Of a stretch of DNA of 64,000 bases, positions 1 to 64,000 are shown piece after piece. This DNA is from Phragmitibacter flavus (GTDB taxonomy: Bacteria; Verrucomicrobiota; Verrucomicrobiia; Verrucomicrobiales; Verrucomicrobiaceae). The position numbers and the translations under genes were made by a program. Positions within the stretch are counted from its first letter, which is position 1; every line of letters begins with the position of its first letter. The stretch is from the NCBI RefSeq assembly GCF_005780165.1, contig NZ_VAUV01000005.1:248001-312000 (forward strand), read 5' to 3'. A model generated the notes under the pieces. The model was given only the letters and a program-made list of their open reading frames with translations, was not told the DNA's origin and did not search any database.

Positions 1-9
1 AGGCATATT

Positions 10-31
10 GGAAAGGCTAAAGGCTAAAGGC
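10..31. repeat. 22-bp direct repeat, copy 1 (GGCTAAA heptamers)
   Basis: A short tract of the heptamer AAGGCTA lies just downstream of the hpnD stop codon. An identical 22-bp tract occurs at 3126-3147, upstream of lepB, so the two copies flank the whole hpnD-lepB operon. No function is evident. It may be a simple-sequence repeat typical of this genome. Confidence 0.7.
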
Positions 32-49
32 TAAGGGATAAAGGGCAAG

Positions 50-904
50 TTAGCCGATTTTGAGGAGGCCGCGGAGGGTATAGGTGGCGAGGATGGTGAG
101 TTTGCGGAGTTTGCTGAGGCCGATGCGGGGTCCGAAGACGGAAAACTTCTGGGCGCGGACTTTTTCGAGGACTTCGCGATAGGTGCGGCCCATCATGCGG
201 GCGGCGATGAGGCGGTGGCGGTCGTCGGTGGGGGGGTTTTGACAGGCGAGTTGGTAGAAGTCGATGGCACGCTGGGATTGGTGCTGCATCATTTTGGTGA
301 GTTGGGGGCCGGGCTTGCCGTTGAGGATTTCGGCTTCGGTGACCTGGAAGGATTGCAGGTCTTCCTGGGGGAGATAGATGCGGCCGTTGAGGGCGTCTTC
401 ACCGACGTCGCGGATGATGTTGGTCAGCTGCAAGGCGTAGCCGAGGTTGATGGCGTAGTCGCGACTGGCGGGGTTTTCACAGCCAAAGATGCGGATGCTG
501 ATAAGGCCGACGACGGAGGCGACTTTGTAGCAGTAAGCGAGCAGTTCGGGGTATGTTTGGTAGCGGGTCTGGGTGAGGTCGGACTGCATGCCGTCGATGA
601 TTTCAGCAAACAGGGCGGGGTCGATCTGGTGACGGGGGATAAGGGCGGCGACTTCGCGTTGGACTTCGTCGGGGTTGGTGAATCCGTGGAGGAGTCCATT
701 GCGCCAGGTGTCGAGGTCGCGCTGGCGTTGGTCGGGTTCGATGCCGGGTTCGTCGGCAATGTCGTCGATGATGCGGCAGAACGCGTAGAAGGTGATCATG
801 TCCCTGCGTCGGTGCGGGGGCAGGGTGAGCAGGGCGAAGGCAAGGTTGGACTTGCTGCGCTGGGTGATTTGCTCGGACGCGGAGGGGGCGCTGCTCATGC
901 TCAT
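50..904 (-). CDS. hpnD: Squalene/phytoene synthase family protein (HpnD type)
   Basis: This 284-residue trans-isoprenyl diphosphate synthase of the squalene/phytoene synthase family probably joins two farnesyl diphosphates head to head to give presqualene diphosphate. Both Asp-rich Mg-binding motifs are intact: DDIAD at about 47-51 and DVGED at about 166-170, followed by NGRIYLP. The length is normal for the family. The start codon overlaps the stop of the upstream membrane-protein gene by 4 bp, so the two are translationally coupled in one operon. HpnD is favoured over CrtB by overall pattern. The usual partners (hpnC, hpnE, squalene-hopene cyclase) are not in the window. Confidence 0.85.
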   Translation of the reverse strand: MSMSSAPSASEQITQRSKSNLAFALLTLPPHRRRDMITFYAFCRIIDDIADEPGIEPDQRQRDLDTWRNGLLHGFTNPDEVQREVAALIPRHQIDPALFAEIIDGMQSDLTQTRYQTYPELLAYCYKVASVVGLISIRIFGCENPASRDYAINLGYALQLTNIIRDVGEDALNGRIYLPQEDLQSFQVTEAEILNGKPGPQLTKMMQHQSQRAIDFYQLACQNPPTDDRHRLIAARMMGRTYREVLEKVRAQKFSVFGPRIGLSKLRKLTILATYTLRGLLKIG

Positions 905-1785
905 GCGGTTCGGGCGGGTTTCGGGGTTGAGTGGCTGAGCAGCAGGAGGGCGGCGGCGACGTAGAGCCAGAGGTGAATGGCGGAGGCCAGAAGGCTGGCG
1001 ATGACCACACGAAAAGGGGCGAGGACTCCGGTGATCCAGTGATGTGACAGGGGAAGGATGAAGTCAAAAAGGGCCAGCAGGGGAATGCCGCTGAGCGCGA
1101 TGGTGAGCAGGGGGAAGGAGTGGGTTTTTAGAAGGAGGAGTGTTTGACGACCGAGTTCACGAACGCTGTTTCTGCCTTTGGCGATGATGATCGGAATGGG
1201 GGAGAGGAAAAGCAGGTATTCGGGAAGGATCAGCAGGCGAAGGAAGTCGGATGAACCGAGGGCACCGGGGCGTTGAAGGAACCACCAGGGAAAGTGGAGG
1301 AGGGTTAGGAGGAGGACGCCGGGCCAGAGGGCGACGGTTTGTCGGAAGGAGAGCCAGTCTTCAACAAAAGGGCTTTGGGTGTTGAGGAGGTGTCGGCAAA
1401 ACCAGATCTGGCTGGTGGCGGTGACAAAGGCCTGGAGAAGGGCCCCGGCCCAGGGGTTGAAAAAGACGGGGGGCGGGGCGATGGCGTGGTGGAAAATGAC
1501 GGCGAAGTCCTGCCAGCCTTTGATGAGACTGGCGGTCCACGTTTGATGCCAGGGCTGTGGAGGGTGGAAATGGAGGGCGTCGTTGTAGAACAGTCCAGGC
1601 CAAAGTCCGAGACCGCCGAGGAGGGTGTGGCTGGCGGCGAGCAGGAGGAGGGGGGCGGGGTTTTTGCCGATCCAGGCTAAAGCTTTTCTGAAGTGACGGG
1701 CCTGAGGGTGGACGGAAACGTGGAGCATGCCGAGGAAGGCAAGGCAGGCCAGCCAAAGGATGGGCTCCAGGTTGAGGTCGGTCAT
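901..1785 (-). CDS. Polytopic membrane protein of unknown function
   Basis: I do not recognise this 294-residue protein. It has several long hydrophobic stretches (residues about 8-24, 42-62, 145-165, 185-205, 225-245 and 260-285) separated by short polar loops, so it is an integral inner-membrane protein. It lies between lepB and hpnD on the minus strand and overlaps hpnD by 4 bp, so it is probably cotranscribed with both. The position suggests a link to envelope or isoprenoid-lipid work, but that is inference from context only. Confidence 0.7.
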   Translation of the reverse strand: MTDLNLEPILWLACLAFLGMLHVSVHPQARHFRKALAWIGKNPAPLLLLAASHTLLGGLGLWPGLFYNDALHFHPPQPWHQTWTASLIKGWQDFAVIFHHAIAPPPVFFNPWAGALLQAFVTATSQIWFCRHLLNTQSPFVEDWLSFRQTVALWPGVLLLTLLHFPWWFLQRPGALGSSDFLRLLILPEYLLFLSPIPIIIAKGRNSVRELGRQTLLLLKTHSFPLLTIALSGIPLLALFDFILPLSHHWITGVLAPFRVVIASLLASAIHLWLYVAAALLLLSHSTPKPARTA

Positions 1786-1839
1786 TCGTCAGTGCCCTGG
1801 CGGGTGTGGAGAGAGATAAGGGAGACTGGCGGGGTTGGA

Positions 1840-3066
1840 TCAGCGGATGAGGCCCCAATTTTTTCCAAGGGGCCAGTAGCAGAACCAGCCGGGGCCGACG
1901 AGGTTTTGCTCGGGAATGTGACCGAAGTAGCGGCTGTCGGAGCTGGAGTAGCTGTTGTCTCCCATGGCGAAATATTCGCGGCGCGGGGTGGTGGGGAGAA
2001 CGTAGGGAGGGCGCATCATGCGGATGGGATCGAAGGAATAGCCGTGGTAGACCAGACCATCGTTTGCCATGGTGCGCGGTTCGGCTTCATCGGCGACACG
2101 GCGGATGCCGGGCTCGGTGGCGGGCTGGCCGTTGATGAGAAGTCGGGGCGGTGAAGGAACGAGGCTGTCGCCGGGGACCCCGGTGAGGCGTTTGATGTAA
2201 TGTTGGGAACCCCATCGGGAATCAAAACGGCTTTCGTCTTCAATGTAGCCGATGTTTTTGGTGGTGAAGACGAAGACTTCGCCCCGGGTGGGCTGGCGGA
2301 AGTGGTAGACGAATTTGTTGACGACCACGTGGTCGCCGCTGCGCACCCAGCCGCGGGCGAGGAGCTGGCCTTTTTTGATGGACTGTCCACCGGCGGAGAT
2401 GGTGTAGTTGGTGCGGTTGTCCGGTGTGGTGTAGGGTTCGCCTTCGACGAGCGTGCCGCTGACGCGTTCAGCGAAACGGAGGTCGTTGACCAGTTTGTCC
2501 ATGGGACATTTGACGGTGATGGAGTGGCCGTCTTCGAAATGGATTTTGCTGTAGGGGCGGAAGATGAAAAATTTGTGTTCGGTGACGGGCTGGCGGCGAC
2601 GAAGGGTGCCATCGCGGTCGGAAACGGCGTTGATGTAAGTGGTGGCGGTGAAAAAGCCGCCAATCTTTCCGATCAGGCTGGGGGTGGGGTCCTCCTCGGT
2701 GGCATGGGCGATGATGCCGTTGAGGGTGGGTTGCATGGACGAGGTGGGGATTTGGAAAGGCTGGACGATGTAGGATCGGATGCCGACGGCGATGACGATG
2801 GAGACGAAAAAGACTTCGATGTTTTCGACCCAGTCGGAATGGCGGAGGTTGGGAAGGGCGCGTTCGCAGGCGCGATTGAGCGAGGAACTGAGGGATTCGA
2901 GGCGTTTGGGATCGCGCTGGCGCATGGCGTCTTTGAATTCGCCGTGGAGCAAATCGATTTCTTTGAGGCGTTCCACGGGGAGAATGTCCCGTTTGTAGTC
3001 GAGAAACCGGGTGACGCCTTTGTCGAGGAGTTTGGCCTGTTTGAGGTAGCGCGGGGTGAAAAACAT
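1840..3066 (-). CDS. lepB: Signal peptidase I
   Basis: Type I signal peptidase, which cleaves signal peptides from exported proteins at the outer face of the inner membrane. A transmembrane segment at about 84-100 precedes the catalytic serine (S110) in the PTSSMQPT motif. The general-base lysine lies in the YIKRLTGVPGDSL block, and the C-terminal box GDNSYSSSDSR is present. At 408 residues it is longer than typical LepB because of a charged N-terminal region of about 80 residues and a large insert between the catalytic boxes. It appears to be first in an operon with the membrane protein and hpnD. Confidence 0.95.
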   Translation of the reverse strand: MFFTPRYLKQAKLLDKGVTRFLDYKRDILPVERLKEIDLLHGEFKDAMRQRDPKRLESLSSSLNRACERALPNLRHSDWVENIEVFFVSIVIAVGIRSYIVQPFQIPTSSMQPTLNGIIAHATEEDPTPSLIGKIGGFFTATTYINAVSDRDGTLRRRQPVTEHKFFIFRPYSKIHFEDGHSITVKCPMDKLVNDLRFAERVSGTLVEGEPYTTPDNRTNYTISAGGQSIKKGQLLARGWVRSGDHVVVNKFVYHFRQPTRGEVFVFTTKNIGYIEDESRFDSRWGSQHYIKRLTGVPGDSLVPSPPRLLINGQPATEPGIRRVADEAEPRTMANDGLVYHGYSFDPIRMMRPPYVLPTTPRREYFAMGDNSYSSSDSRYFGHIPEQNLVGPGWFCYWPLGKNWGLIR

Positions 3067-3125
3067 GGAAGGTGAAGAGAAAGGCGTGGGTCGGGGAGAT
3101 TAGAGGGGGCGCGGGGAGGGGTCAA

Positions 3126-3147
3126 GGAAAGGCTAAAGGCTAAAGGC
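3126..3147. repeat. 22-bp direct repeat, copy 2
   Basis: Identical to the tract at 10-31. It lies upstream of lepB. Confidence 0.7.
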
Positions 3148-3264
3148 GAAGGATCAGAAATTAGCAGGAGGAGTAAGGAGGGCGTGGAATTAGTGGAATT
3201 CAGCTTGCGGGTTGGGTGGGGCGTTTGATGATGGGGCGGTTTTGTTCAAGGAGTTATTTGTTGC

Positions 3265-4071
3265 ATGAATATTATTGAAGCGATCATTCTTGGGTTGGTG
3301 CAGGGGTTGACGGAGTTTTTGCCGGTGAGCAGCAGTGGCCACATTGAATTGGGGACATTTTTGCTGGGGGTGAAGGCGGCGGATAACTTGTTGTTTTCGG
3401 TGGTGGTGCATGCGGCCACGGCATTGAGCACGGTGGTGGTGTTTCGAAAGGACATTGTGGCGATCTTGCTGGACCTGCTCAAGTTTCGTTGGAATGAGGG
3501 AACGAAGCTGGCGATGTTGATTGCGGTTTCGATGGTGCCGGTGGGTTTGGTGGGGGTGTTTTTTGAGAAGGAGGTGGAGGCGTTTTTTGGTGGGAAGATC
3601 ATCTTTGTGGGGGCGATGTTGATGGTGACGGCGACTTTGCTGACGGTGACGCATTTTGCTTCGAAGCGTTCAGGTGAGGTGACCTTCGGCCGGGCTCTGG
3701 TGATTGGGCTGGCGCAGATGGTGGCGATTTTGCCCGGGATTTCGCGCTCGGGTGCGACGATCTGCACGGCGTTGCTGGTGGGGGTTTCGAGGGAGAATGC
3801 GGCGCGGTTTTCGTTTTTGATGGTGCTGCCGCCGATTTTGGGGGCGTGTTTGTTGAAGGTGTTGAAGTTTGTGAAGGAACCGGCGATGGCGGAGGGGGTG
3901 ACGGGTGGCGTGTTGACGGCAGGTTTCCTGGCGGCGTTTTTGGCGGGACTGGCGGCGTGTGTGTGGATGATTTCGATCGTGAAACGCGGCAAGTTGATTT
4001 ATTTTGCGATCTATTGTGCGGTGGTGGGATTGGTGGCGGTGGTGGGCGGTTTGATGGTGGGGGCTCGGTAA
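3265..4071 (+). CDS. uppP: Undecaprenyl-diphosphatase (BacA family)
   Basis: Membrane phosphatase that recycles undecaprenyl diphosphate to the monophosphate carrier used for peptidoglycan and other envelope polymers. The protein has 268 residues, the normal size. It starts with the family N-terminus (GLVQGLTEFLPVSSSGHIEL), which carries the catalytic Glu/Ser/His region, and has the second box PGISRSGAT near residue 157. Several transmembrane helices are obvious. The gene stands alone on the plus strand and converges on glnB. Confidence 0.95.
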   Translation: MNIIEAIILGLVQGLTEFLPVSSSGHIELGTFLLGVKAADNLLFSVVVHAATALSTVVVFRKDIVAILLDLLKFRWNEGTKLAMLIAVSMVPVGLVGVFFEKEVEAFFGGKIIFVGAMLMVTATLLTVTHFASKRSGEVTFGRALVIGLAQMVAILPGISRSGATICTALLVGVSRENAARFSFLMVLPPILGACLLKVLKFVKEPAMAEGVTGGVLTAGFLAAFLAGLAACVWMISIVKRGKLIYFAIYCAVVGLVAVVGGLMVGAR

Positions 4072-4092
4072 GAGGAGGGCAGGGCACAAAAA

Positions 4093-4120
4093 ATCCGCCC
4101 GGCGATGAAGCGGGGCGGAT
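4093..4120 (-). terminator. Rho-independent terminator of glnB
   Basis: The inverted arms ATCCGCCC and GGGCGGAT form an 8-bp GC-rich stem. Read on the minus strand, the stem is followed by a run of T. It lies 30 bp past the glnB stop. It could also act weakly on the convergent uppP transcript. Confidence 0.8.
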
Positions 4121-4150
4121 GGATGTGTGACAGACTCGCGATTCGATTGA

Positions 4151-4555
<405 letters not shown>

Positions 4556-4756
4556 TCAAATCAAGTGCATGTTCTGGAACTGCACGGAGGTTGGTGGGCT
4601 GGCGTGAAGTTGACAGGTCCAGATCGTTGGTTATTTGCGTTCAGTAAGGTTGTGTGAGAGTGGCTTGATTCCGGAATTCTGCTGCGTCGCAGGATGGTTG
4701 CTTTCCGGTAGGGTGACTGCTAGGTAGGTGGTCGGTTCGTTTGAGTTTATCGTTCA

Positions 4757-5389
4757 ATGCAGCGTCGTTACCGAAAATTTGTTCTCCAGCTTTACCGCCG
4801 TTTGCGACATCCACGGATGTTGAAGCAGAGCCGTGTGATGCGATGGTTTGCGCGGCACTTTTTGGTCAAGTCGGTGTGGAAACCCACACGGCACACCTTT
4901 GCGGGCGGGACGGCGGTGGGGTTGTTTGTAGGGGCGCTGTTGATTCCCGGACAGATGCCGCTGGCGGCATTGATTTGTGGGATTTTCAGGGTGAATATTC
5001 CGATTGCGATTGTGATTTGCTGGATGAGCAATCCGGTAACTTTTGCGCCGATTGCGTGGTGGGAGATCAATCTGGGAAACTGGTTGATGGAGGTGTTTCA
5101 TTTCGGGGAGGTGGTGCCGCTGCGGTGGTCGGAGTTGACCGCGATGGCACGTGGGGCGGATGATCTGTGGAGTTTTTTTGGGGATGTGAAGCCATGGGCG
5201 GGGTCGCTTTATTTGGGGGGTGTGGTGGCGGGGTTGTTGTTGATGCCGGTGGGGTATTTGGTGGTGTTTGCATTATGGGATGTAGTGCTGATGCTGGCGC
5301 ATCGGCGAAAGTTGCGAAAGAAGGCAGTGGCGGATGCATTGGTGGAATCCAAGGCGAAAAATGAAGAGAATGATAAGAAGGTTTCCTAG
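4757..5389 (+). CDS. DUF2062 membrane protein
   Basis: A 210-residue protein of the DUF2062 family, with a basic N-terminus followed by the family block (KPTRHTFAGGTAVGLFVGALL, then CWMSNPVTFAPIAWWE). Two or three hydrophobic helices are visible, including one near residues 150-180. A lysine-rich tail follows. The function of the family is not established. The gene lies 62 bp before the sucrose locus on the same strand and might be cotranscribed with it. Confidence 0.8.
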   Translation: MQRRYRKFVLQLYRRLRHPRMLKQSRVMRWFARHFLVKSVWKPTRHTFAGGTAVGLFVGALLIPGQMPLAALICGIFRVNIPIAIVICWMSNPVTFAPIAWWEINLGNWLMEVFHFGEVVPLRWSELTAMARGADDLWSFFGDVKPWAGSLYLGGVVAGLLLMPVGYLVVFALWDVVLMLAHRRKLRKKAVADALVESKAKNEENDKKVS

Positions 5390-5451
5390 GGGGAATGCCT
5401 GAGAGAGGAACCTTTATTTGCCCCGGGTTGATTCCTGTTTAAGGTAAACTC

Positions 5452-7518
5452 ATGGCGATCTTAAATCAGATCAGGGTGTTTAGTTCGGACCTGGATGGAA
5501 CTTTGGTGGGCAAACCGGACTCGAGTGCGGATTTCACCTGCACCTGGAAAGGGCTTGGCGAATCGAGGCCACTGCTGGTCTACAATACGGGCCGGTTGCT
5601 TTCGGATGCACGAAGGACGGTGAAGGAGGCGCAGCTGCCGGAGCCCGATTATTACATTACTGGAGTCGGGACGGTCATCTATGAGGTGAAGGCGAAGATG
5701 GTGCTGCATGAGTTCAGCTCGATTTTGTCGGAGGAGTGGGATCGGGACCGGGTGGAGGAGATTGTGAGTGGATTTGGCAAATTGAAGCTGGAGAAGCAGC
5801 CGGAGCATTTTCAGCATGACTGGAAGAGCAGCTGGTTCTGGCGGGATGCGACACCGGAGGATTTGGAGGGACTGACGGAGGCCTTGCGCGAGGAGGGGTT
5901 GAGTGTGCAGGTGGTGTATTCCTCGGCGCGGGATTTGGACGTGTTGCCAAAACCGGCCAACAAGGGAAATTCGCTCCGTTGGCTTTGTCGAAAGCTGGGC
6001 GTAAAACCTGCGGAGTTGCTGGTGGCGGGGGACACGGGAAATGACATTTCGATGTTCCAACTTCCTGGCGTGCGGGGGATTGTGGTGGAGAACGCGGAAC
6101 CGGAGTTGTTGGGTGCGGTGCTGAACACGGATGCATATGTGGCGAAAGGCAGTTGTGCGGCGGGAGTGCTGGCGGGCCTGCTGCATTTTGAGGTGATCGA
6201 TGCCGTGGTGGCGTGTGATGTGCCGTTGGAAGGGCAGGCGCATGATCCCGAAATTGTTCGGTTGTTTGATGTGGCGGCGGATACGCAAGGGGATGAGACG
6301 GCATTTTTGAAATTGGCGTATTCGAAGGCACTTGAGTCGTTGGATCGTTGCGTGACGCCGGTGGGATTCAGTGCGTGTTCCATTGGGGACAATGACGTGA
6401 CGGGGACGGATGAGAACTACAATTCGGTGTGGGGCCGCGATGGTTCGATGGCGATTGTGGGTAGCCTCGCGGTGCCGGGGGACCGGTATCGGGATTGCCA
6501 GAGGGCGACGTTGCGGACGCTGTTGACGCATCTGGCTCCATCGGGTCAGGTGCCGGCGAATGTGCACATCAGGACGGGGATTCCCGATTATTCCGGAGTG
6601 GGCGGGATTGCGGCGATCGACAGCGGCATGTGGGCGATCATTGCGCTGTTTGAGTTTGTGGCGAAGACGGACGAGATGAAATTCCTGCGGGAGTTTCGTG
6701 AGGCGGCGTCGCGGATCATGCTTTGGCTGGAGGCGCATGACAGCAACCAGGACGGATTGCTGGAAATTCCGGAGGCGGGAGATTGGATGGATTTGTTCAA
6801 TCGGAGTTACAACGTGCTTTACGATGAGGTGCTTTGGTATCGGGCAACGATTGCTTATGGACGGATTCACGAGTTGCTGGGGGACCGGGACACGGCTTCG
6901 ACGTATCTGCTGAGGGCGGAGCGGGTGAAGAGGGCGATTCTAAAGCGCTTCTGGCCAAGCACGAGTGCGCCGGTGGCGGAGTCGGGGGCGAGCTTTGCAG
7001 AGGTGCAGCGGGCGATTGGGGATTCGCGTTATTTGCTGGCGCAGGTGACGCCGTTTTCATTCGACTGGCGTTGCGATGTGATCGCGAATGTGATGGCGTT
7101 TTTGAACAATGTGATCGATGTGAAGCGGGCAAAAACGGTGTTCCGATATGTGTGGGGGGTGGGCGCTAACATGCCCTATCCGGTGCGCAATTTGTATCCG
7201 GTGGTGCATGCGGGCGATCCGGACTGGCGTAGTTATTACACGGTCAACTTGTTGAACCTGCCGCATCATTATCACAACGGTGGGATCTGGGGCTGGTGTG
7301 GGGGACATTGGGTGAGATTCATTCACCGATTGGGATTGCGTGACATCGCGCGACAGGAGTTGGTGAAGCTGGCGGAGTTGAACCGGCAGGGGGTGACCTT
7401 CGAATGGGAGTTCAATGAATGGTGCCATGGTGAAACGGGCAGGCCGATGGGCAAGGCGTTTCAGGCGTGGTCGGCTTCGGAGTTTTTGGCGGCCTATCAT
7501 GAGGTGATGGACGATTAA
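5452..7518 (+). CDS. Sucrose-phosphate phosphatase-like HAD domain fused to an (alpha/alpha)6 glycosidase
   Basis: A two-domain protein of 688 residues. Residues about 8-250 form a HAD phosphatase of the sucrose-6-phosphate phosphatase type: DLDGTLVG with catalytic D13 and D15, a conserved Lys in KPANKG, and GDTGNDISMF. Residues about 280-685 resemble glycogen-debranching (GDE_C) or GH100-like glycosidases, with VWGRD, an IDSGMW block, GDWMD and EVLWY. The SPS gene starts 24 bp later, so the pair probably makes sucrose. The glycosidase half may hydrolyse sucrose or an alpha-glucan. The substrate of this half is uncertain. Confidence 0.8.
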   Translation: MAILNQIRVFSSDLDGTLVGKPDSSADFTCTWKGLGESRPLLVYNTGRLLSDARRTVKEAQLPEPDYYITGVGTVIYEVKAKMVLHEFSSILSEEWDRDRVEEIVSGFGKLKLEKQPEHFQHDWKSSWFWRDATPEDLEGLTEALREEGLSVQVVYSSARDLDVLPKPANKGNSLRWLCRKLGVKPAELLVAGDTGNDISMFQLPGVRGIVVENAEPELLGAVLNTDAYVAKGSCAAGVLAGLLHFEVIDAVVACDVPLEGQAHDPEIVRLFDVAADTQGDETAFLKLAYSKALESLDRCVTPVGFSACSIGDNDVTGTDENYNSVWGRDGSMAIVGSLAVPGDRYRDCQRATLRTLLTHLAPSGQVPANVHIRTGIPDYSGVGGIAAIDSGMWAIIALFEFVAKTDEMKFLREFREAASRIMLWLEAHDSNQDGLLEIPEAGDWMDLFNRSYNVLYDEVLWYRATIAYGRIHELLGDRDTASTYLLRAERVKRAILKRFWPSTSAPVAESGASFAEVQRAIGDSRYLLAQVTPFSFDWRCDVIANVMAFLNNVIDVKRAKTVFRYVWGVGANMPYPVRNLYPVVHAGDPDWRSYYTVNLLNLPHHYHNGGIWGWCGGHWVRFIHRLGLRDIARQELVKLAELNRQGVTFEWEFNEWCHGETGRPMGKAFQAWSASEFLAAYHEVMDD

Positions 7519-7542
7519 CTGGATGAATTTAAGTAATTAGTT

Positions 7543-9738
7543 TTGGGCAGACCACTTGATATTTTGCACTTCTCTTTGCACGGATTGATCCGTGGTCAGG
7601 AGATGGAGTTGGGGCGTGATCCGGACACGGGCGGCCAGTGTTTGTATGTGCTGGAGCTGGTGAAGGCTTTGTCGCGACATCCGGATGTGAGGCGGGTGAC
7701 CTTGGTGACGAGGAGGGTGTCAGATCCAAAGGTGTCGACGGACTATGCAAAACCGCATGAGGATCTGGGGCATGGGGCGGAGATCCGGCGCATTGATGGA
7801 GGGCCGAAGCTTTACCGGCGCAAGGAGGTGCTTTGGCGGCATCTGGATGCGATGATCGACAACACTTTGGCGTGGTTGCGTCGGGAGCGCCGGATGCCGG
7901 ATTTGATTCATGCGCATTATGGGGATGCAGGTTACGTGGGCAGGCAGGTGGCGGCAGTGCTGGGGTGTCCGTTTGTTTTTACGGGACATTCGTTGGGACG
8001 GGTGAAGCGGATGAAGCTGATGGAGAGCGGGATGGATGGGGCGGAGATTGAGAAGCGCTACAATTTGAATGTGCGGATTGAGTCGGAGGAGATGAGTCTC
8101 GATGCGGCTTCGTTTGTGGTGACCAGCACGCATCAGGAGATCGAGGAGCAGTATGCGATGTATGATCAGTATGCCGCCGACCGCATGCGGGTGATTCCGC
8201 CGGGGGTGGATCTGTCGCGTTTTGACGGAGAAGGAGATGCGGAGGTGGTCGCGTCAGTAGCGGCGAAGCTCGAGAGGTTTTTGTTGGATCCGCAGAAACC
8301 GGCGGTGCTGGCGATTGCGCGGGCAGATGAACGGAAAAATTTGGCGGGTTTGGTGCGGGCTTTTGGAGGAAATGAGTGGCTGAGGGAGAATGCGAATTTG
8401 GTGATTGTGGGGGGGAATCGGAAATTGATCGAGGATCTGGCACCGGGACCGCGCAAGGTGTGGATGGAGCTGTTGAGGTTGATCGATGACTGCGATTTGC
8501 GCGGCAATGTGGCGATTCCGAAAACGCATGGGGCAGCCGAAGTGGCGGGCTTTTTCCGGTGGGCGGCTGAGCGGGGCGGGGTGTTTGTGAATCCGGCGTT
8601 TACCGAACCGTTTGGGTTGACCTTGCTGGAGGCCTCGGCGGCGGGGTTGCCGTTGGTGGCGACGCATGATGGCGGTCCGCGGGATATTTTGGCGAATTGT
8701 GAAAACGGCGTTTTGGTTGATCCTTTTGACCCGGTGGCGATTGGCAAGGCGATTGAGGGGATTTTAAGCGAGCCAACCCATCAGGCGGCATTGGCTGCAC
8801 AAGGGGCGAAGGCGGTGCGGGAGTTTTATGGATGGTCGAGCCATGTGAACCGTTACCTGCGCGAGATGAGGAAGGTTTTGCCGATGATGAACCTGCCCGT
8901 GGTGCCAGTGGTGGAGCGCGTGGGACTGGCGGAATGTGAGCGGTGGATTGTGATGGATTTGCCGTCGGCTTTGGAAGGGGAGTCAGAGGAGATGATGGGA
9001 CGGTTGAGAGGCGTGTTTGAGGATGGGACGATCGAATTGGGGATTGCGACGGGGATGTCGTATGAGCGGGCGATGGGAATGATCGAAAGGCTGGGGATGC
9101 CGTTACCGTCATTTGTGGTTTCGAGATTGGGCGCGCGGATTGATTATCCGCGTCCGGGGGCGGTGGCGAGGGATGAGGTTTGGCAGAGGCAGATTTCCGT
9201 GAACTGGCGCCGGGAAGAAGTGGTGAAGGTGTTGGAGGGGCTGCACGGTCTGGAATTGCAACCCGAGGCGGAACAGGATGCCTTGAAGGTGTCGTTTTAT
9301 CGGGATGATCGGTCGGGACCGCGCCGGTTGGAGGTGCAGAGGAAGCTGCGTGAGGCGGGGATCGCGGCGAAGGTGCTGGTGACGGCGGGGCGCTATCTGG
9401 ATGTGGTGCCGGTGCGCTCGGGCAAGGATGTGGCGTTGCGCTATTTGATGCACAAATGGGGGATGGATGCGTCGAGCATTTTGTATTTTGCCACGTTGGG
9501 AAGTGATGCCGCAGTGATGCGCGGAAGGATGCTCGCAGTGGTGGCGGGAAATAGTGATCCGCAGTTGGAGATATTAACGGAGCGGGTGCGGCTTCGATAC
9601 AGTGAACAAACCGGGTTGGCAGGTTTGTTTGAAGGGATTGAGGCGTATGGATTTCTCGAAGGGAAGAAGCCGCCGGGGCCGGATGACACGTTGTCTTCGG
9701 ATCATGAAACGGTATCGGTAGAAGAGTTGCTGCCCTGA
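7543..9738 (+). CDS. Sucrose-phosphate synthase (GT4) with C-terminal degenerate phosphatase domain
   Basis: A GT4 glycosyltransferase expected to make sucrose-6-phosphate from UDP-glucose (or ADP-glucose) and fructose-6-phosphate. The N-terminus has LHGLIRG and DTGGQCLYVLEL. The mid-region has FTGHSLGRVK, and the donor site is EPFGLTLLEASAAGLP. The start used is TTG at 7543, because the conserved sequence begins immediately after it. Residues about 460-720 form a HAD-like domain in which the nucleophile motif reads MDLPSALEG and the acidic motif reads LGSDAAVM. It is therefore probably inactive, while the gene upstream carries the intact phosphatase. Confidence 0.88.
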   Translation: MGRPLDILHFSLHGLIRGQEMELGRDPDTGGQCLYVLELVKALSRHPDVRRVTLVTRRVSDPKVSTDYAKPHEDLGHGAEIRRIDGGPKLYRRKEVLWRHLDAMIDNTLAWLRRERRMPDLIHAHYGDAGYVGRQVAAVLGCPFVFTGHSLGRVKRMKLMESGMDGAEIEKRYNLNVRIESEEMSLDAASFVVTSTHQEIEEQYAMYDQYAADRMRVIPPGVDLSRFDGEGDAEVVASVAAKLERFLLDPQKPAVLAIARADERKNLAGLVRAFGGNEWLRENANLVIVGGNRKLIEDLAPGPRKVWMELLRLIDDCDLRGNVAIPKTHGAAEVAGFFRWAAERGGVFVNPAFTEPFGLTLLEASAAGLPLVATHDGGPRDILANCENGVLVDPFDPVAIGKAIEGILSEPTHQAALAAQGAKAVREFYGWSSHVNRYLREMRKVLPMMNLPVVPVVERVGLAECERWIVMDLPSALEGESEEMMGRLRGVFEDGTIELGIATGMSYERAMGMIERLGMPLPSFVVSRLGARIDYPRPGAVARDEVWQRQISVNWRREEVVKVLEGLHGLELQPEAEQDALKVSFYRDDRSGPRRLEVQRKLREAGIAAKVLVTAGRYLDVVPVRSGKDVALRYLMHKWGMDASSILYFATLGSDAAVMRGRMLAVVAGNSDPQLEILTERVRLRYSEQTGLAGLFEGIEAYGFLEGKKPPGPDDTLSSDHETVSVEELLP

Positions 9739-9806
9739 CGGAGAAATACGTGATCAACTTTTTGGTTGGAGTTGTAAATTGATTCGGATGCGTTAAACAA
9801 TGGGCC

Positions 9807-10544
9807 ATGCGCCACTTGCGGATCTTGCTCCCTTTGTTTTCCCTGGCCGTGTTGCTGGTCTTGATCGGTTGCGGCACCCCAGCGGCAGGGACCCGCGCTT
9901 TCAGTTGGGAATCGCGACTGGGTCCGGTTCCGGTGGAGCGCAAGACCACGCCGGTGGGAATGCTGCGCGAGGTGAATTTGAAGCAGGACATGATCCGCAA
10001 GGGCACGGTGGGTCGGCGCGTGTTTCGCCCGATGAGACCTCGTTACATTACCATTCACAGCACGCAGAACTACACCGGCGATGCTTACAATCATGCGCTG
10101 GCTTTGAAACGCGGGGCGCTGCGGGCGACGAAACGCCGGGGCGGGAATCGAATCGGATATTTGACCTGGCATTTCACCACGCAAAGCAATGTGGCGATCC
10201 AGCATATACCGACCAACGAGCAGGGTGAACATGCGGACTTTGACGGGCCAGGAAACAACTACAGCATCGGCATTGAGATGTGTGAGCATCGTGGCAATGA
10301 TCTGGCGTTGACCATCGACAAGACGGCGAAATTAACGGCGTTTTTGATGTATGAGCACCAAATTCCGTTGAGCAATGTGGTGGGTCACTATCACTGGCCG
10401 CGCAGGGGATTGAATCCGCCGAACAAAAACTGCCCGCATTTTTTGTTGGATAACGGTCGTCCAGGTCCGAAGTGGCGTTGGTTTCTCAGCAGGGTAAAGG
10501 CGCATTATGAGCGGCTGGTGCCGGGTCCGGTGCCTAGGATTTGA
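9807..10544 (+). CDS. N-acetylmuramoyl-L-alanine amidase, lipoprotein (Amidase_2)
   Basis: A 245-residue predicted lipoprotein: hydrophobic signal followed by the lipobox LIGC (Cys about 22). The Amidase_2/PGRP fold is shown by zinc-ligand motifs ITIHSTQN, GHYHWP and NCPHF, plus the GIEMCEH core. It should cleave the bond between MurNAc and L-Ala in the periplasm. It is one of several wall hydrolases in this stretch. An upstream ATG at 9800 in another frame is not preferred because only this frame gives the signal peptide and domain. Confidence 0.9.
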   Translation: MRHLRILLPLFSLAVLLVLIGCGTPAAGTRAFSWESRLGPVPVERKTTPVGMLREVNLKQDMIRKGTVGRRVFRPMRPRYITIHSTQNYTGDAYNHALALKRGALRATKRRGGNRIGYLTWHFTTQSNVAIQHIPTNEQGEHADFDGPGNNYSIGIEMCEHRGNDLALTIDKTAKLTAFLMYEHQIPLSNVVGHYHWPRRGLNPPNKNCPHFLLDNGRPGPKWRWFLSRVKAHYERLVPGPVPRI

Positions 10545-10563
10545 CCTTGAGAGCAACAAAAAA

Positions 10564-10584
10564 CGCGCTGGGGTTGCCAGCGCG
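10564..10584 (-). terminator. Rho-independent terminator of the His-rich gene
   Basis: CGCGCTGG and CCAGCGCG form an 8-bp stem with a 5-base loop. On the minus strand it is followed by a T-run. It lies just past the stop of the gene at 10614-10889 and within 20 bp of the convergent amidase stop. Confidence 0.8.
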
Positions 10585-10613
10585 CGATGAATCAAAAATC
10601 CGATCAAACTCGA

Positions 10614-10889
10614 TTAACGGTAGGTGCGAACGTAGCCGACACCGGGGATGTAGATCTGAATCACACGCCGGGGATGGTGGTAATAGGGGCGATGATAGGA
10701 CCGGTGGTGCGAACGATAGTGACGGTGATCATGATGCCGGTGATGACGGTAGTGGCTATGACCATGATGACGATCATGTTTGTGGTATTTCGAATGGCTG
10801 TGTTTGTGTTTGTGATCGCGCGCTTCGGCGGATGTTGGTGCAACGGCGAACATCGCGGCGGCGATAAGAAGGGTGATCAATGCTTTCAT
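10614..10889 (-). CDS. Small exported histidine-rich protein
   Basis: A 91-residue protein with a clean Sec signal peptide (MKALITLLIAAAMFAVAPTSAEA) and a mature part with 21 histidines among Arg, Lys and Tyr. The C-terminus (VIQIYIPGVGYVRTYR) is not His-rich and looks like a short beta segment. Such proteins can bind Ni, Zn or Cu, but no metal system is adjacent. It has its own terminator. No family is recognised. Confidence 0.75.
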   Translation of the reverse strand: MKALITLLIAAAMFAVAPTSAEARDHKHKHSHSKYHKHDRHHGHSHYRHHRHHDHRHYRSHHRSYHRPYYHHPRRVIQIYIPGVGYVRTYR

Positions 10890-11028
10890 AGTATCAGAGG
10901 TTAGGGTTTGTTAAGCAGGTTTCTGCAACGATGGTGACGTGGGGATCACGCAGTCGAGACAACCTTGGTTCCTCTGTTTTGACCGGGTCAGTTTCCGGTT
11001 TATTCAATAAAATTAGCCATATTAATGG

Positions 11029-11991
11029 CTATTTGGCATCAGCACCCGGAGTGACTTCACCTTTGCTGAGCTTGGACTTGAGCCGGGACCAGAAATCTTC
11101 CTGGCTGCCCGTGGCGTTGGAAGGGGGTGGGGCAATGCCGGTGTTGCTGCCGGTGGTTCCTGGTCGGGATAGATTGTTTGATGTGCCGGGGGCGGCGTTG
11201 GAGTTGGGAGAATAGCCGGTGCCGCCGGTGACGGGGATGCTGAGGCCGCGTGAGGTGCGACGCACGCCGGGCGCATTGGGAAGGTTGGGAGAGGGGATGT
11301 TGAAGCCGCTCTGGCTGTCGCTGAGTTCTCCGCCGTAGGCCGCGAAGGTGTTGACGGGGATTTCGTAGCGTTTGAAGTCGCTGGCGAGTTGACGCCGGGC
11401 GTTGATGAAGGGGGTGGGGCTGTGATAGTTGGAGTAGTCGCGGGCGAACTTGGAGCGGTTCATGCCGATGGTGAGATTTTTGCGGATCTCAAAGTGGAGG
11501 TGAACGGGATACATGCCGTTGTTGCCACCCATGGTGCCGATGAGCTGGCCGCGCTCGACGATGTCGCCGACTTTAACTTTGCGTTCGAGAAGGTGGCCGT
11601 GCAGGGCGTCGATGATCTCGATTTTGCCATTGGGTTCGCGGTAGGCGTGGCGGATGATGATGACGTTGCCCCAACCGACTTTCACGTCTTCGCTGAGCAC
11701 CACGACGCCGTGGCCAATGTTGTAGATGGGGTCGCCGAGGTCGGAATCGCCACCGCCGGTGCCATTCCAGTCTTCACCGAGGTGACCGTTGGGCCAGAAT
11801 CCGCGGGCTTTGTAGTAACCGGCAGCGTCAGGTTTGCCGACGGGGAAATCGAAGCCGTCAGCCAGTTGGCAGCGGACGGTGTCCACGGCGTGCAGAGGGG
11901 TGGCAAGCGTGGAAAGTGCAAATAAAATGAACAAGGCGATCCCTCGCAGGGAAAGTAGCGGATGAGTGCTCGCAGGATGTGGGGAAGGCAT
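11029..11991 (-). CDS. M23-family peptidase (LytM domain), exported
   Basis: Predicted periplasmic zinc endopeptidase acting on peptidoglycan cross-links. The zinc motifs HLGEDW (HxxxD type) and HLHFE are present, as is the intermediate IDALHGHLLERKVKVGD block. The C-terminal 120 residues are Pro/Ser/Gly/Asn-rich and look disordered. The start is uncertain. The frame is open back to 12093, with ATGs at 12093, 12057 and 11991. The one at 11991 places a signal peptide (LLSLRGIALFILFALSTLATPLHA) closest to the N-terminus, but no strong ribosome site distinguishes them. Confidence 0.85.
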   Translation of the reverse strand: MPSPHPASTHPLLSLRGIALFILFALSTLATPLHAVDTVRCQLADGFDFPVGKPDAAGYYKARGFWPNGHLGEDWNGTGGGDSDLGDPIYNIGHGVVVLSEDVKVGWGNVIIIRHAYREPNGKIEIIDALHGHLLERKVKVGDIVERGQLIGTMGGNNGMYPVHLHFEIRKNLTIGMNRSKFARDYSNYHSPTPFINARRQLASDFKRYEIPVNTFAAYGGELSDSQSGFNIPSPNLPNAPGVRRTSRGLSIPVTGGTGYSPNSNAAPGTSNNLSRPGTTGSNTGIAPPPSNATGSQEDFWSRLKSKLSKGEVTPGADAK

Positions 11992-12121
11992 TCGTGGGCG
12001 ACTGGTGAGAAAGAAAGTGAGGGGGCGGGAGGGGGACTTTTTGCGAATTAGGGACATCAGTCTAGCGATGGTTGGGAAATTTGCCACTGGCAAGTTTCGG
12101 TTGCCGCCTCAGGACCAAGGA

Positions 12122-14068
12122 TTAACGAGGCGGACGGGTGCTCATTTTGATGGCGAGCACGGTGATGTCGTCGGAGGTTTCTTCGTCGCCGGTGTGCATG
12201 CGGACGGCCTCCATGATGCTTTGGGTGAGGTCTTCAACCGGGTCCTGGGCTTTCTGCAGGAGGAGCGATTCAAGGCGTTGCTGGCCGAAGAGTTCCTGGT
12301 CGGAGTTGAAGGCTTCGGTGACGCCGTCGGTGTAGAAGATGACTTTTTCACCGGGCTTCATTTGGAATCGGGAGCTGGTGAAAAGGTGTTTGCGCATCAG
12401 CCCGAGGGCAGGATGACGTTCGCTGAGGAGGGGGAGGATTTCGCCTTCGGGTTTCACGAGAAGGGGAGAGGCGTGACCGGCGTTGCAGAGCTCGAGTTCG
12501 CCGCTTTGCACGTCGAGAACGGCATAGACCAAGGTGACAAACATGCCGGTGTGGGTTTCGTTGCAGAGGGCGTCGTTGACGTGGCGCATGATGTCGACCG
12601 GGGTGGTTTGCGGACCGGCGTAACCTTTGAAGAGGGTTTGGGTCATGGCCATGAACAGGGCGGCAGGCACGCCCTTGCCGGAGACGTCGCCGATGAGGAT
12701 GGAGAGGCGACGTTCGTCGAGAAAACGGTGATCGTAGAAATCGCCGCCAATTTCGCGTGCCGGCTGCATCACAGCGTCGAGGGCGATGTCGGCATGATGC
12801 GGCCAGGCGGTGTGGGTGGACCATTTGCCGGGAAGCATGCTGGTCTGGATGCGGCGGGCGGCATTGAGTTCGCCGGTAATTCGTGCTTTGGAAGCGCTGG
12901 TCTCCTGAAGCTGGGCCATGCGGGTGCGCAAATCGCGGGTCATTTTGCCGAAGGCGAGGGCGAGGTCGCGCACTTCGCGGATGGCAACGCGTTTGTCGAG
13001 CGGGTAGTCGAGATCACCATCGGCAATTTTTCCGGCGGCCTCGGCCAGGTTGCGGATGGGACGGGTGACGGTGTGGGAGATGAAAATGAGGGCGAGGAAA
13101 AGGCCGACGATGCCGAGAAGGGCGATGGCAGCGAGTTCCAGCAGGGAGCGGAGCGCAGGTTTGATCACTTCATCGCGGGGATAGACGAGAGCGAGGGTGA
13201 AGCCGCCGTTTTGAACCGTGCTGAAGGCGATCCAGGAGTCTTGCTGTCGAAGGGGATCGGCATGACGGATGAAGCCCGTGTCTTTCGGCATGATTTCTTT
13301 GGCGAGATGCGGGTTTTTGTCCTGCAAATTGGCGTGAAAGACCTGATTGCGGTCAGGAAAGGAAAGGTAACGGCCGTTGGGACTGATGAGAAAGGCGTAG
13401 CCCGTGTCGGCCACCTTGATGGCGGCGAGGCTGGAGATGAGGGAGTCGAGGGCGATGTCGATGGTGGCGACGCCCCAGAAGCGGCGTTCGTTCGCTTCCG
13501 TGCGAAACATCGGCACGGAGCGGGTGGTCATGAGGACATTGCCGCCGCCTTCATCGTAGTAGGGTTCGGTCCATTGGGCCTTGCCGGTGGACTTCGGAAT
13601 GTTATACCAATCCCATTTAAAATGATCATAGTCGGGGGGCTGGAGGACGACGAACTGGGTGGCGCTGCCCTTCCAGTAGGCGTAGGGGGCGAAGTGGGTT
13701 TGGTCGGGAAAGAACTCGTTAGGTTCAAAGGCAAGGCAGGTGCCGTAGAGGAGACCACTGTGCCGGTTGAGGGTGTTGGTTAGGTGGCCCTGGATGTCGG
13801 AGAGAGTCTTGAGAGCGCCGGATTCGAGAACGGCGGCATGCATTTCTGGAATGCGCGCGGCCTGACCAAGGACGCCGTTGAGTCGGGAGGCTTCGAGCGT
13901 GGCGAGGTCAACGGCTTGACGGCGGGTCTGTTCGAGGGCGTGGCGGTAATCGCGAAGGCCGACCCAGGCAATCACCCCGGCGAGGAAGATGGCCGCAGGA
14001 ACGCCGATGGTGAGCACCAGTCGGGTGCTGAGAGATCCTTGAAGGAGTTTGCGGTCGGCGTTGGGCAC
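12122..14068 (-). CDS. RsbU-like PP2C (SpoIIE) phosphatase with sensor and HAMP domains
   Basis: A 648-residue membrane sensor phosphatase. An N-terminal helix (about 15-32) and a second one near 320-340 bracket a periplasmic Cache-like sensor. A HAMP domain follows (TVTRPIRNLAEAAGKIADGDLDYP), then a PP2C/SpoIIE domain (AREIGGDFYD, IGDVSGKGVPAALFM, DGVTEAFN). Such proteins dephosphorylate the STAS antagonist encoded next door and so release a sigma factor or other partner. It is the last gene of the RsbW-RsbV-RsbU operon, 15 bp after the STAS gene. Confidence 0.9.
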   Translation of the reverse strand: MPNADRKLLQGSLSTRLVLTIGVPAAIFLAGVIAWVGLRDYRHALEQTRRQAVDLATLEASRLNGVLGQAARIPEMHAAVLESGALKTLSDIQGHLTNTLNRHSGLLYGTCLAFEPNEFFPDQTHFAPYAYWKGSATQFVVLQPPDYDHFKWDWYNIPKSTGKAQWTEPYYDEGGGNVLMTTRSVPMFRTEANERRFWGVATIDIALDSLISSLAAIKVADTGYAFLISPNGRYLSFPDRNQVFHANLQDKNPHLAKEIMPKDTGFIRHADPLRQQDSWIAFSTVQNGGFTLALVYPRDEVIKPALRSLLELAAIALLGIVGLFLALIFISHTVTRPIRNLAEAAGKIADGDLDYPLDKRVAIREVRDLALAFGKMTRDLRTRMAQLQETSASKARITGELNAARRIQTSMLPGKWSTHTAWPHHADIALDAVMQPAREIGGDFYDHRFLDERRLSILIGDVSGKGVPAALFMAMTQTLFKGYAGPQTTPVDIMRHVNDALCNETHTGMFVTLVYAVLDVQSGELELCNAGHASPLLVKPEGEILPLLSERHPALGLMRKHLFTSSRFQMKPGEKVIFYTDGVTEAFNSDQELFGQQRLESLLLQKAQDPVEDLTQSIMEAVRMHTGDEETSDDITVLAIKMSTRPPR

Positions 14069-14083
14069 AGAACTGGGGTCAGG

Positions 14084-14440
14084 CTAGGCTGCCTTTGCCG
14101 TAGCGGAATTCATGCCCGCGAGGGCGGCTGATTTGTCGGGGTAGATGGTGAGGATGCGGTCAAAACCGATGGTTTCAAACACCATGAGGACATTGGAATC
14201 AAGCGAGCAGAAAGCCAGGGAGCCGGCGCTTTGTTCAAGGCGTTTGGCGGCAAGCAGGAAAACGCGCAGGCCGGCGCTGTTGATGTAGTCAAGCTCACTA
14301 CAATCGAGAAGCAGGCTCTTGGTGTTCTGGTCGAGAAGAAGCATGATGTCGCGCTCCAAATCAACCGCGCTGACGCTGTCGATTTGTCCAGTCAGAGAAG
14401 CGACGGTGATGTTTCCTTCTTGATGGATGGGGAGTTGCAT
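14084..14440 (-). CDS. Anti-sigma factor antagonist (STAS, RsbV/SpoIIAA type)
   Basis: A 118-residue STAS-domain protein with the phosphorylatable serine (S55) in the signature LDYINSAGLRVFL. In partner switching the unphosphorylated form sequesters the RsbW-type kinase. It lies between the kinase and phosphatase genes, which fits exactly. No sigma factor gene is adjacent, so the output of the module cannot be told from this window. Confidence 0.92.
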   Translation of the reverse strand: MQLPIHQEGNITVASLTGQIDSVSAVDLERDIMLLLDQNTKSLLLDCSELDYINSAGLRVFLLAAKRLEQSAGSLAFCSLDSNVLMVFETIGFDRILTIYPDKSAALAGMNSATAKAA

Positions 14441-14496
14441 GGATGAACTTGGCTGAAGCTGAAGCTGAGGCTGACTGAAATCTGGCTGACTAAATG

Positions 14497-14919
14497 TCAG
14501 GCGACGCGTTTGGTGAGAGTGAGAATGTTGCGCTGACCGATGCGGCTGTAGTGAATGGCGTCCATCAGGGTGCGGGCGAGATGAATGCCCATGCCACCGG
14601 CGTTGCGTTCGAAAAGCGAGGCGCTGATGTCTGGCGTGGGGGCATCAAGGGGATTAAAAGCGCGGCCATCGTCTTCAATTTCAGCGTGAACTTCGCGATT
14701 GCTGATGGTGAGGCGGAGAACAATTTCGTGGGCGCGGGGTTCTTTGCGGCCACCGTGCATGACGATGTTGGTGACCAGTTCGTCGATTGAAAGGCTGATC
14801 TTAAAAACGGCATCATCGGGCATTTGATGCCATTTGCCGAACTGGCGCACCATCTGGTTGAGACGTTCGGTCTCATACAGATTCACATCGAGCTTCGTGC
14901 TGAGGCTGCCGGTGCGCAT
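14497..14919 (-). CDS. Anti-sigma regulatory factor / serine kinase (RsbW, HATPase_c)
   Basis: A GHKL-type ATPase of RsbW/SpoIIAB kind. The N box reads SIDELVTNIVMHGG, and the G1/G2 region has DDGRAFNPL, then NAGGMGIHLARTLMD. It should phosphorylate the STAS protein and bind a sigma factor or response protein. I place the start at the ATG at 14919. An in-frame TTG at 14955 would add 12 residues not seen in the family. First gene of the three-gene operon. Confidence 0.88.
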   Translation of the reverse strand: MRTGSLSTKLDVNLYETERLNQMVRQFGKWHQMPDDAVFKISLSIDELVTNIVMHGGRKEPRAHEIVLRLTISNREVHAEIEDDGRAFNPLDAPTPDISASLFERNAGGMGIHLARTLMDAIHYSRIGQRNILTLTKRVA

Positions 14920-15040
14920 GTGGTTGCTTTTGTCGTTGTGGAGAGAATAGCACAAAGCGTCAACGTGTCACAAACTAGTTTGGGTGGATAGAAGGCAAAA
15001 GTCGATCAGGCTGTCGGGCAGGATGATGTTTTGCCGATCG

Positions 15041-15550
15041 TCAGTCGACGTTGTCCGTGAAACAGGCGGTTTCGCGCTGGCGGATGAGGTCGGCTTCTTC
15101 GTGAATGTTGATCAACGAGAGCCGGGTGGCGCGGAAAAGGCTGAGGCAACCTTGCACGATGGCAATGGCTCCGACGAAGCCGATGGAAAGGGCGAGAGCC
15201 ATCATGAAGTTGTCCCAGGGATGGAATTGCTGGGAGGCGAGGGCGGCTCCGAAGATGGAGACGAGACTGGTGAGCACAAAAGAACCGAGCGAAACGTAGA
15301 TGGCACGCAGAGCGCCAAGGAGGAGGCTGGCCTGTTTTTCGATTCGGTCCATGTGCCGCAGCCAGAACTTTTTGTCGTCCTTGGTTTCGGCTTTCTCGAC
15401 TTTGGCGATGACGGCGCGGAGTCGTTCACCGGCGCGCAGGAAGCGGTTGCTGGTGCTGAGGGCCAGGAGGGATGCAGCGTTGGTCAGCACGGCAGGCGCT
15501 GCAATCAGGGAGAGCAGGGCGAAGGGGTTGCCGGTGATTTCGGTGATCAA
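15041..15550 (-). CDS. DUF2721 membrane protein
   Basis: A 169-residue protein of the DUF2721 family, with the typical start APAVLTNAASLLALSTSNRFLRAGERLR. A charged cytoplasmic stretch (about 45-70) follows, then two hydrophobic helices near 78-100 and 118-140. The function of the family is unknown. It may follow OsmC on the same strand, but the 88-bp gap gives no proof of an operon. Confidence 0.8.
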   Translation of the reverse strand: MITEITGNPFALLSLIAAPAVLTNAASLLALSTSNRFLRAGERLRAVIAKVEKAETKDDKKFWLRHMDRIEKQASLLLGALRAIYVSLGSFVLTSLVSIFGAALASQQFHPWDNFMMALALSIGFVGAIAIVQGCLSLFRATRLSLINIHEEADLIRQRETACFTDNVD

Positions 15551-15638
15551 GGCTTGTTGGAAAAGGTGGAAGGTCCGTCCCGGACCTTGATGCAGGCATG
15601 AAATGAAAGGCTCGGGACGAGCCTTCTACTTTTTTATT

Positions 15639-16049
15639 TTATTCGCCCCAGATGAACTCGATGGGCTTTTGCACGTCGGGATGAAGGCTGCGGTGGACGG
15701 GGCAGCCGGTGGCGGCGGCTTCAAGGAGGGGGCGCTCGGCGTAGTCGGCGGGGAGGGGAATCCAGATTTTCACCGGCAGGCTGGCAATGCGGCGGGGGGC
15801 TTCGGTGGTCATGTGTTTTTCAACATGAATGCGCATGTTGGGCAGGGCGATTTCCTTGCGCTTGGCGACGATGCCCATGGTGGTGGCAATGCAGGTGGCC
15901 AGGGCGGTGGCGACAAGGTCGGTGGGGGAGAAGGACTCGCCTTTGCCCATGTTGTCGGTGGGGGCGTCGGTGATGAGTTCGGTGCCGCTGGGACCGTGAA
16001 TGGCGCGACAACGGAGGTCGCCTTCATAGGTGGCTTCGATTTTTACCAT
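15639..16049 (-). CDS. OsmC family peroxiredoxin-like protein
   Basis: A 136-residue OsmC/Ohr-fold protein. The two redox cysteines are visible at C53 (ALATCIATTMG) and C116 (ATGCPVHRSL), and the FSPTDLVA motif precedes the first. The family reduces organic hydroperoxides in the cytoplasm. The sequence looks like the YhfA/OsmC branch rather than Ohr, but that split is uncertain. Confidence 0.88.
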   Translation of the reverse strand: MVKIEATYEGDLRCRAIHGPSGTELITDAPTDNMGKGESFSPTDLVATALATCIATTMGIVAKRKEIALPNMRIHVEKHMTTEAPRRIASLPVKIWIPLPADYAERPLLEAAATGCPVHRSLHPDVQKPIEFIWGE

Positions 16050-16081
16050 GGTGAGAAAAGAATGGGTGTTGAGAGGAGTGG

Positions 16082-17248
16082 TTAGTCCAGGTTGCGTTTT
16101 TCGACGTTGTCTTGCGAATAGGGATCGTTGGCGGCGTCGTCCGATGGGGGTGTTTCGGGCGCGAGTGGTTCGGAGGAAGTTGGGGCCGGTCCTTCATCGG
16201 GAGTTGGAGCTGGAGGTGGTTCCGTGGCGGGTGAAGGTGAGGAGGATGGCGAGGGAGACTTCGGTTTGGTCGAGGAGCCTGAGTCACCGTGGTCGTCGTC
16301 ATCGTCATCGCTGTTGTCGCTGCCGGACCAGGGATTGTATTCGTCGTTGTCCCAATCTTCGGTGACTTCGAGCGCTTTTTCGTCTTCGTCGCGGTCTTTG
16401 TAAAACTCAGGGTAGAGTTTGCGATCGCGTTTTTCCATGCCCCAGGCAAGCCAGATACAGATCTCGTAAAGAATATACATCGGGACCGCCAGCAGGGCGA
16501 GGGTCATGGCGTCCTGAGTGGGGGTGATGACGGCAGAAACCACGCAGATGATAACGGCGGCCCAACTACGGGAGGTCTTCATGACCTTGTAATTAAGGAT
16601 GTCCAGTTTCACCAAGGCCATGACGACCACCGGGAGCTCGAAGCAAATGCCGAAGATGATGACAAACTGACAGACGAATTTGACGTATTCGACCAGTTCC
16701 CACGGGTAGATGGGCGGAGGGGCTCCTTCTGTGGTCGGATCGCCTGAATAGATGAAAGCGACACCAAATTCGTAGAAAAACAGAATGGCCCGCGGCGCGA
16801 CCACGTAGTAGGCAAATACGACGCCGAGAGCGAACAGTCCGGCACCCACGCCAATGGCAGGAAAAAGCACCTTTTTCTCGGTGTTGTGCATACCGGGAAG
16901 CACAAATTGGAGGAGAAAATAGAGCAACAGCGGGAAGGAAATGATGACGGCGGCAACGAGGGAAATGTTCATGGCGGTCATGAAACCGCCGGTGATTTTG
17001 AGGGAAACGATGCTGACTTTTTGTTCCAGGCCGGCCATGACCAGGGGCTGCCGGATGATCGCGAGAAGTTTATCGGCGTAAGTGAAGGCGACGATGGCGG
17101 CTACCAGAAGCGTGACTGCCATCCGCACGATCATTTTGCGCAGGTCGTCGAGGTGATCGAGAAAGGGTTTTTCCTGGTCGGTTTGACCGAGATCCACGGC
17201 GACTTTTTCGCGGAGTTTGACGACTTTCGTAAATAACCAGTTAAACAT
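16082..17248 (-). CDS. tatC: Sec-independent protein translocase TatC with acidic C-terminal extension
   Basis: The six-helix receptor of the twin-arginine translocase, which binds RR signal peptides. The family motif FLDHLDDLRK lies near residues 29-38, and the hydrophobic segments match TatC up to about residue 275. The last 100 or so residues are not part of the family. They form a hydrophilic Asp/Glu/Ser/Pro-rich tail with a DDDDDD-like stretch. No tatA/tatB lies next to it. Confidence 0.93.
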   Translation of the reverse strand: MFNWLFTKVVKLREKVAVDLGQTDQEKPFLDHLDDLRKMIVRMAVTLLVAAIVAFTYADKLLAIIRQPLVMAGLEQKVSIVSLKITGGFMTAMNISLVAAVIISFPLLLYFLLQFVLPGMHNTEKKVLFPAIGVGAGLFALGVVFAYYVVAPRAILFFYEFGVAFIYSGDPTTEGAPPPIYPWELVEYVKFVCQFVIIFGICFELPVVVMALVKLDILNYKVMKTSRSWAAVIICVVSAVITPTQDAMTLALLAVPMYILYEICIWLAWGMEKRDRKLYPEFYKDRDEDEKALEVTEDWDNDEYNPWSGSDNSDDDDDDHGDSGSSTKPKSPSPSSSPSPATEPPPAPTPDEGPAPTSSEPLAPETPPSDDAANDPYSQDNVEKRNLD

Positions 17249-17277
17249 GATGAGGTGCTGTAGAGAGAATACGCGGA

Positions 17278-18885
17278 CTAGATGATGCCTCGTGCGGCCA
17301 TTCTTGCAAACAATGCGAGCGTAAGGGCATCCTGAATTTCACCGGTCGCGACCATTTCGCGCAATTCGGCCGGGGTGACGAGTCGGACTTCACCAATGTG
17401 TTCGTCGCCGACGGGCTGGGGTTCGCGGACCTGATGAACCGGGTGGGCGGTGAAGAGGTAGACGTGTTCTTGAGTGAATCCCTGCGAGCCAAAGAACCAG
17501 CCGAGAGGGGTGATGGTGCCACCGGGGAGGAGTTCGCAGCCGCTTTCTTCATCGAGTTCGCGATGCAGGGTGTGCAGGATGGCTTCGTGGGTTTCGGCCT
17601 CGTCGATTTGCCCGGCAGGAAATTCCCACAGCGAGCGCATGACGGGAAGGCGTTCCTGATGGATGAGGATGAAGTGTCCGTCCTCGGTGATGGGGGCCAC
17701 GGCAATGGCGGATTTGCGATGGGCAACGGTCCAGTCGACGGGGGTGGTGGGGCGTGCGGGGGTGAGGAAAGGGCATTCTTCGATCTGCACGTAGCGACCA
17801 TTGTAGACCATTTCGCCGGGGAGTTTTTTCCAACTGCCGTGGTCTCCGATGTGGCAAAGGGGGAAGGTGGGCACCTGTGACACAGGCTTTGAGCCTGTGG
17901 GTGGGGCAGGCATGCTGCCTGCCGGGCGGGGAGTATGGGGCGGGGGTGCGGTCGTGGAGACATTCGTGCCGGGCAGAATGCCCGGCTCACCCACAGGCTG
18001 CAAGCCTGTGTCACAAATTTTGGGGGCACAGGGTGGTGGTGACACAGGCTTTGAGCCTGTGGGTGGGGCAGGCATGCTGCCTGCCGGGTGGGGAGCTTGG
18101 GGAGGGAATGGGGGTGTGGAGGCGTTCGGGCCAGCGTCGGGCAGAATGCCCGGCTCACCCACAGGCTGCAAGCCTGTGTCACAGAGGTCGGAATCAACGG
18201 CTTGTAGGAGAGTTTGCTGGGTTCCCAAATTGTAGGCACTTGGATTCAGCCTAGCTTTCTCGGGATTCTGTTGAATGTATTGACGGAAACGATTGAGCTC
18301 GTTCCAGTCGCGGATGATGTGGTCGTAGCTTTCGTCCATCCAAAAAGGACCGGAGCGGTTGAGGGCGCGATTGATTTCGCGGGCGGTGAACCATTTGATG
18401 GACTGCAAAATTTTGGAGAGGGACTGGCCGGGAAGAGGCTTTAGAATCAGGTGAGCATGGTTCGGCATGATAACGAACTGATCGAGGAGATAGCGATCTT
18501 CGTGAAAATGCTGCAGTGCGGAGGCGACAATGTTCGAAAGGGAGGGATCGCGCAGAGTGCAGGAGCCATGTCCTTGGTCGAGCCAAGTTTCACGGGTTTC
18601 ATGGAAGCGGGTTTGGTATTCGGCAATGGTTTGGCCAGTCCAAGGTTCCGGGTGATGGGAGAGCCAATTTTTGCGCTCTTGCTGCCATTGGGCAAGAAGG
18701 TGGGCGGGAAGGGAGTCGGCCAGGCGAAAGGTAACGAAGTAGGTGGCGTCAGGGTGTTGCCAGTGGGGGAGGTTGCGGGTGGGGGTGGCGAGAGGGACTT
18801 GGGGGGTGTAGGGGACGAAAAGGTGGTGGGTGGTGTCTGAACTTGGGGAGGTGTTGCCTTGAGGCTGTGGAGCTGGAGGGGGCAT
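17278..18885 (-). CDS. RAYT (REP-associated tyrosine transposase) ORF continuing through REP repeats into a Nudix hydrolase domain
   Basis: One uninterrupted reading frame. Residues about 30-225 are a Y1 HUH transposase of the RAYT type, with MPNHAHLILKP (HUH) and the Tyr motif NRFRQYIQQNP. A linker of about 100 residues follows, encoded entirely by two inverted REP units (CDTGLQPVGE...AGSMPAPPTGSKPVS). The last 190 residues are an ADP-ribose-pyrophosphatase-like Nudix domain (WEFPAGQIDE, then RELDEESG), with three extra residues in the Nudix box. The frame is open to 18963, but the first codons lie in another REP, so I use the ATG at 18885. The halves may be separate genes, with the Nudix starting at a GTG inside the repeat. 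Confidence 0.75.
   Translation of the reverse strand: MPPPAPQPQGNTSPSSDTTHHLFVPYTPQVPLATPTRNLPHWQHPDATYFVTFRLADSLPAHLLAQWQQERKNWLSHHPEPWTGQTIAEYQTRFHETRETWLDQGHGSCTLRDPSLSNIVASALQHFHEDRYLLDQFVIMPNHAHLILKPLPGQSLSKILQSIKWFTAREINRALNRSGPFWMDESYDHIIRDWNELNRFRQYIQQNPEKARLNPSAYNLGTQQTLLQAVDSDLCDTGLQPVGEPGILPDAGPNASTPPFPPQAPHPAGSMPAPPTGSKPVSPPPCAPKICDTGLQPVGEPGILPGTNVSTTAPPPHTPRPAGSMPAPPTGSKPVSQVPTFPLCHIGDHGSWKKLPGEMVYNGRYVQIEECPFLTPARPTTPVDWTVAHRKSAIAVAPITEDGHFILIHQERLPVMRSLWEFPAGQIDEAETHEAILHTLHRELDEESGCELLPGGTITPLGWFFGSQGFTQEHVYLFTAHPVHQVREPQPVGDEHIGEVRLVTPAELREMVATGEIQDALTLALFARMAARGII
17876..18015. repeat. REP/BIME-like inverted unit 1
   Basis: Two imperfect palindromic halves in opposite orientation. 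The first has CACAGGCTTTGAGCCTGTG and GGCAGGCATGCTGCCTGCC. The second has CGGGCAGAATGCCCG and ACAGGCTGCAAGCCTGT. The unit is repeated next door and lies in frame inside the RAYT-Nudix ORF. Confidence 0.92.
18039..18183. repeat. REP/BIME-like inverted unit 2
   Basis: A near-identical second copy of the preceding inverted unit, in the same orientation and about 160 bp away. Together they encode the linker between the RAYT and Nudix domains. Confidence 0.92.
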
Positions 18886-18913
18886 TGAGGTGGAAGGTCG
18901 GTTTGGCGGCTGG

Positions 18914-18965
18914 CGGGACAGGCAGAATGCCTGTCTCACCCACAGGCTGCAAGCCTGTGTCACAC
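18914..18965. repeat. REP half-unit at the argH stop codon
   Basis: One half-unit (two palindromes, ending CAAGCCTGTGTCACA). Its outer TGACACAGG sequence supplies the TGA stop codon of argH. It lies between argH and the RAYT gene. Confidence 0.9.
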
Positions 18966-20357
18966 ACTGAGGGTTTCACGCCATTGGGCGAGGCGGGAGG
19001 CGACGTTTTTGGGGGAGGGGGCGCCGATGCCTTGACGGGCGGCGAGGGCGACGTCCATTTGCAAGACGGTGGTGACGTCGGATTCGAAGGCGGGGCTGAA
19101 TTGTTGGTAATCGGCGACGGTGAGGTCGTGGAAGGTGGTGCCGACTTCAAGGCAGTGATGCACGAGCTTGCCGATGACTTCGTGCGCCTGACGGAAGGGG
19201 ACACCATGGGTCACGAGGTAGTCGGCGAGGTCAGTGGCAAGGAGGAGGGGGTCGCTGGCGGCGGCGGCGGTTTTTTCGCGGTTGACGTCCATGCCGCTGA
19301 CCATTTCGGCGAAGACTTCGAGGGCGAGATTGATGGTGTCGAGGGAGTCAAAGAGGGGTTCCTTGTCCTCCTGCATGTCGCGGTTGTAGGTCATGGGGAG
19401 ACCTTTCAAGAGCGTGAGCAGAGCGGTAAGGTTGCCAATGAGACGGGCGGATTTGCCACGGGTGAGTTCGGCGACATCAGGGTTCTTTTTCTGCGGCATC
19501 AGGGAGCTGCCGGTGGTGTGGGCGTCGGCAAGGGCAATAAAGCCGAATTCGGCAGAGGCCCAGAGGATGATGTCTTCGCTGAGGCGGCTGAGGTGGACGC
19601 CGAGGAGGGCGATGTCGAAGAGCAGTTCAGCGGCGAAATCGCGGTCGCTGACGGCGTCCATGGAGTTTTGGGTGACGCTGTCGAAGTCGAGCTGTTGGGC
19701 GACGAATTCGCGGTCGATGATGATGGTGCTGCCGGCGAGAGCGCCGGAGCCGAGGGGGAGGACGTTGAGGCGTTTGCGGGTGTCGGCGAGGCGGGAGGCG
19801 TCGCGATCGAGCATTTCCACATAAGCGAGGAGGTGGTGGGCGAAGTAGACGGGCTGCCCACGCTGGAGGTGGGTGTAGCCGGGCATGATGGCGTCCTGGC
19901 CGCGGGTGGCGCATTCGACGAGGGCGCGTTGGAGGTCGCGGGTGAGGTGGGAGATCTGGTCGATGGCGTCGCGGGTGTAGAGCCGGATGTCGGTGGCGAC
20001 CTGGTCGTTGCGGCTGCGCGCGGTGTGGAGCTTGGCTCCGGCGGGTCCGATGCGTTTGGTGAGCTCGGACTCGATGTTCATGTGGACGTCTTCGAGTTCG
20101 ATGCTCCATGTGAAGCTGCCGGCGTCGATGTCGGCTTTGATGCCGAGCAGGCCGTCTTCGATGGACTGACGTTCGTCGGTGGTCAGGATGCCGATCTTTT
20201 CGAGTCCTTTGGCGTGGGCGATGGAGCCACGGATGTCGTGGGCGTAGAGTCGCCAGTCGAATGATACGGATTCACCATAACGCTGCACGAGCGCGCTGGT
20301 CGGTTGTTGAAATCGGCCTTTCCACATGGGGAGGGGACGATTAGCCGGGATTGGCAA
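18960..20357 (-). CDS. argH: Argininosuccinate lyase
   Basis: Last enzyme of arginine synthesis, which splits argininosuccinate into arginine and fumarate. The 465 residues are full length, with the fumarase/aspartase superfamily signature SSLMPQKKNPD, the N-terminal YGESVSFDWRL block and the TARSRNDQ substrate loop. The stop codon TGA is formed by the first bases of a REP element, so the extreme C-terminus may have been trimmed or re-made by the insertion. The rest of the protein looks normal. Confidence 0.96.
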   Translation of the reverse strand: MPIPANRPLPMWKGRFQQPTSALVQRYGESVSFDWRLYAHDIRGSIAHAKGLEKIGILTTDERQSIEDGLLGIKADIDAGSFTWSIELEDVHMNIESELTKRIGPAGAKLHTARSRNDQVATDIRLYTRDAIDQISHLTRDLQRALVECATRGQDAIMPGYTHLQRGQPVYFAHHLLAYVEMLDRDASRLADTRKRLNVLPLGSGALAGSTIIIDREFVAQQLDFDSVTQNSMDAVSDRDFAAELLFDIALLGVHLSRLSEDIILWASAEFGFIALADAHTTGSSLMPQKKNPDVAELTRGKSARLIGNLTALLTLLKGLPMTYNRDMQEDKEPLFDSLDTINLALEVFAEMVSGMDVNREKTAAAASDPLLLATDLADYLVTHGVPFRQAHEVIGKLVHHCLEVGTTFHDLTVADYQQFSPAFESDVTTVLQMDVALAARQGIGAPSPKNVASRLAQWRETLSV

Positions 20358-20406
20358 ATGGGCAACGGGTTCTTGGTTGCGTTGTTGTGATTGGGATTTT
20401 AGAGGA

Positions 20407-20455
20407 TGACGGACAGGATGTCCGTCGGACGCACCGACTGGAAGTCCGTGTTACG
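20407..20455. repeat. Second palindromic repeat family
   Basis: GACGGACAGGATGTCCGTC followed by ACTGGAAGTCCGTGTTACGG, a palindrome pair with the same layout as the REPs nearby but different sequence. A fragment (GACGGACAGGAT) recurs about 60 bp later. It lies in the 214-bp argH-fur gap. Confidence 0.75.
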
Positions 20456-20516
20456 GCTGGGGATGTTTGACGGACAGGATGGGGGCTGAGCGTGAGGTTG
20501 AGCGTCGAGACGCTAG

Positions 20517-20565
20517 AGACAGGCAAAATGCCTGTCCCACCCACAGGCTGCAAGCCTGTGTCACT
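20517..20565. repeat. REP half-unit downstream of fur
   Basis: Same half-unit as the copy at the argH stop (AGGCAAAATGCCT, then ACAGGCTGCAAGCCTGT). It begins 7 bp past the fur stop codon. Confidence 0.88.
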
Positions 20566-20571
20566 ACTGGG

Positions 20572-21075
20572 TTAGTGGGTCACCACGTGTTCGTGGTCGT
20601 GACCGTGACCGCAGCCACCGGTGCGGGTGCATTGACCGGTGCGGGCGAGTTCGTCGCAGTTGGCGGTGATGCGGATGCTTTTGCCGGAGGGGGTGAAGCC
20701 AAGGCGTTTGGTGATGCAGTCCTCAAGGAGGGTGATGTGGTCGTCTTCGAACTCAACCACACGGTCACAGTCCTGGCAGATGAGGTGATTGTGCTCGGGT
20801 TTGTCGAGGAAATTGGGATCGTAGTAGGTCTGGTCGCGGCCGAGGTCGACTTCGTGAAGAAGTTTGCATTCGACGAGCAGACCGAGGGTTCGGTAGACGG
20901 TGGCGCGGGAGACACTGCGGTCGATCTTGCGCACCATGTCATGCAGTTCTTCGGCGTTGAAGTGTTCGGTGGTGCCGAAAGCGGCTTCCACGATGACGTC
21001 ACGCTGCTTGGTGCGGCGAAGCCCCTTGTTGGTCAGAAATTGATCAAGCTGCTTGCGGACGGTCTCGGTCATCAT
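20572..21075 (-). CDS. fur: Ferric uptake regulator family protein
   Basis: A 167-residue Fur-family metalloregulator. The winged-helix N-terminus (LRRTKQRDVIVEAAF) is followed by the dimerisation domain with HNHLICQDCDRVVEFED. The tail is rich in Cys and His (GQCTRTGGCGHGHDHEH), which could bind extra metal. Family members repress iron, zinc or peroxide genes. The HNHLICQDC block fits Fur or PerR, and I cannot separate them here. Confidence 0.9.
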   Translation of the reverse strand: MMTETVRKQLDQFLTNKGLRRTKQRDVIVEAAFGTTEHFNAEELHDMVRKIDRSVSRATVYRTLGLLVECKLLHEVDLGRDQTYYDPNFLDKPEHNHLICQDCDRVVEFEDDHITLLEDCITKRLGFTPSGKSIRITANCDELARTGQCTRTGGCGHGHDHEHVVTH

Positions 21076-21160
21076 ACTTTAGAATCATTCCAAACAAAGG
21101 GTCGGTGGTCAACTGACATTCGTGGGAGAATTCTTCACGCTTTGGCTGATCGCGTGGGAG

Positions 21161-21231
21161 AGCGGGCGATGAGAATCGAACTCACGTATCAAGCTTGGGA
21201 AGCTCGTGTTCTACCATTGAACTACGCCCGC
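21161..21231 (-). tRNA. tRNA-Gly (anticodon CCC)
   Basis: A full cloverleaf on the minus strand: acceptor stem GCGGGCG/CGCCCGC, D arm GTTC/GAAC, anticodon loop TTCCCAA with anticodon CCC, and a T arm containing TTCGATT. Discriminator U. CCA is not encoded. Confidence 0.95.
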
Positions 21232-21292
21232 GAAAAGGTTGGGGGATTGTGGCGATTTTGTCCTGATTGTCAATGCCGGTCTGGGATCAGAA

Positions 21293-22606
21293 TCAGGAGT
21301 CGGTCGGAAGTTCCTCGGGGAGTTTCAGTTCCGGCATTTCGGTGTCGGAAGGTGCGGAGGATTTTTTCTCGGGTGTCGGCGGTTTTTCTTTCGCCTTCTC
21401 CTTGGTTTTGTCGGCCGACTTCTCGGCTGTTTTGGCCGGTTTTTCAGGGGTCAGTGGCGGGGCGTTGGGTGGCGGGGATTCGGTGTATTGTTTCCACCAG
21501 GACTCGAGGGTGTCGATTTCGAAAAGCTGGGCGCGATAGCCGGTGAGCTGCTCGAAACTGAAGGTGGCCTCCTTGACGACGTCGAGGTTGGGATCGGATT
21601 TGATGGCTTTGGTGAGGGCATCGCCAACGGTGGTGGAGCGGCGCAGGCCGAGGAGGTTGGCGGCTTTGAGGCGGACCTGCCAGGGGTGTTCGGGGTTGCC
21701 TAAGAGGCGGATGAGCTGTTCGTCGCTAAGCTGGGTGTCGCGAAGGGCGGCGGCGTCAGGGTAGTAGTCGCCGACAGGAATGTCGAATCGGTCGAGGCGT
21801 GAACCGCTGAGGTAGTAGTTCTGCACGCGAAGGATTTCGGCGCGTGTGGCGTGGACGAGGGTGGCGAGGCGTGGATCGTCCATGGACTTCCACAGTTGTT
21901 CGTAAGGGGCGCGGTTGGCGGTGGCGATGGCTTCGTCGGCGTAGGCGGTGAGGCGGTTGCGTTCCTTGAGCAGGAGGAAGTCGTCGGTGAGCGGGGTGGC
22001 GGGAGTGAGCGCCGGGGCGACGGCAACGGCGGGCGGAGGAGGGACCGTGGGGGCCTGCTGAGTTCGGTTGGCGAGGGCTTTGGTGGCTTGTTCGGTTTCG
22101 GCGAGGCGTTTTTGGGTGGCCTGCAGCTGGGCCTGCAGGTCGGCGAATTTCTCGGCGAGATTGGAGTCAGTATTGGCAGCGACGCTGGTTGCTGGGGCCG
22201 GACTGGTGGATGGCGGATTCGGGTTGTTGGGACGAACGGGGACGGGGTGGCCGGAAAGGCGTTGATCGATTTGATCGTTGATGGTGTTGTAATACCAGGC
22301 TCCGAAGGCTCCGATGATGAGGAGGTTGCAGAGCAGAATGAGTCCGAGAAGTTTCAGGATCGAGCCGCCGCGACGCTGATTGGTGGGGCGGTTGGTCTTG
22401 ACGATGTAGCTGGTCGGGGCCGGTGCAGGAGCTGCGGACGCTGAAGAAGAAGGGGAGAGAACGGGGACATCGTCATCGTCCGCGAGCAGGGGTTTGCGGC
22501 GTGGCACAGTCTGTTTTCCAACGGCGACAACAGGGGTGGGTTGGATTTCCCGTGCGAGTGGTTCGGTAGGGGGATTCTGCGAAAAGTTGGGTTCTCTTGT
22601 CTCCAT
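21293..22606 (-). CDS. Membrane-anchored protein with a possible HEAT-like C-terminal region
   Basis: No family recognised. The start is taken at the ATG at 22606 (437 residues). An upstream in-frame ATG would overlap the divergent exosortase start. The layout is a disordered Pro/Ala-rich cytoplasmic part, one transmembrane helix near residues 80-105 (ILKLLGLILLCNLLIIGAFGAWYY), and a short coiled coil (about 150-185). A helical domain follows with the flavour of HEAT repeats (LLGNPEHPWQVRLKAANLLG, then AIKSDPNLDVVKEAT). The tail is Lys/Pro/Glu-rich. Confidence 0.7.
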   Translation of the reverse strand: METREPNFSQNPPTEPLAREIQPTPVVAVGKQTVPRRKPLLADDDDVPVLSPSSSASAAPAPAPTSYIVKTNRPTNQRRGGSILKLLGLILLCNLLIIGAFGAWYYNTINDQIDQRLSGHPVPVRPNNPNPPSTSPAPATSVAANTDSNLAEKFADLQAQLQATQKRLAETEQATKALANRTQQAPTVPPPPAVAVAPALTPATPLTDDFLLLKERNRLTAYADEAIATANRAPYEQLWKSMDDPRLATLVHATRAEILRVQNYYLSGSRLDRFDIPVGDYYPDAAALRDTQLSDEQLIRLLGNPEHPWQVRLKAANLLGLRRSTTVGDALTKAIKSDPNLDVVKEATFSFEQLTGYRAQLFEIDTLESWWKQYTESPPPNAPPLTPEKPAKTAEKSADKTKEKAKEKPPTPEKKSSAPSDTEMPELKLPEELPTDS

Positions 22607-22661
22607 GAAGGTGTGGGAAAATATCGTGGCGCTTGCCGGATGGGGTTGGCAAGCGTTATGA

Positions 22662-24476
<1,815 letters not shown>

Positions 24477-24588
24477 GGTGGCGATGGACAGCGGAACCGC
24501 CTGAGGCTTTTTTCGCGAATTGCGTGAATTGCGTGATTTGATGGTGAAGCAGGTTGAACTTTTCGCGTCGCACCGCTAGTAAAGTGGC

Positions 24589-25686
24589 ATGCACGATCCA
24601 CGCATCGACCTTCTTGCCAAACAGCTCGTCCGCTACTCCACCCAGGTGCAGAAAGGCGAGAAGGTGTTGTTGGATTGTTATGACACACCGCCCGCAGTGG
24701 CTTTGGCATTGATTCGTGCGGTGGTGGCCGCGAAGGCGATCCCGGTGGTGAAGCTGCATGATGCGACGGTGACCCGGGAATTGATGAAGCACGCGACGCC
24801 CGAGGGGTATGAGATGCTGGCGAAGAACAATCTGGATCTGATGAAGGAGATGGACGCCTACATCGCGGTGCGCGGTAGTCACAACATCACCGAGATGTCG
24901 GATGTGCCGGCGGCGAAGATGCAGCTGGTGATGGACAAGCTGCGTCCGGTGATCAATGAGCGGGTCAACCATACCAAGTGGTGTGTGTTGCGCTGGCCGA
25001 CGGCGGCGATGGCGCAGCAGGCGGGGATGAGCTCCGAGGCGTTTGAAGATTTCTTTTTCCGGGTGTGTTTGCTGGACTACAAAGCGCTTCTGCCAGCGAT
25101 GAATGCGCTGAAAAAATACATGGACGCGGCGAGCAAGGTTCACATCAAGGGCCCGGGCACCGATTTGACTTTCAGTTTGAAAGGGCTCAAGGCGATCGCT
25201 TGCGGTGGCACGCACAACATCCCTGATGGCGAAGTGTTTTCGGCTCCGGTGAAGAACAGCGTTGAAGGCGTCGTGAGCTACAATGCGCCGACGGTGTATC
25301 AAGGCATGGCCTTTGACAACGTGCGGCTGGAGTTCAAGGAGGGCAAGATTGTGAATGCAACGAGCAACAACACCAAGGCCTTGAACAAGGTGCTCGACAG
25401 CGACGAAGGGGCCCGATACATTGGTGAATTTGCCATTGGATTTAACCGCGAGATTCGCGAGCCGATGCGCGACATTTTGTTTGATGAGAAGATTGCCGGT
25501 TCATTCCATTTCACGCCGGGTCAGGCCTATGAAGGTGTGGCGGACAACGGCAACCGCAGTTCGGTGCATTGGGATCTGGTGTGCATTCAGCGTCCGGATT
25601 ACGGTGGCGGTGAAATCTGGTTTGATGACACCTTGATCCGCAAGAACGGGAAGTTTCTGCCGAAGGATTTGCAGAAGCTCAACTGA
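24589..25686 (+). CDS. Aminopeptidase, M29 (AmpS/aminopeptidase T) family
   Basis: A 365-residue M29 metallo-aminopeptidase. The metal ligands are in place: Glu in [10 protein letters not shown], Glu in [12 protein letters not shown], His in [11 protein letters not shown], and His-Trp-Asp in SSVHWDLVC. It should release N-terminal residues from peptides in the cytoplasm. It is slightly shorter than the usual 400-410 residues, with no visible gap in the catalytic half. Confidence 0.92.
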
Positions 25687-25712
25687 GCAGAAAATTTTGA
25701 TGGGATCGTTTC

Positions 25713-26243
25713 ATGATGCGTATGGAGAAAATTTTGAAACAGGTGGTCCGCGCTGGCGCGGGTTTGGTGATCGTCGTGGCGTTGGCGAGTTGTTCTTCCG
25801 GCAACAAGAAGAAGGGGTTGCCGACGAACCTGCCGAACATCTCGCTGAGTTCAACGTCGGCGACACCACCGCATAACATGCCGAGCTATGCCTATCCGTT
25901 TGATTCCAGCGGCACCTATGTGTCGGCCTGGGCGGCGGAAGGGGAACGGCGTTCGGGTCGATCAGGAGCCGCCAACAACAGCGATGTGCAGCGCTGGACT
26001 GGTTCACATGGTTCATCCAGGACGGCGTCGAGAAGTTCGAGTTCGAGCAAGCCTAGGGTGACGACCACCACCAAACGCAAGACGACTTCTTCAAGTGGCA
26101 GTCGTTCGCATGTGGTGAAGAAGGGCGACACCCTGTATGGCCTGGCGCGGCGTTATGGTTCGACGGTGGCGAAGATCAAGTCGGCCAGCGGTTTGCGTTC
26201 CGACCTGCTTCGGCCAGGGATGACGCTGAGAATTCCCCGATAG
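25713..26243 (+). CDS. LysM-domain lipoprotein
   Basis: A 176-residue protein: signal peptide with lipobox (LASC, Cys about 29), a low-complexity Ser/Thr/Arg-rich linker (about 60-125), then one LysM domain (SHVVKKGDTLYGLARRYGSTVAKIKSASGL) that binds glycan chains of peptidoglycan. It precedes an Amidase_3 gene by 26 bp, so the two likely work together on the wall. Confidence 0.88.
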   Translation: MMRMEKILKQVVRAGAGLVIVVALASCSSGNKKKGLPTNLPNISLSSTSATPPHNMPSYAYPFDSSGTYVSAWAAEGERRSGRSGAANNSDVQRWTGSHGSSRTASRSSSSSKPRVTTTTKRKTTSSSGSRSHVVKKGDTLYGLARRYGSTVAKIKSASGLRSDLLRPGMTLRIPR

Positions 26244-26269
26244 ACTCGTCAGTCGTATTGCCGGACGCC

Positions 26270-26902
26270 ATGAACTGCTTTGGAACGGCAATGATCGCGG
26301 GGATGGTGAGGCGGAAGGCGGTGCTGTTGGTCGTTGGGCTGGGCCTGGCGATGGTGGCCTCGGCCTCGGCCTTTTCGGTGGTGGTGATCGATCCGGGTCA
26401 TGGCGGAAGTGATCCGGGGACGCGGTGGCATGGGTTGGTGGAGAAAAATCTTGCTTTGGATGTGGCAAAGCGGGTGGACGAGATTCTGCGCGGAGAAGGC
26501 GTGCCGACGGTGATGACGCGGCGCACAGACCGGACGGTTTCGCTGGATGCGCGGGCGGGCATGGCGAACCGGTTTGCCAATTCGCTGCTGGTGAGCATTC
26601 ACTTCAATGCCAACCGGATTCAGGGCATCAGTGGGTATGAAACCTTTTACCGGAGCGCGAAGGGCAAGACGATCGCGTTGACGCTGCAGAAGGCGATGGG
26701 CGAGAAGATCAAGGGACGAAACCGCGGGGTGAAAAATTACGATTTTGCGGTGCTGACGCGGACCAAAGGACCGGCCGTGTTGATCGAATGTGCCTTCATC
26801 AGCAACCGGACGGAAGCCAACCGGGTGCAGACGGCGGCTCATCGCCAGGCGCTGGCATTGGGGATTGCGAACGGGATCATCCGTTCGCGCAAGTTGTGGT
26901 AG
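26270..26902 (+). CDS. N-acetylmuramoyl-L-alanine amidase (Amidase_3, AmiC type)
   Basis: An exported zinc amidase. The catalytic domain starts at VVVIDPGHGGSDPG (first His ligand), with the second ligand region LALDVAKRV, SIHFNAN (His) and VLIECAFISN (Glu). A signal sequence (KAVLLVVGLGLAMVASASA) supports the ATG at 26270 over the TTG at 26258. The last 26 bp overlap the end of the convergent folA gene. Confidence 0.9.
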   Translation: MNCFGTAMIAGMVRRKAVLLVVGLGLAMVASASAFSVVVIDPGHGGSDPGTRWHGLVEKNLALDVAKRVDEILRGEGVPTVMTRRTDRTVSLDARAGMANRFANSLLVSIHFNANRIQGISGYETFYRSAKGKTIALTLQKAMGEKIKGRNRGVKNYDFAVLTRTKGPAVLIECAFISNRTEANRVQTAAHRQALALGIANGIIRSRKLW

Positions 26903-27434
26903 GGGCAGCCGTGGTGGTTGGAGCCCGATCAAAAGTGATGATGTCCAAAGACCAGGGATTTTGCTGGTCGGCAGGATGATGGACGAGGTCGGTTTGATGC
27001 CAAATCTCCTGATTCCAAGGCGGGAAATACACGGGATGGCTGGCGGGAGGAAAGCGGTGATGGACTTGCGTGATGATCAGGCGTTGGGCGAAGGGGAGTG
27101 CGGCGGCGTAGGTTTTTGCGCCGCCGCAGCAGATAAGTTCGGAGGCGTGGTGATCGCGGGCGAGACGCAGGGCGGCCTCGACGGAGGCGATGGCTTTGCC
27201 GTGTTCAGGGTGCCACTCGGTTCGGCTGGTCAAGGTGAGCGGGGTGTGGGCTGGCTTGAACCAGTCGCGCATTTCTTCGTAGGTGCGACGTCCGAGAAGG
27301 AGCCATTGATTGCGGGTGACGGATCGAAAGTGTTCGACGTCGAGAGGCAGATGCCAGGGGATGCCGTGTTCGTTGGCGAGGAGTCGGTTCTGATCGACGG
27401 CCGCGATTAAGGTGAGTCGCGGGTGCGTTTGCAT
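26877..27434 (-). CDS. folA: Dihydrofolate reductase
   Basis: NADPH-dependent reductase that regenerates tetrahydrofolate. Visible motifs: LIAAVDQNRLLANEHGIPWHLPLDVEHFR (Met20-loop equivalent and substrate site), LLLGRRTYEEM (cofactor site) and ICCGGAKTYAAAL (second nucleotide loop). The ATG at 27434 is chosen because the fold begins at once; upstream in-frame codons are not conserved. The C-terminus has about 15 low-complexity residues (TTTAAPTTT) overlapping the convergent amidase gene. Confidence 0.9.
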   Translation of the reverse strand: MQTHPRLTLIAAVDQNRLLANEHGIPWHLPLDVEHFRSVTRNQWLLLGRRTYEEMRDWFKPAHTPLTLTSRTEWHPEHGKAIASVEAALRLARDHHASELICCGGAKTYAAALPFAQRLIITQVHHRFPPASHPVYFPPWNQEIWHQTDLVHHPADQQNPWSLDIITFDRAPTTTAAPTTTCANG

Positions 27435-27465
27435 GCGTCTGTTTCCCGAAGCGATAGTTGCTGTT

Positions 27466-28488
27466 TTATCGACTGAAGATCGTGGTCTGGCCTTCGGGGA
27501 GCAGTTGCACGCGGTTTTCCCAACCAAGTCTGGCGGCGGATTCGACCAGTCGGATGGCGGGTTCCTGGATGGGTTCGCCTCCCAATGGGAAGGTGCCGAA
27601 ATGCATCGGGATGAGGTGACTGGCTCCCATCATGTCGGCGGCTTCGATGGCTTCCTCAGGATTCATGTGAACGGCTCGTCCGCTGGGGGCGCGGTAGGCT
27701 CCGATGGGCATGAGGGCGACGTCGATGCTGGCGTGTTTGCCGATTTCCTCAAACCCGTCAAACATGGAGCTGTCGCCACAATGAAAAATGGTCTGGTCGC
27801 CGTGTTGGATGAGATAGGCACCGAACTGCCGGTAGGTGTCGTGGATGAAACGGGCTCCCCAGTGTTTGGTGGGAACGAAGGTGATTTTCAGATCGCCGAC
27901 TGAGGCAGTTTTCCAGTATTCGAGTTCGATGATTTTGCTGAACGCACAGTTTTTGACGACGTTGCCAACGCCTTTGGGGACGATGATGGGTTGTCCGGCG
28001 GCGATGGCGCGGAGGCTGGGAAGATGCAGGTGATCGAAGTGCGCATGGGTGATGAGCACGAGGTCGATGTAGGGCAGCAGACGGCTGGTGAGGCTCGGAT
28101 GGCTGATGCGTTTGACCGGTCCATGCCACAGCGCCCAGTTGGGATCGACGAGGATGTTTTGACCGCCGATATGGATGAGAAACCCCGCGTGACCGAGCCA
28201 GGTGACGCCGGTTTGGTTGAGTTCGAGTCCGGCAAGCAGGGAGGAGGGACTGCTGGGAAGCCGGGTCGCCAGGAAGTGCGGGATGAGGACTTCGTTGATG
28301 AACTGAATGTTGCGTTTCTGCCAGCCGCGACTGGGCAAGAGTCCCACATGGTTGCCATTGCCGTTGCCGTTAACCGAGGCTGCGACACTTTCGACGCTGC
28401 GCGCCTTTCCGAATCGGAGCTTGAGCGACAGTCGGCCTCTTCGCGGCGGAGGGGTGCTCGAAGAAGGATCGGGCGATGATTTTGACAT
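27466..28488 (-). CDS. MBL-fold metallohydrolase (UlaG/NAPE-PLD-like)
   Basis: A metallo-beta-lactamase-fold hydrolase of about 340 residues. The metal motif HAHFDHLHLPS is present, with a further His/Asp in HWGARF and HCGDSSMFDG. The block VTWLGHAGFLIHIGGQNILVDPNW is typical of UlaG/NAPE-PLD-like lactonases and phosphodiesterases. The substrate is unknown. The start is set at the ATG at 28488; the frame is open to 28638, but those codons run into the control region of the divergent gene. Confidence 0.82.
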   Translation of the reverse strand: MSKSSPDPSSSTPPPRRGRLSLKLRFGKARSVESVAASVNGNGNGNHVGLLPSRGWQKRNIQFINEVLIPHFLATRLPSSPSSLLAGLELNQTGVTWLGHAGFLIHIGGQNILVDPNWALWHGPVKRISHPSLTSRLLPYIDLVLITHAHFDHLHLPSLRAIAAGQPIIVPKGVGNVVKNCAFSKIIELEYWKTASVGDLKITFVPTKHWGARFIHDTYRQFGAYLIQHGDQTIFHCGDSSMFDGFEEIGKHASIDVALMPIGAYRAPSGRAVHMNPEEAIEAADMMGASHLIPMHFGTFPLGGEPIQEPAIRLVESAARLGWENRVQLLPEGQTTIFSR

Positions 28489-28654
28489 GATTGGGAGAAG
28501 CGGCCTGGGGATGCAGTTGAGGATTTTACGCGCGGGGTGGGGTGGATGACAAGATTGCTTTTTCTTTTCGGACGTTGCGTTTGGCTCGGCCATGGTCACA
28601 TTCGAGATCGAGACGTGAACCACCCAGTCATCAAGCAATTATCGCGCCGTGAAT

Positions 28655-29245
28655 ATGTCATCTCAATCTCAGACCAAAACGGACTTGCGTCGTTGGATCA
28701 ACGCTCAAATTCGCGAGGTTCCGAAGGAGCAGCGGGCGCTCTGGTCGCATCAGGTGCAGGAGGTTTTGATGGGCAATCCCGCATGGCTCCCCAAGGACGG
28801 CGGTGGGGTGGTGGCGATTTTTGGGGGAATGAAGCTGGAGGTGGACGTGATGCCGCTTTTTTCGTGGTTGCAGGAAAAGGGGTGTGAAGTGGCGCTTTTT
28901 GCCTTGGATGGCGATCTCATGACGCCGTGGAGGGTGCGTCTACATGGGGATCTCCAATCGGGGGTGATGGGGGTGTTGGAACCGCTGCGCGAGGAGGGCG
29001 GGCGACTGGAGATTGCGGACCTTCAGGTGGTGCTGACGCCGGGACTGGCCTTTGATCGCGAATCCGGGATGCGCATGGGCCGTGGCAAGGGGCACTACGA
29101 CCGGATCTTTGGCGATCCAGGATTTCGCGGGCTCAAGATCGGGGTGGCGTTTGAGCTTCAGTTGATAACCGGGGTGCCAAGCGAGCCCCACGACCGTGCC
29201 ATGGATCATGTGGTGACGCAAAACGGCTGGCAGTCGTTTAAATGA
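28655..29245 (+). CDS. 5-formyltetrahydrofolate cyclo-ligase
   Basis: ATP-dependent enzyme converting 5-formyl-THF to 5,10-methenyl-THF. The C-terminal signature RMGRGKGHYDRIF (GxGxGxYDR) is intact, with LTPGLAFD before it. The ATG at 28655 follows a GTG at 28649, and either could start. It shares the folate pathway with folA 1.2 kb away but is on the other strand. Confidence 0.9.
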   Translation: MSSQSQTKTDLRRWINAQIREVPKEQRALWSHQVQEVLMGNPAWLPKDGGGVVAIFGGMKLEVDVMPLFSWLQEKGCEVALFALDGDLMTPWRVRLHGDLQSGVMGVLEPLREEGGRLEIADLQVVLTPGLAFDRESGMRMGRGKGHYDRIFGDPGFRGLKIGVAFELQLITGVPSEPHDRAMDHVVTQNGWQSFK

Positions 29246-29267
29246 CGGCGACCGGCAGATTCAAGAC

Positions 29268-29648
29268 TCATTCCGGCAGTTCCATCTTGAACTCCGGGAT
29301 GCGCACGTAGACGGGAGTGCCCTCGTCCGTCTGGCCGAAAAAGGTGCCATGGGCGATGCTGGGCTCGCTGATGACGTGGTAGCTGTTGTAACTGAACGTT
29401 TGTCCAGGTTGAAGCACGGGAGTGTGGCCGACCACGCCATCGCCTTCCACCACGAGGGTGCCGCCGCTGTCGTCTTTGACGATCCATTTGCGACCGACGA
29501 TGGTGACTGTTTCTTCCGAGGCGTTGTGGATGGAGAGGTAGTAGGCGAAAGGATGGGGTTTGTCCGGTGGAGCCATCATGTGGGGCAGGTAGACGACCTG
29601 ATCCACACTGACACTGAGTCCGGGGAGTTCTTCAAAGCGCAAAGACAT
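29268..29648 (-). CDS. apaG: ApaG/Co2+-efflux-like domain protein
   Basis: A 126-residue ApaG-fold protein (immunoglobulin-like beta sandwich). Motifs: YYLSIHNASEETVTIVGRKWIVKD, then VVGHTPVLQPGQTFSYNSYHVISEPSIAHGTFFG. The biochemical role of ApaG is unclear. The ATG at 29648 fits the family N-terminus; earlier in-frame codons do not. It ends 22 bp from the convergent cyclo-ligase gene and is the last normal chromosomal gene before the island. Confidence 0.9.
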   Translation of the reverse strand: MSLRFEELPGLSVSVDQVVYLPHMMAPPDKPHPFAYYLSIHNASEETVTIVGRKWIVKDDSGGTLVVEGDGVVGHTPVLQPGQTFSYNSYHVISEPSIAHGTFFGQTDEGTPVYVRIPEFKMELPE

Positions 29649-29801
29649 GGGGCGAGTCTGACACAATCGCGGAAAAAATCCACCGTCGTGTGGGGTCATG
29701 GGCAGAAGATCGACGAAAATCTCCTTTTGCCATTTCCACAATTTCGCGCATGTTCGTGGTTCGCCATGCCAAGCGGATTCTAAAGCGAGCATGGATGCAA
29801 T

Positions 29802-29840
29802 GCGCTAGTAGCTCAGTGGATAGAGCAGCGGATTTCTAAT
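29802..29840 (+). pseudogene. 5' half of tRNA-Arg (anticodon UCU), cut in the anticodon loop
   Basis: Acceptor strand GCGCTAG, D arm GCTC/GAGC, anticodon 5' strand GCGGA and loop TTTCTAA are perfect tRNA-Arg sequence. The expected 3' strand TCCGC is then replaced by TTGAG, and no T arm follows in the next 300 bp. G+C and gene style change exactly here. It is best read as the left attachment junction of an integrated element. The 3' half is not in the window. Confidence 0.85.
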
Positions 29841-29860
29841 TGAGAAATGGCGTTTTGCGC

Positions 29861-29942
29861 AGCTTTGCATGGTTTTGCAATTGTTGCCTAAGATACTCGT
29901 AATGAGTGGTTTGCAATGAAAAGCTCTTTGCATGGCTTTGCA
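29861..29942. repeat. TTTGCATGG(T/C)TTTGCA direct repeats next to the attachment junction
   Basis: Two near-identical 16-mers at about 29864-29879 and 29927-29941, 63 bp apart, with degenerate TTTGCAT fragments to 30105. A further inverted pair (TTTCACG/CGTGAAA) lies at about 29958-29989. The place and spacing suit integrase arm-type sites. No gene is seen between 29841 and 30164. Confidence 0.6.
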
Positions 29943-30035
29943 CTGATTTACGGAGATTTTCACGCCGACCGTAGAAAATGACCGTGAAATTTTCGGTGAA
30001 GAGCGAAGACGTTTTTATGCATCAGAAATTTGCTT

Positions 30036-30041
30036 TATAAT
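30036..30041 (+). promoter_or_regulatory. Possible -10 box (TATAAT) of the two-gene edge module
   Basis: A perfect TATAAT lies 124 bp before the ATG at 30165. A weak AT-rich -35 (TTTTAT) sits 17 bp upstream. The call rests mainly on the -10 hexamer. Confidence 0.4.
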
Positions 30042-30164
30042 AGTGCGGCCTCAATTTCGCTTCTTTGCATCCAAAGACAAACTTTGAACGTTTGATTATT
30101 TGCATCCCGGACAAAATTCCTTTTGCCAACTTCCACACATCCTTCAGCGATCAAAGAACATCAT

Positions 30165-31460
30165 ATGAAACCATCAGCTGCCATAACAGTCCCTAAAGGG
30201 GCAAACTTGGCCGTCCGCTGCCACGATGTTGTCAGCACCTTAGGCACTAAGCAAGTAGCCGATTTTGACCAACTTGTTATAATTGGACTTGCTGTCAGAC
30301 TCGCATTGCATCTCCAAAGCGCATCATCAGTGCCCTATGACTTGTTGAAGCAAATTGCTCTGCATCTACTGCATATCCCGCCAACTGTGCTACCCGCAGT
30401 CGTGAATTGCTTAGCGGATGCAGAATATTTGAGGGTTGATAAACAGGGCCAAACAATCCGCGCCGTGGTTCCTACAGTGCCATTTTTCGAAGATCTCTTC
30501 GGTGATATGGGAGCTTATGCTGGCAACCTACAGATGTCTGAACCAGAGCAAATCACACTTGCGATGATCGACCGTCTTGCTAAGAGCCCTACTGATCGTT
30601 CCGTATATTTTGATATGGGCGCTGAAAAAAAACTAGTGCAACGTATGCTTGATGTGGGTAGTCAAGGGGGGTATGTCATTGAAAAGCGTTCGCGAGGAAA
30701 AGACATCCTTTTGTCTCCTGTTTATTTTCCAGAGAATTATGAGGCATTTGCAGATCTCACTGCTGCCAAAGGCGGAGGAGTCGTGTCGGGCGCTATCGAA
30801 AAGCTTTCTAGAAACCAGGGTTGGCCGTTGAATTTAATTAGCAAAAATTCTGCCGTTGGCGATGAACACCTTAGCCAGGACGAGCTTACTGTTATAAAGG
30901 CTATTGCAACTGAAGGCTTTACCTCTCCGCCGTCTATTAAAACAACACATTCTGGTCAAAATTTCTTTCTCTTTACACCAAAGCCGGGGCTAACCACCAT
31001 AACACCTTCGAAAAGGCATGTTTTTGAGGCCGCTATGGCGCTCGTATCGGCGGTTCGACAAGGCCAATTGCTTCCTGAGGAATATGCAATAAGAAATCCC
31101 GTCGCATTGCTTAGTGCATTGCTTGATCGGAAACGTCTGCGTGCAAATACAGAAGCGTTTGAGCAATACAAATGCCTTGCCACGCTCCGTGTGGGGCGCC
31201 TCAAGCCAGCAGGTGGTAGTTGGTTTAATTTTGAGCTTATTGAAAATCCAGATAACCTCGAGGCAGTAAAGATGGCGATACAACTGGTTCGCGGCGAGCA
31301 AGTATCGCACGCACCTGATCCCGAGATCCTAATGGCCTTTCACAAAGGGCAGGAGTTTACAGATTCGTTGCTTGGACGCAGGTTATTGGCGGAACAGGAA
31401 ATATTGAATATTGATCCTGGGATGCAAGATGAGATTGATAATTATCTTCTTCAAATATGA
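30165..31460 (+). CDS. Unrecognised protein, possible winged-helix N-terminal region; first gene of two-gene edge module
   Basis: A 431-residue soluble protein I cannot assign to a family. Residues about 30-110 read like a winged-helix domain: helices (DQLVIIGLAVRLALHL, YDLLKQIALHLLHIP, TVLPAVVNCLADAEYL) then a beta wing (RVDKQGQTIRAVVPTVPFF). A helical second half includes an LLSALLDRKRLRANTEAFEQY block. No catalytic motif is evident. Its TGA overlaps the next ATG (ATGA), so the two are coupled. The ATG at 30165 is preferred to an in-frame TTG at 30123. It is the first gene inside the element, where cargo such as defence genes often sits. Confidence 0.75.
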   Translation: MKPSAAITVPKGANLAVRCHDVVSTLGTKQVADFDQLVIIGLAVRLALHLQSASSVPYDLLKQIALHLLHIPPTVLPAVVNCLADAEYLRVDKQGQTIRAVVPTVPFFEDLFGDMGAYAGNLQMSEPEQITLAMIDRLAKSPTDRSVYFDMGAEKKLVQRMLDVGSQGGYVIEKRSRGKDILLSPVYFPENYEAFADLTAAKGGGVVSGAIEKLSRNQGWPLNLISKNSAVGDEHLSQDELTVIKAIATEGFTSPPSIKTTHSGQNFFLFTPKPGLTTITPSKRHVFEAAMALVSAVRQGQLLPEEYAIRNPVALLSALLDRKRLRANTEAFEQYKCLATLRVGRLKPAGGSWFNFELIENPDNLEAVKMAIQLVRGEQVSHAPDPEILMAFHKGQEFTDSLLGRRLLAEQEILNIDPGMQDEIDNYLLQI

Positions 31461-32671
31461 TGCGAGACTCTTCATTAAAAGAAATGTTGTTTAAGCATTA
31501 CTGGAAACAGCGGTGCTTTGTGCAACCCGAGGTTGAAATATACAACATCAATGGTTCCCTGGGTGCAAAAAAGCTCATAACAGATGTTGATGTTTTTGTA
31601 TTGCAACCATCTGCCACAACGTTGTCGTTCGAACGCCTTCTGGGCGATTGCAAGACATTAAAAGGTCAGTCCGCAATCAATCGAGCATTTTGGCTGTCTG
31701 GATTAAGAGGTTACCTGAAAGGTAAAGGCGGAGTGGTGTTATTAGACATCCCCAACATTGAATCAGACCACAAATTGGCGGCTAATGCTATCGACGTTAG
31801 AGTAATGAATGCAAAGGACTTTGCCGTTTATGATAAATCAATAAATTATCCTGAGGGTTCTGAAGGCGTTAACGCAAGTATTCAAGACGTCTTCGAATTG
31901 AGAAATTACTCGAAAAAACATCCTAAACTAACTCCTCTGACCAATCATCTTTATCGTGACGTATGGAAAGAGACGAGTTTCGGAGAGATAATGAGGCATT
32001 CGCTGGCGCAAACCCGCAAAGTATCAAGTGAGTTTGACCCAAACAAGAGAGAACACAGCGCGTTGATTTGTGATGCTGCCGCAATTTTCTCAGTCGGGTT
32101 GGCTGAATGCTGTGGAACGATTTTCCATCAATATTTACATCCTACCGAAAAAGCATTATTATCCGACTCACTCAAGGTTCTTATTTGGGGCGGCAGGGAA
32201 CAATATGACTTAGCGAGTCAGCTGCGCGCGAAATTGCTTGCAGTGAGTGGCAAAGCTCAGCCGGAAAGTGAAGACTCTTTAGAATTGCCTCAGTGGAATC
32301 TTTTGGTTCAGCTCGTGCGGCACATTCTAGATAATCCGAAAGCAGCATTTTATATTCCTTGGTTTTTACGGCAGTTGTCTTTCGACTTGATGAAAGGTCG
32401 AGAGTTTTCAGTGTCTCTACCTACAGAAGATATAGTTACCGCCAAGTATGCTATGTTAACATTTGAATACTTTTGCAAAGCCTGCAAGCTGCCGAGTGAA
32501 TTTAAGGAAAATGTGGGGGGCATCTTATTACGTCTTCAAACAGATTTAGCACTTACAAGAGATGGAAAAGTGTCTAAGCCCATAGCCCCTACCAGAGTTC
32601 TGCGATCTGAAGATGTGGTCTCTAATCCTGTTGGTGGTGAAGTGCGATCACAACCAGAGCTAGGTGTTTGA
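31457..32671 (+). CDS. Putative PD-(D/E)xK-like nuclease; second gene of two-gene edge module
   Basis: A 404-residue protein with no family I can name. Near the N-terminus the pattern PEVEI, then LITDVDVFVLQP, then LLGDCKTLKG fits the PD-(D/E)xK nuclease core: an acidic residue in helix A, Asp after a beta strand, then D-x-K (Asp-Cys-Lys). The strand after it (GGVVLLDIPN) also fits. The rest is largely helical with no further motif. It overlaps the upstream gene by 4 bp, and the two look like one functional unit. The nuclease call is inference from a short pattern. Confidence 0.65.
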   Translation: MMRDSSLKEMLFKHYWKQRCFVQPEVEIYNINGSLGAKKLITDVDVFVLQPSATTLSFERLLGDCKTLKGQSAINRAFWLSGLRGYLKGKGGVVLLDIPNIESDHKLAANAIDVRVMNAKDFAVYDKSINYPEGSEGVNASIQDVFELRNYSKKHPKLTPLTNHLYRDVWKETSFGEIMRHSLAQTRKVSSEFDPNKREHSALICDAAAIFSVGLAECCGTIFHQYLHPTEKALLSDSLKVLIWGGREQYDLASQLRAKLLAVSGKAQPESEDSLELPQWNLLVQLVRHILDNPKAAFYIPWFLRQLSFDLMKGREFSVSLPTEDIVTAKYAMLTFEYFCKACKLPSEFKENVGGILLRLQTDLALTRDGKVSKPIAPTRVLRSEDVVSNPVGGEVRSQPELGV

Positions 32672-32754
32672 AATTAGTTGAACATATTCCAGGTTATCGC
32701 CATCATTTTATGGTTGATTGTTTGCGGATGAATGAATACTTATTTATATCTGAT

Positions 32755-33138
32755 TTATACTAAGTATCCCTCTTTATGCAGCCAAACAGTCAGCGCTTCG
32801 GCCACAATATCCTGCTGTGTGAAAGGGTGCAGCCTTTGAATCTTGCGTTGCATAGATGCGGTCAGTAATGCCGTGCTTATCTCTGCGGAAATACGTGTAT
32901 TCAGGGACATCACTCCCGGCATTGCGAATTGTGGATTCAAAGCGGCTGGTGCAGCTTGGACGGGTGGCGGGGAAACGGGTTGCTGTTGGATTGCAGTTTG
33001 AGCCATGGGGGATTCCTCCTTCCTTTTGGTTGCTTTAGGTGTCGGTTTATCTTTCTTTTTCGGTGCGGATTTCCCTGGATTCAGGAATGCTTCCTCTTCC
33101 GGTGTCAGGCCATCGCCAAGTGTCCTGCGCTTAACCAC
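32755..33138 (-). CDS. Small ParB-like partner of ParA (possible ribbon-helix-helix)
   Basis: A 127-residue protein. The first 70 residues are basic and Pro/Gln/Ala-rich (GKSAPKKKDKPTPKATKRKEE). The last 50 (LNTRISAEISTALLTASMQRKIQR, then QQDIVAEALTVWLHKEG) look like a strand plus two helices of a ribbon-helix-helix DNA binder. It overlaps the end of parA by 8 bp. That arrangement is typical of centromere-binding partners of small ParA ATPases. Confidence 0.7.
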   Translation of the reverse strand: MVKRRTLGDGLTPEEEAFLNPGKSAPKKKDKPTPKATKRKEESPMAQTAIQQQPVSPPPVQAAPAALNPQFAMPGVMSLNTRISAEISTALLTASMQRKIQRLHPFTQQDIVAEALTVWLHKEGYLV

Positions 33139-33754
33139 GGGTCATCTCCTTCATGAGCTGCTGCATTTCATGGGATGCGAGCAATGCCCCTGCCCCCATC
33201 TGCCAGACAACTTTTGCCTGGCCTGCGGCATCTGCAAATGCCTGACGCTGGGAAAGGCCTGCTTTGACATTGATCCCAAGCTGTTTGGCTGCGCCCATCA
33301 TTTCACGGCTTAAACGTCCGCGTTTTTGAAGTTTGTTAGGTATCAACACGCCAGTTGGTTTTCCTTTCCTGGCCTTTTGGGCTTCGCGAAGAAGCTGAAC
33401 AGCTTTTGAAGCTGCACGGAGGTCGAGAATTGACGGTCCGCATGGAAGAAAAACGCGGTCTGCCCTGAGCATGATGGCACGCGTAGTTGCTGAAAGCCCT
33501 GCGGGTCCGTCTATGACTACGTCATTCGCATCAGCGGCGAGTTTGGCGACTCGAAGAATTAACTCCTCCGGTTCGGAAATTTGTTCAAGTTTGATGGGAA
33601 GGCCAAGCTCGCGAATCCATTGTGAAGCAGAGCTTTGTGGATCGGCGTCGATGAAGATGACAGTGCGCTTTTTTTTCACCAGCCATGCGGCGAGGTGAAC
33701 CGAAATGGTGGTTTTGCCAACGCCGCCTTTTGAGTTTGTGAGTCCGTAGATCAT
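33131..33754 (-). CDS. parA: ParA-family partition ATPase
   Basis: A 207-residue deviant-Walker ATPase. Walker A is KGGVGKTT near residue 9, IDADPQSSASQW follows near residue 36, and VVIDGPAGLS is the later Asp motif. The protein lacks an N-terminal HTH, so it belongs to the small ParA class and needs its partner gene for DNA binding and repression. I start at the ATG at 33754, ten residues inside the longest frame, because the Walker A then has the usual distance. Confidence 0.9.
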   Translation of the reverse strand: MIYGLTNSKGGVGKTTISVHLAAWLVKKKRTVIFIDADPQSSASQWIRELGLPIKLEQISEPEELILRVAKLAADANDVVIDGPAGLSATTRAIMLRADRVFLPCGPSILDLRAASKAVQLLREAQKARKGKPTGVLIPNKLQKRGRLSREMMGAAKQLGINVKAGLSQRQAFADAAGQAKVVWQMGAGALLASHEMQQLMKEMTRG

Positions 33755-33931
33755 GCTCAGAGCATAATGAACGGAAGATTCCACCGGAAGCGACGGCAGC
33801 CGATTAGCGTCTCAAACCCCTCCTTTTCGGTTTGGTGGTGGCAAACTTGCAACACAGACAGCTTGCAAGGTTGCTAGCAAGCTAGCAGCAAGATCGCTTT
33901 AAAGATTCTTATACTGTTCTTCTTTACTTCA

Positions 33932-33979
33932 CCGTCGGCAGGCGAGCCAAATGCAAATGGCTCGTCGGCCTGCCGACGG
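33932..33979. repeat. Long inverted repeat in the parA-repA gap
   Basis: Arms CCGTCGGCAGG-CGAGCC pair over 17 bp, with a 4-base bulge on the right arm and a 10-base loop. A second palindrome, GCTAGCAAGCTAGC, lies 50 bp to the left (33873-33886). Either may be a centromere site, an operator or a terminator. Confidence 0.7.
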
Positions 33980-34058
33980 GTTTAAGTGTTTATTCTTTAG
34001 TTTAAGTAAGTTTAGGAATTGGCAAAGTCTTGCCCTGTCTGGCTTTGAAGGCTATTCC

Positions 34059-34249
34059 AGTCGCTACTCCCCCGTGCCTAGGTCGGTGCTACCCCGATAG
34101 CAAAGTCGTTACCACCACTATAGTTGGTCGCTACTCCCCCGATAGGGTCGTTAGCCCCCCGATAAAAGGTCGCTGCCCCCACGATACCACGTTAATTCAA
34201 TAGCCTTTCATGTCCCTTAATGCTGAAAAGGTCGCTACTCCCCCGATAT
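34059..34249 (+). other. Plasmid-type replication origin: seven iterons upstream of repA
   Basis: Seven copies of a roughly 20-bp motif, consensus GGTCGCTACTCCCCCGATAG, start at 34059, 34081, 34104, 34126, 34146, 34168 and 34230. The first six are spaced 20-23 bp, about two helical turns. They end 34 bp before the RepA start codon. The 498-bp gap between parA and repA thus holds the hairpins, an AT-rich stretch (33985-34020) and the iterons. This is the standard layout of an iteron-controlled origin. Confidence 0.88.
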
Positions 34250-34282
34250 TGTTTATTCGATTGGGTTGTGGTATGAAGGTTT

Positions 34283-35455
34283 ATGGGCAGGAAGATCGAG
34301 GGCGGAATCAAAGAATATCAAGACCTTGTGCGGTTTACGGCTTCCTCTGCTGATGTTTCTGCGAAAGACCAGATCGACCTCATGTCCCGTAATTGGTTTA
34401 GTTTAACCGCTGGCAGAACTGAAGCCATCCAACATGAATACGTGGATTCCCGCACTGGATTGACTGAAACGGTGCGCATTACTGGTGGTGCTGAACATGG
34501 CGGGATTGCCACTATCTATGATCAAGATCTCCTGATTTTTGCTATCTCACAATGGATTGATGCCAAGCGCATGGGGGTTCCGGTTTCCAGACGCATCCAT
34601 TTCAAACCATATCAGTTTTTCGCATGGTTGAACATTTCGCCTCAGGGCACTGCTTACACACGGCTCAAGGATGCGCTGAACCGTCTAAAGATGACGAGTA
34701 TCCAGACGACTGTTCGCTCACAGGTTGGCAAACGGACGCGAAACCGTATCAAGCAATTTTCGTGGATCTCCGAATGGGAAATCACTGAAGAGGAAGGCGA
34801 AGTTCGCGGCGTCGAAGTGGTTCTGGCCGAATGGCTGTTTGAAAGCATTCAGGATTTCCATGTGCTGACGCTCGATAAACGATATTTTGAGATTCCGGGT
34901 GGAGTCGAACGCTGGCTATACCTCTATGCGAGGAAGGCAACCGGTGGGCCGAATGGCATGTGGAAAGAGACCTTCAAGAGCCTTTACCAGAAATCCGCAT
35001 CACAGCAGGCATACAAGCACTATGCAAGTGCCCTCAGAAAGCTGGTTGAAAAGAATGACCTTCCGGGCATTCGCCTTGAAAAGGTCCGTTCCAGTCAGGG
35101 GAAAGACATGCTGTTAATGGAGCGCACTGAAAAGCGCGTTGCGCCAGAAAACAAAAGCGTTCCTCAGATTGAAAGCCAGTTGTCACTCATCGAGCGCACT
35201 CCTCTTGAAGAGGCGTGGGAGAATGTATTGGAAATCATGCGTAAGCATATCGGAGCCGACCAGACCAAAGCATGGCTTGAAAAACTTCAATTGGTGAGCC
35301 TGGAGGGCGATATTGTTACCTACAAAGCCCCTTCAAAGTTCATAGCTGAATGGGTGGAAAACAATTTCAAACACAAGCTTGAAGCGGCCTGGGAGTCCAT
35401 TGGACAGACCGTGAGTGCAATTCGGATTGAGGCCAAAGGAAAGGCTGCTGCTTAA
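34283..35455 (+). CDS. repA: Replication initiator RepA with C-terminal DnaA domain I-like region
   Basis: A 390-residue plasmid initiator. Residues about 30-290 resemble the RPA/RepA initiator family (NWFSLTAGRTE, IFAISQWIDAKRMG, RLKDALNRLKMTSIQTTVR, FEIPGGVERWLYLYARKA), with two winged-helix-like parts expected to bind iterons. Residues about 308-375 (LEEAWENVLEIMRKHIGADQTKAWLEKLQLV, then YKAPSKFIAEWVENNF) match the N-terminal domain I of DnaA. In DnaA that domain contacts helicase and self-associates. The iterons lie directly upstream, so autoregulation is likely. Confidence 0.85.
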   Translation: MGRKIEGGIKEYQDLVRFTASSADVSAKDQIDLMSRNWFSLTAGRTEAIQHEYVDSRTGLTETVRITGGAEHGGIATIYDQDLLIFAISQWIDAKRMGVPVSRRIHFKPYQFFAWLNISPQGTAYTRLKDALNRLKMTSIQTTVRSQVGKRTRNRIKQFSWISEWEITEEEGEVRGVEVVLAEWLFESIQDFHVLTLDKRYFEIPGGVERWLYLYARKATGGPNGMWKETFKSLYQKSASQQAYKHYASALRKLVEKNDLPGIRLEKVRSSQGKDMLLMERTEKRVAPENKSVPQIESQLSLIERTPLEEAWENVLEIMRKHIGADQTKAWLEKLQLVSLEGDIVTYKAPSKFIAEWVENNFKHKLEAAWESIGQTVSAIRIEAKGKAAA

Positions 35456-35473
35456 AGCGCGTATCGATGCTCG

Positions 35474-35502
35474 TTGACTTTAGCCTCGCCATTTGTTATC
35501 AT
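35474..35502 (+). promoter_or_regulatory. Promoter of the toxin-antitoxin operon
   Basis: TTGACT (-35) and TATCAT (-10) are separated by exactly 17 bp, 37 bp before the antitoxin ATG, which has a GAGGAG ribosome site. Confidence 0.7.
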
Positions 35503-35539
35503 GAAAAAAACAGCGATTTAACTGTTTCGAGGAGCGACC

Positions 35540-35836
35540 ATGATTCAAACGCAAAACATTCATTCACTGACTGATTTCCAGAGAAATACAGCCAGTCATC
35601 TCCGTGCGCTCCGCAAGTCGGGCTTGCCGGAAGTATTGACCGTGAAAGGCAAGGCTGAACTGGTGGTGCAGACTGCGGAAGCATATCAGGCGTTACTGTC
35701 CAGACTGGAGCTTTACGAGTCCGCGATTGCCATCAACCGGGGCTTGCAGGACATCGAAGAAGGCCGTTCCAGCACTCTGGACGATTTTGATCGCCGGATG
35801 CGCTCCAAGGCGGGTTTTTCACCAAGGAAGGACTGA
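35540..35836 (+). CDS. Type II antitoxin, Phd/YefM-like
   Basis: A 98-residue protein with a Phd/YefM-like N-terminus (SLTDFQRNTASHLRALRKSGLPEVLTVKGKAELVVQTAEAYQALL) that forms the DNA-binding dimer. The acidic C-terminal tail should wrap the toxin. Its stop overlaps the toxin start by one base. The pair would act as a plasmid addiction module and repress its own promoter. Confidence 0.85.
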   Translation: MIQTQNIHSLTDFQRNTASHLRALRKSGLPEVLTVKGKAELVVQTAEAYQALLSRLELYESAIAINRGLQDIEEGRSSTLDDFDRRMRSKAGFSPRKD

Positions 35837-36189
35837 TGTCCAAGACCTATGAAGTCATTCTCTCAGCTGAGGCCGAGAGGAATATTGAGGAAGCCGTGGC
35901 TTGGATTGCGGAAGCCAATCCGACGGCGGGGGAGGAATGGTATGTGGGTTTGATTGCAAAGCTTGGCAGCCTGTCGCAAATGCCTTTGCGCTGTCCTGTG
36001 GCTCCAGAATCCAAGCTCGGTCTGGTTGAACGTGAAATTCGCCAGCTTCTTTATGGCCGTCATTTCTGGAAATACCGTGTTCTCTTTTCAGTGGATAAAC
36101 AACGTGTTCTTATCGCGCATGTCAGGCATGGCGCGAGGCTCTACTTGGGGCAACGAGAGGAAGATATTGATGACGGGGAATCCAGTTAG
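35836..36189 (+). CDS. Type II toxin, RelE/ParE family
   Basis: A 117-residue RelE/ParE-fold toxin (YEVILSAEAERNIEEAVAWIAEANPTAGEEWYVGL, then GRHFWKYRVLFSVDKQRVLIAHVRHGAR). The helix pair and terminal strand with conserved Arg suggest the ParE branch, which targets gyrase. RelE-type RNA cleavage cannot be excluded. It converges on the J-like membrane gene with a 4-bp overlap. Confidence 0.85.
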   Translation: MSKTYEVILSAEAERNIEEAVAWIAEANPTAGEEWYVGLIAKLGSLSQMPLRCPVAPESKLGLVEREIRQLLYGRHFWKYRVLFSVDKQRVLIAHVRHGARLYLGQREEDIDDGESS

Positions 36190-37079
36190 CTGTCATTCGT
36201 GCGGCGGAAATGTGCAATAGCCTCATTTAACTCTGCCGATTTTTCGTGGTTCTCAGGCGTCGGTCTGTTCGGATCAGGATGGAATGCCTTCATCAGCTCG
36301 CGGTAGTTCTGTTCCGCCTGCTGCAAGTCGTAAGGCGGTCGCGGGGGCATCAATCTCAGCAATTCTGCATAGCGTTGCTCTATGGCCTGATCAGCAGTTT
36401 CGACGGCTGATTGAGGTGGGCGCGTGCGTTTGGGTTTCCTGCCGCTAGCATTTGGAAGTGGCACTTCAGCAAATGCCCCTCCTCCCGGCATTTTCTCCTC
36501 TGCATCTTCGATGATGTCCGTGTGCTTTTTTTCAGAGCGGATGCCATACCAGTAATTGATGAAGGCTTTCAGCCACATCCCGGCAACTACAACCAGCAGC
36601 CAAAGCGACAGCCATTGTTCAGACAGGAATCCGCGAAAAAAGACGGCGGCGACAAAGACAACAGCAGGTTCAATCCAAAGATGCAGCACAGTTTCAAAGT
36701 CCTGATTACCGCGATTCTGGCTGAATCCGGGGATTCTCAAAAGATGGGAGGTGCCAGCATAGAAGTCATGCTTGCCCTTTCGCTCCTTTTCCCGCCAGAA
36801 GGCGGCGAGAAGATGAGCGACATAGAGGAAGGATGCACTTGCCGCGAAGAGCGCGACTGCCCATAGCGGCTTTCGTAACCAAGGTTCAACCCATGTGACG
36901 ATCAGGAACAGGAAGCTGACCTGTGCGCATGGGAGAAACACAGTTTTAGGGCTTAGGAACGAGTAGCCAAAACTTGAGCGCAGGAAAAGGATGGCAGGCA
37001 TTGCGATCCAGTGCAAAACAGGGCTAAGAACGGGAACGCTTGGTTGCGATCCTGTGGATTGAATCTGCCGGTCTTTCAT
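36186..37079 (-). CDS. Membrane protein with C-terminal J-domain-like segment
   Basis: A 297-residue protein with hydrophobic segments near residues 25-60, 72-95 and 133-170. A cytoplasmic tail ends in a short J-domain-like region, LQQAEQNYRELMKAFHPDPN (with the HPD tripeptide) followed by a helix (AELNEAIAHFRR). It follows the coupling ATPase gene by 7 bp and is surely in its operon. The ATPase lacks membrane helices, so this may be its separate anchor. The role is inferred. Confidence 0.7.
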   Translation of the reverse strand: MKDRQIQSTGSQPSVPVLSPVLHWIAMPAILFLRSSFGYSFLSPKTVFLPCAQVSFLFLIVTWVEPWLRKPLWAVALFAASASFLYVAHLLAAFWREKERKGKHDFYAGTSHLLRIPGFSQNRGNQDFETVLHLWIEPAVVFVAAVFFRGFLSEQWLSLWLLVVVAGMWLKAFINYWYGIRSEKKHTDIIEDAEEKMPGGGAFAEVPLPNASGRKPKRTRPPQSAVETADQAIEQRYAELLRLMPPRPPYDLQQAEQNYRELMKAFHPDPNRPTPENHEKSAELNEAIAHFRRTNDS

Positions 37080-37086
37080 ACGCTAG

Positions 37087-38622
37087 TCAGTATTTTTGGG
37101 GGAACTGGGGCCTGATGTAGTTCTGGGCGACTGGTTCGCCTTTGCGGGTTCCTACCCATCGCCTGCCCCCCTGAAAGATGATGGAATCCACTTTAAACTC
37201 GGATTCCTGGCCGCCAGTCCTCAGCATGGTGAACTCCTGAGGCTGCACCACATATTCAACCACCATGCTGCCCCCTGCACTCTGGTTCATGGCTCCGCCT
37301 TTTGCCAATGCCTCGGACATGCCGCCATAGAATTGGGCCTGCCGGGTTTTGCCGATGGAGTCTGCTGCCCAATTGTTGGTCGTCGGGTCGCCGTTGGCGT
37401 GGAAAATCTTGGTTTGCAGGTTGCCAAGGAAGCTCTCTGCGTCGGAACGGGCGTTGCTGCCTCCGAAAGCTGAGAAGTAGCTGGGGAGATTTTGGGTAAG
37501 GTAGACGGTGCAGGCGCGGGAGCTTCTGGCCGTGCTTTGGAAAAGCGCGTCGTAGGAATTGACGAAAAACTGTGATTCGTCCGCCCACAGGAAAACCGGG
37601 CGAGCCGCAGCCTGAGCCGCTTCGCGGGAGGTGCCTGCGGAAATCCTTCTCTCAACTGCCCTTTGCCAGATGAACTTGAAAAGAACTTGTGCGAACTGCC
37701 CCAGCTCGTTGAACTCCTTAACCGGCAGATTCAGAATGATAATCTTGCCATTGAAGGTGTCCTCTGGGGAAAAGTTGAGGTCTGTGCAAAACAGCTCCCG
37801 CAGCATACCGCGCAGAAAACAGTCGGCCATGCTGGTGAAAGTCGAGACGATAACGGAACGCGTCTCAGGAGCAAGGTTCGGAAATTCCCGCAGCCAGAAG
37901 TCGCGTGTCAGCTCGAGGTCACTCGCCCTGCCCTCACTTTTGACTTTGCCTGCTGCCACTTCCAAAAGGGCAAAGCAGGCAGACTTCTGCTGCCATTCAG
38001 GGTCATCCGCTTCTTCTGTGGAACGGGGGGCAGATGTGATGATGCGGTAGAGCGACGGAAGGTCAATGTCATCCATGGCAATCACTGCGAGGTCTATCGC
38101 ATTGCGGAGGAGTTGCTTGAGTGTGCGCTGCCAGTAAGCGTCCTGTCCACCACCCTGCCCCTGCTTCCGTTCCGCAGCTTCCAGCACGCTGCAAAACAGG
38201 TTTACAAGGTTTTCGGTGTGCCCTGCCCCGGTGCCGGGACGGTTGAATTCATAGCGGAGGAAGTTGAACCGGTGGGGTGATCCCGGCTCCACAATGAGCA
38301 ATTCTGTCTCACGTCCTGCTGCCTTTGCATACTGCTTCCAGGCGAGCACCTCGTCGGCCTTGGCGGTCAAAACAACACCCCCCATGTTGGCCTCAACAAA
38401 AGCTCTGGCGATGCCCTGCCCGCTTCCCGAAGATTTTCCTGAACCTGTGCCTCCAAAAATCTGCACCCCTTCAAAAGCATCCTTAAGACACCAGTAGTTT
38501 TCAGGGCGGCAAGTTTTGCCGTCCGCACTCAGCTCAAGAAGTGCCTCTTCATCGTCCGGCCAGTTCCGGTGAACCGCTGGAGGGATTGTCTGTTTGGAAT
38601 TGGTGAGGGCGAGTTCATCCAT
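37087..38622 (-). CDS. Type IV coupling ATPase (VirD4/TraD-like), soluble form
   Basis: A 511-residue hexameric-type ATPase that links relaxase-bound DNA to a transfer channel. Walker A is GGTGSGKSS at residues 58-66, Walker B is RPVFLWADESQFF near residue 345, and TVYLTQNLPSYF is the downstream sensor region. The usual N-terminal pair of membrane helices is missing; only about 50 residues precede Walker A. The gene diverges from the MobF relaxase gene across a 352-bp gap. Confidence 0.88.
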   Translation of the reverse strand: MDELALTNSKQTIPPAVHRNWPDDEEALLELSADGKTCRPENYWCLKDAFEGVQIFGGTGSGKSSGSGQGIARAFVEANMGGVVLTAKADEVLAWKQYAKAAGRETELLIVEPGSPHRFNFLRYEFNRPGTGAGHTENLVNLFCSVLEAAERKQGQGGGQDAYWQRTLKQLLRNAIDLAVIAMDDIDLPSLYRIITSAPRSTEEADDPEWQQKSACFALLEVAAGKVKSEGRASDLELTRDFWLREFPNLAPETRSVIVSTFTSMADCFLRGMLRELFCTDLNFSPEDTFNGKIIILNLPVKEFNELGQFAQVLFKFIWQRAVERRISAGTSREAAQAAARPVFLWADESQFFVNSYDALFQSTARSSRACTVYLTQNLPSYFSAFGGSNARSDAESFLGNLQTKIFHANGDPTTNNWAADSIGKTRQAQFYGGMSEALAKGGAMNQSAGGSMVVEYVVQPQEFTMLRTGGQESEFKVDSIIFQGGRRWVGTRKGEPVAQNYIRPQFPQKY

Positions 38623-38974
38623 GCAGTCGGTGGTTTGAGTGGCTGGAATCCTAGCCGGGAAGCAGGCTTGCTGCGAGCGGAAAAGACAGCCTAAGCTCTG
38701 CTTAGGAGAGATGTCTGAAGATCATGTTGCAACATTGCTAGCTTGCTAGCTCCCTAGCTTGTTAGACTGCTTTCATGGCTGCAAACTCGCTTGCAACCAG
38801 CCTTGCCAGCTCGCAACCAGACTTGCAGGCTTGCGGTCTCGCTGGGTGGCTAGGCTGCAACTTTGCCAGTCTGCGTGCGTGCTGGGTAGCTCGCTTGATT
38901 GCTGGCAAGCAGGCAATATTTGCCGGTATTCCGGTAAAATGGATTTCGTGGATGCGTTGTGGTAAACTGAAACG
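38623..38974. other. Candidate origin of transfer (oriT) region
   Basis: A 352-bp gene-free gap between the divergent coupling-protein and relaxase genes, the usual place for oriT. It holds a perfect hairpin CCTAAGC-TCT-GCTTAGG (38690-38706) and a palindromic cluster TTGCTAGCTTGCTAGC (38735-38750). Many TTGC/GCAA and CTAGC fragments run to 38910, and TGCCGGTATTCCGGTA lies just before the relaxase. No nick site is recognised. Confidence 0.5.
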
Positions 38975-41900
38975 ATGCTCAGGGTAGTAGCTCACACGAG
39001 CGCGGCAGCGGCTCGAAAATATTACGCGGAAGGTTTGAAGCGTGAGGACTACTATTCCGAAAAACAGGAAATAGTAGGCAAGTGGCATGGGAAGGCGGCG
39101 ACCCTGCTGGGCATTTCCGGGGATGTCGATAAAGAGCATTTTGCTGCCCTCGTGGAGAACCGGCATCCGCTCACCGGGGAGAAGCTGACACCCCGCACCA
39201 AGGACGGTCGCCGGGTTGGCTACGACCTCAACTTTCATGCGCCAAAAAGTCTCTCGGTGCTTTATGCCCTGACTCAGGACAAGGAGGTGCTAAAGGCGTT
39301 TCGGCAGGCGGTTGCAGACACGATGACGGAACTTGAGGAGAGGGCGGAAACGCGGGTTCGGAAAAAAGGGGCGCAGGCGAGCCGCCTCACCGGGAACCTC
39401 GCCTGGGCGGAATTTATCCACTTCACTTCGCGTCCGGTAGGCGGTATTCCAGACCCTCACCTGCACGCCCACTGCTTCACCTTCAACGCAACTTTTGACC
39501 AAAATGAAGACCGCTGGAAAGCGGCGGAATTTGGAGCCATCAAACGCGAAGCCCATTATGCAGAAGCAGCCTTTCATTCCCGGCTGGCCGGTGCGCTTGC
39601 TGCGCAAGGTTATGAAATTTCGCGCCGAAAAGCTGGCTGGGAAATCAAGGGGATGCCCGCCAGCGTCATAGCCAAGTTCTCGCGGCGAACCGCGCAGATT
39701 GAGCGGATGGCCGATGAAATGGGTATCAAGGATGCCAAGGCAAAGGATGCGCTCGGAGCTGCAACCCGCGAGGGAAAACGGCACGGCCTGACTTTTTCAG
39801 ACCTGCTGGCGGCGTGGAGTGTCCGCCTCACCGATGACGAAAAAGCGCAAATCTCAAAGGTTTGTTATGACAAGGGACATGCAACGGTAGCCAAAATCTC
39901 TGCCGTTGAAGCCGTGGATTATGCCATGGCGAAGCTGTTTGAACGCCAGTCCGTGGTCGAGCGCGGCCATATTCTGGCGGCTGCACTCCGTTTCGGGGCA
40001 GGGGACACCAGTCCCCAAGCCATCAAAGCGGAGTTCGAAAGGCGCGGCCTGATTGGCCGGAAAGTCGGGGAGGAGCATCTTTGCACATCGGTTGCCGTGC
40101 TGGCCGAAGAGGTCGCCCTGATCGGATTCGTCAGAACAGGCCGGAATTCTGCCATGCCGCTTGGCGGCAAAGGCAGGTTGGCCATTTCAGAAAAGCTCTC
40201 TGACGAACAGAGGGCGGCGGTCAAGCATCTGCTAACCAGCCGGGATCAGGTGATGGCAATACGCGGCGGGGCTGGGGTTGGCAAAACCACACTTATGAAG
40301 GATGCGGTCGCTGCCATTGAGGCGCGTGGCCTGAAAGTGTTCGCCTTTGCTCCTTCTGCCGTCGCTTCCCGCGAGACCTTACGCGAAGCGGGGTTCGCTG
40401 GTGCTGACACGGTCGCGCATCTGATGCTGAATGAGAAGATGCAAAAGCAGGTTCAGGGGCAGGTGATATGGGTCGATGAAGCGGGGTTGCTTGGGGTTCG
40501 TGACCTGTGGCGTATTATGGAGATCGCCGGGCCAAATACCCGCGTCATCCTGACGGGTGACACAGCGCAGCATTCGCCTGTCGCAAGGGGGGATGCGTTC
40601 AGGCTCCTGCAAAAACATGCTGGCCTTAGGGTGGCAGAAGTGACGGAGATCCGCAGGCAGGAGATCGAGGACTACAAAAAGGCCATTGAAGCCATCAGCA
40701 AAGGAGACCTCCGAACTGGATTCAGGCGCCTCGAAGCTCTTGGGGCTTTCGTCGAGATCGAAGATGAGGCAACCCGGCACAAGGAGCTTGCTGCTGATTA
40801 CCTTGCTCTCAGCAAACGGGGAGAACCGCCGTTGGTGGTTTCGCCGACTCATCTTGAGAGTGCTAAGGTGACGAACGCCATTCGTGAGGCGCGGCGGGAC
40901 GCTGGTCAGCTCGGACCAGAAAGGCATGTTCTTCAATACCAAAATCTACAGTGGGAAGAGGCTGAACGGCAGCTTCCTGAGAATTACCGTGCCGGTCTGG
41001 TGGTGCAGTTCCACCAAAATGCCAAGGGCATCATGCGAGGAGCGATATTCCGTGTTGTGGGGCAGGGCGAAGATGGCTCTATCCAGATGCAGAACCGCTC
41101 CGGGGACGTGATGACGCTGCCCATCAAAGACGCTGCCAAATACCTTGTTTATGAGGAGCGCGAGCTTGCCCTTGCAAAGGGAGACCGCATCCGAATCACG
41201 AGGAACGGGGAAAGCGAGAATGGCAAGCGCCTGAATAATGGCAATGTGCTGACTGTCGAAAAGTTTGGCAAACAAGGGCAAATTATCCTCAGTAACGGGG
41301 CAGTCCTTGATGCCAATCACGGTCATATTGCGCATGGATATTGCCAGACATCGCATTCAAGCCAGAGCAAAAGTGTTCAGGATGTGCTGATTGCGCAGAG
41401 TGCGGATTCGTTCAAAGCGGCATCGCGTGAACAGTTTTATGTTTCGTGCAGCCGGGGCAAACAAACGGTCAGGATTTATACTGACAACCGCAGTGACTTG
41501 CAGCAAGCTGTCGGCAATTCCTCTACCCGCATGTCTGGCGTGGAACTGGCGGAACTGACTTCAAAAGACCTTTCCGGATTCATGAGCAGCGAAATGGGAG
41601 CCAAACAATGGAGGGACGCCATCAAGAGCCGCAGGGGGCTGGATGGCTCGAAAACCTTCGTTGAGCAGCTTGTCGAGCAGCGGAAGACCGATCCTACGCT
41701 CAAGAAAGAGGAAGGCATCTCGTGGAAGGGATATATTGAGATGCGCCGGAACCTGGTCGGGGCGGATGGAAAGAACCGATCCAAGGGGCATCCAGCCGGT
41801 CAGCAGAAAGCTGGTGCGGCCAAGGGTAAAACCACACCAAAGCGCAGCGAGCATTCAGAGGCTCGGGTTGCAGAATTGAAAGCAGCCCAGGAAGCTAAAA

Positions 41901-42205
41901 AATCACAAACTCCGCCAAAGAAAGAGACTCCTAAGGGGCGTCTGGTGAAGGCATATGAATCAGCCGCCAGCCATTTCAAGAAAGTGGCTGACAAGGTGCG
42001 CGGGAGCGCGAAGCAGAAGGCAGAGAAGAAAGAAGTCAGGATGGGCAAAACGACTGCGAAGCCGTTGCAGGAAAACAACGCGGGCAGGGCAGCGGATCAT
42101 ACTGCACGCGCAAAGACTGCCAAAGCTGGCAAAGAGAAGGCAAAGGCTGCACAACAACAAAAGGCTCAGTCGCGGAAGGCACCGGTGCAAACCCCTAAAA
42201 AGTGA
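38975..42205 (+). CDS. MobF-family conjugative relaxase-helicase (TrwC/TraI)
   Basis: A 1076-residue relaxase. The N-terminal 300 residues are the HUH relaxase: tyrosine pairs Y16/Y17 and Y26/Y27 and the three-His motif DPHLHAHCF (H162, H164, H166). A RecD-like 5'-3' helicase follows, with Walker A GGAGVGKTT near residue 430, then IWVDEAGLLG, and HGYCQTSHSSQSKS near the end. The last 180 residues are Lys/Ala-rich and probably disordered. It nicks oriT and leads the strand into the recipient. It starts a three-gene operon. Confidence 0.93.
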   Translation: MLRVVAHTSAAAARKYYAEGLKREDYYSEKQEIVGKWHGKAATLLGISGDVDKEHFAALVENRHPLTGEKLTPRTKDGRRVGYDLNFHAPKSLSVLYALTQDKEVLKAFRQAVADTMTELEERAETRVRKKGAQASRLTGNLAWAEFIHFTSRPVGGIPDPHLHAHCFTFNATFDQNEDRWKAAEFGAIKREAHYAEAAFHSRLAGALAAQGYEISRRKAGWEIKGMPASVIAKFSRRTAQIERMADEMGIKDAKAKDALGAATREGKRHGLTFSDLLAAWSVRLTDDEKAQISKVCYDKGHATVAKISAVEAVDYAMAKLFERQSVVERGHILAAALRFGAGDTSPQAIKAEFERRGLIGRKVGEEHLCTSVAVLAEEVALIGFVRTGRNSAMPLGGKGRLAISEKLSDEQRAAVKHLLTSRDQVMAIRGGAGVGKTTLMKDAVAAIEARGLKVFAFAPSAVASRETLREAGFAGADTVAHLMLNEKMQKQVQGQVIWVDEAGLLGVRDLWRIMEIAGPNTRVILTGDTAQHSPVARGDAFRLLQKHAGLRVAEVTEIRRQEIEDYKKAIEAISKGDLRTGFRRLEALGAFVEIEDEATRHKELAADYLALSKRGEPPLVVSPTHLESAKVTNAIREARRDAGQLGPERHVLQYQNLQWEEAERQLPENYRAGLVVQFHQNAKGIMRGAIFRVVGQGEDGSIQMQNRSGDVMTLPIKDAAKYLVYEERELALAKGDRIRITRNGESENGKRLNNGNVLTVEKFGKQGQIILSNGAVLDANHGHIAHGYCQTSHSSQSKSVQDVLIAQSADSFKAASREQFYVSCSRGKQTVRIYTDNRSDLQQAVGNSSTRMSGVELAELTSKDLSGFMSSEMGAKQWRDAIKSRRGLDGSKTFVEQLVEQRKTDPTLKKEEGISWKGYIEMRRNLVGADGKNRSKGHPAGQQKAGAAKGKTTPKRSEHSEARVAELKAAQEAKKSQTPPKKETPKGRLVKAYESAASHFKKVADKVRGSAKQKAEKKEVRMGKTTAKPLQENNAGRAADHTARAKTAKAGKEKAKAAQQQKAQSRKAPVQTPKK

Positions 42206-42211
42206 GGAATC

Positions 42212-42625
42212 ATGGCAGACAAGATCGACGATATTCTAAAGCAACGGCAAGCGGCACCGGTTCCCGCAGAATCAGAAGACGATAAATTTTTCTCAATACT
42301 GGTTGGGGAAGGTAATCAGGAGCATTTTCTGGAGCTGCGTTTTCAGAATGGCCTGCAAACCTGCTTTTCATATGACGGGTTAATCTGGTTCAACCACGAC
42401 CCAGAAACGGGGTGCATCGACCTTGAATTCGGCGGGTTTCTGGTGACGATTAAAGGACGGGGTTTGCGCCCGATATTCAATGGCGTAAAGGGCAAGCGTG
42501 TTGCCTGGGTCAAAGAAGCTGACAGTGAGATGCAAGACCATAAGGGCAACGATTGTTATGTTGAAGCCATAACCATCACTCCACCAAACGACTTTTCAGA
42601 GGAAGAACCTGCCGCCCAAAAATGA
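42212..42625 (+). CDS. Hypothetical protein of the relaxase operon
   Basis: No family recognised. 137 residues, acidic, with a predicted beta-rich middle (HFLELRFQNGLQTCFSYDGLIWFNHDPETGCIDLEFGGFLVTIKG) and disordered ends. No signal or membrane segment. It starts 6 bp after the relaxase stop and overlaps the next gene by 4 bp, so it is probably made together with the relaxase. The role is unknown. Confidence 0.7.
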   Translation: MADKIDDILKQRQAAPVPAESEDDKFFSILVGEGNQEHFLELRFQNGLQTCFSYDGLIWFNHDPETGCIDLEFGGFLVTIKGRGLRPIFNGVKGKRVAWVKEADSEMQDHKGNDCYVEAITITPPNDFSEEEPAAQK

Positions 42626-43935
42626 ACTGGCTATTGATCAAAAAATTCCCGAAGTTCGCTATCGCGGCAGCAGTCCTCATCGTCGGCAATGGTCTATTTT
42701 TCCTGTGGTTACTGAGCCGCAGCCCTGAAACCCCTCCGGCAAGCGTCCAGCCGGTTGCGGCAGTTGAACCACAGAAGCAGATCATAGAGGAAAAGGTGGC
42801 ATCGCTGCCTGCCAAAATGGGCTGGCTGGCGATGGTTGGCAGTGACCTGTATGATGTAAGCACGGGAGAACGCATCTTCCAGAACTGGATTGGCGGAATA
42901 CCGCAGAAGCTTTTTTACCAGCAGGAGACAAACAAGCTGATGGTGCAGGTTGAGCGCGGCGTCATCCGCTATGGCATAGACGGCAAAAAGGATGCAGCGA
43001 TGGGCGAGACATCGCCTCCGGCATTCTCACAGGACGGCAAGAAAGCAATGTTCATCCGTGACGGTGACATCTGGCTTGCCGATGTGGACTGGAAGGCGTT
43101 CGCTTTCATCAACGAGCGGCAGGCAACCAAGTTTGGGGAATTCCATGCAGGCTTCTTCGCAGCAAACCTCCAGCTTCACTCAGAAAATGCCTTGGCCGTG
43201 CGCCACAACAATGATTTCCTGCATGTCGATCTGAGGACAGGTGAAATCAAAAAGGTCAAGATCCCGCAAATGCATTTGATGAAGCGGCGGTCTCCAGATG
43301 GCCGCTTGGTCTTTGGTGAAGATCGCGGCAAACTCATTCTCTTCGATGTTGAAGGGGCGAGTGCGAGCGCGATTTCAGGGGTGCAGCAACGTGCAGTCGA
43401 TTTCCAGTGGATAGACAATGACACCTGCGCCTTCATTCATGGGGGCGGGTCAATCGTTTCCGTTTATGACAGACAATCCGGCTCAGTGAAACAGGCTGCA
43501 ACATTGCCTTTTAACTGTAACAAGATGGCGGGACCGTCGCCGGATGGCCGCTATGTGCTTTGTGCAGGGAATAGAGGCATTGCGGTCGTAGACCTCGAAG
43601 GGAAAAAAGCATCCGACTTTGGGATGCCTGCACAGCATTTTGGCTGGGTTAGTAATAACACCCTGATCTATTCGCGAGACATGCCGGACACGGCTACGCG
43701 AGGAACATGGCTACAAACCATTGGGGAGCCTGAGCGTCAAGTGATGGGTGATCCTTATATGGTGGGGAGTGACGGCGGTGCTGCGGTTGCCCCAATGCCG
43801 GAAGTTGGCCTTGTGGTCTTTGGCACAAGGGAAGCGCTTTTCCGAATGAAGCCGGATGGTTCAGCGCTTCAGGAACTTGCAAAACTCAGGCGTCCTGTGG
43901 GCAGGATTCAGCCCGTGGAGATCTGGGGCGAGTAG
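42622..43935 (+). CDS. Membrane-anchored beta-propeller-like protein
   Basis: 437 residues with one N-terminal transmembrane helix (about 9-33, FAIAAAVLIVGNGLFFLWLL) and a short Pro-rich spacer. A series of blade-like repeats of the TolB/WD40 type follows (PPAFSQDGKKAMFIRDGDIWLADVDW, SPDGRLVFGEDRGKLILFDVEG, SPDGRYVLCAGNRGIAVVDLEG). Probably a periplasmic propeller. Last gene of the relaxase operon by overlap. No known transfer protein comes to mind. Confidence 0.72.
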   Translation: MNWLLIKKFPKFAIAAAVLIVGNGLFFLWLLSRSPETPPASVQPVAAVEPQKQIIEEKVASLPAKMGWLAMVGSDLYDVSTGERIFQNWIGGIPQKLFYQQETNKLMVQVERGVIRYGIDGKKDAAMGETSPPAFSQDGKKAMFIRDGDIWLADVDWKAFAFINERQATKFGEFHAGFFAANLQLHSENALAVRHNNDFLHVDLRTGEIKKVKIPQMHLMKRRSPDGRLVFGEDRGKLILFDVEGASASAISGVQQRAVDFQWIDNDTCAFIHGGGSIVSVYDRQSGSVKQAATLPFNCNKMAGPSPDGRYVLCAGNRGIAVVDLEGKKASDFGMPAQHFGWVSNNTLIYSRDMPDTATRGTWLQTIGEPERQVMGDPYMVGSDGGAAVAPMPEVGLVVFGTREALFRMKPDGSALQELAKLRRPVGRIQPVEIWGE

Positions 43936-43993
43936 TTGAATGAATTGCAAATATCGGTCAAATTGGATTTATGATTACTTGACGCAAGAGCCT

Positions 43994-45169
43994 TCAGTAG
44001 GTTATGCCAAATCCCAAAAGAAGCGTTTCTGTGTCCTGCTGCGTAAGGTCGATGCCGCCCTGAATGTAGCTTGCCTTTAGTGATACGGATTTACCTTCTT
44101 CCTTACTTCCGAAGAGCATCCATTCCACGCCGGTTTCCAAGAGTGAATTATTCTGATCAGAACCTTCTATCGTAAAGAAGTATCTGTAAGAAAAATTGAT
44201 CGAAAGTTTTTCATGAAAAAAAGGATCCAACTTCAATTCTAACACCGGGCCGAGCCGAAAAAAACTTCCTTCATTTACCTCAGGTAAAGAAGCGCTATCA
44301 GTAACACTTCCGACAGAACCTTTCAGATACAATCGTGATTGATATGCAAGCCAACTGTTTTTAGAGTAGTCAGGAGCCTCACCGGCAGTATTTGTGTCAC
44401 GGTCAATAAGGCTGGTGCGATAGCCAATTGCGAATCTTTGACCGAGGTGCCAACGGGGTTCAACTTCAAACTCAAATGCATGAATAGAAAGGTCATGAGC
44501 AAAATTAGTTCCGTAAGTCCCAAATCCTCTTACGTTCAGCTCCGTCAAATAGGGACGAGGTCCGTATAAGGTCGCAAATCCTCCAACTCTATAAATGAGT
44601 TGATCAATCTCAGAATGTTTAGGATCTGTCGACTCAAGTTGGTTCAGCGTGAGGCTAGGCACCAGACCGTAGCTCATCAGCGTCATTGGACTGCCATTTT
44701 CGTATTCAGTATTACGATCCCATTTGAACGGCGCAATAATTGCAGCTTTGCCAATCCAAGTATCAGAGTCATTCTTAAAGTTATAACTGAAGCTGACGGA
44801 GGCACCTTTCAAATCGTCCTTCTTTTTTCGAGCGACTGCTTCGAGAGTAGGGTCTTCGGTTGCCATTATATCAGATGATGATTCTCGGATTTTGAAGCCT
44901 TGAAACCCCTGCTTGGGTTTAGCAGGCATAACCAACTTTGTCGCTTCTTTCTCAAACTCGTTGATGAGAGACGCGTCGTATATTTCGCTGTCGCCGTAGA
45001 AGTCAATCCATTTAGATATTGTGAATACCCCTTTGTTTCCAGTGGCGGCATCCTTCACTTTCAGATAGCTTTCGATGTCGCTTTTCGAGACATATCCGGC
45101 AGGCGCAACTTTTCCAAATGCCAGCGTTGCAAAGCAAACTACGAAGATGGTCAAAACGTAAAATCTCAT
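43994..45169 (-). CDS. Exported protein, probable outer-membrane beta-barrel
   Basis: 391 residues. A signal peptide (MRFYVLTIFVVCFATLAFG) is followed by about 100 residues of mixed character. A long stretch of alternating amphipathic strands then begins near residue 115 (ASVSFSYNFKNDSDTWIGKAAIIAPF). The end is typical of outer-membrane barrels (LLLGFGITY, terminal aromatic). No family recognised. It lies 3 bp from the gene upstream. Confidence 0.65.
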   Translation of the reverse strand: MRFYVLTIFVVCFATLAFGKVAPAGYVSKSDIESYLKVKDAATGNKGVFTISKWIDFYGDSEIYDASLINEFEKEATKLVMPAKPKQGFQGFKIRESSSDIMATEDPTLEAVARKKKDDLKGASVSFSYNFKNDSDTWIGKAAIIAPFKWDRNTEYENGSPMTLMSYGLVPSLTLNQLESTDPKHSEIDQLIYRVGGFATLYGPRPYLTELNVRGFGTYGTNFAHDLSIHAFEFEVEPRWHLGQRFAIGYRTSLIDRDTNTAGEAPDYSKNSWLAYQSRLYLKGSVGSVTDSASLPEVNEGSFFRLGPVLELKLDPFFHEKLSINFSYRYFFTIEGSDQNNSLLETGVEWMLFGSKEEGKSVSLKASYIQGGIDLTQQDTETLLLGFGITY

Positions 45170-45172
45170 ATT

Positions 45173-45748
45173 TTAATCGAGGGGAATCTGAAATCCATTT
45201 TCGGCAAGTGCGATTTGAATTACGCGCCCCGTCAACCTTACACTCCGTGTCATCACCAATTCCCATGCCTGAAGCTTACGGGGGAGACCGGTGAAAAATG
45301 TTGTATTTAGATCGGGCAAAAGAACGGCGTGAGGCACGTTGAGTGAATTGAGCGGCCTTGAGTCAGAAATGGGTGAAACTCCACCCAAGACGGTTAGTCG
45401 CCCTTTGAGAATTGGAATTATAGGGGATGGTGGTGATACAGGGGCAGGTGTATCGGCTCCGCCTTGTGGTGCTGCAAGGATCTGCATGTCTCCCGGCAAG
45501 GCATTAGCGAAGAGGGTAGTTTTTTTAGTTCTGAGTAGATGTGGCAGGTAGTCTAGAAGAACTTCCAGGTGATCAAGCAATGCTTCGTTTTCAGAACGGC
45601 TCTTTGGAGTGGCCTTTTTCACCGGAGCGACTTTCTTCACCGGAGCGGCTTTCTTCACCGGAGCGGCTTTCTTCACCGGAGCGGCTTTCTTCACCGGAGC
45701 AGCTTTCTTCACCGGAGCAGCCTTTTTGGGAACTATAGGTTTGGCCAT
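45173..45748 (-). CDS. Hypothetical protein with N-terminal KKAAPV repeats
   Basis: 191 residues. Residues about 8-45 are a tandem hexapeptide repeat (KKAAPV, about seven copies), similar to basic histone-H1-like tails that bind nucleic acid. The rest has no recognisable family; it contains a helical stretch (NEALLDHLEVLLDYLPHLL) and a Pro-rich middle. It overlaps the upstream edge of the barrel gene closely and is probably cotranscribed. Confidence 0.6.
   Translation of the reverse strand: MAKPIVPKKAAPVKKAAPVKKAAPVKKAAPVKKAAPVKKVAPVKKATPKSRSENEALLDHLEVLLDYLPHLLRTKKTTLFANALPGDMQILAAPQGGADTPAPVSPPSPIIPILKGRLTVLGGVSPISDSRPLNSLNVPHAVLLPDLNTTFFTGLPRKLQAWELVMTRSVRLTGRVIQIALAENGFQIPLD
45611..45735. 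repeat. 18-bp tandem repeat encoding KKAAPV
   Basis: About seven near-perfect copies of TTCACCGGAGCGGCTTTC. Copy number can change by slippage while keeping the frame, since the unit is 18 bp. Confidence 0.9.
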
Positions 45749-45940
45749 ATGTCATTGGTATTCCCTCGCGGATTGATTCATGTCAAGTGTTGAATGTCTT
45801 TTTTTAGCCGACGTAATTTTATTCACAATACTGAGTTATTTACTCTATTCGATAATAGAAATAAAATAGTTGTTAACATGTTAATACGAAATTGAGGTTT
45901 GTAGGAATGTGAAGCAATAAAAGTATGCGGAGTAGCGATC

Positions 45941-46801
45941 TTATTGCTCGGCCTCATGTTGAAGAGTTCTTCCAGTTGACCATTTTACGAGGTCGTCGAA
46001 GTAGGCGGCTGAACCTGGAGCGTCCAGAATTGCATCATCCCTGAATGACAGGTCAAAGGCATTGGCTCCGCTGGTGGCAGATGTAAGGCTGGCATTGTCC
46101 AGGTCATAGGTAGAAGATGGGGATGCCGTCGTTTTACGGTTGCCAGCGTAATTCCAGCTTCCTAGACCGTTCTTTCCATGGCTTATGAAGAGGTAGACCG
46201 CATTGCTGGTGCGAATACTATCCCCAGTATTGTCTCTGATTTGGATGTTTCCGCCCGCTGGTGGACTTGCGCCAATCGCAGCCGGATACGCACCGCTCAT
46301 GGCAATGCAGCCGTGTGGGGATGTCGTAGCAGGGTCGCTGGTGTAGGTGGTGGCGGTAGCAGCACTGAGCGGAAGCCAGTTTTGCGGGTCAACGCAGTAT
46401 TTTGAGACGACATAAGTGATTCTATTTTTCCAGCCATCCAGCATAAAGTCATCTGGTAGATCCAGTTCACGGGTAGGCACTACTCCAAGATATGTATTTG
46501 TGCTAATGGTGGCACTGACATTGGGGCAAGTAGCATCTGCAAGATTGCCAGAATTAGAAACGCTGCCAAGGCCATGGGTGACGGCGTTTGTTGCCGCTGC
46601 ACCGTTCGCAGGGCACGGCAAAGCCCCGGTTGTTGTGTAGTGGAGTTGCAATGCCCTTTCGATCTTGTTAAGCTTATCGCGGGTTTGTTTTGCTTTTGCC
46701 GACTCAATCTGAATCGCTGCAATCTCAAGTCCGCCAGCAAGCAGCAGCCCCATAACGATGAGCACGATTGAAAGTTCAACCAGTGAAAAGCCTTTACGCA
46801 T
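45941..46801 (-). CDS. Type IV prepilin-like protein
   Basis: 286 residues with a class III prepilin leader. The N-methylation motif is MRKGFSLVELSIVLIVMGLLLAGG (cleavage after Gly4, Glu at position +5), continuing into a long helix. The remainder is Ser/Thr/Ala-rich with several Cys (CPANG, CPN, YCVD, HGCIA), so it is probably disulphide-bonded. It would sit in the inner membrane or be a minor pilin. No pilus assembly genes are nearby; it may use a host system. Confidence 0.8.
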   Translation of the reverse strand: MRKGFSLVELSIVLIVMGLLLAGGLEIAAIQIESAKAKQTRDKLNKIERALQLHYTTTGALPCPANGAAATNAVTHGLGSVSNSGNLADATCPNVSATISTNTYLGVVPTRELDLPDDFMLDGWKNRITYVVSKYCVDPQNWLPLSAATATTYTSDPATTSPHGCIAMSGAYPAAIGASPPAGGNIQIRDNTGDSIRTSNAVYLFISHGKNGLGSWNYAGNRKTTASPSSTYDLDNASLTSATSGANAFDLSFRDDAILDAPGSAAYFDDLVKWSTGRTLQHEAEQ

Positions 46802-46959
46802 TCATTACCCTTTTTATTTCAATGTAATGACAGGCGGTTAACAAATCTTTAACGAAGTGCTCATAGGCAATGGCATGGATAGTTTTGTAGGCTTAATCGT
46901 TAGTTTAGTCACAATTTCGCAACAATTTGATGGTATAGTAATGCAATCAGAGGTGGTGA

Positions 46960-47829
46960 ATGTCGAGTATATCAGGACTGGATGAGGCGTTTTACGGCAG
47001 ATTGCTCAAAGAAATCGAGCGGCTCGAAGGTGTTTTAGCATTCGGTAACGTGGCCGATGCTTCTGTGCGTTCGGCATTGGAACTTTACATTCAATCAGCC
47101 AAGAAACAGGTTGCTCATTTTGAGGTGATCGAGAAAGAGGCAATTGAAGAAAAGAAGAAAAGCGGGGAAATTGCGTTAGAAATAGCTGCTCAGAAGGCGC
47201 AGATGGAAACTGCCTTAAACGAGCAGGAGAGAGCGCAATTCCAATCGTTCCTTGAACAGGAGTATTTCACCAAGGCTGATTTTGGGAAACTGGAATCGTT
47301 CTATACTAAGAGCTGGGACAAACTGACTGACCAGGGCAAAGATGAAATGAGCCATCGTGTCTGGGAAGGTGTGCGACGTGAGGAATATCAGTTCAGCGAA
47401 TTGCCTGATATCGTGAAAGAGAAGGAAGCGGAGCGGCTCAATCAGCGGCTTCTAGATCCCAGAAAGATGACGCCAGAATTACAAGCAATTCCAGAGCGTG
47501 ATCGAGATGATTTCACTGAGGCATGGGGTCGCAAACAACGTGAGGAAGCTTATGAAATTCTGGACAGGCCAACATTCGCAGAAAACTTAGTTGTTAAAAG
47601 AACAGAAGATAAATCGCAATTCGCAAACGTGACCGATGTTCAAATAGCTGACAAATTAATTGCGAATAAGGTCGAGAAGCCAGCTTCCCAACCTAGTCCA
47701 TCAGCTATTGAGCTAATGGACAGTAATAAAATAAAATTTGAAGAGCTAACGATTATTGAAAGCCCTATGCTAGCTGCGCCACTCAGTAATTTAAAACAGC
47801 AGGCGGAAGGAAATGCCGTAAAAAAATAA
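46960..47829 (+). CDS. Coiled-coil protein sharing a motif with the convergent neighbour
   Basis: 289 residues, soluble, mostly helical and charged. Residues about 85-145 (ERAQFQSFLEQEYFTKADFGKLESFYTKSWDKLTDQGKDEMSHRVWEG) closely resemble residues about 218-277 of the protein at 47830-48849. The conserved pattern is FGxLExFY, DKLTxxGK and RxWxG. No known family. The two stops face each other with no spacer. Confidence 0.65.
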   Translation: MSSISGLDEAFYGRLLKEIERLEGVLAFGNVADASVRSALELYIQSAKKQVAHFEVIEKEAIEEKKKSGEIALEIAAQKAQMETALNEQERAQFQSFLEQEYFTKADFGKLESFYTKSWDKLTDQGKDEMSHRVWEGVRREEYQFSELPDIVKEKEAERLNQRLLDPRKMTPELQAIPERDRDDFTEAWGRKQREEAYEILDRPTFAENLVVKRTEDKSQFANVTDVQIADKLIANKVEKPASQPSPSAIELMDSNKIKFEELTIIESPMLAAPLSNLKQQAEGNAVKK

Positions 47830-48849
47830 CTACTTCATGTTTATAGCAGATTCAAGGATGCCGATCTCAAGCTCTGATTGAGCAAGTGCTCCCAGATCCA
47901 TGAAAATTCCAGAAATCACTCTCTTGAACTTGGCGGACGCTTCTTCCGGCAGTGCGGCGTCCAGTTTATTAAATAGCTCGGTTTGTAAGGTTTGGTATTG
48001 GCGATAGCTGGTGACCGCATCAAGCAGGAAATTGTCAGGTTTCTGGCTTTGTGTCCCGTTCCATGCCCGACGGCTGATCTCTTCTTTGCCTTCCTCGGTA
48101 AGTTTATCGAATCCGGTTTTATAAAATTGTTCAAGTTGGCCGAAGTGCTCCCTCGTAAATTGGGCGTAGCTGAGCAGGACTTCGTATTGTTTTCGTTCAG
48201 CGGCGTTCAGCGCATTTTCCTGTTCGACCAGAGCGGCAACGTCTTTTCTGGATACGGCACTCCCGCTTCCCGAAACAAGAGCTGATTGGAGTTTTAACTG
48301 CAAGTGCTCGAACCCGCCTTCGACACTGTTGCCGCCTTTCATTGCTTCGAATACCAGTTCTTGGTGCCGATTAAGTATTTCAATGGCTACTGTTCCGGTG
48401 TTTTGTTCGCCTTGTATACCCTGCCTCGTGCACCTACCTGCTTCTTTGGCGAGCACATCCAAGCCGAGCTTGGGGGAGAGCAGGTTCCAGTTAGTGACCA
48501 ACTGGTTTAGGTATTCATCTGTCAGATGGTCTGGCAGGCTGTTCCGGGTTTTTCCTGTTTTTGACCTGAACTTTTCCGAGACACGTCCATGTTCAGCTTG
48601 GATGTGCTCGATGTATGGTTCCGGGCTGCCGTAGTATTCCATGCTCCCGGCGATCTGGAGGAAGATGTTTGTGAGATTTGTCTGGGCAGGCTTAAATCCC
48701 TCATTTGGATCAAAAAAACGCAGATAGGCTGTAGATCGCGGGGCGTCCTGCGCGGAGGCAAATGTGGGGAGCAGAAGCAACAAGGGCGCAATGTAAAACG
48801 CGTAAATTGCTAAATTCCAGAGTGTTAACGATTTTTGAACCAGTTTCAT
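47830..48849 (-). CDS. Exported protein sharing a motif with the convergent neighbour; start inside an inverted repeat
   Basis: 339 residues from the ATG at 48849 (a GTG at 48864 is the alternative). A signal peptide (MKLVQKSLTLWNLAIYAFYIAPLLLLLPTFASA) leads to a mostly helical mature protein. The FGQLEQFYKTGFDKLTEEGKEEISRRAWNG stretch matches the neighbour at 46960-47829. The start region lies inside the left copy of the 25-bp inverted repeat, so inversion of the adjacent segment would change its promoter and first codons. The function is unknown. Confidence 0.65.
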   Translation of the reverse strand: MKLVQKSLTLWNLAIYAFYIAPLLLLLPTFASAQDAPRSTAYLRFFDPNEGFKPAQTNLTNIFLQIAGSMEYYGSPEPYIEHIQAEHGRVSEKFRSKTGKTRNSLPDHLTDEYLNQLVTNWNLLSPKLGLDVLAKEAGRCTRQGIQGEQNTGTVAIEILNRHQELVFEAMKGGNSVEGGFEHLQLKLQSALVSGSGSAVSRKDVAALVEQENALNAAERKQYEVLLSYAQFTREHFGQLEQFYKTGFDKLTEEGKEEISRRAWNGTQSQKPDNFLLDAVTSYRQYQTLQTELFNKLDAALPEEASAKFKRVISGIFMDLGALAQSELEIGILESAINMK

Positions 48850-48860
48850 GGGATTCTGTT
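48836..48860. repeat. 25-bp inverted repeat, left copy
   Basis: The perfect reverse complement of 49489-49513. It contains GAACCAG and CTGTTC arms about 12 bp apart, the general look of a tyrosine-recombinase core site. It covers the translation start of the leftward gene. Confidence 0.92.
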
Positions 48861-48875
48861 CCACGGGAGTGAAAC

Positions 48876-49442
48876 ATGAACCGAGAAACCTACAGCGCCT
48901 ATGACCTCGAGGGTCGGCGGAAATATCTTACTCAGGAAGAGGGGCGCAGGTTCCTTAAAATTGCTCGCAGGCGGAAACGCGCTGAGGCACTTTTCTGCAT
49001 GACGATCTACTACACCGGAATGCGGATTTCGGAGGCTTTGGCGCTGTCGGGTCAGGACATCGATTTCTCCACAGGTGTGATCCGTATACGATCGTTGAAG
49101 AAGCGCGAGCGCCGGGAATTCAGGCGAATTCCCGTGCCCAACTCACTTTTGTCGGGACTGCGACAATTGAGGGGAGACAGGACCGAAGGACCGCTTTGGA
49201 CATTTTCCCGAACCACTGGTTGGAGAATCATCAAGCAGATCATGAACGAAGCGGAAATATCAGGTATACATGCGACAACAAAAGGACTGAGACATGCTTT
49301 TGGAGTCAGAGGCGCAATCGCCAAAATCCCCCTCAATTTATTGCAGCTTTGGTTTGGCCATTCCCAGTCAGCCACCACTGCGATTTATCTTAATGTGAGG
49401 GATGACGAAGAGCGAACGCTGATTCGAAGAACGTGGAAATAG
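48876..49442 (+). CDS. Minimal tyrosine recombinase between inverted repeats
   Basis: 188 residues, only the catalytic domain plus a short lead. Active-site residues: R50 (TGMRISEAL), the box II R139 and H140 (KGLRHAFGV, with Lys136 where His is usual), H162 (FGHSQSATT) and Tyr171. There is no room for a full core-binding or arm-binding domain, so a resolvase or invertase role is more likely than classical tRNA-site integration. The start codon is 27 bp from the divergent gene's ATG. The gene lies inside a segment bounded by 25-bp inverted repeats. Confidence 0.88.
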   Translation: MNRETYSAYDLEGRRKYLTQEEGRRFLKIARRRKRAEALFCMTIYYTGMRISEALALSGQDIDFSTGVIRIRSLKKRERREFRRIPVPNSLLSGLRQLRGDRTEGPLWTFSRTTGWRIIKQIMNEAEISGIHATTKGLRHAFGVRGAIAKIPLNLLQLWFGHSQSATTAIYLNVRDDEERTLIRRTWK

Positions 49443-49488
49443 CCGAATTTACCGATTGAGAACTGGCGTCAATGGCGTATTTTTATGA

Positions 49489-49513
49489 AACAGAATCCCA
49501 TGAAACTGGTTCA
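49489..49513. repeat. 25-bp inverted repeat, right copy
   Basis: Perfect inverted copy of 48836-48860, 46 bp past the recombinase stop. A start-like ATG precedes it, and the short reading frame here begins with the same MKLV codons as the leftward gene. It then continues into sequence with no sign of a real protein up to about 49761. Confidence 0.92.
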
Positions 49514-49761
49514 CGTCCAGCGTTGTATGAGTAGGAGCCAGGAATTAAGGTTGAAGGGGTGGAGGGGTGGTGATGCAGGATTGGGGCGAAAGGACCTGCA
49601 TTTTCAATTCCGGCAGATAGCTGCCGATGCCTCCAAGGGGGGGGTTACTTCACTCATAGGCCGGAGGCAAAACCCAGGGACGGGCAGGGCGGGGACTTTT
49701 CCGAAGTTGAAAGCAAAGCGAGCAAGCGAGTGGTGCGCCTGCTGCTCTGCCTATGCTGGCT

Positions 49762-49956
49762 TCAAAGAAGTCGCTTCCGAATAATATTGCGAACGATTGC
49801 GGCCACGGTTTCAACTGGCTGGCGCATCGGGTTGCCAGTCCAGCCCAGGCATGCAGCGCGGAGGGCAAGCTGGCTTTCCAGCTCATCATACTCCGCATCT
49901 GTGAGGTCTGCCGTTTCCATCAGCTCGGCATCAGAGAGGGAAAGGAGCAAGTTCAT
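49762..49956 (-). CDS. Small protein translationally coupled to ardC
   Basis: 64 residues, helical (SDAELMETADLTDAEYDELESQLALRAACLGW, then VETVAAIVRNIIRKRLL). Its ATG overlaps the ardC stop (TAATG), which strongly supports translation. No family recognised. Possibly an accessory of ArdC. Confidence 0.65.
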   Translation of the reverse strand: MNLLLSLSDAELMETADLTDAEYDELESQLALRAACLGWTGNPMRQPVETVAAIVRNIIRKRLL

Positions 49957-50849
49957 TATGCGACCTCCTCTGGTTGAGTGTTCAGGATGTAGTTCGCGGC
50001 CTTTTGCGCCTGTGAGGCTGCGCGAATGATCCAGCCTTTTGCGTCCTTGGATTTAAGGGCATTGATCCAGCTTTGCAGGTAGGCGGCTGAGTTTGAAAGC
50101 TCGTCTTCCATGATTCCGGCGTGGGCGTTCAGAAATGAAGCCCCCATTTCGGCCAACAGTTCTTCCTCGGCGTAGGTCTTGATTGCAGTGTCTCCGCCTG
50201 CGTCAATGCCCTTGTTCTCAAGCAGGGATTTGCGGGCAAGGCGTTTACTGTGGCCGGTGCTGTGCGCCAGTTCGTGAAATAGTGTGGAATAATACTCTTC
50301 TTCACTGCCAAAAAATCCCGCTTCCGGCATGTGGACGCTGTCAGTTCCGGGACGGTAGCAGGGGATTGCTTTCCCTTCCTTGATAACGGGAGCGTTTGGC
50401 ATTCCTGCCACAATGTTACGTGCGCGGGCGGTCTTTTCCGTCAAGGAAAGTTCGGGCAGATTTTCCACTGCAGGAAACTCGATGCCTTCGATCTGCGAGG
50501 CATGGAAGACGGTGTAGGCCTTCAGGAAGCGGCGGGTTTCCGGGTCTTCCCCTGTGGCTGCGTGCTCGTCCTCTTTGGTATAGGTGCCGTATTTAACGAC
50601 CAGCGAACCGCGTTCACCTTTCCTGACATGTCCGCCAAGTTCTTTGGCCTGAATGAAGGTCAGAAAATAGGGGGATGTGAAGCGAAGGCTTCCAAGCAGG
50701 AAGACGTTAATTCCCTGATAGGCTTTGCCTGTTGAAAAGTTCTGCGGGAACCCCACCTTTGAGAAGTAGGGTGATTTCCACGGAACAACTCCTTGTTCCA
50801 GTTGGGTGATAATGCGGTCTGTAACTTGTTGGTAGATGTCTTGTTTCAT
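49956..50849 (-). CDS. ardC: ArdC-like antirestriction protein
   Basis: 297 residues. The N-terminal ssDNA-binding ArdC domain (DIYQQVTDRIITQLEQGVVPWKSPY, then FSTGKAYQGINVFLL) is followed by a zincin-like metalloprotease domain with FHELAHSTGH (HExxH). ArdC proteins protect incoming plasmid DNA from restriction during conjugation. The start at 50849 has a near-perfect ribosome site (GGAGGAAACA); earlier in-frame codons have none. Confidence 0.9.
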   Translation of the reverse strand: MKQDIYQQVTDRIITQLEQGVVPWKSPYFSKVGFPQNFSTGKAYQGINVFLLGSLRFTSPYFLTFIQAKELGGHVRKGERGSLVVKYGTYTKEDEHAATGEDPETRRFLKAYTVFHASQIEGIEFPAVENLPELSLTEKTARARNIVAGMPNAPVIKEGKAIPCYRPGTDSVHMPEAGFFGSEEEYYSTLFHELAHSTGHSKRLARKSLLENKGIDAGGDTAIKTYAEEELLAEMGASFLNAHAGIMEDELSNSAAYLQSWINALKSKDAKGWIIRAASQAQKAANYILNTQPEEVA

Positions 50850-51162
50850 ATTGTTTCCTCCGATGCGTTTTTGCATATGCTTTGCCTTTGCAAAAACATG
50901 CGTGACCCCAGCCGGAGGAGTGGGCGGGCAGTCAAGGGAGGGTCTAAAGGAGGGGTATCTCCCAAAGTCCCGCATCGAGGCACGAGAGAGGACAATTTGG
51001 GGACACCTTTGGATGCCCTTGACGGAGCGAACACCCGCGAGGCAGTTAGAGATGCAGGAGTGAACGCAGGGAACGGGAGCGTCAAACTATGCCGCTTTTA
51101 AGCGGTAATTAATTGGCACGGGGACAGACCGGAACGGTGAAGACTGAAGCGCAGCGGAAGGC

Positions 51163-51342
51163 AATGCCGGGACGGCTGCTTCCTGTGCAGGTGCAGCAGG
51201 ACGTGGCAGTTGGCAGTGTCCGGTGGAAAGGCGGCGGACTCTGCCAAAGGGGCAGGGAGCTGGAAGCTCGGGGCGTTACGGGGTGCCCCCGTTAGAATGG
51301 GTAGCGCCTCACGAAGTCGGCGCGAGGGAAAGGCTTTTCCCC
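51163..51342 (+). ncRNA. Candidate structured RNA, copy A (conserved core 51269-51342)
   Basis: The 74-bp core matches 60421-60494. Three hairpins are visible: CGGGG-TGC-CCCCG (51279-51291), GCGCC/GGCGC (51304-51308 with 51319-51323), and GGGAAA/TTTCCC (51326-51341). The middle stem keeps pairing although its bases differ from copy B. Weaker similarity extends upstream to about 51163 (ATGCCGGGACGGC, GACGTGGC). It may belong to the HEARO/omega-RNA class that accompanies IscB-type nucleases, but no such protein is adjacent. The 548-bp gap 50850-51397 has no gene. Confidence 0.5.
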
Positions 51343-51397
51343 CCACTTGCGTTCATTGTTGTATGGAATAGAGAAACCCCATAAACTGCAACCAGAC

Positions 51398-51859
51398 ATG
51401 GAACTGACACAAAACCTTAAAGCACTCCTTCAGGATATTGGGGAATCCTCCGCACTTTTGCAGCTCTGCATGAGACTCCATGAGAGCGCAGACTGGCGCG
51501 TATACCGGAACTACGCTGAACATGGATGTGACCTTGTGTTGATAGGGAATGGAAAAACCATCAAGATCGAGGTGAAGACCCGACAGAACGTAATCAAAAA
51601 GCAGGCGAACAGGACAACGCTTCATTTCACGCTGACTGAATCTGAACGCAATTCCGCACAATTCGTGATCGCCTACTGGTTCGACAGGGCAGCTTATTTC
51701 GTGCTGCCGACCTCAGCCCTCAAACCGTCCAGAAGCAAAACCAAGACCTTATACAAATTCATCGCCTACTGCTCGAACGTGGTGAACGATTTCACGGATT
51801 TTTCGAAAGGATGCCATGAGGCATGGCATTACATAATGGATGAAACCAAGGCAAAATGA
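51398..51859 (+). CDS. Small PD-(D/E)xK-like nuclease
   Basis: 153 residues. The pattern YAEHGCDLVLIGNGKTIKIEVKTRQ (Asp, then Glu-x-Lys) is a good PD-(D/E)xK core, as in small resolvase- or restriction-like nucleases. No HTH or other domain. The ATG at 51398 is preferred to one at 51347. It precedes a secreted SNase by 29 bp. The specific role is unknown. Confidence 0.65.
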   Translation: MELTQNLKALLQDIGESSALLQLCMRLHESADWRVYRNYAEHGCDLVLIGNGKTIKIEVKTRQNVIKKQANRTTLHFTLTESERNSAQFVIAYWFDRAAYFVLPTSALKPSRSKTKTLYKFIAYCSNVVNDFTDFSKGCHEAWHYIMDETKAK

Positions 51860-51888
51860 ATGGGACAACCGAAACAGGGGAAGTGTGA

Positions 51889-52395
51889 ATGATTAAAACA
51901 GGGATGATTCAAAGGCTGGCATTAACAGCCCTAATGGTTCTGTGGCTGGTGCCTGCGAATGCGGCTGAATACAGCGTAACCGGTAAAGTGGTGGGAGTGC
52001 ATGACGGGGACACGATCACCATAGTGGATGAAGACAAAGTTCAGCTCAAGATCAGGCTGGCCTCCATAGATGCCCCGGAATCAGCGCAGCCTTTTAGCGC
52101 GGCTTCAAAGAAAGCGCTGTCTGACATGGTATTTGGAAAGCGGGTAAGGGTGGATGTGCAGGGCAATGACCGCTACCGCAGGGCGATAGGGGACGTTTAT
52201 GTTGGTAAGAAATGGGTGAACCTCGCACTAGTTGAACAGGGCATGGCGTGGCAGTATCTTCAATACAGCAAAGACCCGGAACTGAGGGCAGCAGAGCAGC
52301 GTGCGCGGGAATTGAAACTTGGCTTGTGGCAGGATAAAAAGCCCACCCCGCCCTGGCTGTGGCGCAAAGCCAAGAGGACAAACGCGGGGAGGTAA
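51889..52395 (+). CDS. Exported thermonuclease-like protein (SNase family)
   Basis: 168 residues with a signal peptide (LALTALMVLWLVPANAA) and an SNase fold: VVGVHDGDTITIVDED, IRLASIDAPESAQPF (catalytic Arg and Glu), NDRYRRAIGDVYVGKKWVNLALVEQGMAW (second Arg). It should cut DNA or RNA in the periplasm. SNase-like genes are common on conjugative plasmids. Confidence 0.88.
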   Translation: MIKTGMIQRLALTALMVLWLVPANAAEYSVTGKVVGVHDGDTITIVDEDKVQLKIRLASIDAPESAQPFSAASKKALSDMVFGKRVRVDVQGNDRYRRAIGDVYVGKKWVNLALVEQGMAWQYLQYSKDPELRAAEQRARELKLGLWQDKKPTPPWLWRKAKRTNAGR

Positions 52396-52406
52396 GGCGG
52401 GCTTGC

Positions 52407-52439
52407 TCTGCCAAAGGTAGGCTGGGGCGTTACGGGGTG
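52407..52439 (+). repeat. Partial copy of the RNA-like repeat (copy C)
   Basis: CTCTGCCAAAGG followed by GGGGCGTTACGGGGTG matches two blocks of copy A. The match then stops before the second hairpin, so this is a truncated copy. Confidence 0.6.
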
Positions 52440-52533
52440 TTGCCGATAAAGAAATGGTTTAAGCGTCATTCGAAAGAAGCGTCTGGTTCAGAAATACTTG
52501 CATCCGTCAGGTTGCCTCTTTATTTAGTTCTCT

Positions 52534-52800
52534 ATGCCATCTATCCAACAGATCAAACAAGCCATTGCCGTGGCTGAGAAAATTGAAGCCCTCGAAGCTC
52601 AACTTGCCGGTATTTGGGGGACAAAAAAAGCCCCTTCTGCCGTAGCCGTTGAAGCAGCAGCCGAAACGTCGGAAGTTCCCAAAAAAAGGGGGAAGGCTAA
52701 AAAGGCGGTAAAAGCAAAAAGAGTGATGTCGCCGGAAGCGAGAGAAAAGATTGCTGAGGCTCAACGCCGCCGGTGGGCTAAATCAGCAAAAACCAAGTAG
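52534..52800 (+). CDS. Small basic protein
   Basis: 88 residues: an N-terminal helix (IQQIKQAIAVAEKIEALEAQLAGI), an Ala-rich middle, and a strongly basic C-terminus (KKRGKAKKAVKAKRVMSPEAREKIAEAQRRRWAK). The last motif recurs in many small DNA-associated bacterial proteins. It probably binds nucleic acid. No family name. Confidence 0.6.
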   Translation: MPSIQQIKQAIAVAEKIEALEAQLAGIWGTKKAPSAVAVEAAAETSEVPKKRGKAKKAVKAKRVMSPEAREKIAEAQRRRWAKSAKTK

Positions 52801-52899
52801 CGACTTGATCCGTGTCATAAGGACGTTTTTTTTGCGCGGAAGCCGCCGCATCCTGCGCAGCTAGCGAAATGATTTATCCGCTGGTGATTCGCTCCCGAA

Positions 52900-53199
52900 T
52901 CAAAAAAGTGAACCTTGGCGGACTGAAGAAAGATATTCCTGCCATTCAGGTAACGCGGCTGCTTCATCAAGAAGGGTCTTGGTGGCTGCAAGCGGTCCGC
53001 CGTATGCTTCGACTGTCCCAGGCGGAACAAAATGTGAGCGGTAGCCGGTGCCGGTGATTGGGAGCGGGGCATTTTCCGGTTCAAGTGACTGGACAACCAG
53101 ATGCTCTACAATGCCGTATGAGGTGTCGAAGGTGATTCCGATGCGGATAGTGACGTGGCCTGAATTCCATGTGATCTCGTGCTGTTCGATTTTGGTCAT
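52900..53199 (-). CDS. Hypothetical small protein
   Basis: 99 residues from the ATG at 53199 (ribosome site AGGAG). Beta-rich first half (HEITWNSGHVTIRIGITFDTSYGIVEHLVVQSLEP), helical end. No family. Second gene after the 77-residue gene, separated by a hairpin. Confidence 0.6.
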   Translation of the reverse strand: MTKIEQHEITWNSGHVTIRIGITFDTSYGIVEHLVVQSLEPENAPLPITGTGYRSHFVPPGTVEAYGGPLAATKTLLDEAAALPEWQEYLSSVRQGSLF

Positions 53200-53229
53200 G
53201 GTGAACTCCTTTGTGATTTGGGGGTTGAA

Positions 53230-53253
53230 ATGCCGCGCTGTGAAGCGCGGCAT
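53230..53253. terminator. Hairpin between two small genes
   Basis: ATGCCGCGCT-GTGA-AGCGCGGCAT, a perfect 10-bp stem with a 4-base loop. No long T-run follows on the minus strand, so it may be an attenuator or RNA-stability element rather than a full terminator. Confidence 0.6.
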
Positions 53254-53259
53254 GTGCTG

Positions 53260-53493
53260 CTATTCAGCAGCAGTGGGTTCGATCAAAGCAATCCATGCTT
53301 CGGCCTCGGTTAGGGTAGTGATGAGCTTGGAAATGTCAGACCTGTGGAAACTTCCTGACTGGCGCCATGCATCTCCTGATTTGAAGCTGCGGTTTACGGT
53401 GACGGTGTGGCGTGGTTTGCCCTTGCTGTCATTGAGCCAGATGGTGGCTTTTATACTGCCGTTCCTGATCTCGTGTGCTGGTTTCTGATTCAT
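53260..53493 (-). CDS. Hypothetical small protein with duplicated leader
   Basis: 77 residues from the ATG at 53493, which has a GGAG site. Beta-rich (NGSIKATIWLNDSKGKPRHTVTVNRSFKSGDAWRQSGSF), like many small element-encoded proteins. Its upstream leader (53511-53641) closely resembles that of the gene at 60600-60962, so the two are likely regulated together. Confidence 0.6.
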   Translation of the reverse strand: MNQKPAHEIRNGSIKATIWLNDSKGKPRHTVTVNRSFKSGDAWRQSGSFHRSDISKLITTLTEAEAWIALIEPTAAE

Positions 53494-53510
53494 AAAGACT
53501 CCTTTCAATT

Positions 53511-53641
53511 GGTTTCTCCCCGCTGGGATTGGGAGCGTGAAAGGCAGCCGGTGAAGCAGGGTGTTGTCATGCCCAACACGGATTCTTGGAGCGGGCCGGG
53601 TATTGACTGCCCTGCGCGGCTGCTACGTTTCCCAAAATGCC
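53511..53641 (-). promoter_or_regulatory. Duplicated leader/promoter region, copy 1
   Basis: About 130 bp similar to 60979-61115. Blocks include GGTTTCTCCCCG, TGGGATTGGGAGCGTGAAA, a hairpin GTGTTG/CAACAC, and GGTATTGACTG. It directly precedes the small gene at 53493. The 269-bp gap 53494-53762 holds nothing else clear. Confidence 0.6.
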
Positions 53642-53762
53642 GGTCGGGAGAACCGGAAGGTCTGTATCAGAATTCTTTCAGCAGACAGAACTGCGCTGAT
53701 ATTGATGCTTGATAGGCGTTTGCCAGCCTATTGCGCCCACACAATGCCGGGACGGCAGTGCT

Positions 53763-54368
53763 TCAAGGTTTGGCGTAGTTCGCCTTGTTGGTTTCCCACC
53801 ATGCTTTCCATTTCGCGATACCGTCCGGGGTCGTTGCCCCTTTGCGCGAATCTCTGGTGAATGGCGCATCCGGCAGGTTCATCTTGGCAAGTGCGGTTGA
53901 GAAGTCACCGACTGGAACATCCAGGTTGGATTCATCCATGAGTTGAAATAATAAACTGACGGCAAAGCCGTTCTTTGCAGAGGTCAGGCTGTCGAGGGTG
54001 GCTGATCGGTAGTTGGTGAGAAGGCCGGATTTCGGGCGGCCTTCCTCTTTTTTGAAAAGGCGGGTGATGTAGTCTTCGGCAGTTGGGGCTTCTGTGATGT
54101 ATTGGGCGGCTTTGGCAGCGATGGCCTTTTGTCCGTCCGTGGCTTTGAACTCGTAATGATACTGCTTGAAGAACATGATGAGCACGGCAACGGCATCATC
54201 ACCGGGCAGTCCCTTCACGTCATCAAGGGCAGAAATGTCGCCGAGCATCAGCCGTTCGCCTGCGCGGTCAATCAGTTTCATGGTGGCCTTTTGCTGTTCA
54301 GTCTGAGCGGGTAAAGCTGCTGAAAAGCCGATCAGGGCGACGGCGGGAAGGAGAAATCGACGGATCAT
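53763..54368 (-). CDS. Exported hypothetical protein
   Basis: 201 residues with a signal peptide (MIRRFLLPAVALIGFSAALPAQ) and a mostly helical mature domain without recognised motifs. The frame is open far upstream, across the umuD gene on the other strand. Only the ATG at 54368 gives a signal peptide, so the longer version is rejected. Confidence 0.65.
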   Translation of the reverse strand: MIRRFLLPAVALIGFSAALPAQTEQQKATMKLIDRAGERLMLGDISALDDVKGLPGDDAVAVLIMFFKQYHYEFKATDGQKAIAAKAAQYITEAPTAEDYITRLFKKEEGRPKSGLLTNYRSATLDSLTSAKNGFAVSLLFQLMDESNLDVPVGDFSTALAKMNLPDAPFTRDSRKGATTPDGIAKWKAWWETNKANYAKP

Positions 54369-54527
54369 AGAGGCGGAATTGCTGCCGCATTCACCCAAAG
54401 CGTGGCGAAAGTCAAGGCATTGCAGAGGTTCGAGGGCAAGTGGCTTAGCGCCTGTGAACCCTGGTTTTAAAGTGCCTCCACAGATGGCACTTGCCCGGTG
54501 TGGTAGTGGGGGAGTGAAAGGCATCAC

Positions 54528-55196
54528 TTGATTTTGTCCCAAAATCAGTTTACACCTGCCGGAATGGAGCGAAGCAACAAACTTGGCGGGAAGCGGGACG
54601 GTGCCGGAAGGCCTCGGAAATTCGCGCAATATGAGGAGCCTACCACCCGCATTCGGGTGCCAGTGAGCCTTACCGATGACATTTACCGTTTCATCAGCTC
54701 CGATATTCGCATACCGCTGTTTTCGTCGGTGGCTCCTGCGGGTTTTGTGTCTCCTGCGGATGACTTCATTGAAACGACATTCACCGTTAAGGAGCTGGTG
54801 GAGTATTTCATGCAGCGACCGGCAGCCACATTCCTGGTGCGCATTTCCGGCTGGTCGATGAAGAATGCAGGCATCAATGATGGCTCTATTGTCATTTGCG
54901 ACCGTGGGCTTGACCCTGCGGATGGTGACGTGGTGCTTGCCTCGGTTGACGGTCAGGTGACGTGCAAACGCCTGCGGCTGGAAGGGGAGACAGTGGTCTT
55001 GTGTCCTGACAATGAAGAATTTGAGCCGGTGATCGTCGGGGCGCTGAGCGATCTTGTGGTGTGGGGTGTCGTCACCGGGAATTTCAACATGCACAGGAAC
55101 GCCAATGGCTCCAAAGGCAAAGGCAAGAAGATGTCCCGAATCAAAATGGGCGCGACTGGTTCGGTAGCCCCTTCCAAAACCAAAAAGGCTTCCTGA
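54528..55196 (+). CDS. umuD: UmuD-like S24 peptidase with N-terminal extension
   Basis: LexA/UmuD-fold self-cleaving serine protease. The cleavage region is VAPAGFVSPADDF, the catalytic Ser is in ISGWSMKNAGI, and the catalytic Lys is in VTCKRLRLEG. At 222 residues it is longer than UmuD (about 140), with an N-terminal GGKRDGAGRPRKF segment and a basic tail. The start may instead be the ATG at 54564. With umuC 37 bp downstream it forms a plasmid-borne DNA polymerase V operon. Confidence 0.88.
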   Translation: MILSQNQFTPAGMERSNKLGGKRDGAGRPRKFAQYEEPTTRIRVPVSLTDDIYRFISSDIRIPLFSSVAPAGFVSPADDFIETTFTVKELVEYFMQRPAATFLVRISGWSMKNAGINDGSIVICDRGLDPADGDVVLASVDGQVTCKRLRLEGETVVLCPDNEEFEPVIVGALSDLVVWGVVTGNFNMHRNANGSKGKGKKMSRIKMGATGSVAPSKTKKAS

Positions 55197-55232
55197 ACAT
55201 GCCGCTGCAAGCGCAAAATTCGGGAGCCTGAT

Positions 55233-56492
55233 ATGTTTGCCCTGGTTGACTGCAATAATTTTTACGCCTCCTGCGAACGGGTTTTCAACCCTTCGCTTGA
55301 AGGCAAGCCCATCGTAGTTCTGTCGAATAATGATGGCTGTGTTATCGCCAGGTCTAATGAGGCAAAAGCCCTCGGCATCAAAATGGGCGAGCCTTATTTC
55401 AAGGGGCGAGAGCTGATGGAGAAAAACCGCGTGGTGGTGTTTTCCTCAAATTACGAACTCTATGGCGACATGTCGGCGCGGGTGATGCAGACCTTGCTGC
55501 TGCACACGCCGGTCATTGAGAATTACTCAATTGATGAGGCGTTCCTCGATATGGATGGGTTCGGGAAGCCGCTTGAACATGCGGCAAACCTGCGCCGCAT
55601 TGTGAAACAGTGGACGGGGATTCCGGTTAGTGTCGGCATCGGGCCGACAAAGACCCTGAGCAAAGTTGCGAACAGGATCGCCAAAAAAGCTCTGGTGAAT
55701 GTGGGTGTTTGCGGGCTGCTCACCGCTGAGGAAATCACGGCTGCGCTTGTGAGTTTCCCTGTAGAAGATGTGTGGGGGATTGGGCGGCAGTCGGCTGGCT
55801 TCCTTGCAAAGCACGGGATCGGCACGGCAGAGCAATTCCGGGCAATGCCTGACAACTGGATTCGGAAGAACATGCATGTGGTGGGGCTTCGCATTGCCTG
55901 GGAGCTGCGCGGCATCAAATGCCATGAGCTTGAGTTCACGCCTCCGGCCAAGAAGAGTATTTGTGTCTCGCGTTCCTTTTCAGAGAGGCTGACTGCTATG
56001 GAATCCGTTAGCGAAGCACTGCTTACGCATACGGCGAGGGCAGGGGAGAAGCTGCGGCATAACCGGCTGCTGGCAACGCGTATGATGGTCTTCCTGCACA
56101 CAAGTCCGCATGCCCCCAATGAGCCTTTTTATTACGGCAAGTTGCCGATAAAACTCCCGTTCCCGACGAATGACACTTTGGATTTGAGTCATTTTGCCGT
56201 GGCTGCTTTGAAACAGGTTTTCAAGGCAGGGCACCGCTACATGAAATGCGGGCTGGAGCTTTCGGAGATGGTTGCAGAAGGAACGGAAAATCTTGAGCTG
56301 TTCGCTCCGGTCAAGAAGGAGCGGAACCATGCCTTGATGAAGGCCATGGATGAGCTGAACCAGAAAATGGGTCGGAACACGGTAGTTTTTGCTGGGTCTG
56401 GAGTGAAGCGCGAATGGTTCACCAAGCGCGACCTCCGTTCCCCGCGCTATACCACTGACATGAATGAACTGGTGATCGCATACGCGAACTGA
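55233..56492 (+). CDS. umuC: DNA polymerase V catalytic subunit UmuC (Y family)
   Basis: 419 residues, full length. Y-family motifs [21 protein letters not shown] (first metal Asp) and [11 protein letters not shown] (catalytic acidic pair), then the thumb helix-hairpin-helix ([21 protein letters not shown]) and C-terminal UmuC-specific domain ([17 protein letters not shown]). It performs error-prone synthesis past lesions. Plasmid copies can help repair incoming DNA. Confidence 0.94.
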
Positions 56493-56530
56493 ACGAGCCG
56501 ATTTCAGTAGACTCTTACTCAATCAATTCA

Positions 56531-59029
56531 TTAAACAGTTTGTTGGAGCATAATCGTGTTCTCGATAACGGTTTCGATTTCGCTGTAAATATCAACACTT
56601 TCCTTTGCGCACTCAATCGACACGATCAATGAGTAGTTCATTATCGCCTCCGCTCGGTCATGGCTGGATCGCGTGCGCCACCATCCTGTAACGGGATAGA
56701 CCGCAATGTGTTTCATGCTGATTAAATCAGCGGCAGAGCCCTCCCACATATCTGAGTGAATCGAGCCCTTGAAGCATTCCTGGCCGAGTAGCCAACCGTC
56801 GGTTGAGCCTCTGACGTGTTGTCTGTCATCTGTAATAAATTCGTCTGATGCGATTTTGTTTACATCGGCGTTCAAATCTTCGGCTGCCTGGCCAGGAGCC
56901 GACACTTTAAACCTGAGAGCACAACTTGCGTAGCGGAACTGTGATGTGTAACCACGATTGCCTGGGTTGGGTTCGATGAAGTAGGACAGCGTGACGCGCA
57001 TTCTTACTTTTTCAGTCGGATTGGTAGTCAGGGTATTTGCTGGCCAAGGCAGACTGTGGAGATGCATTTTGTTGAAGAGAGTCTTTTCACCTTCAATCTT
57101 AAAGGGCTGAATTTGACATTCAGAAATCAGGGTTGCGCTATTTTTAGAGCATTCAATGGCGCGACGAAGATTTGGCACGCCATAGCCAACCGTTCGCAAG
57201 AGAAAGGTAGCCCTATCGGATTTCAGCCGACTTTTTTCTCGTGGGATTGTTGTTTCCATCGCATCTGTCCAATGAGCGGAATGAATCATCAATCCCCGGA
57301 TGGTCTCAGGTGAGTAATCGGGATATTCCGCCATCAGGATGGCCGCCATTCTGGCAGCCAAAGCTGTGGCTGGACTCGTTCCGGATGTGGTGCCGAACAC
57401 GCCCTCATTGTATTGAGCGTGGGTGGATAGTAACATCAGTTCGTCGAGATTCAGGGTAGAATGGTTAGCCGCTTGATAGCCTGCGTTTCCGCCTTCAAAA
57501 ACGATGTCAGGTTTATTTGGCCAATGGTTAGCCCATTCAATGGACGTGCTGCTGACTGGTGAGAGCGCACCACGAATTGCAAGAGGAGTATACGAAGAAG
57601 CGAGTCGAATCGTCTGTAACTCAGTATACGCGCCAACACAAAGTGCATTCCATGACTGTCCTGGATTGCGAACTGTGTGTTGGTAATTAGACGCCGGATA
57701 GTCTTTCCATAAATCTTGTGGAATGTTTCCTGCGCTTAAACACAAAAGTCGACGCAACTCCCCTTCATTGTCAACTCCCGCTGCTAAATTATCCATTTGC
57801 GAGGACCATGATGTGGGAATCGCTTGATTGGGTTCTGACATCGTGGTGGTGATGCACCAGATTCTTCTCCGATCGCGTCTGCGTGCCTCAGATAGAGAAA
57901 CACCCTGCGCTGTATAGTAGCCAGCGAGTTTTTCATCAGTATTTTTTTGAAGAGGCGGCGGCACTATTTTTACGCCCTCCACATTTACAGGCATTTCAAC
58001 GCGTTGGGTTCCTGAAAGTATTCCAGCTAAGTCGCCATACAGACACAATCCGGCCATAAGAGTTCCGTGATTGTCATCATCGCCTGAGCTCCAGCTTAGT
58101 TCAATGGTCATGTTATCCTCTTCTCCGATGAGCTTTTCGAGCATCGGATGGCCACGATTGATTCCAGTGTCCAGAACACTGATCCATGGTGCATTAGGAT
58201 CTGAATCTGAGATTCGCACCAGCAGATCATCTCCATATTCAATTTGCTCGGATGGAAGCATGCCGGAAAATACGTCAGCGTAGTCACGACCTCGTCGAAT
58301 CTCAGAAATGCAGTTGAGCACTGCAACATCCCTTGCAAAATCACTTCCACGACCGAACGCTGCAAGAATCGTATGTTCAGGTAATTTGATCCTACCTTTC
58401 CCAACGCGAATACCTTGTTGCTCAGCGAGGATTACAAATTGTTTTAGAATGACCTCGCGTTCGTTTTCGGAAGCACCGCGTCGCAACCATATTTCTAACC
58501 ATAGCTCGTCGTTTGCAGGAAAGGGTTCCGTTTCTGTCCATAGTTCCTTGGCTGCGGCTAAGTGGACACGTTCAATAGCTTCAACGAGCGGTCGATATAG
58601 GGGTTTGCCTCTGTGTTTCTGAGTCAGATAACTATTTACTATTTCATCGAGGACCGAGAGTTTTCCGTCGGGCACAAACCAGGTCTGATTGTTCAGCAGC
58701 GTATGGCCAGATTGAACTGTTCGCTCATTCAGCAATTCCCACCCATTTTCAATAAGCCGATCTACCGGAATAAAAGTATTTGGCGCACTCTCAAGTTCTA
58801 CAGATATTCCCCGAGCCTTGATAGATTCATTTCCTTCCCAGCTTTGTGCAAGCACCTGATAGCTAGCGTCTATGGATTGGATCTGTCGATCAAGTGCCCT
58901 CCCATGCCCCGCGAAATTGTGACGAGTGGGTGTAGTAGGGGAATTACCTCTTTTCTTGGACTTGTAATCCTTTTGAGAATAAAATCGTTCAACGCGTAGG
59001 TGGCGCTTTCTTTGTTCTTCTTGCGCCAT
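56531..59029 (-). CDS. ietS: Subtilisin-like serine protease IetS
   Basis: An 832-residue S8 protease. Triad: Asp near 286 (WISVLDTGINRGHP), His near 321 (DDDNHGTLMAG), Ser near 550 (TTSGTSPATALAARM). There is no signal peptide, so it is cytoplasmic. Its start overlaps the AAA ATPase gene by 41 bp. A protease-ATPase pair of this kind is the IetAS system, first described as a plasmid-stability toxin-antitoxin on a Ti plasmid and later reported as anti-phage. The assignment is by gene pair and domain match. Confidence 0.88.
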   Translation of the reverse strand: MAQEEQRKRHLRVERFYSQKDYKSKKRGNSPTTPTRHNFAGHGRALDRQIQSIDASYQVLAQSWEGNESIKARGISVELESAPNTFIPVDRLIENGWELLNERTVQSGHTLLNNQTWFVPDGKLSVLDEIVNSYLTQKHRGKPLYRPLVEAIERVHLAAAKELWTETEPFPANDELWLEIWLRRGASENEREVILKQFVILAEQQGIRVGKGRIKLPEHTILAAFGRGSDFARDVAVLNCISEIRRGRDYADVFSGMLPSEQIEYGDDLLVRISDSDPNAPWISVLDTGINRGHPMLEKLIGEEDNMTIELSWSSGDDDNHGTLMAGLCLYGDLAGILSGTQRVEMPVNVEGVKIVPPPLQKNTDEKLAGYYTAQGVSLSEARRRDRRRIWCITTTMSEPNQAIPTSWSSQMDNLAAGVDNEGELRRLLCLSAGNIPQDLWKDYPASNYQHTVRNPGQSWNALCVGAYTELQTIRLASSYTPLAIRGALSPVSSTSIEWANHWPNKPDIVFEGGNAGYQAANHSTLNLDELMLLSTHAQYNEGVFGTTSGTSPATALAARMAAILMAEYPDYSPETIRGLMIHSAHWTDAMETTIPREKSRLKSDRATFLLRTVGYGVPNLRRAIECSKNSATLISECQIQPFKIEGEKTLFNKMHLHSLPWPANTLTTNPTEKVRMRVTLSYFIEPNPGNRGYTSQFRYASCALRFKVSAPGQAAEDLNADVNKIASDEFITDDRQHVRGSTDGWLLGQECFKGSIHSDMWEGSAADLISMKHIAVYPVTGWWRTRSSHDRAEAIMNYSLIVSIECAKESVDIYSEIETVIENTIMLQQTV

Positions 59030-60029
59030 GACTTTCTATGGGTTTGCGTTTGGTTCGTTTGACACGCTCATCAATAGCCTTCAGCAGAAGTGCCGTTGTA
59101 AGCTTCGGTTTTTGTTCAATTAGTCTTTCTTTGACGGCATCATCAGCAGCTCTAACGGCCTCAGCGAGATTCAAGGTTGCAGAAGCATCGAGGATTTTTT
59201 TCCAATTTATAGCAGAACGCATTTCATTAGCAAGTCGTTGCTCAAAAACTGCCTTCAGCTCATCCTGAGATGGGAGTGTGTATTCAATAATGTCATCAAA
59301 ACGTCGGAAGAGCGCGTCGTCCAGCGACTCAGGATGGTTTGATGCAGCGATAATCAGACTATGCCCGCGCATACCCTCTAGGAAAACAAGGAAACTGTTG
59401 AGAACACGACGCATTTCTGCCACATCAGACTGGGCACCACGCGAAAGACCCAATGAATCGAATTCGTCAAAAAGAAATACCGCACGATGTGATTCGATTG
59501 CGTCGAAGACAATGCGAAGTTTAGAGGCCGTTTCGCCCAAGAATTTGGTGAAAAGCGCATCAAGCCGAAGCACAAAGAGCGGAAGTCCTAGCTCGTGAGC
59601 GAGAGCATGGGCTGTCATTGTTTTTCCGCATCCGGGAGGTCCGAGAAGTAACAAACGCTGGCGTGGCCTTAATCCGTGTTCGCGAAGTTTGTTAAATTGT
59701 TGCTGTTCCTTCACGACTCGCTTGAGACGGCGACTGAGGTCGGGTGAGAGCACCAATTGCTGCAAAGCAACCGTCGGCTGGATCAATTCGAGAAGTCCGG
59801 CCAGCTCCCCTTGCGGCCGTGCAAAATTTATAGAATTTGTTTTTGTCTGTGAAGGGAATTGCGCAATTCGTGGAGCTTTTGAGATGAGCTCTTGAATCTG
59901 TTTGGCAAGATCATCATGCCCTTTCCTAGCCTCATTCGCCGCAACCTGTAGGGCGGCTGTGCGAAAGCGTTCATCATCTCCAGCCACATGACTTTTGAGC
60001 AATTCGAGAATTTGACGCGCTGTGGCCAT
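58989..60029 (-). CDS. ietA: AAA ATPase IetA
   Basis: 346 residues. Walker A LLGPPGCGKT near residue 132, Walker B FLFDEFDS near 188, sensor SNHPESLDDALFRRFDD with the Arg finger. The N-terminal helical part (about 1-60) has no named domain. In IetAS the ATPase counteracts the protease (antitoxin-like role). It lies first in the operon. Confidence 0.9.
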   Translation of the reverse strand: MATARQILELLKSHVAGDDERFRTAALQVAANEARKGHDDLAKQIQELISKAPRIAQFPSQTKTNSINFARPQGELAGLLELIQPTVALQQLVLSPDLSRRLKRVVKEQQQFNKLREHGLRPRQRLLLLGPPGCGKTMTAHALAHELGLPLFVLRLDALFTKFLGETASKLRIVFDAIESHRAVFLFDEFDSLGLSRGAQSDVAEMRRVLNSFLVFLEGMRGHSLIIAASNHPESLDDALFRRFDDIIEYTLPSQDELKAVFEQRLANEMRSAINWKKILDASATLNLAEAVRAADDAVKERLIEQKPKLTTALLLKAIDERVKRTKRKPIESHGARRTKKAPPTR

Positions 60030-60251
60030 GAAGTTGGAATGAAAATTTTAACGGTTGACGCTAGACGAATATCACAATTCGATGCGGGAAACAAGACCTG
60101 CAGGCGTCTTGTGCTACAATACGTCGTGAATCTGAAAAGACCGTAGTAAAAGCATCTCAATGCGAAGGCAGAAAATGGTGCACTCTCGAAATTTCAGACT
60201 GTGAGCAGTGCGCGCGGCCTGCATTTTGGGAACGGAACCAGCGCGGAGGAG

Positions 60252-60494
60252 ATGCCGGGCGGGCCCTGGAGGCGGAGAGGCGGGCGACGTGGCTGCTGGC
60301 ATTGGAAGCGGGACGGGTCTGTTCTGATGGGGGAGGGAAGCAAACTGGCCGTTGTCGATGATGTAGGGCTTGCCCGGAAGAGTCGAAAATGGCGGGAGTT
60401 GCTTGAGGGGGGCGGGCAACCGGGGCGTTACGGGGTGCCCCCGTTAGAATGGGTAGCCGCTCACATCGTAGCGGCGAGGGAAAGTCTTTTCCCC
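60252..60494 (+). ncRNA. Candidate structured RNA, copy B (conserved core 60421-60494)
   Basis: The 74-bp core is the same length as copy A with only a few differences. The middle stem (GCCGC at 60456-60460, GCGGC at 60471-60475) differs from copy A at two pairs, yet both still pair. The stem just upstream (GTTGC/GCAAC) also replaces GAGCT/AGCTC of copy A. Such paired changes point to selection on RNA structure. The gap 60030-60599 holds this and no clear gene. Confidence 0.5.
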
Positions 60495-60599
60495 ATACGG
60501 TTCAGGCGCTTCAAAATGGCTCAGTAATGGACATAATTGGATATTTAATGGATATTCAAACCGTCCGCCCAAGACATTCCTGGGCGGAGGATCGTGTCT

Positions 60600-60962
60600 T
60601 CAGTATTCGCTTGGCAGCATAAGGACGTTGTCTGTGAAAAAGAATGTGATTTCATCCAGTGGGAAATCCGTGAACGGAATCAACTTGGTGAACACGAGGT
60701 TCATGTTGCCGTCTTCGCAGTCAAGACTTGCCGAATTGGTAGAAGTGAGTTTTAGCCGCCAGAGCTGGAATTGTTCTGCCGCGATAACAGGGATTCCCTG
60801 TGCAAAAGCGATCTCATCAAGCAGCCAGTAGGCTTCTCCGCAGTCGGCGACATGTTTGACCCCGTCGGTGTAGAGCACCTTGCGTGCGAAGGGATGGCGA
60901 TACCATTGTTCGGTGCCGGTGAACTGGCGAAGATCGGTCTCGGTTAGGGTTTTCTGTGACAT
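60600..60962 (-). CDS. Hypothetical protein with duplicated leader
   Basis: 120 residues, mixed alpha/beta (TEQWYRHPFARKVLYTDGVKHVADCGEAYWLLDEIAFAQ, then FQLWRLKLTSTNSASLDCEDGN). No family recognised. The ATG has a good AAGGAGC site. Its leader (60979-61115) duplicates that upstream of the gene at 53260-53493. Confidence 0.65.
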   Translation of the reverse strand: MSQKTLTETDLRQFTGTEQWYRHPFARKVLYTDGVKHVADCGEAYWLLDEIAFAQGIPVIAAEQFQLWRLKLTSTNSASLDCEDGNMNLVFTKLIPFTDFPLDEITFFFTDNVLMLPSEY

Positions 60963-60978
60963 AAAGCTCCTTGTTTCT

Positions 60979-61115
60979 GGTTTCTCCCCGATGGGATTGG
61001 GAGCGTGAAAAGCAGACGTTTGAGCTGGCTGTTGTCATGCCCAACACGGGAGCGCAGCGAATGGAGCGGGCGGGGTATTGACTGGACAGCGCGGATGCTA
61101 CGTTCCAAAAATGCC
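60979..61115 (-). promoter_or_regulatory. Duplicated leader/promoter region, copy 2
   Basis: Matches 53511-53641 in block order, including the TGTTG/CAACA hairpin around GTCATGCC. It precedes the 120-residue gene. The 312-bp gap 60963-61274 contains no gene I can support. Confidence 0.6.
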
Positions 61116-61274
61116 AAGAGGGGAACCGGGGAGGAGACGGGCATAGAACCCTGCTTTACGGAGACAGCCGGTTCACTGTAAAGGACGGTAATGCCGACAG
61201 TTCGCTTGTCAGAGTTGCGGGGAATACAACCGCTATTCACCGCACAGTTGCGGAGATTAGCCAGACGGACGGTG

Positions 61275-62399
61275 CTACAGCTTGAATGTGATGGGCAGGT
61301 GATAGCGGGTGCTTTTCAGGCTCCCGACCTGAATCAGAGCATCTTTTTCCACAAGGTCTTGCAGGTCGCGGGTGGCGGTTGCACGGGATGTGCCGGTGAG
61401 GCTGATGTATTTCTCGGCGTTGAGTCCGCCCTTGAACCCGTCCGGTCCTTCCTGCATCATGCGCAAGATGGCTTTTTGCTGCCGGTCGTTGAGCTGGCCG
61501 CGAAGCCGGTCGAAATATTTTGTCTTGGCGATGATGAACTCAACCATTCTTTGCGCCTGAGCCTGGGCGTCGAGGACAGCTTGTGCAAAATAAACGAGCC
61601 AGTCTGTGATCTCATTGTGCTTGTTGCTGCCCTCCAGCATCGCATAGTAAACTTTACGGGCGCGGTTGATGGTCTGGGAGAGGGCAACCAGGGTAGAATG
61701 CCCCAGCCCTTCTGAAATAGCCTTTTCAGCCACGGCTCGGCCAATGCGTCCGTTGCCGTCTTCAAAGGGGTGGATGCAGACGAAATACAGATGCGCTATA
61801 CCGGCGCGGGTCAGGATCGGCAGGGGGGATTTTCCGCCCGGTCCTGTCCGGTCAAACCATTCGATGAACCGCTTCATTTCGGCTGGAATGGATTTTGATG
61901 GAGGGGCTTCAAAATGAATTTTGGGTTCATGAAGCGGTCCTGATACGACCTGCATGGCGCTATCGTGGGTGCGGTAGCCGCCTACATCCTTGATGTCACG
62001 CCTGCCGTTCATGAGCATTTCATGCCAGTGGAACAAAAGCTCGTTCGACAGGGGAGTGTCAAACTGGCGGTAGAGTTCCACCATCATCTGAGCGATGCCT
62101 TGCTCGGCTGCCGGAATCTTGCGGTTGTCCGTGGTGAGACCGAAATTGCGGCGGATGGAGGATTGCAGGCTGTCCCGGTTGAGTATTTCGCCTTCGATCT
62201 CGGAAGTGTTCAGGGCTTCATCACTGATCAGTTCAACGATGAGCTGGTGGCGGTCATCGTCAGTGACATGCTTGATGGCTCCTATGAAAATGCCGGAATT
62301 GCGGAGGAATTCAGCCTCTAGGCCAGACAGTTTAGCAGTGTCATAGCGGAATTGTGGCCAGTCTTCTTGCTGCCAGTTCCAGATTGGTATATCGACCAT
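61275..62399 (-). CDS. Fic family protein (DUF4172 type) with self-inhibitory motif
   Basis: 374 residues. The Fic core is HPFEDGNGRIGRAV near residue 210, with the flap FEAPPSKSIPAEM before it. An N-terminal DUF4172 domain carries NTSEIEGEIL, matching the (S/T)xxxE(G/N) inhibitory helix, and a C-terminal winged helix (GLNAEKYISLTGTSRATATRDLQDLVEKDALI) suggests DNA binding. Fic proteins transfer AMP to target proteins. The target here is unknown. Confidence 0.9.
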   Translation of the reverse strand: MVDIPIWNWQQEDWPQFRYDTAKLSGLEAEFLRNSGIFIGAIKHVTDDDRHQLIVELISDEALNTSEIEGEILNRDSLQSSIRRNFGLTTDNRKIPAAEQGIAQMMVELYRQFDTPLSNELLFHWHEMLMNGRRDIKDVGGYRTHDSAMQVVSGPLHEPKIHFEAPPSKSIPAEMKRFIEWFDRTGPGGKSPLPILTRAGIAHLYFVCIHPFEDGNGRIGRAVAEKAISEGLGHSTLVALSQTINRARKVYYAMLEGSNKHNEITDWLVYFAQAVLDAQAQAQRMVEFIIAKTKYFDRLRGQLNDRQQKAILRMMQEGPDGFKGGLNAEKYISLTGTSRATATRDLQDLVEKDALIQVGSLKSTRYHLPITFKL

Positions 62400-62714
62400 G
62401 ATGCAAAGCCCCGCTGTTTATACCTCACAATTTTGCACTATTTTGAGGAATAAATCTAGTTTTATTACACATGCTCATAAAAATCATGTTTTTACGCGTT
62501 TTCAATACAGATCGACTTGCAAACTCACCAGTTGACGCATTAACAACGCATACTGTCGTATGGATTGCGATTCCAGGCAATGTTTCTGAATGGTTGCAAA
62601 AATGGACGACGCTAAAGACTTGTTAAATAAAATGAATTGCGGTATCGCACGCAAGCTGCATGGCTTGTGATTTGCCTTGTCAGACCATAGCGCAATTTTA
62701 CACCACTCACAGCC

Positions 62715-64000
62715 ATGAAAACACTCGTTTATTTGGACCACTTAATTCAGCGTGATGGTCTTTTGTATGAACGATCTGGAAATCAAGCTGGTGACATTGG
62801 TGACTACCGTAAGACTTTGTTAATCCGTGACCTTGAGAACTCAGGACAGCGTGCCTTGTTACGTAAACCTGACTTTCAGCGAGCAACATATGCTTGGAGT
62901 CCGAAAGATTGCGTCGACCTTCTGGAAGCTGTTTTGACTGAACAAGTGGTTCCAAGTGTAATTCTCTGGCTTGACTCTTATGGTAGCCAATACGTGCTTG
63001 ATGGAGGACATAGGATCTCAGTCCTCCTCGCTTGGATAAAAAACGACTGGGGTGATGGGCCAGAGGTTCGTGCATTAGGAGACGAACATTTAGAAGAAGC
63101 TGCAAAAGAGGCAGCTGACCAAGTAAGAGATCTATTGAAAGAACGGAGAATCGGCACTTTTGAGGAGCACAAACAGGCAATTAATGTTTATGAATCAATG
63201 ACTGACAGTGGCCGAGACCCTAAGGTTCTTATGGCTGATAGCATGTTGATGATGGCCAACAATTATCGTCGTTGGCAATCCGTTGAAGCTGGTTTTCCGA
63301 TTTTGTGGGTGCGTGGTGATTATCAAAAAGCAGAGGAGTCTTTCCTGGCTATCAATAAAAGTGGGCAACGTTTGTCTGAATGGGAGACTGCTCTAGTAGA
63401 AAACCGAACAGGTGCATTTGCGCGAGTTGTGATGTCAATCGCATTTCCTAATAGAGCGCGTCACTGTTGGCCCAGCCAGGACCTTTCAAGCACTGAAAAA
63501 GCACATCTGCAGGTAACTACAAGTAAAATCACTGAAATAAGAAAGAGACTTTTTGAATACCCTTACCTGCAGCCGATACGGGATTATAAGCAACCTCTTT
63601 TAGGGCATCCTGCGGCTCAGCCGGATAGCGGGCCTACATATGTAGCAGAAATTCTTACGGTCGTAGAAGGCCGCAGAGGATTGCCGTCCGATACACGAGA
63701 TCTATTGCAGCGCGATAAAAGTAGTCAAGGTTGTGATGTCATCAAAAATGCGGAAAGATTGACCTCCGAGACTTTAGAAGGCTTGGACAATATATATGGT
63801 CCGTCGCCTCGATCGCTGAGCATCATGCCGCTCGTCTACTGTTACAACGGTGAAGGCCAATGCGTGCGTGCACTACTGTATGGGTTTCTGCACTGGATAA
63901 TTAGTGGAACAGAAACTCAAATTACCAATAGAAAATTTGCGTTCACGTATTACAGAAGATCGTTTGAAGCTGTCCTTCTGACCGAAAAGCGAAATATTGT
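62715..64000 (+). CDS. DUF262 domain protein (GmrSD-like), truncated by the window end
   Basis: 428 complete codons from the ATG at 62715 with no stop before the window ends. The DUF262 (ParB/Srx-like) domain shows LLRKPDFQRATYAWSPKDCVDLLEAV, VPSVILWLDSYGSQYVLDGGHRISVLLAW and INKSGQRLSEWETALVENRTGAFA. The DGGHR motif is the DGxxR nucleotide-binding site of such proteins. In GmrSD and similar defence systems it powers DNA cleavage by an attached HNH (DUF1524) domain, which would lie beyond 64000. The 315-bp gap before it (62400-62714) is AT-rich with no gene. Confidence 0.85.
   Translation, partial: MKTLVYLDHLIQRDGLLYERSGNQAGDIGDYRKTLLIRDLENSGQRALLRKPDFQRATYAWSPKDCVDLLEAVLTEQVVPSVILWLDSYGSQYVLDGGHRISVLLAWIKNDWGDGPEVRALGDEHLEEAAKEAADQVRDLLKERRIGTFEEHKQAINVYESMTDSGRDPKVLMADSMLMMANNYRRWQSVEAGFPILWVRGDYQKAEESFLAINKSGQRLSEWETALVENRTGAFARVVMSIAFPNRARHCWPSQDLSSTEKAHLQVTTSKITEIRKRLFEYPYLQPIRDYKQPLLGHPAAQPDSGPTYVAEILTVVEGRRGLPSDTRDLLQRDKSSQGCDVIKNAERLTSETLEGLDNIYGPSPRSLSIMPLVYCYNGEGQCVRALLYGFLHWIISGTETQITNRKFAFTYYRRSFEAVLLTEKRNI

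Follow-up and report, generated by a model that had tools for sequence, protein, structure and literature searches.

Septu, Hachiman, and Gabija are two-gene operons with a nuclease, located in defence islands, in which the nuclease is paired with an ATPase or a helicase. Shedu (SduA) is a single-gene system. Nucleases of the PD-(D/E)xK fold are not confined to defence, as they also serve repair and recombination. We analysed a 64,000-nucleotide stretch of Phragmitibacter flavus contig NZ_VAUV01000005.1 (hereafter the window) carrying two overlapping genes, named gene 1 and gene 2. Unlike Septu, Hachiman, and Gabija, neither gene of this pair matches an NTPase family. We consider it fairly probable that the pair forms one operon and constitutes an undescribed two-protein module of anti-phage or anti-element defence carried as cargo by mobile elements; its activity, its target, and the interaction of its proteins are inferred.

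Gene Organization and Host Element

The first-pass annotation of this DNA had reported two genes overlapping by four bases, ATGA, between an attachment junction and a plasmid backbone. The coordinates in table 1 confirm the overlap, at 31457–31460; an alternative, longer start of gene 1 is possible at the TTG at 30123. The placement is confirmed as well: no other gene lies between the pair and the left end of an element of ~42.7 kb integrated in tRNA-Arg(TCT), the pair being enclosed by the two copies of the tRNA-derived repeat, and a backbone of ParA-like, Rep-like, coupling protein-like, and relaxase-like genes (named by reading translations) starts at 32755. The second, exact copy of the repeat lies beyond the window, at positions 320502–320540 of the contig (C5; window coordinate 72502–72540), where ARAGORN identified an intact tRNA-Arg(TCT) with an integrase-like gene adjoining. 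The gene adjoining the right end of the element is tyrosine-recombinase-like, again by reading its translation. The G+C content is 45% in the pair, 51% in the remaining element within the window, and 58% in the chromosome to the left, which fits recent cargo. Imperfect direct repeats of ~22 bp at 34060–34248, directly before the Rep-like gene at 34283, look like iterons.

Table 1. Features of the P. flavus Locus (Window Coordinates)
Feature	Position	Strand	Description
Left attachment site	29802..29840	+	39-bp direct repeat, 5' half of tRNA-Arg(TCT)
Leader with seven TTTGCA motifs	29841..30164	+	Between attachment site and gene 1
Gene 1	30165..31460	+	431-aa protein; ATG start; predicted tandem winged helices
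R177-G178 codons, gene 1	30693..30698	+	Predicted tip of second wing
Gene 2	31457..32671	+	404-aa protein; ATG start; predicted PD-(D/E)xK domain and all-helical C-terminal domain
E25 codon, gene 2	31529..31531	+	Invariant in group I
D43-x-D45 codons, gene 2	31583..31591	+	Invariant in both groups
D64-C65-K66 codons, gene 2	31646..31654	+	(D/E)xK motif; from the alignment of members

The seven same-strand TTTGCA motifs of the leader span 29864–30104, with two pairs at a spacing of 10 bp. They form the densest such cluster in the window, and seven copies were reached in none of 200 shuffles. As nothing comparable lies ahead of 34 relatives (no 6-mer occurs there more than four times), we did not retain the array as the operator of the gene pair and regard it as particular to the P. 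flavus element. The leader is probably part of the attachment region, and its motifs are possibly integrase or excisionase binding sites. Promoter and terminator scans of the locus yielded nothing above chance, and Rfam gave no match there.

A second, known defence system, IetAS, is carried by the same element (window 56531–60029; IetS-like subtilase and IetA-like ATPase with PADLOC E values of 1e-32 and 5e-70, respectively). At window coordinates ~61275–65904 (L072:276–4905), the element also carries, side by side, a SoFic-like Fic gene, a DUF262 plus HNH-looking gene (identified by reading and without a PADLOC match), and a type II methylase match.

Gene 2 Encodes a Predicted Nuclease

The AlphaFold2 model of the gene 2 product (mean pLDDT 86.9, pTM 0.85) comprises a nuclease core (residues ~1–130) and a helical C-terminal domain (~142–368). 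The order of helices (H) and strands (E) in the core, H5–17, E21–29, E40–51, E58–66, H73–86, and E91–96, is the alpha-beta-beta-beta-alpha-beta core of the PD-(D/E)xK superfamily. E25, D43/D45, and D64-C-K66 are located on consecutive strands of the model, and both hallmarks of the superfamily, acidic residues on the second strand and (D/E)xK on the third, are present. A D...DxK nuclease pattern had been recognized from the letters alone; it corresponds to D43-x-D45 and D64-C-K66, which, together with E25, are invariant in 28 of 28 aligned members.

The best VIA-align matches of the model were AF1548 (Z 8.7, rmsd 3.2, 114 aligned), VC1899 (Z 8.3, rmsd 2.6, 116 aligned), and Can2 (Z 7.8, rmsd 2.9, 114 aligned), all spanning residues ~3–131, followed by Cdn1 (Z 7.6), EcoT38I (7.5), EndoMS (6.6), and SduA (5.3). 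Z values of 7–8 are common by chance; here, the upper part of the list consists of one fold, PD-(D/E)xK-type nucleases or structural-genomics proteins aligned with such nucleases, and the motif is in place. No Foldseek match had an E value under 0.001. The model and the fold comparison thus bear out the earlier guess of a PD-(D/E)xK-like protein: gene 2 is predicted to encode a nuclease of this superfamily, and metal-dependent cleavage is inferred.

Gene 1 Encodes Predicted Tandem Winged Helices

For gene 1, the AlphaFold2 model (pLDDT 82.3, pTM 0.72) shows, by its DSSP order, three helices followed by a beta wing, repeated in tandem, with predicted winged helices at residues ~36–103, 126–183, 204–269, and 281–358. 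Domains 1 and 2 were matched to solved winged helices; for domains 3 and 4, the assignment is based only on the succession of secondary-structure elements. The helix and beta-wing reading, initially made for the N-terminus, therefore holds and extends along most of the protein. Tandem winged-helix subunits of RNA polymerase III, such as RPC62, lead the Foldseek list, where no match was under E 0.001. Single winged helices of gene 1 match Fur, polymerase III subunits, and other proteins at Z 6–8, for instance 9fso_F with Z 7.5 and an rmsd of 1.3 over 60 residues. A Pfam search of 27 rows identified neither an enzyme family nor a recognised NTPase domain. The wing tips of many winged helices touch DNA. 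The R177-G178 residues at one predicted tip are invariant in 27 of 27 aligned rows and are not kept in the actinobacterial rows. We predict that the gene 1 product is a chain of winged helices, and infer from this model that it may bind DNA.

These two folds could also be those of a restriction system devoid of methylase, either modification dependent (type IV-like) or structure dependent, with gene 1 as the specificity subunit. Can2/Card1, EndoMS, and MspJI/AspBHI-type restriction folds are similar to the nuclease domain of gene 2. The pair has no methylase of its own, as the conserved unit consists of two genes and includes no cognate methyltransferase, and among the matches listed only two of 108 neighbouring ORFs hit type I methylase models. 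However, gene 1 is without a family match, and no known reader of modified bases is therefore seen. We consider this proposal unlikely; it is a special case of a defence module and overlaps with that reading.

Strict Pairing in a Patchy Distribution

Relatives of the pair closest to the P. flavus genes form group I. Its 36 distinct loci, which comprise the P. flavus locus, plasmids, a viral contig, and genomes, all consist of a gene 1 and a gene 2 that are adjacent and on the same strand (longest-ORF starts). The six named phyla are Bacillota, Bacteroidota, Cyanobacteriota, Pseudomonadota, Thermodesulfobacteriota, and Actinomycetota. In a pattern scan for gene 1 over a genome collection of 84,980 species, 27 loci were found, and in each of the 27 gene 2 lies downstream on the same strand. 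By tblastn against plasmids, six records contained gene 2 and ten gene 1, one of the latter by a short chance match; the nine credible gene 1 records all hold an adjacent gene 2 (seven inspected, two by coordinates). In actinobacterial plasmids, gene 2 is too divergent to be detected by tblastn, yet it is the next gene after gene 1. A search for co-occurring homologues had been suggested as a check of the pair, with homologues occurring apart as a refuting outcome; among the loci examined no gene was without its partner. As the two genes were never found apart, they presumably act together.

Among the 39 loci examined, 38 hold the pair, two of these being copies that were left out of the distinct counts (L015 is identical to L014, and the L012 match is the same as that of L011). 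The last one, L003 (genome G175), is a gene 2 match of 55 residues (E 6.4e-5) with neither partner nor motif, and was attributed to chance. A Paraburkholderia plasmid match to gene 1 (62 residues, E 0.4) was dropped for the same reason. In the 36 distinct loci, the intergenic gap lies between −59 and +31 bp and is exactly −4 in 13 of them; as these lengths derive from longest-ORF starts, some overlaps are overstated. The relatives' proteins measure ~350–470 aa (longest ORF). Identical 15,260-bp stretches containing the pair occur 83 kb apart on one Jeotgalibacillus contig (L014 and L015), through either a recent duplication or an assembly artefact. In G234, a genome of the same order as P. flavus, the pair is succeeded by another overlapping gene (L002:699–1523), the third of the series, which matches GIY-YIG weakly (Pfam E 0.0018, short of the cut-off).

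The distribution is patchy: the pair is present in roughly 1% or less of species, across at least six phyla. Within the phylum of P. flavus, gene 2 matched three of 387 genomes, including the P. flavus locus itself and one chance match; in Bacteroidota, it matched one of 296, namely the genome chosen as the centre of the sample. A tblastn search of gene 2 against 50,697 phage records returned nothing for either group. Only two IMG/VR contigs carry gene 1, the scan with the group II gene 1 (see below) found no viral contig, and the fold matches obtained from BFVD were partial, many of them involving nuclease-type proteins and none being under E 0.001. A phage origin of the pair was not retained.

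Selection and Co-divergence

Five close pairs have a dN/dS of ~0.03–0.15 wherever dS was estimable (it was saturated in three of ten comparisons), indicating purifying selection on these pairs. The existence of relatives, together with a dN well below dS in close pairs, argues that genes 1 and 2 are real. Distances of the two genes are correlated over 27 loci (r 0.92), a value reached in none of 2,000 permutations; linkage alone would also give such a correlation. Gammaproteobacterial rows of the gene 1 tree enclose two cyanobacterial ones, and the gammaproteobacterial locus L019 pairs with the alphaproteobacterial L021. These placements suggest transfer, without proving it. The P. flavus row is on a long branch and its placement is unsure.

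Strict adjacency, with the gene of DNA-binding type first, a nuclease-type second product, and a frequent occurrence on plasmids and integrated elements would also fit a toxin–antitoxin or addiction module stabilising the element, in which gene 2 would be the nuclease toxin and gene 1 the DNA-binding antitoxin and repressor. Yet the two proteins are large (431 and 404 aa), compared with the small paired proteins of type II modules, and gene 1 is the better conserved of the two (median identity of 45% vs. 32% for gene 2), unlike a small fast-evolving antitoxin. Upstream of the relatives there is no repeated operator-like motif, and the neighbourhoods are rich in defence genes. In addition, at one of the 36 loci (L036, Halomonas sp. 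SpR1, 6995–8280), gene 1 is frameshifted and gene 2 intact. This would be lethal if gene 1 were the sole brake on a toxin, and is mild evidence that gene 2 by itself is not lethal; the frameshift may be an assembly error. We judge such a module quite unlikely.

A Divergent Second Group

Six loci of divergent pairs, two of them in Escherichia coli islands, make up group II. When profiles were compared with a sample of 378 Pseudomonadota genomes, centred on one selected positive, gene 2 matched four and gene 1 two. The extra, weak gene 2 matches (G681 and G620) are each preceded by a gene of 416 or 417 aa, with an overlap of four or one bases. According to hhalign, the gene 1 families of groups I and II are related with a probability of 94.8% (E 4.9e-8, 325 columns), a profile comparison that identifies the group II partner gene as homologous to gene 1. 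The same layout is repeated in Mesorhizobium and Rubrobacter plasmids and in the two E. coli islands. One E. coli pair has the accessions WP_000377565 and WP_000723546. In gene 2, T42, D43, D45, D64, K66, R76, and G82 are found in 13 of 13 rows from both groups. Group II lacks a conserved E25, for which an acidic residue of the first helix may stand in.

Matches were found in 22 of 5,426 E. coli genomes, each listed match covering 38% of the query; two were inspected. In E. coli W2-5, the pair follows an integrase gene beside tRNA-Pro, according to the same logic of position as in the P. flavus element. In an E. coli island (L046:2685–7707), His-Xaa-Ser peptide maturation genes and a TIGR04141 gene lie beside the group II pair.

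Neighbourhoods Rich in Defence Genes

At a PADLOC threshold of E 1e-15, 108 ORFs neighbouring the pair matched 202 models, against 16 models (HerA, phospholipase effector, and mad8) for 129 control ORFs. The control consisted of matched stretches of the same contigs for 13 of the 27 genome loci, compared once; the L030/L057 region pair, the copy L015, and 12 further loci, most of them close to contig ends or on short contigs, were left out. As PADLOC models are redundant, protein counts differ less than model counts. Neighbours include, besides type I restriction genes, Septu PtuA/PtuB (L038), pAgo with SIR2 and AbiLi/AbiLii (L024), LmuB, which is Lamassu-like (L031), an NsnB-like gene (L037), NERD-UvrD (L018), PDC-S02 (L022), PDC-S11 (L032), and a PD-T4-6-like kinase (L014). 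From these named cases, which were hand-picked, at least eight of the 13 loci have a PADLOC-matched neighbour. Ten neighbouring ORFs chosen after reading their translations, hence not at random, all matched PADLOC. Some relatives, such as L025 and L029, lie beside ordinary metabolic genes, as read from translations. The first-pass annotation had called the pair a candidate for a new sensor–nuclease system; these neighbourhoods support a defence reading, and the sensor role and the nuclease activity remain inferences.

The pair might instead serve the element itself, by acting in its transfer or integration or by keeping out related elements, with gene 2 as a TnsA-like or repair-type nuclease. 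It is near an attachment site or an integrase-like gene in P. flavus, L011, and L047, less closely in L049, and adjoins a MobF relaxase gene in L007. Nevertheless, no common backbone is obvious across the phage-like contig, the plasmids of three phyla, and the chromosomal islands. The annotated neighbourhoods contain no constant transposition partner, TnsB/TnsC not being seen beside gene 2 in those of plasmids (annotations only, without a profile search). As many relatives are also surrounded by defence genes, a role limited to the element seems to us improbable.

A Proposed Mode of Action

A nuclease with a full motif, a partner of nucleic-acid-binding type, and defence neighbourhoods are best read as a defence module in which gene 1 would be responsible for recognition and gene 2 for cleavage. 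Most likely, the gene 1 product, which has no recognised enzyme domain, would bind nucleic acid and recognise a feature of the invading phage or plasmid. The gene 2 product would probably remain inactive, or undirected, as long as gene 1 has not met its target, and would then cut the DNA of the invader or, as an abortive response, that of the cell. That gene 1 binds DNA, that the two proteins interact physically, and that DNA is cut are inferences, as are the target and the outcome. A more specific proposal is conceivable, though we hold it only tentatively and do not think it likely: a winged-helix chain without ATPase, cyclase, or helicase would read a DNA or transcription structure specific to invasion and license a dedicated nuclease. 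This would be a new class of immunity, ancient, split into two groups, and with a pairing that has outlasted easy sequence recognition. The RNA polymerase III winged-helix subunits located near melted DNA provide a model for such a reading.

If the pair is defensive, it represents a two-gene immune system absent from the defence catalogue tested (PADLOC), and the group II copies in E. coli islands make it directly testable in that species. As the pair apparently lacks an NTPase, one may ask how it would recognise non-self. Two protein families that had no annotation also receive a structural assignment and, as a pair, a common function that can be tested.

Relation to Known Families and Systems

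Neither protein matched any Pfam or PADLOC family even at E 10, and NCBIfam gave a single chance match for the pair. A Pfam scan of 28 gene 2 and 27 gene 1 rows gave only scattered weak matches. With PADLOC-DB 2.0.0, the 28 gene 2 members (the gene 1 alignment was left out) matched five families, by one or two members each and with a best E value of 0.0011. Profiles of either gene found no credible solved structure among PDB sequences. Isolated matches, each produced by only one or two members, such as those to frataxin (E 0.16), DUF1765, and Specificity_I, were set aside. The clear match to a known non-nuclease family that would have refuted the proposal was not found in Pfam, NCBIfam, PADLOC, or PDB sequences. 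The pair is made of parts of known folds and, by sequence, belongs to no catalogued system tested. The accessions of six plasmid relatives and six group II members are not mentioned in the literature searched, and keyword searches, which gave access to only part of the literature, revealed no paper on the gene pair. DefensePredictor is reported to have yielded 14 PD-(D/E)XK proteins (PMC13092281). Group II proteins might be among these 14, a possibility that is not excluded.

At the level of structure, several known proteins are comparable with one or the other gene. Shedu (SduA) shares the PD-(D/E)xK fold of gene 2, which has no PADLOC match to it. The nuclease fold of AF1548 (1y88) and NucS/EndoMS is also like that of gene 2, and we know of no paired winged-helix partner for either. 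Like gene 1, RPC62 and a second RNA polymerase III subunit, presumably of RPC34/39 type, are winged-helix chains and provide its best Foldseek rows. RPC62-type proteins are eukaryotic polymerase subunits for which we found no sequence relation to gene 1, and the likeness between the models likely reflects a shared architecture only. For Card1/Can2 and VC1899, the likeness is that of the PD-(D/E)xK domain (Z ~6–8 over ~115 residues). The CARF domain of Card1/Can2 is not covered by the gene 2 alignments (mainly residues 1–153) and has no Pfam match in gene 2. No CRISPR locus was noticed near the pair, an observation made without a dedicated search. Compared with these proteins, the pair is distinguished by an N-terminal position of the predicted nuclease domain, a helical C-terminal domain, and a partner predicted to consist of tandem winged helices.

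Follow-up and report, generated by a model that had tools for sequence, protein, structure and literature searches.

The E. coli fim switch is an invertible promoter controlled by FimB and FimE, small tyrosine recombinases of about 200 amino acids whose genes lie outside the segment that inverts. Hin, which inverts the H segment of Salmonella, is a serine recombinase and works with a Fis enhancer. In that segment (hixL, hixR, fljBA promoter; see PMC9368917) the recombinase gene lies inside and a promoter reads out into a neighbour, an arrangement that the locus described here resembles. In cryptic prophages of E. coli, inversion of the PinQ/P segment alters phage resistance, according to PMC12529663.

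We analysed a window of 64,000 nucleotides from Phragmitibacter flavus (Verrucomicrobiota; RefSeq assembly GCF_005780165.1, contig NZ_VAUV01000005.1, positions 248,001 to 312,000 of the forward strand), and positions are given in window numbering throughout. The locus is probably a self-contained invertible promoter switch of Hin-like design that uses a tyrosine recombinase, with the following parts and neighbours:

46960..47829, plus strand: protein A, 289 aa, convergent with B, related to B in sequence and conserved beside it
47830..48849, minus strand: protein B, 339 aa, with an N-terminal leader by inspection and an all-alpha model
48836..48863, no strand: putative left recombination site, comprising arm TGAACCAGTTT, spacer CATGGG (48847-48852) and arm ATTCTGTTCCA
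48865-48869: SD-like GGGAG ahead of the recombinase gene
48876..49442, plus strand: small tyrosine recombinase of 188 aa comprising just the catalytic domain, encoded within the predicted invertible segment
49456..49483, plus strand: predicted outward sigma70-like promoter, between the recombinase stop codon and the right site
49486..49513, no strand: putative right recombination site, inverted, spacer CCCATG (49497-49502), 27/28 identical to the left site
49514..49955, no strand: right flank, present target of the predicted promoter, lacking the HTH gene found in relatives
49956-50975, minus strand: ArdC, the first supported gene beyond the right site

The first-pass annotation of this DNA had described a recombinase gene bounded by identical inverted 25-mers, and the two copies (48836-48860 and 49489-49513) are indeed identical and inverted; over the full 28 nt of each site (48836-48863 and 49486-49513) the agreement is 27/28. 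With up to 3 mismatches allowed, the 25-mer occurred at these two places only in the window (expected 0.00; maximum of 100 shuffles 0), and the same two sites were its sole occurrences in the 5.9-Mb genome at that threshold. The repeat consists of near-dyad arms around an asymmetric 6-bp spacer and is, judged by its sequence, a recombination site. The left copy lies, as annotated, over the start codon of a predicted exported protein: the complement of B's ATG occupies 48847-48849, within the spacer CATGGG. The description of the right copy was also correct, in that it repeats the same codons and is followed by no supported gene before ArdC. The segment in the window is about 650 bp long.

The recombinase was scored against Pfam Phage_integrase (PF00589) at 77.9 bits (cut-off 27.1; E 1e-21), which places it in the tyrosine recombinase superfamily; the match covers residues 16-176 only of the 188 aa, consistent with the minimal catalytic domain previously proposed. 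Residues R50, K75, R139, H162 and Y171 were invariant across 25 aligned copies, and position 136 was K in at least 90% of them, at what we take to be the place of the usual box II first histidine under our presumed assignment of the R-K-H-R-H-Y motif. Scores fell far below the curated cut-offs of the FimB/FimE-type models NF007371 (40.6 bits; cut-off 222) and NF007370 (30.1 bits; cut-off 221) and below those of the XerA/XerC/XerD equivalogs (best NF040815, 70.2 of 220 bits), and the nearest solved structures by sequence were Xer-type enzymes. The PF00589 match is of the tyrosine type and sets the protein apart from the serine recombinases of the Hin family: the switch would work like the Hin system without its enzyme being a member of that family.

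Relatives were collected from overlapping sets of 57, 386, 384, 68, 74, 260 and 387 genomes and from one search of genome contigs. At this similarity level 32 recombinase copies were found in Verrucomicrobiota. The window's family contributes 6 of them (from 6 of 68 genomes), a second family 7 (from 5 of 74 genomes) and a third family 13 (from 8 of 260 genomes), while the remaining 6 come from other parts of the class (5 further genomes); the three close named records were likewise from Verrucomicrobiota. A similarity search of plasmid DNA with 2.6 kb of the locus returned no match, an alignment-based scan of viral contigs returned 68 loci, of which the best 13 included 12 usable ones with no inverted pair, and phage records gave 7 weak partial matches. 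Of 23 more distant homologues, one was truncated; the other 22 had sufficient sequence and showed no flanking inverted repeats of this kind within 900 bp. As a separate observation, L099, L100 and L101 carry two tandem dyad sites, possibly resolution sites, upstream of plasmid-borne recombinase homologues.

An inverted partner site with an identical asymmetric spacer, an arrangement expected of an inverton, accompanied 31/32 copies, inverted and direct placement being told apart in L072 and L076 by two spacer positions only. The exception was L069, which has the recombinase and no partner site even by a longer-range search; partners at first thought missing in L065, L070, L072 and L076 were located by that search at 1.9, 3.7, 4.5 and 9.0 kb, respectively. 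The common site plan is an 11-bp arm, a 6-bp spacer and an 11-bp arm, about 28 bp in all; 27 pairs agree at 21/28 or better, one further pair joins L076 with L125 (24/24, partner 9 kb away), and the pairs of L068, L117 and L118 match mainly in the core. The repeats, whose absence from close relatives had been named in advance as evidence against a switch, were kept in 6/6 copies of the window's family.

Identity within 28 pairs was 1.00 at the central six positions, dropping to about one quarter at distances above 14 bp from the axis, in a profile centred on cores chosen as identical; these pairs comprised 20 distinct central hexamers. Because of that centring, the spacer test was repeated with the axis taken from arm score only. 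Among the 16 pairs so selected (L069 passed the arm cut and, being partnerless, fell outside them), mismatches within pairs numbered 0/96 in spacers versus 41/352 in arms. Between copies, the proportion of differing positions was 0.59 for spacers and 0.28 for arms. So low a spacer mismatch was reached by 0/10,000 re-pairings, with the same outcome when the window's copy was the only one kept from its family and five were dropped (n = 11). Spacers that vary among copies yet match within pairs are, as a sequence pattern, the mark of site-specific recombination.

Comparison of related elements for both orientations, a check named beforehand, revealed one natural inversion. The segment of L060 (genome G016) aligns reversed to those of L061, L058 and L059, both flanks align forward, and the outer-arm letters GGTTCA, part of B's flank, remain with B. 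L061, the tree sister of the G016 copy (100/85), has the usual orientation. Beside the A/B pair, the recombinase diverges from B in 13/14 copies and reads towards it in 1/14 (G016), and because only this one copy is inverted, switching may be rare or old. Both orientations are thus represented by G016 and its five family relatives, between species and not within one population. With inverted sites common to the relatives, this inversion supports the possible invertible switch that the first-pass annotation had suggested.

Promoters were scored in 30 copies (L069 and L076 left out) by using an E. coli sigma70 matrix, against dinucleotide shuffles. Outward from the 3' end of the recombinase gene, p was < 0.05 in 13/30 copies (Fisher 1.4e-12) and at least 0.05 for the other 17/30 single promoters, compared with 0/30 (Fisher 0.997) outward from the 5' end, which faces into B in the usual orientation; the Fisher values treat kin copies as independent and, because the copies are related, are too small in absolute terms, so that the contrast among positions carries the evidence. 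Right flank inward and right end inward gave Fisher values of 0.85 and 0.9994, and weaker signals were seen for left flank inward (0.005) and right flank outward (0.02). The left-flank inward signal, contributed largely by the third family, may represent a promoter for the recombinase gene itself. By consensus enrichment, a predicted promoter therefore lies inside the segment and faces out. In the window it reads TTGAGA (49456-49461), a 16-bp gap and TATTTT (49478-49483), with p 0.015 by shuffles, and is directed right, away from B; in G016, TTGAGA-17-TACAAT faces B and is among the best scores. The right flank of relatives often holds an HTH gene (in the window's family, and also in L117, L123 and the second unit of L063). 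One of the two switch outputs may be dead in the window, because its right flank has no obvious gene. No ribosome-binding site for B was seen by eye in either orientation.

In the mechanism we propose, this recombinase would bind the two inverted sites of about 28 bp around its own gene, and strand exchange within the identical spacers would flip the segment of about 650 bp. The promoter just behind the recombinase gene, if active, would read out of the segment. In the usual orientation, that of the window, it would point towards the right flank, leaving B promoterless and predicted off; after inversion it would read into B, which begins within the site, and turn B on, and such switching may still occur. 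The earlier claim that inversion swaps B's promoter and leader would hold for the promoter, which faces outward at the far end, and for the 5' untranslated region; the signal peptide is coded outside the segment and would be unchanged.

Plasmid multimer resolution, or Xer-like maintenance, in which element dimers are resolved and the second site is incidental, is an improbable alternative, although the strongest of those considered. The closest kin outside the phylum are plasmid-borne small tyrosine recombinases about 39-46% identical. In favour of such a role, more distant homologues occur on plasmids next to WGR, ParA and RepA genes, and dyad sites precede the gene in some of them; resolution, however, requires either a single site in each copy or sites in direct orientation, and here 31/32 have an inverted, spacer-matched second site, with an outward promoter at the segment end. 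Repeat-bearing copies do not form one clade on the recombinase tree, and 8/9 repeat-free homologues in the tree cluster together (93/87) between two repeat-bearing groups. Multimer resolution may be the ancestral role of the recombinase.

A and B are convergent and alike in sequence (one single-linkage cluster); they lie beside the recombinase in 6/6 copies of the window's family and in most of the second family, whereas in the third family a different pair (clusters c6/c8) takes this position in several copies. B begins with a hydrophobic stretch that looks by eye like a leader. The structure model of B (pLDDT 83) is all-alpha; Foldseek returned nothing at E ≤ 0.001, and the best VIA Z was 5.7, which is uninformative for helical bundles. 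A VirB5-like or entry-exclusion role for B was considered and found no support. The window also contains an RPA-type replication initiator, a VirD4-like coupling protein and a TrwC relaxase, close together at 34283-42205, in addition to ArdC. Relaxase, VirD4-like or ArdC homologues occur near several other recombinase copies, and therefore the setting often appears to be a conjugative plasmid or integrated element. Elsewhere in the window, a peptidase S24 / UmuD-like gene is followed by a UmuC-type polymerase gene (54528-56492), and a subtilase-like gene adjoins an AAA ATPase gene as a minus-strand pair (56531-60029).

Long segments (1.4-9 kb) that carry extra genes make up five of the 31 and are listed below, where PDC-S01 and Ppl are family labels and not functional assignments:

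L065, 1.9 kb: PDC-S01 match, 6.7e-80
L070, 3.7 kb: TrlF-family ATPase above the NCBIfam cut-off, with a Ppl match
L072, 4.5 kb: LmuA, LmuB and LmuC (Lamassu)
L076/L125, 9.0 kb: GajA, GajB and others (Gabija)
L116, 1.4 kb: VapC-type PIN protein (toxin), below the NCBIfam cut-off

In L072 (7811-12346) perfect inverted sites enclose an LmuA-LmuC-LmuB operon that converges on the recombinase gene, and from L076 7851 to L125 2867 (G143:C41) GajA/GajB and further genes are enclosed by inverted sites that match perfectly over 24 bp and are separated by 9 kb. Cargo-bearing copies fall in four places on the tree, with partly weak support between them. In L073 and L121 a type I restriction gene (in L121 a lookalike, by eye) sits beyond the right site, reading away. 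In one genome, L063 (8204-14065) has two recombinase units with different sites flanking a 1160-aa MkoC-like protein. The defence or toxin genes of long segments would flip with the rest; that their expression depends on orientation is conjecture, and the cargo genes may have their own promoters.

Inverted termini that enclose a recombinase gene, and cargo that varies between them in five relatives, could also describe a tiny mobile element with terminal inverted repeats and a tyrosine recombinase, but homologous flanks run collinear on both sides throughout the window's family, 14 copies retain the adjoining A/B pair and one terminus overlaps B's coding start, and we regard this reading as very unlikely. 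Least probable is that the repeats, each near-dyad and operator-like, are only autoregulatory operators and that G016 was inverted by general recombination, for which 28 bp is short; an operator role would not call for asymmetric spacers that match in opposite orientation, and within pairs the spacers are identical while the arms drift.

If the locus is a promoter switch of the kind proposed, a Hin-like design has been reached with the other class of recombinase, in a phylum that is little studied and on its conjugative elements, and it would offer a compact one-gene inversion tool; the 28-bp site with its matched spacer is defined well enough for immediate test in E. coli. More tentatively, and with somewhat less than even confidence, we suggest that these are widespread flippable cassettes on Verrucomicrobiota conjugative elements, in which one promoter is toggled between two neighbours and the segment also accepts cargo, making Lamassu, Gabija, TrlF/Ppl-like systems and a toxin-antitoxin gene phase-variable units. 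Inversion of the cargo-bearing copies, if it occurs, would switch whole defence systems on and off and would bear on why defence genes adjoin recombinases.

In the open-licence literature, with most subscription papers outside its scope, we found no report of a promoter switch with the recombinase inside the segment, of invertible recombinase loci in Verrucomicrobia or of invertible Gabija or Lamassu cassettes. The locus shares with fim a small tyrosine recombinase and an invertible promoter, although its match to NF007371 is weak and far below the cut-off, and differs from it in having the recombinase gene inside the segment instead of outside. The WGR/ParA/RepA-linked plasmid recombinases are its closest kin outside the phylum, but no flanking inverted sites were found with them. 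With the Rci shufflon of IncI plasmids (PMC5430464) it shares a tyrosine recombinase, inverted sites, a conjugative plasmid and a surface protein as output; in the shufflon several segments exchange the C-termini of PilV, and here there is one segment with a promoter. PinQ/P differs in using a serine recombinase and in swapping tail-fibre coding ends, with no promoter or defence cassette inside. Relative to Hin, the present locus has a tyrosine recombinase and different sites, is set in a conjugative element and can include cargo.

Follow-up and report, generated by a model that had tools for sequence, protein, structure and literature searches.

The window, that is, the whole stretch of 64,000 nucleotides from Phragmitibacter flavus that was analysed (contig NZ_VAUV01000005.1), holds genes for ParA, RepA, a coupling protein and a MobF/TrwC relaxase between 33 and 50 kb, and two copies of a short repeat at 51.3 and 60.4 kb. 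The features are as follows.

33131–33784, minus strand: ParA-like partition ATPase (PF01656, 6.9e-18)
34283–35455, plus strand: RepA-like replication initiator (PF10134, 6.8e-58)
37087–38622, minus strand: coupling protein, T4CP (PF02534, 2.6e-8; PF12696, 5.7e-6)
38690–38720, plus strand: oriT candidate, hairpin CCTAAGCTCTGCTTAGG plus AGAGATGTCT followed by GAA, with a guessed nic at 38716/38717; conserved, with covarying arms, 5′ of related relaxases
38975–42205, plus strand: MobF/TrwC relaxase-helicase (PF08751, 1.7e-72)
49956–50975, minus strand: ArdC-like anti-restriction gene, 5′ end towards copy 1 (PF08401, 1.3e-34; PF18818, 4.4e-28)
50976–51268, plus strand: variable hairpin-rich stretch from the ardC start to copy 1, probable 5′ part of the element; layout similar in relatives
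51269–51342, plus strand: repeat copy 1 (hairpins A, B and C), 3′ unit of the element
51889–52395, plus strand: SNase-family gene 3′ of copy 1 (PF00565, 6e-26)
52424–52448, plus strand: broken repeat copy behind the SNase gene, 5′ part only (7.4 bits)
54528–56492, plus strand: S24-peptidase (UmuD-like) gene (PF00717, 1.8e-23) and UmuC-like gene, the latter named by eye
56531–59029, minus strand: IetS-like subtilase
58989–60029, minus strand: IetA-like AAA ATPase, 5′ end towards copy 2 (5e-70)
60421–60494, plus strand: repeat copy 2
60600–60962, minus strand: DUF6876 gene, of a kind that recurs next to the repeat (PF21781, 3.6e-46)

A TrwC-type relaxase and a coupling protein, which together mark a MobF mobilisable element, were both present, and two tyrosine integrases were found to the right, outside the window. 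Among the genes examined, none was recognised as belonging to a T4SS, and the element is therefore probably mobilisable. Judging from this gene content, the window copies probably sit in an integrated mobilisable element. Separately, 28-nt inverted repeats (96%; 48836–48863 and 49486–49513) flank the gene of a 188-aa tyrosine recombinase (48876–49442) and reach into the starts of two divergently oriented ORFs (beginning MEQNPMKLV and MKQNPMKLV); this arrangement is a possible invertible switch.

The two copies are 74 nt each, 88% identical and spaced by 9152 nt, which bears out the initial annotation on their equal length and distance of about 9 kb. Their 36-nt 5′ parts are identical, where shuffles expect 0 such matches. 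The compensatory change that had been reported in the middle stem was found again: GCGCC/GGCGC in one copy and GCCGC/GCGGC in the other, with two pairs swapped and pairing retained. The hairpins immediately 5′ of the copies differ too, as had been stated (GAGCTGGAAGCTC at 51 kb vs. GTTGC...GCAAC at 60 kb). The conserved unit consists of hairpin A, GAATGGGTAG, hairpin B with the loop CACGNNGTA, and hairpin C, and conservation ends abruptly at C. The loop of hairpin B reads C-GNA-G in 59 of 78 readable copies. Folded as a single strand, positions 50970–51345 gave z = -2.4. Beyond the window copies, no further good copy was found in the same genome.

The first covariance model was built from seven copies and searched against 387 genomes of the order, of which 71 carried the repeat. 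Same-strand arrays with a spacing of 0.7–1.2 kb were common, and many copies were solitary. Outside the order, where a second model was added and the phylum was thinly sampled, the repeat was detected in 4 genomes. Its exact core pattern had no match in viral contigs, and copy 1 had no sequence match among 72,556 plasmids (PLSDB, E ≤ 1e-5). In loci L049 (about 9770–9810) and L050 (just left of 11219), the cargo terminates in hairpins B and C so diverged that the model did not detect them, and thus the family is probably wider than counted.

The alignment used for covariation comprised 94 distinct copies from 60 loci; the copies are not independent, and being fitted to the model they are biased towards the structure. 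Standard pairs filled 96.4% of 1925 cells, compared with 85.7 ± 0.4 in shuffles and 44–68% in slid controls. Changes on both sides were seen at 15 of 21 pairs (225 cells vs. a shuffled mean of 70), and no shuffle reached either value. The ratio of G-U to A-C was 94:12 over all pairs, with over half of the G-U supplied by one poor pair (columns 11–55). With helix 1 excluded it was 31:7, and five of these seven A-C cells came from pair 112–133, an apparent register slip. In helices 2–4, G-U was rare (about 2%). The excess of G-U over A-C indicates that the plus strand is the structured molecule, be it an RNA or single-stranded DNA. Selection for a strand-specific structure is thus strongly supported, and the wider covariance search speaks against the repeat being devoid of covariation. 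The initial annotation had called it a selected RNA structure; selection and strand specificity stand, and the molecule may be RNA or single-stranded DNA, since covariation fits both alike and cannot separate them.

The repeat was closely associated with the relaxase. MobF homologues were found in 33 of the 387 genomes, and 25 of these 33 carried the repeat (expected 6.1, p = 3e-14; p = 1e-6 within the family and 2e-5 outside it), p-values that are inflated by the shared ancestry of the elements. At the cut-off used, 46 of the 71 repeat-bearing genomes were without a MobF relaxase. By hand count, all 15 closely linked loci had the repeat on the relaxase-sense strand, irrespective of the side of the relaxase gene on which it lay. 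The opposite orientation occurred in G162, G211, G016 and a second array in G012, which involve distant relaxases or large distances. Between the coupling protein and the relaxase, the arms of the oriT candidate covary (CCTAAGC/GCTTAGG, CCTTAGC/GCTAAGG and CCTATGC/GCATAGG) and are followed by a constant AGATGTCTGAA on the relaxase-sense strand. The hairpin was absent at the more distant relaxases L184, L185, L190, L191, L194 and L195. The candidate presumably resembles the hairpin plus TTGTCT nic of R388. If it is the oriT, the relaxase-sense strand, and hence the repeat strand, would be the transferred strand (T-strand). The repeat itself was rejected as an oriT, since one element has several copies of it and another conserved candidate lies beside the relaxase.

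In 64 of 82 copies the gene upstream of the repeat was on the opposite strand, with its 5′ end towards the repeat, and in 18 it was on the same strand (p = 3e-7, the copies being non-independent; gene calls made by codon score), the latter including phage-like Rep, HigA and integrase. Downstream there was no orientation preference (37 vs. 33), and the next gene often began or ended a few bases from hairpin C. ArdC was the upstream gene in 11 copies, in four families and down to 55% identity, ArdA in three and DUF6876 in 13 copies elsewhere; HsdM, Cas3, IetA, the small genes c2, c3 and c4 of unknown kind and, in another order of the class, DUF932 were also found there. An SNase-family gene lies beside a copy in L015 as well. 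The S24-peptidase/UmuC-like pair is located between the two window copies. Cargo near copies matched IetAS (in the window), PDC-M68, PDC-S06, HEC-05, Mokosh-like systems, class II pAgo and Shedu.

Two further observations concern these neighbours. The genes c2 (L049, 9811–10074), c3 (window, 53260–53508) and c4 (L052, 11286–11978) recur at the repeat in the orientation of ArdC and may encode new anti-defence proteins. Another motif, GTCATGCCCAACACGG...GGAGCGGGCCGGG.TTGAC, also recurs: it makes up the leader of genes for DUF6876 and c3 beside the repeat (window 53499–53660 and 60967–61111; L009, L014 and L015) and probably belongs to the same regulatory stretch.

The computed results are thus three hairpins that covary on one strand, a link to MobF relaxases, a strand shared with the relaxase, opposite-strand anti-restriction and island genes upstream, and defence cargo. 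We propose, with about even confidence, that the repeat acts in cis as a folded, strand-specific element, located on the strand that is transferred in conjugation by MobF mobilisable elements of Verrucomicrobiota, and works like Frpo/ssi sites. Folding probably takes place on the single DNA strand sent into the new cell. Our best reading of its place is a new structural family in a leading-region anti-defence island.

The main alternative is that the repeat is, or is part of, a structured non-coding RNA transcribed from the plus strand and serving the island in some role, such as partner of a defence or anti-defence protein. Plus-strand covariation and G-U polarity suit an RNA equally well, and the conserved loop of hairpin B suggests a protein or tertiary contact. 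However, a terminator-like T-run followed hairpin C in just 2 of 94 copies, a promoter-like plus-strand site lay upstream of the repeat in 1 of 42, and no constant same-strand protein partner was found. The closeness of the neighbouring gene to hairpin C and the scarcity of G-U in helices 2–4 also argue against an RNA, which we regard as possible but rather improbable. The lack of a T-run likewise led us to reject an intrinsic terminator, and a 5′ leader of the opposite-strand mRNAs was rejected since the G-U polarity gives the wrong strand.

A second alternative, which we consider unlikely, is a recombination site, in which a cassette of one or more genes plus the repeat is joined after hairpin C by a recombinase, a relaxase or homologous recombination. 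The same-strand arrays and their spacing would fit, as would near-identical first copies with unrelated cargo directly after them and the cargo of L049 and L050 that ends in diverged hairpins B and C. However, cassette starts were not conserved, no core sequence spans the junction, and a GTTRRRY core was not conserved at cassette junctions, where sequences vary. IntI was present in 31 of 71 carriers compared with 141 of 387 genomes overall (p = 0.17), which is no enrichment, and it was below cut-off in the P. flavus genome and in about half of the carriers, so an integron was rejected. Many copies are solitary, and a recombination site would not predict that the strand of the repeat stays fixed relative to the relaxase. 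The sudden switch of cargo behind hairpin C may reflect site-specific joining, or merely homologous exchange within a conserved functional element, which would look identical. Like integron attC sites, the repeat forms tandem same-strand sites between cargo genes and would fold as a single strand. It differs from them in having no GTTRRRY core and no IntI dependence, in comprising three hairpins instead of one imperfect hairpin, and in being conserved in sequence and not in structure alone.

We consider it very unlikely that the repeat is a rolling-circle replication site, either an origin or a single-strand origin, of an HUH Rep element. A PF23343-like Rep gene lies directly 5′ of a copy in L017 (12748–13965) and, weakly and under the Pfam cut-off, in L016 (8743–9819). 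However, co-occurrence with PF23343 was at chance (6 of 28; 5.1 expected), and the repeat was close by at one of 30 Rep loci (G055), so that beyond the two adjacent cases HUH Rep was rejected as the mobiliser. A RAYT/Y1 transposase near the L014 copy, with GTAG before hairpin B as in REP sequences, was a single case and was also set aside. The repeat may share with complementary-strand origins of the sso/G4 type the clustering of hairpins that act on single-stranded DNA and the C-GNA-G loop of hairpin B.

The class originally suggested, a HEARO/omega guide RNA scaffold, is largely refuted and retains hardly any probability: the repeat resembles these RNAs in its multi-stem structure, its terminal hairpin followed by variable sequence and its mobile-element context, but the Rfam 15 search, HEARO (RF02033) included, gave no relevant match around both window copies (E ≤ 5), in 20 other repeat-bearing loci (E ≤ 0.1) or around two more (E ≤ 2), so that every Rfam family was rejected as its identity. 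The setting is a MobF mobilisable element and not an IscB transposon; no IscB-type nuclease gene adjoins the repeat among the window genes examined, and a search run without a positive control found no RRXRR/IscB N-terminal domain in 13 repeat-carrying genomes. The earlier remark that the repeat has no adjacent nuclease gene is right as far as HNH/RuvC nucleases go; a staphylococcal-nuclease homologue lies at 51889–52395.

The reading as a folded element on the transferred strand was compared with Frpo/ssi sites, which Masai and Arai reportedly described in 1997 as single-stranded DNA promoters or priming sites of plasmids. Like those of F-like, IncI and other plasmids, the element comprises hairpin-rich stretches of about 300 nt, located here 5′ of genes that would be leading-region genes templated by the T-strand, with several copies per element, anti-restriction neighbours and umu genes nearby. 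Their orientation, intergenic with an opposite-strand gene upstream, is that of the 64 copies counted above, the T-strand being tentatively assigned from the oriT candidate and its likeness to the R388 nic. The repeat differs in having three constant GC-rich hairpins, no detectable -35/-10 boxes and, for copy 1, no match among plasmids, and in its setting, namely MobF mobilisable elements of Verrucomicrobiota in which the relaxase is nearby. The function of Frpo/ssi sites, which lie on F-like plasmids, has been reviewed (PMC7690428). Leading-region anti-defence islands, with single-strand promoters and umu operons, have been described as having their genes on one strand, flanking umu genes and Frpo-like sites in between (PMC11541004); the ArdC/ArdA neighbours, the defence cargo and the S24-peptidase/UmuC-like pair match this description. 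Relaxases usually lie in the lagging region (PMC11541004), whereas under the assigned T-strand the MobF relaxase here would enter early. This placement, the 46 repeat-bearing genomes without the relaxase, the 18 copies with a same-strand gene upstream and the few loci of opposite orientation speak against our reading.

If the repeat strand is the T-strand, it would serve as template for the opposite-strand genes upstream. On arrival in the recipient, the single strand would fold and recruit the host RNA polymerase or primase, and thereby start early expression of ArdC, ArdA and similar genes and/or complementary-strand synthesis. A sigma-70 consensus promoter between the upstream genes and the repeat was found in 0 of 42 cases on the gene strand and 1 of 42 on the other, by a consensus scan with simple local shuffles in a phylum that may use other promoters. 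Since no -35/-10 pair was seen, the repeat does not qualify as a canonical Frpo; it may instead load primase or contain a promoter of an unusual type. Because the cargo changes exactly after hairpin C, the copies could also act as homology anchors for cargo exchange. We only tentatively suggest the more specific proposal that the repeat represents a new class of single-stranded DNA element on the T-strand. Such a class would have no sequence relationship to Frpo/ssi and no bacterial promoter boxes, would start early expression and/or priming of anti-defence genes during conjugation in Verrucomicrobiota, and would also serve as the joint for the exchange of defence cassettes.

Leading-region anti-defence islands and single-strand promoters have so far come mainly from proteobacterial and firmicute elements. 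The sequence of about 80 bases and three hairpins described here recurs on one strand in mobile islands of Verrucomicrobiota, beside genes that block or provide bacterial defence, and can be used as a signature to search this poorly studied phylum for such islands. Through its position, defence genes (Iet, pAgo, Shedu and PDC/HEC candidates) can be located, as can probable anti-defence genes (ArdC, ArdA, DUF6876, DUF932 and the small neighbours of unknown kind). The family also opens to experiment the question of how gene expression could begin on a transferred single strand that has no normal promoter.
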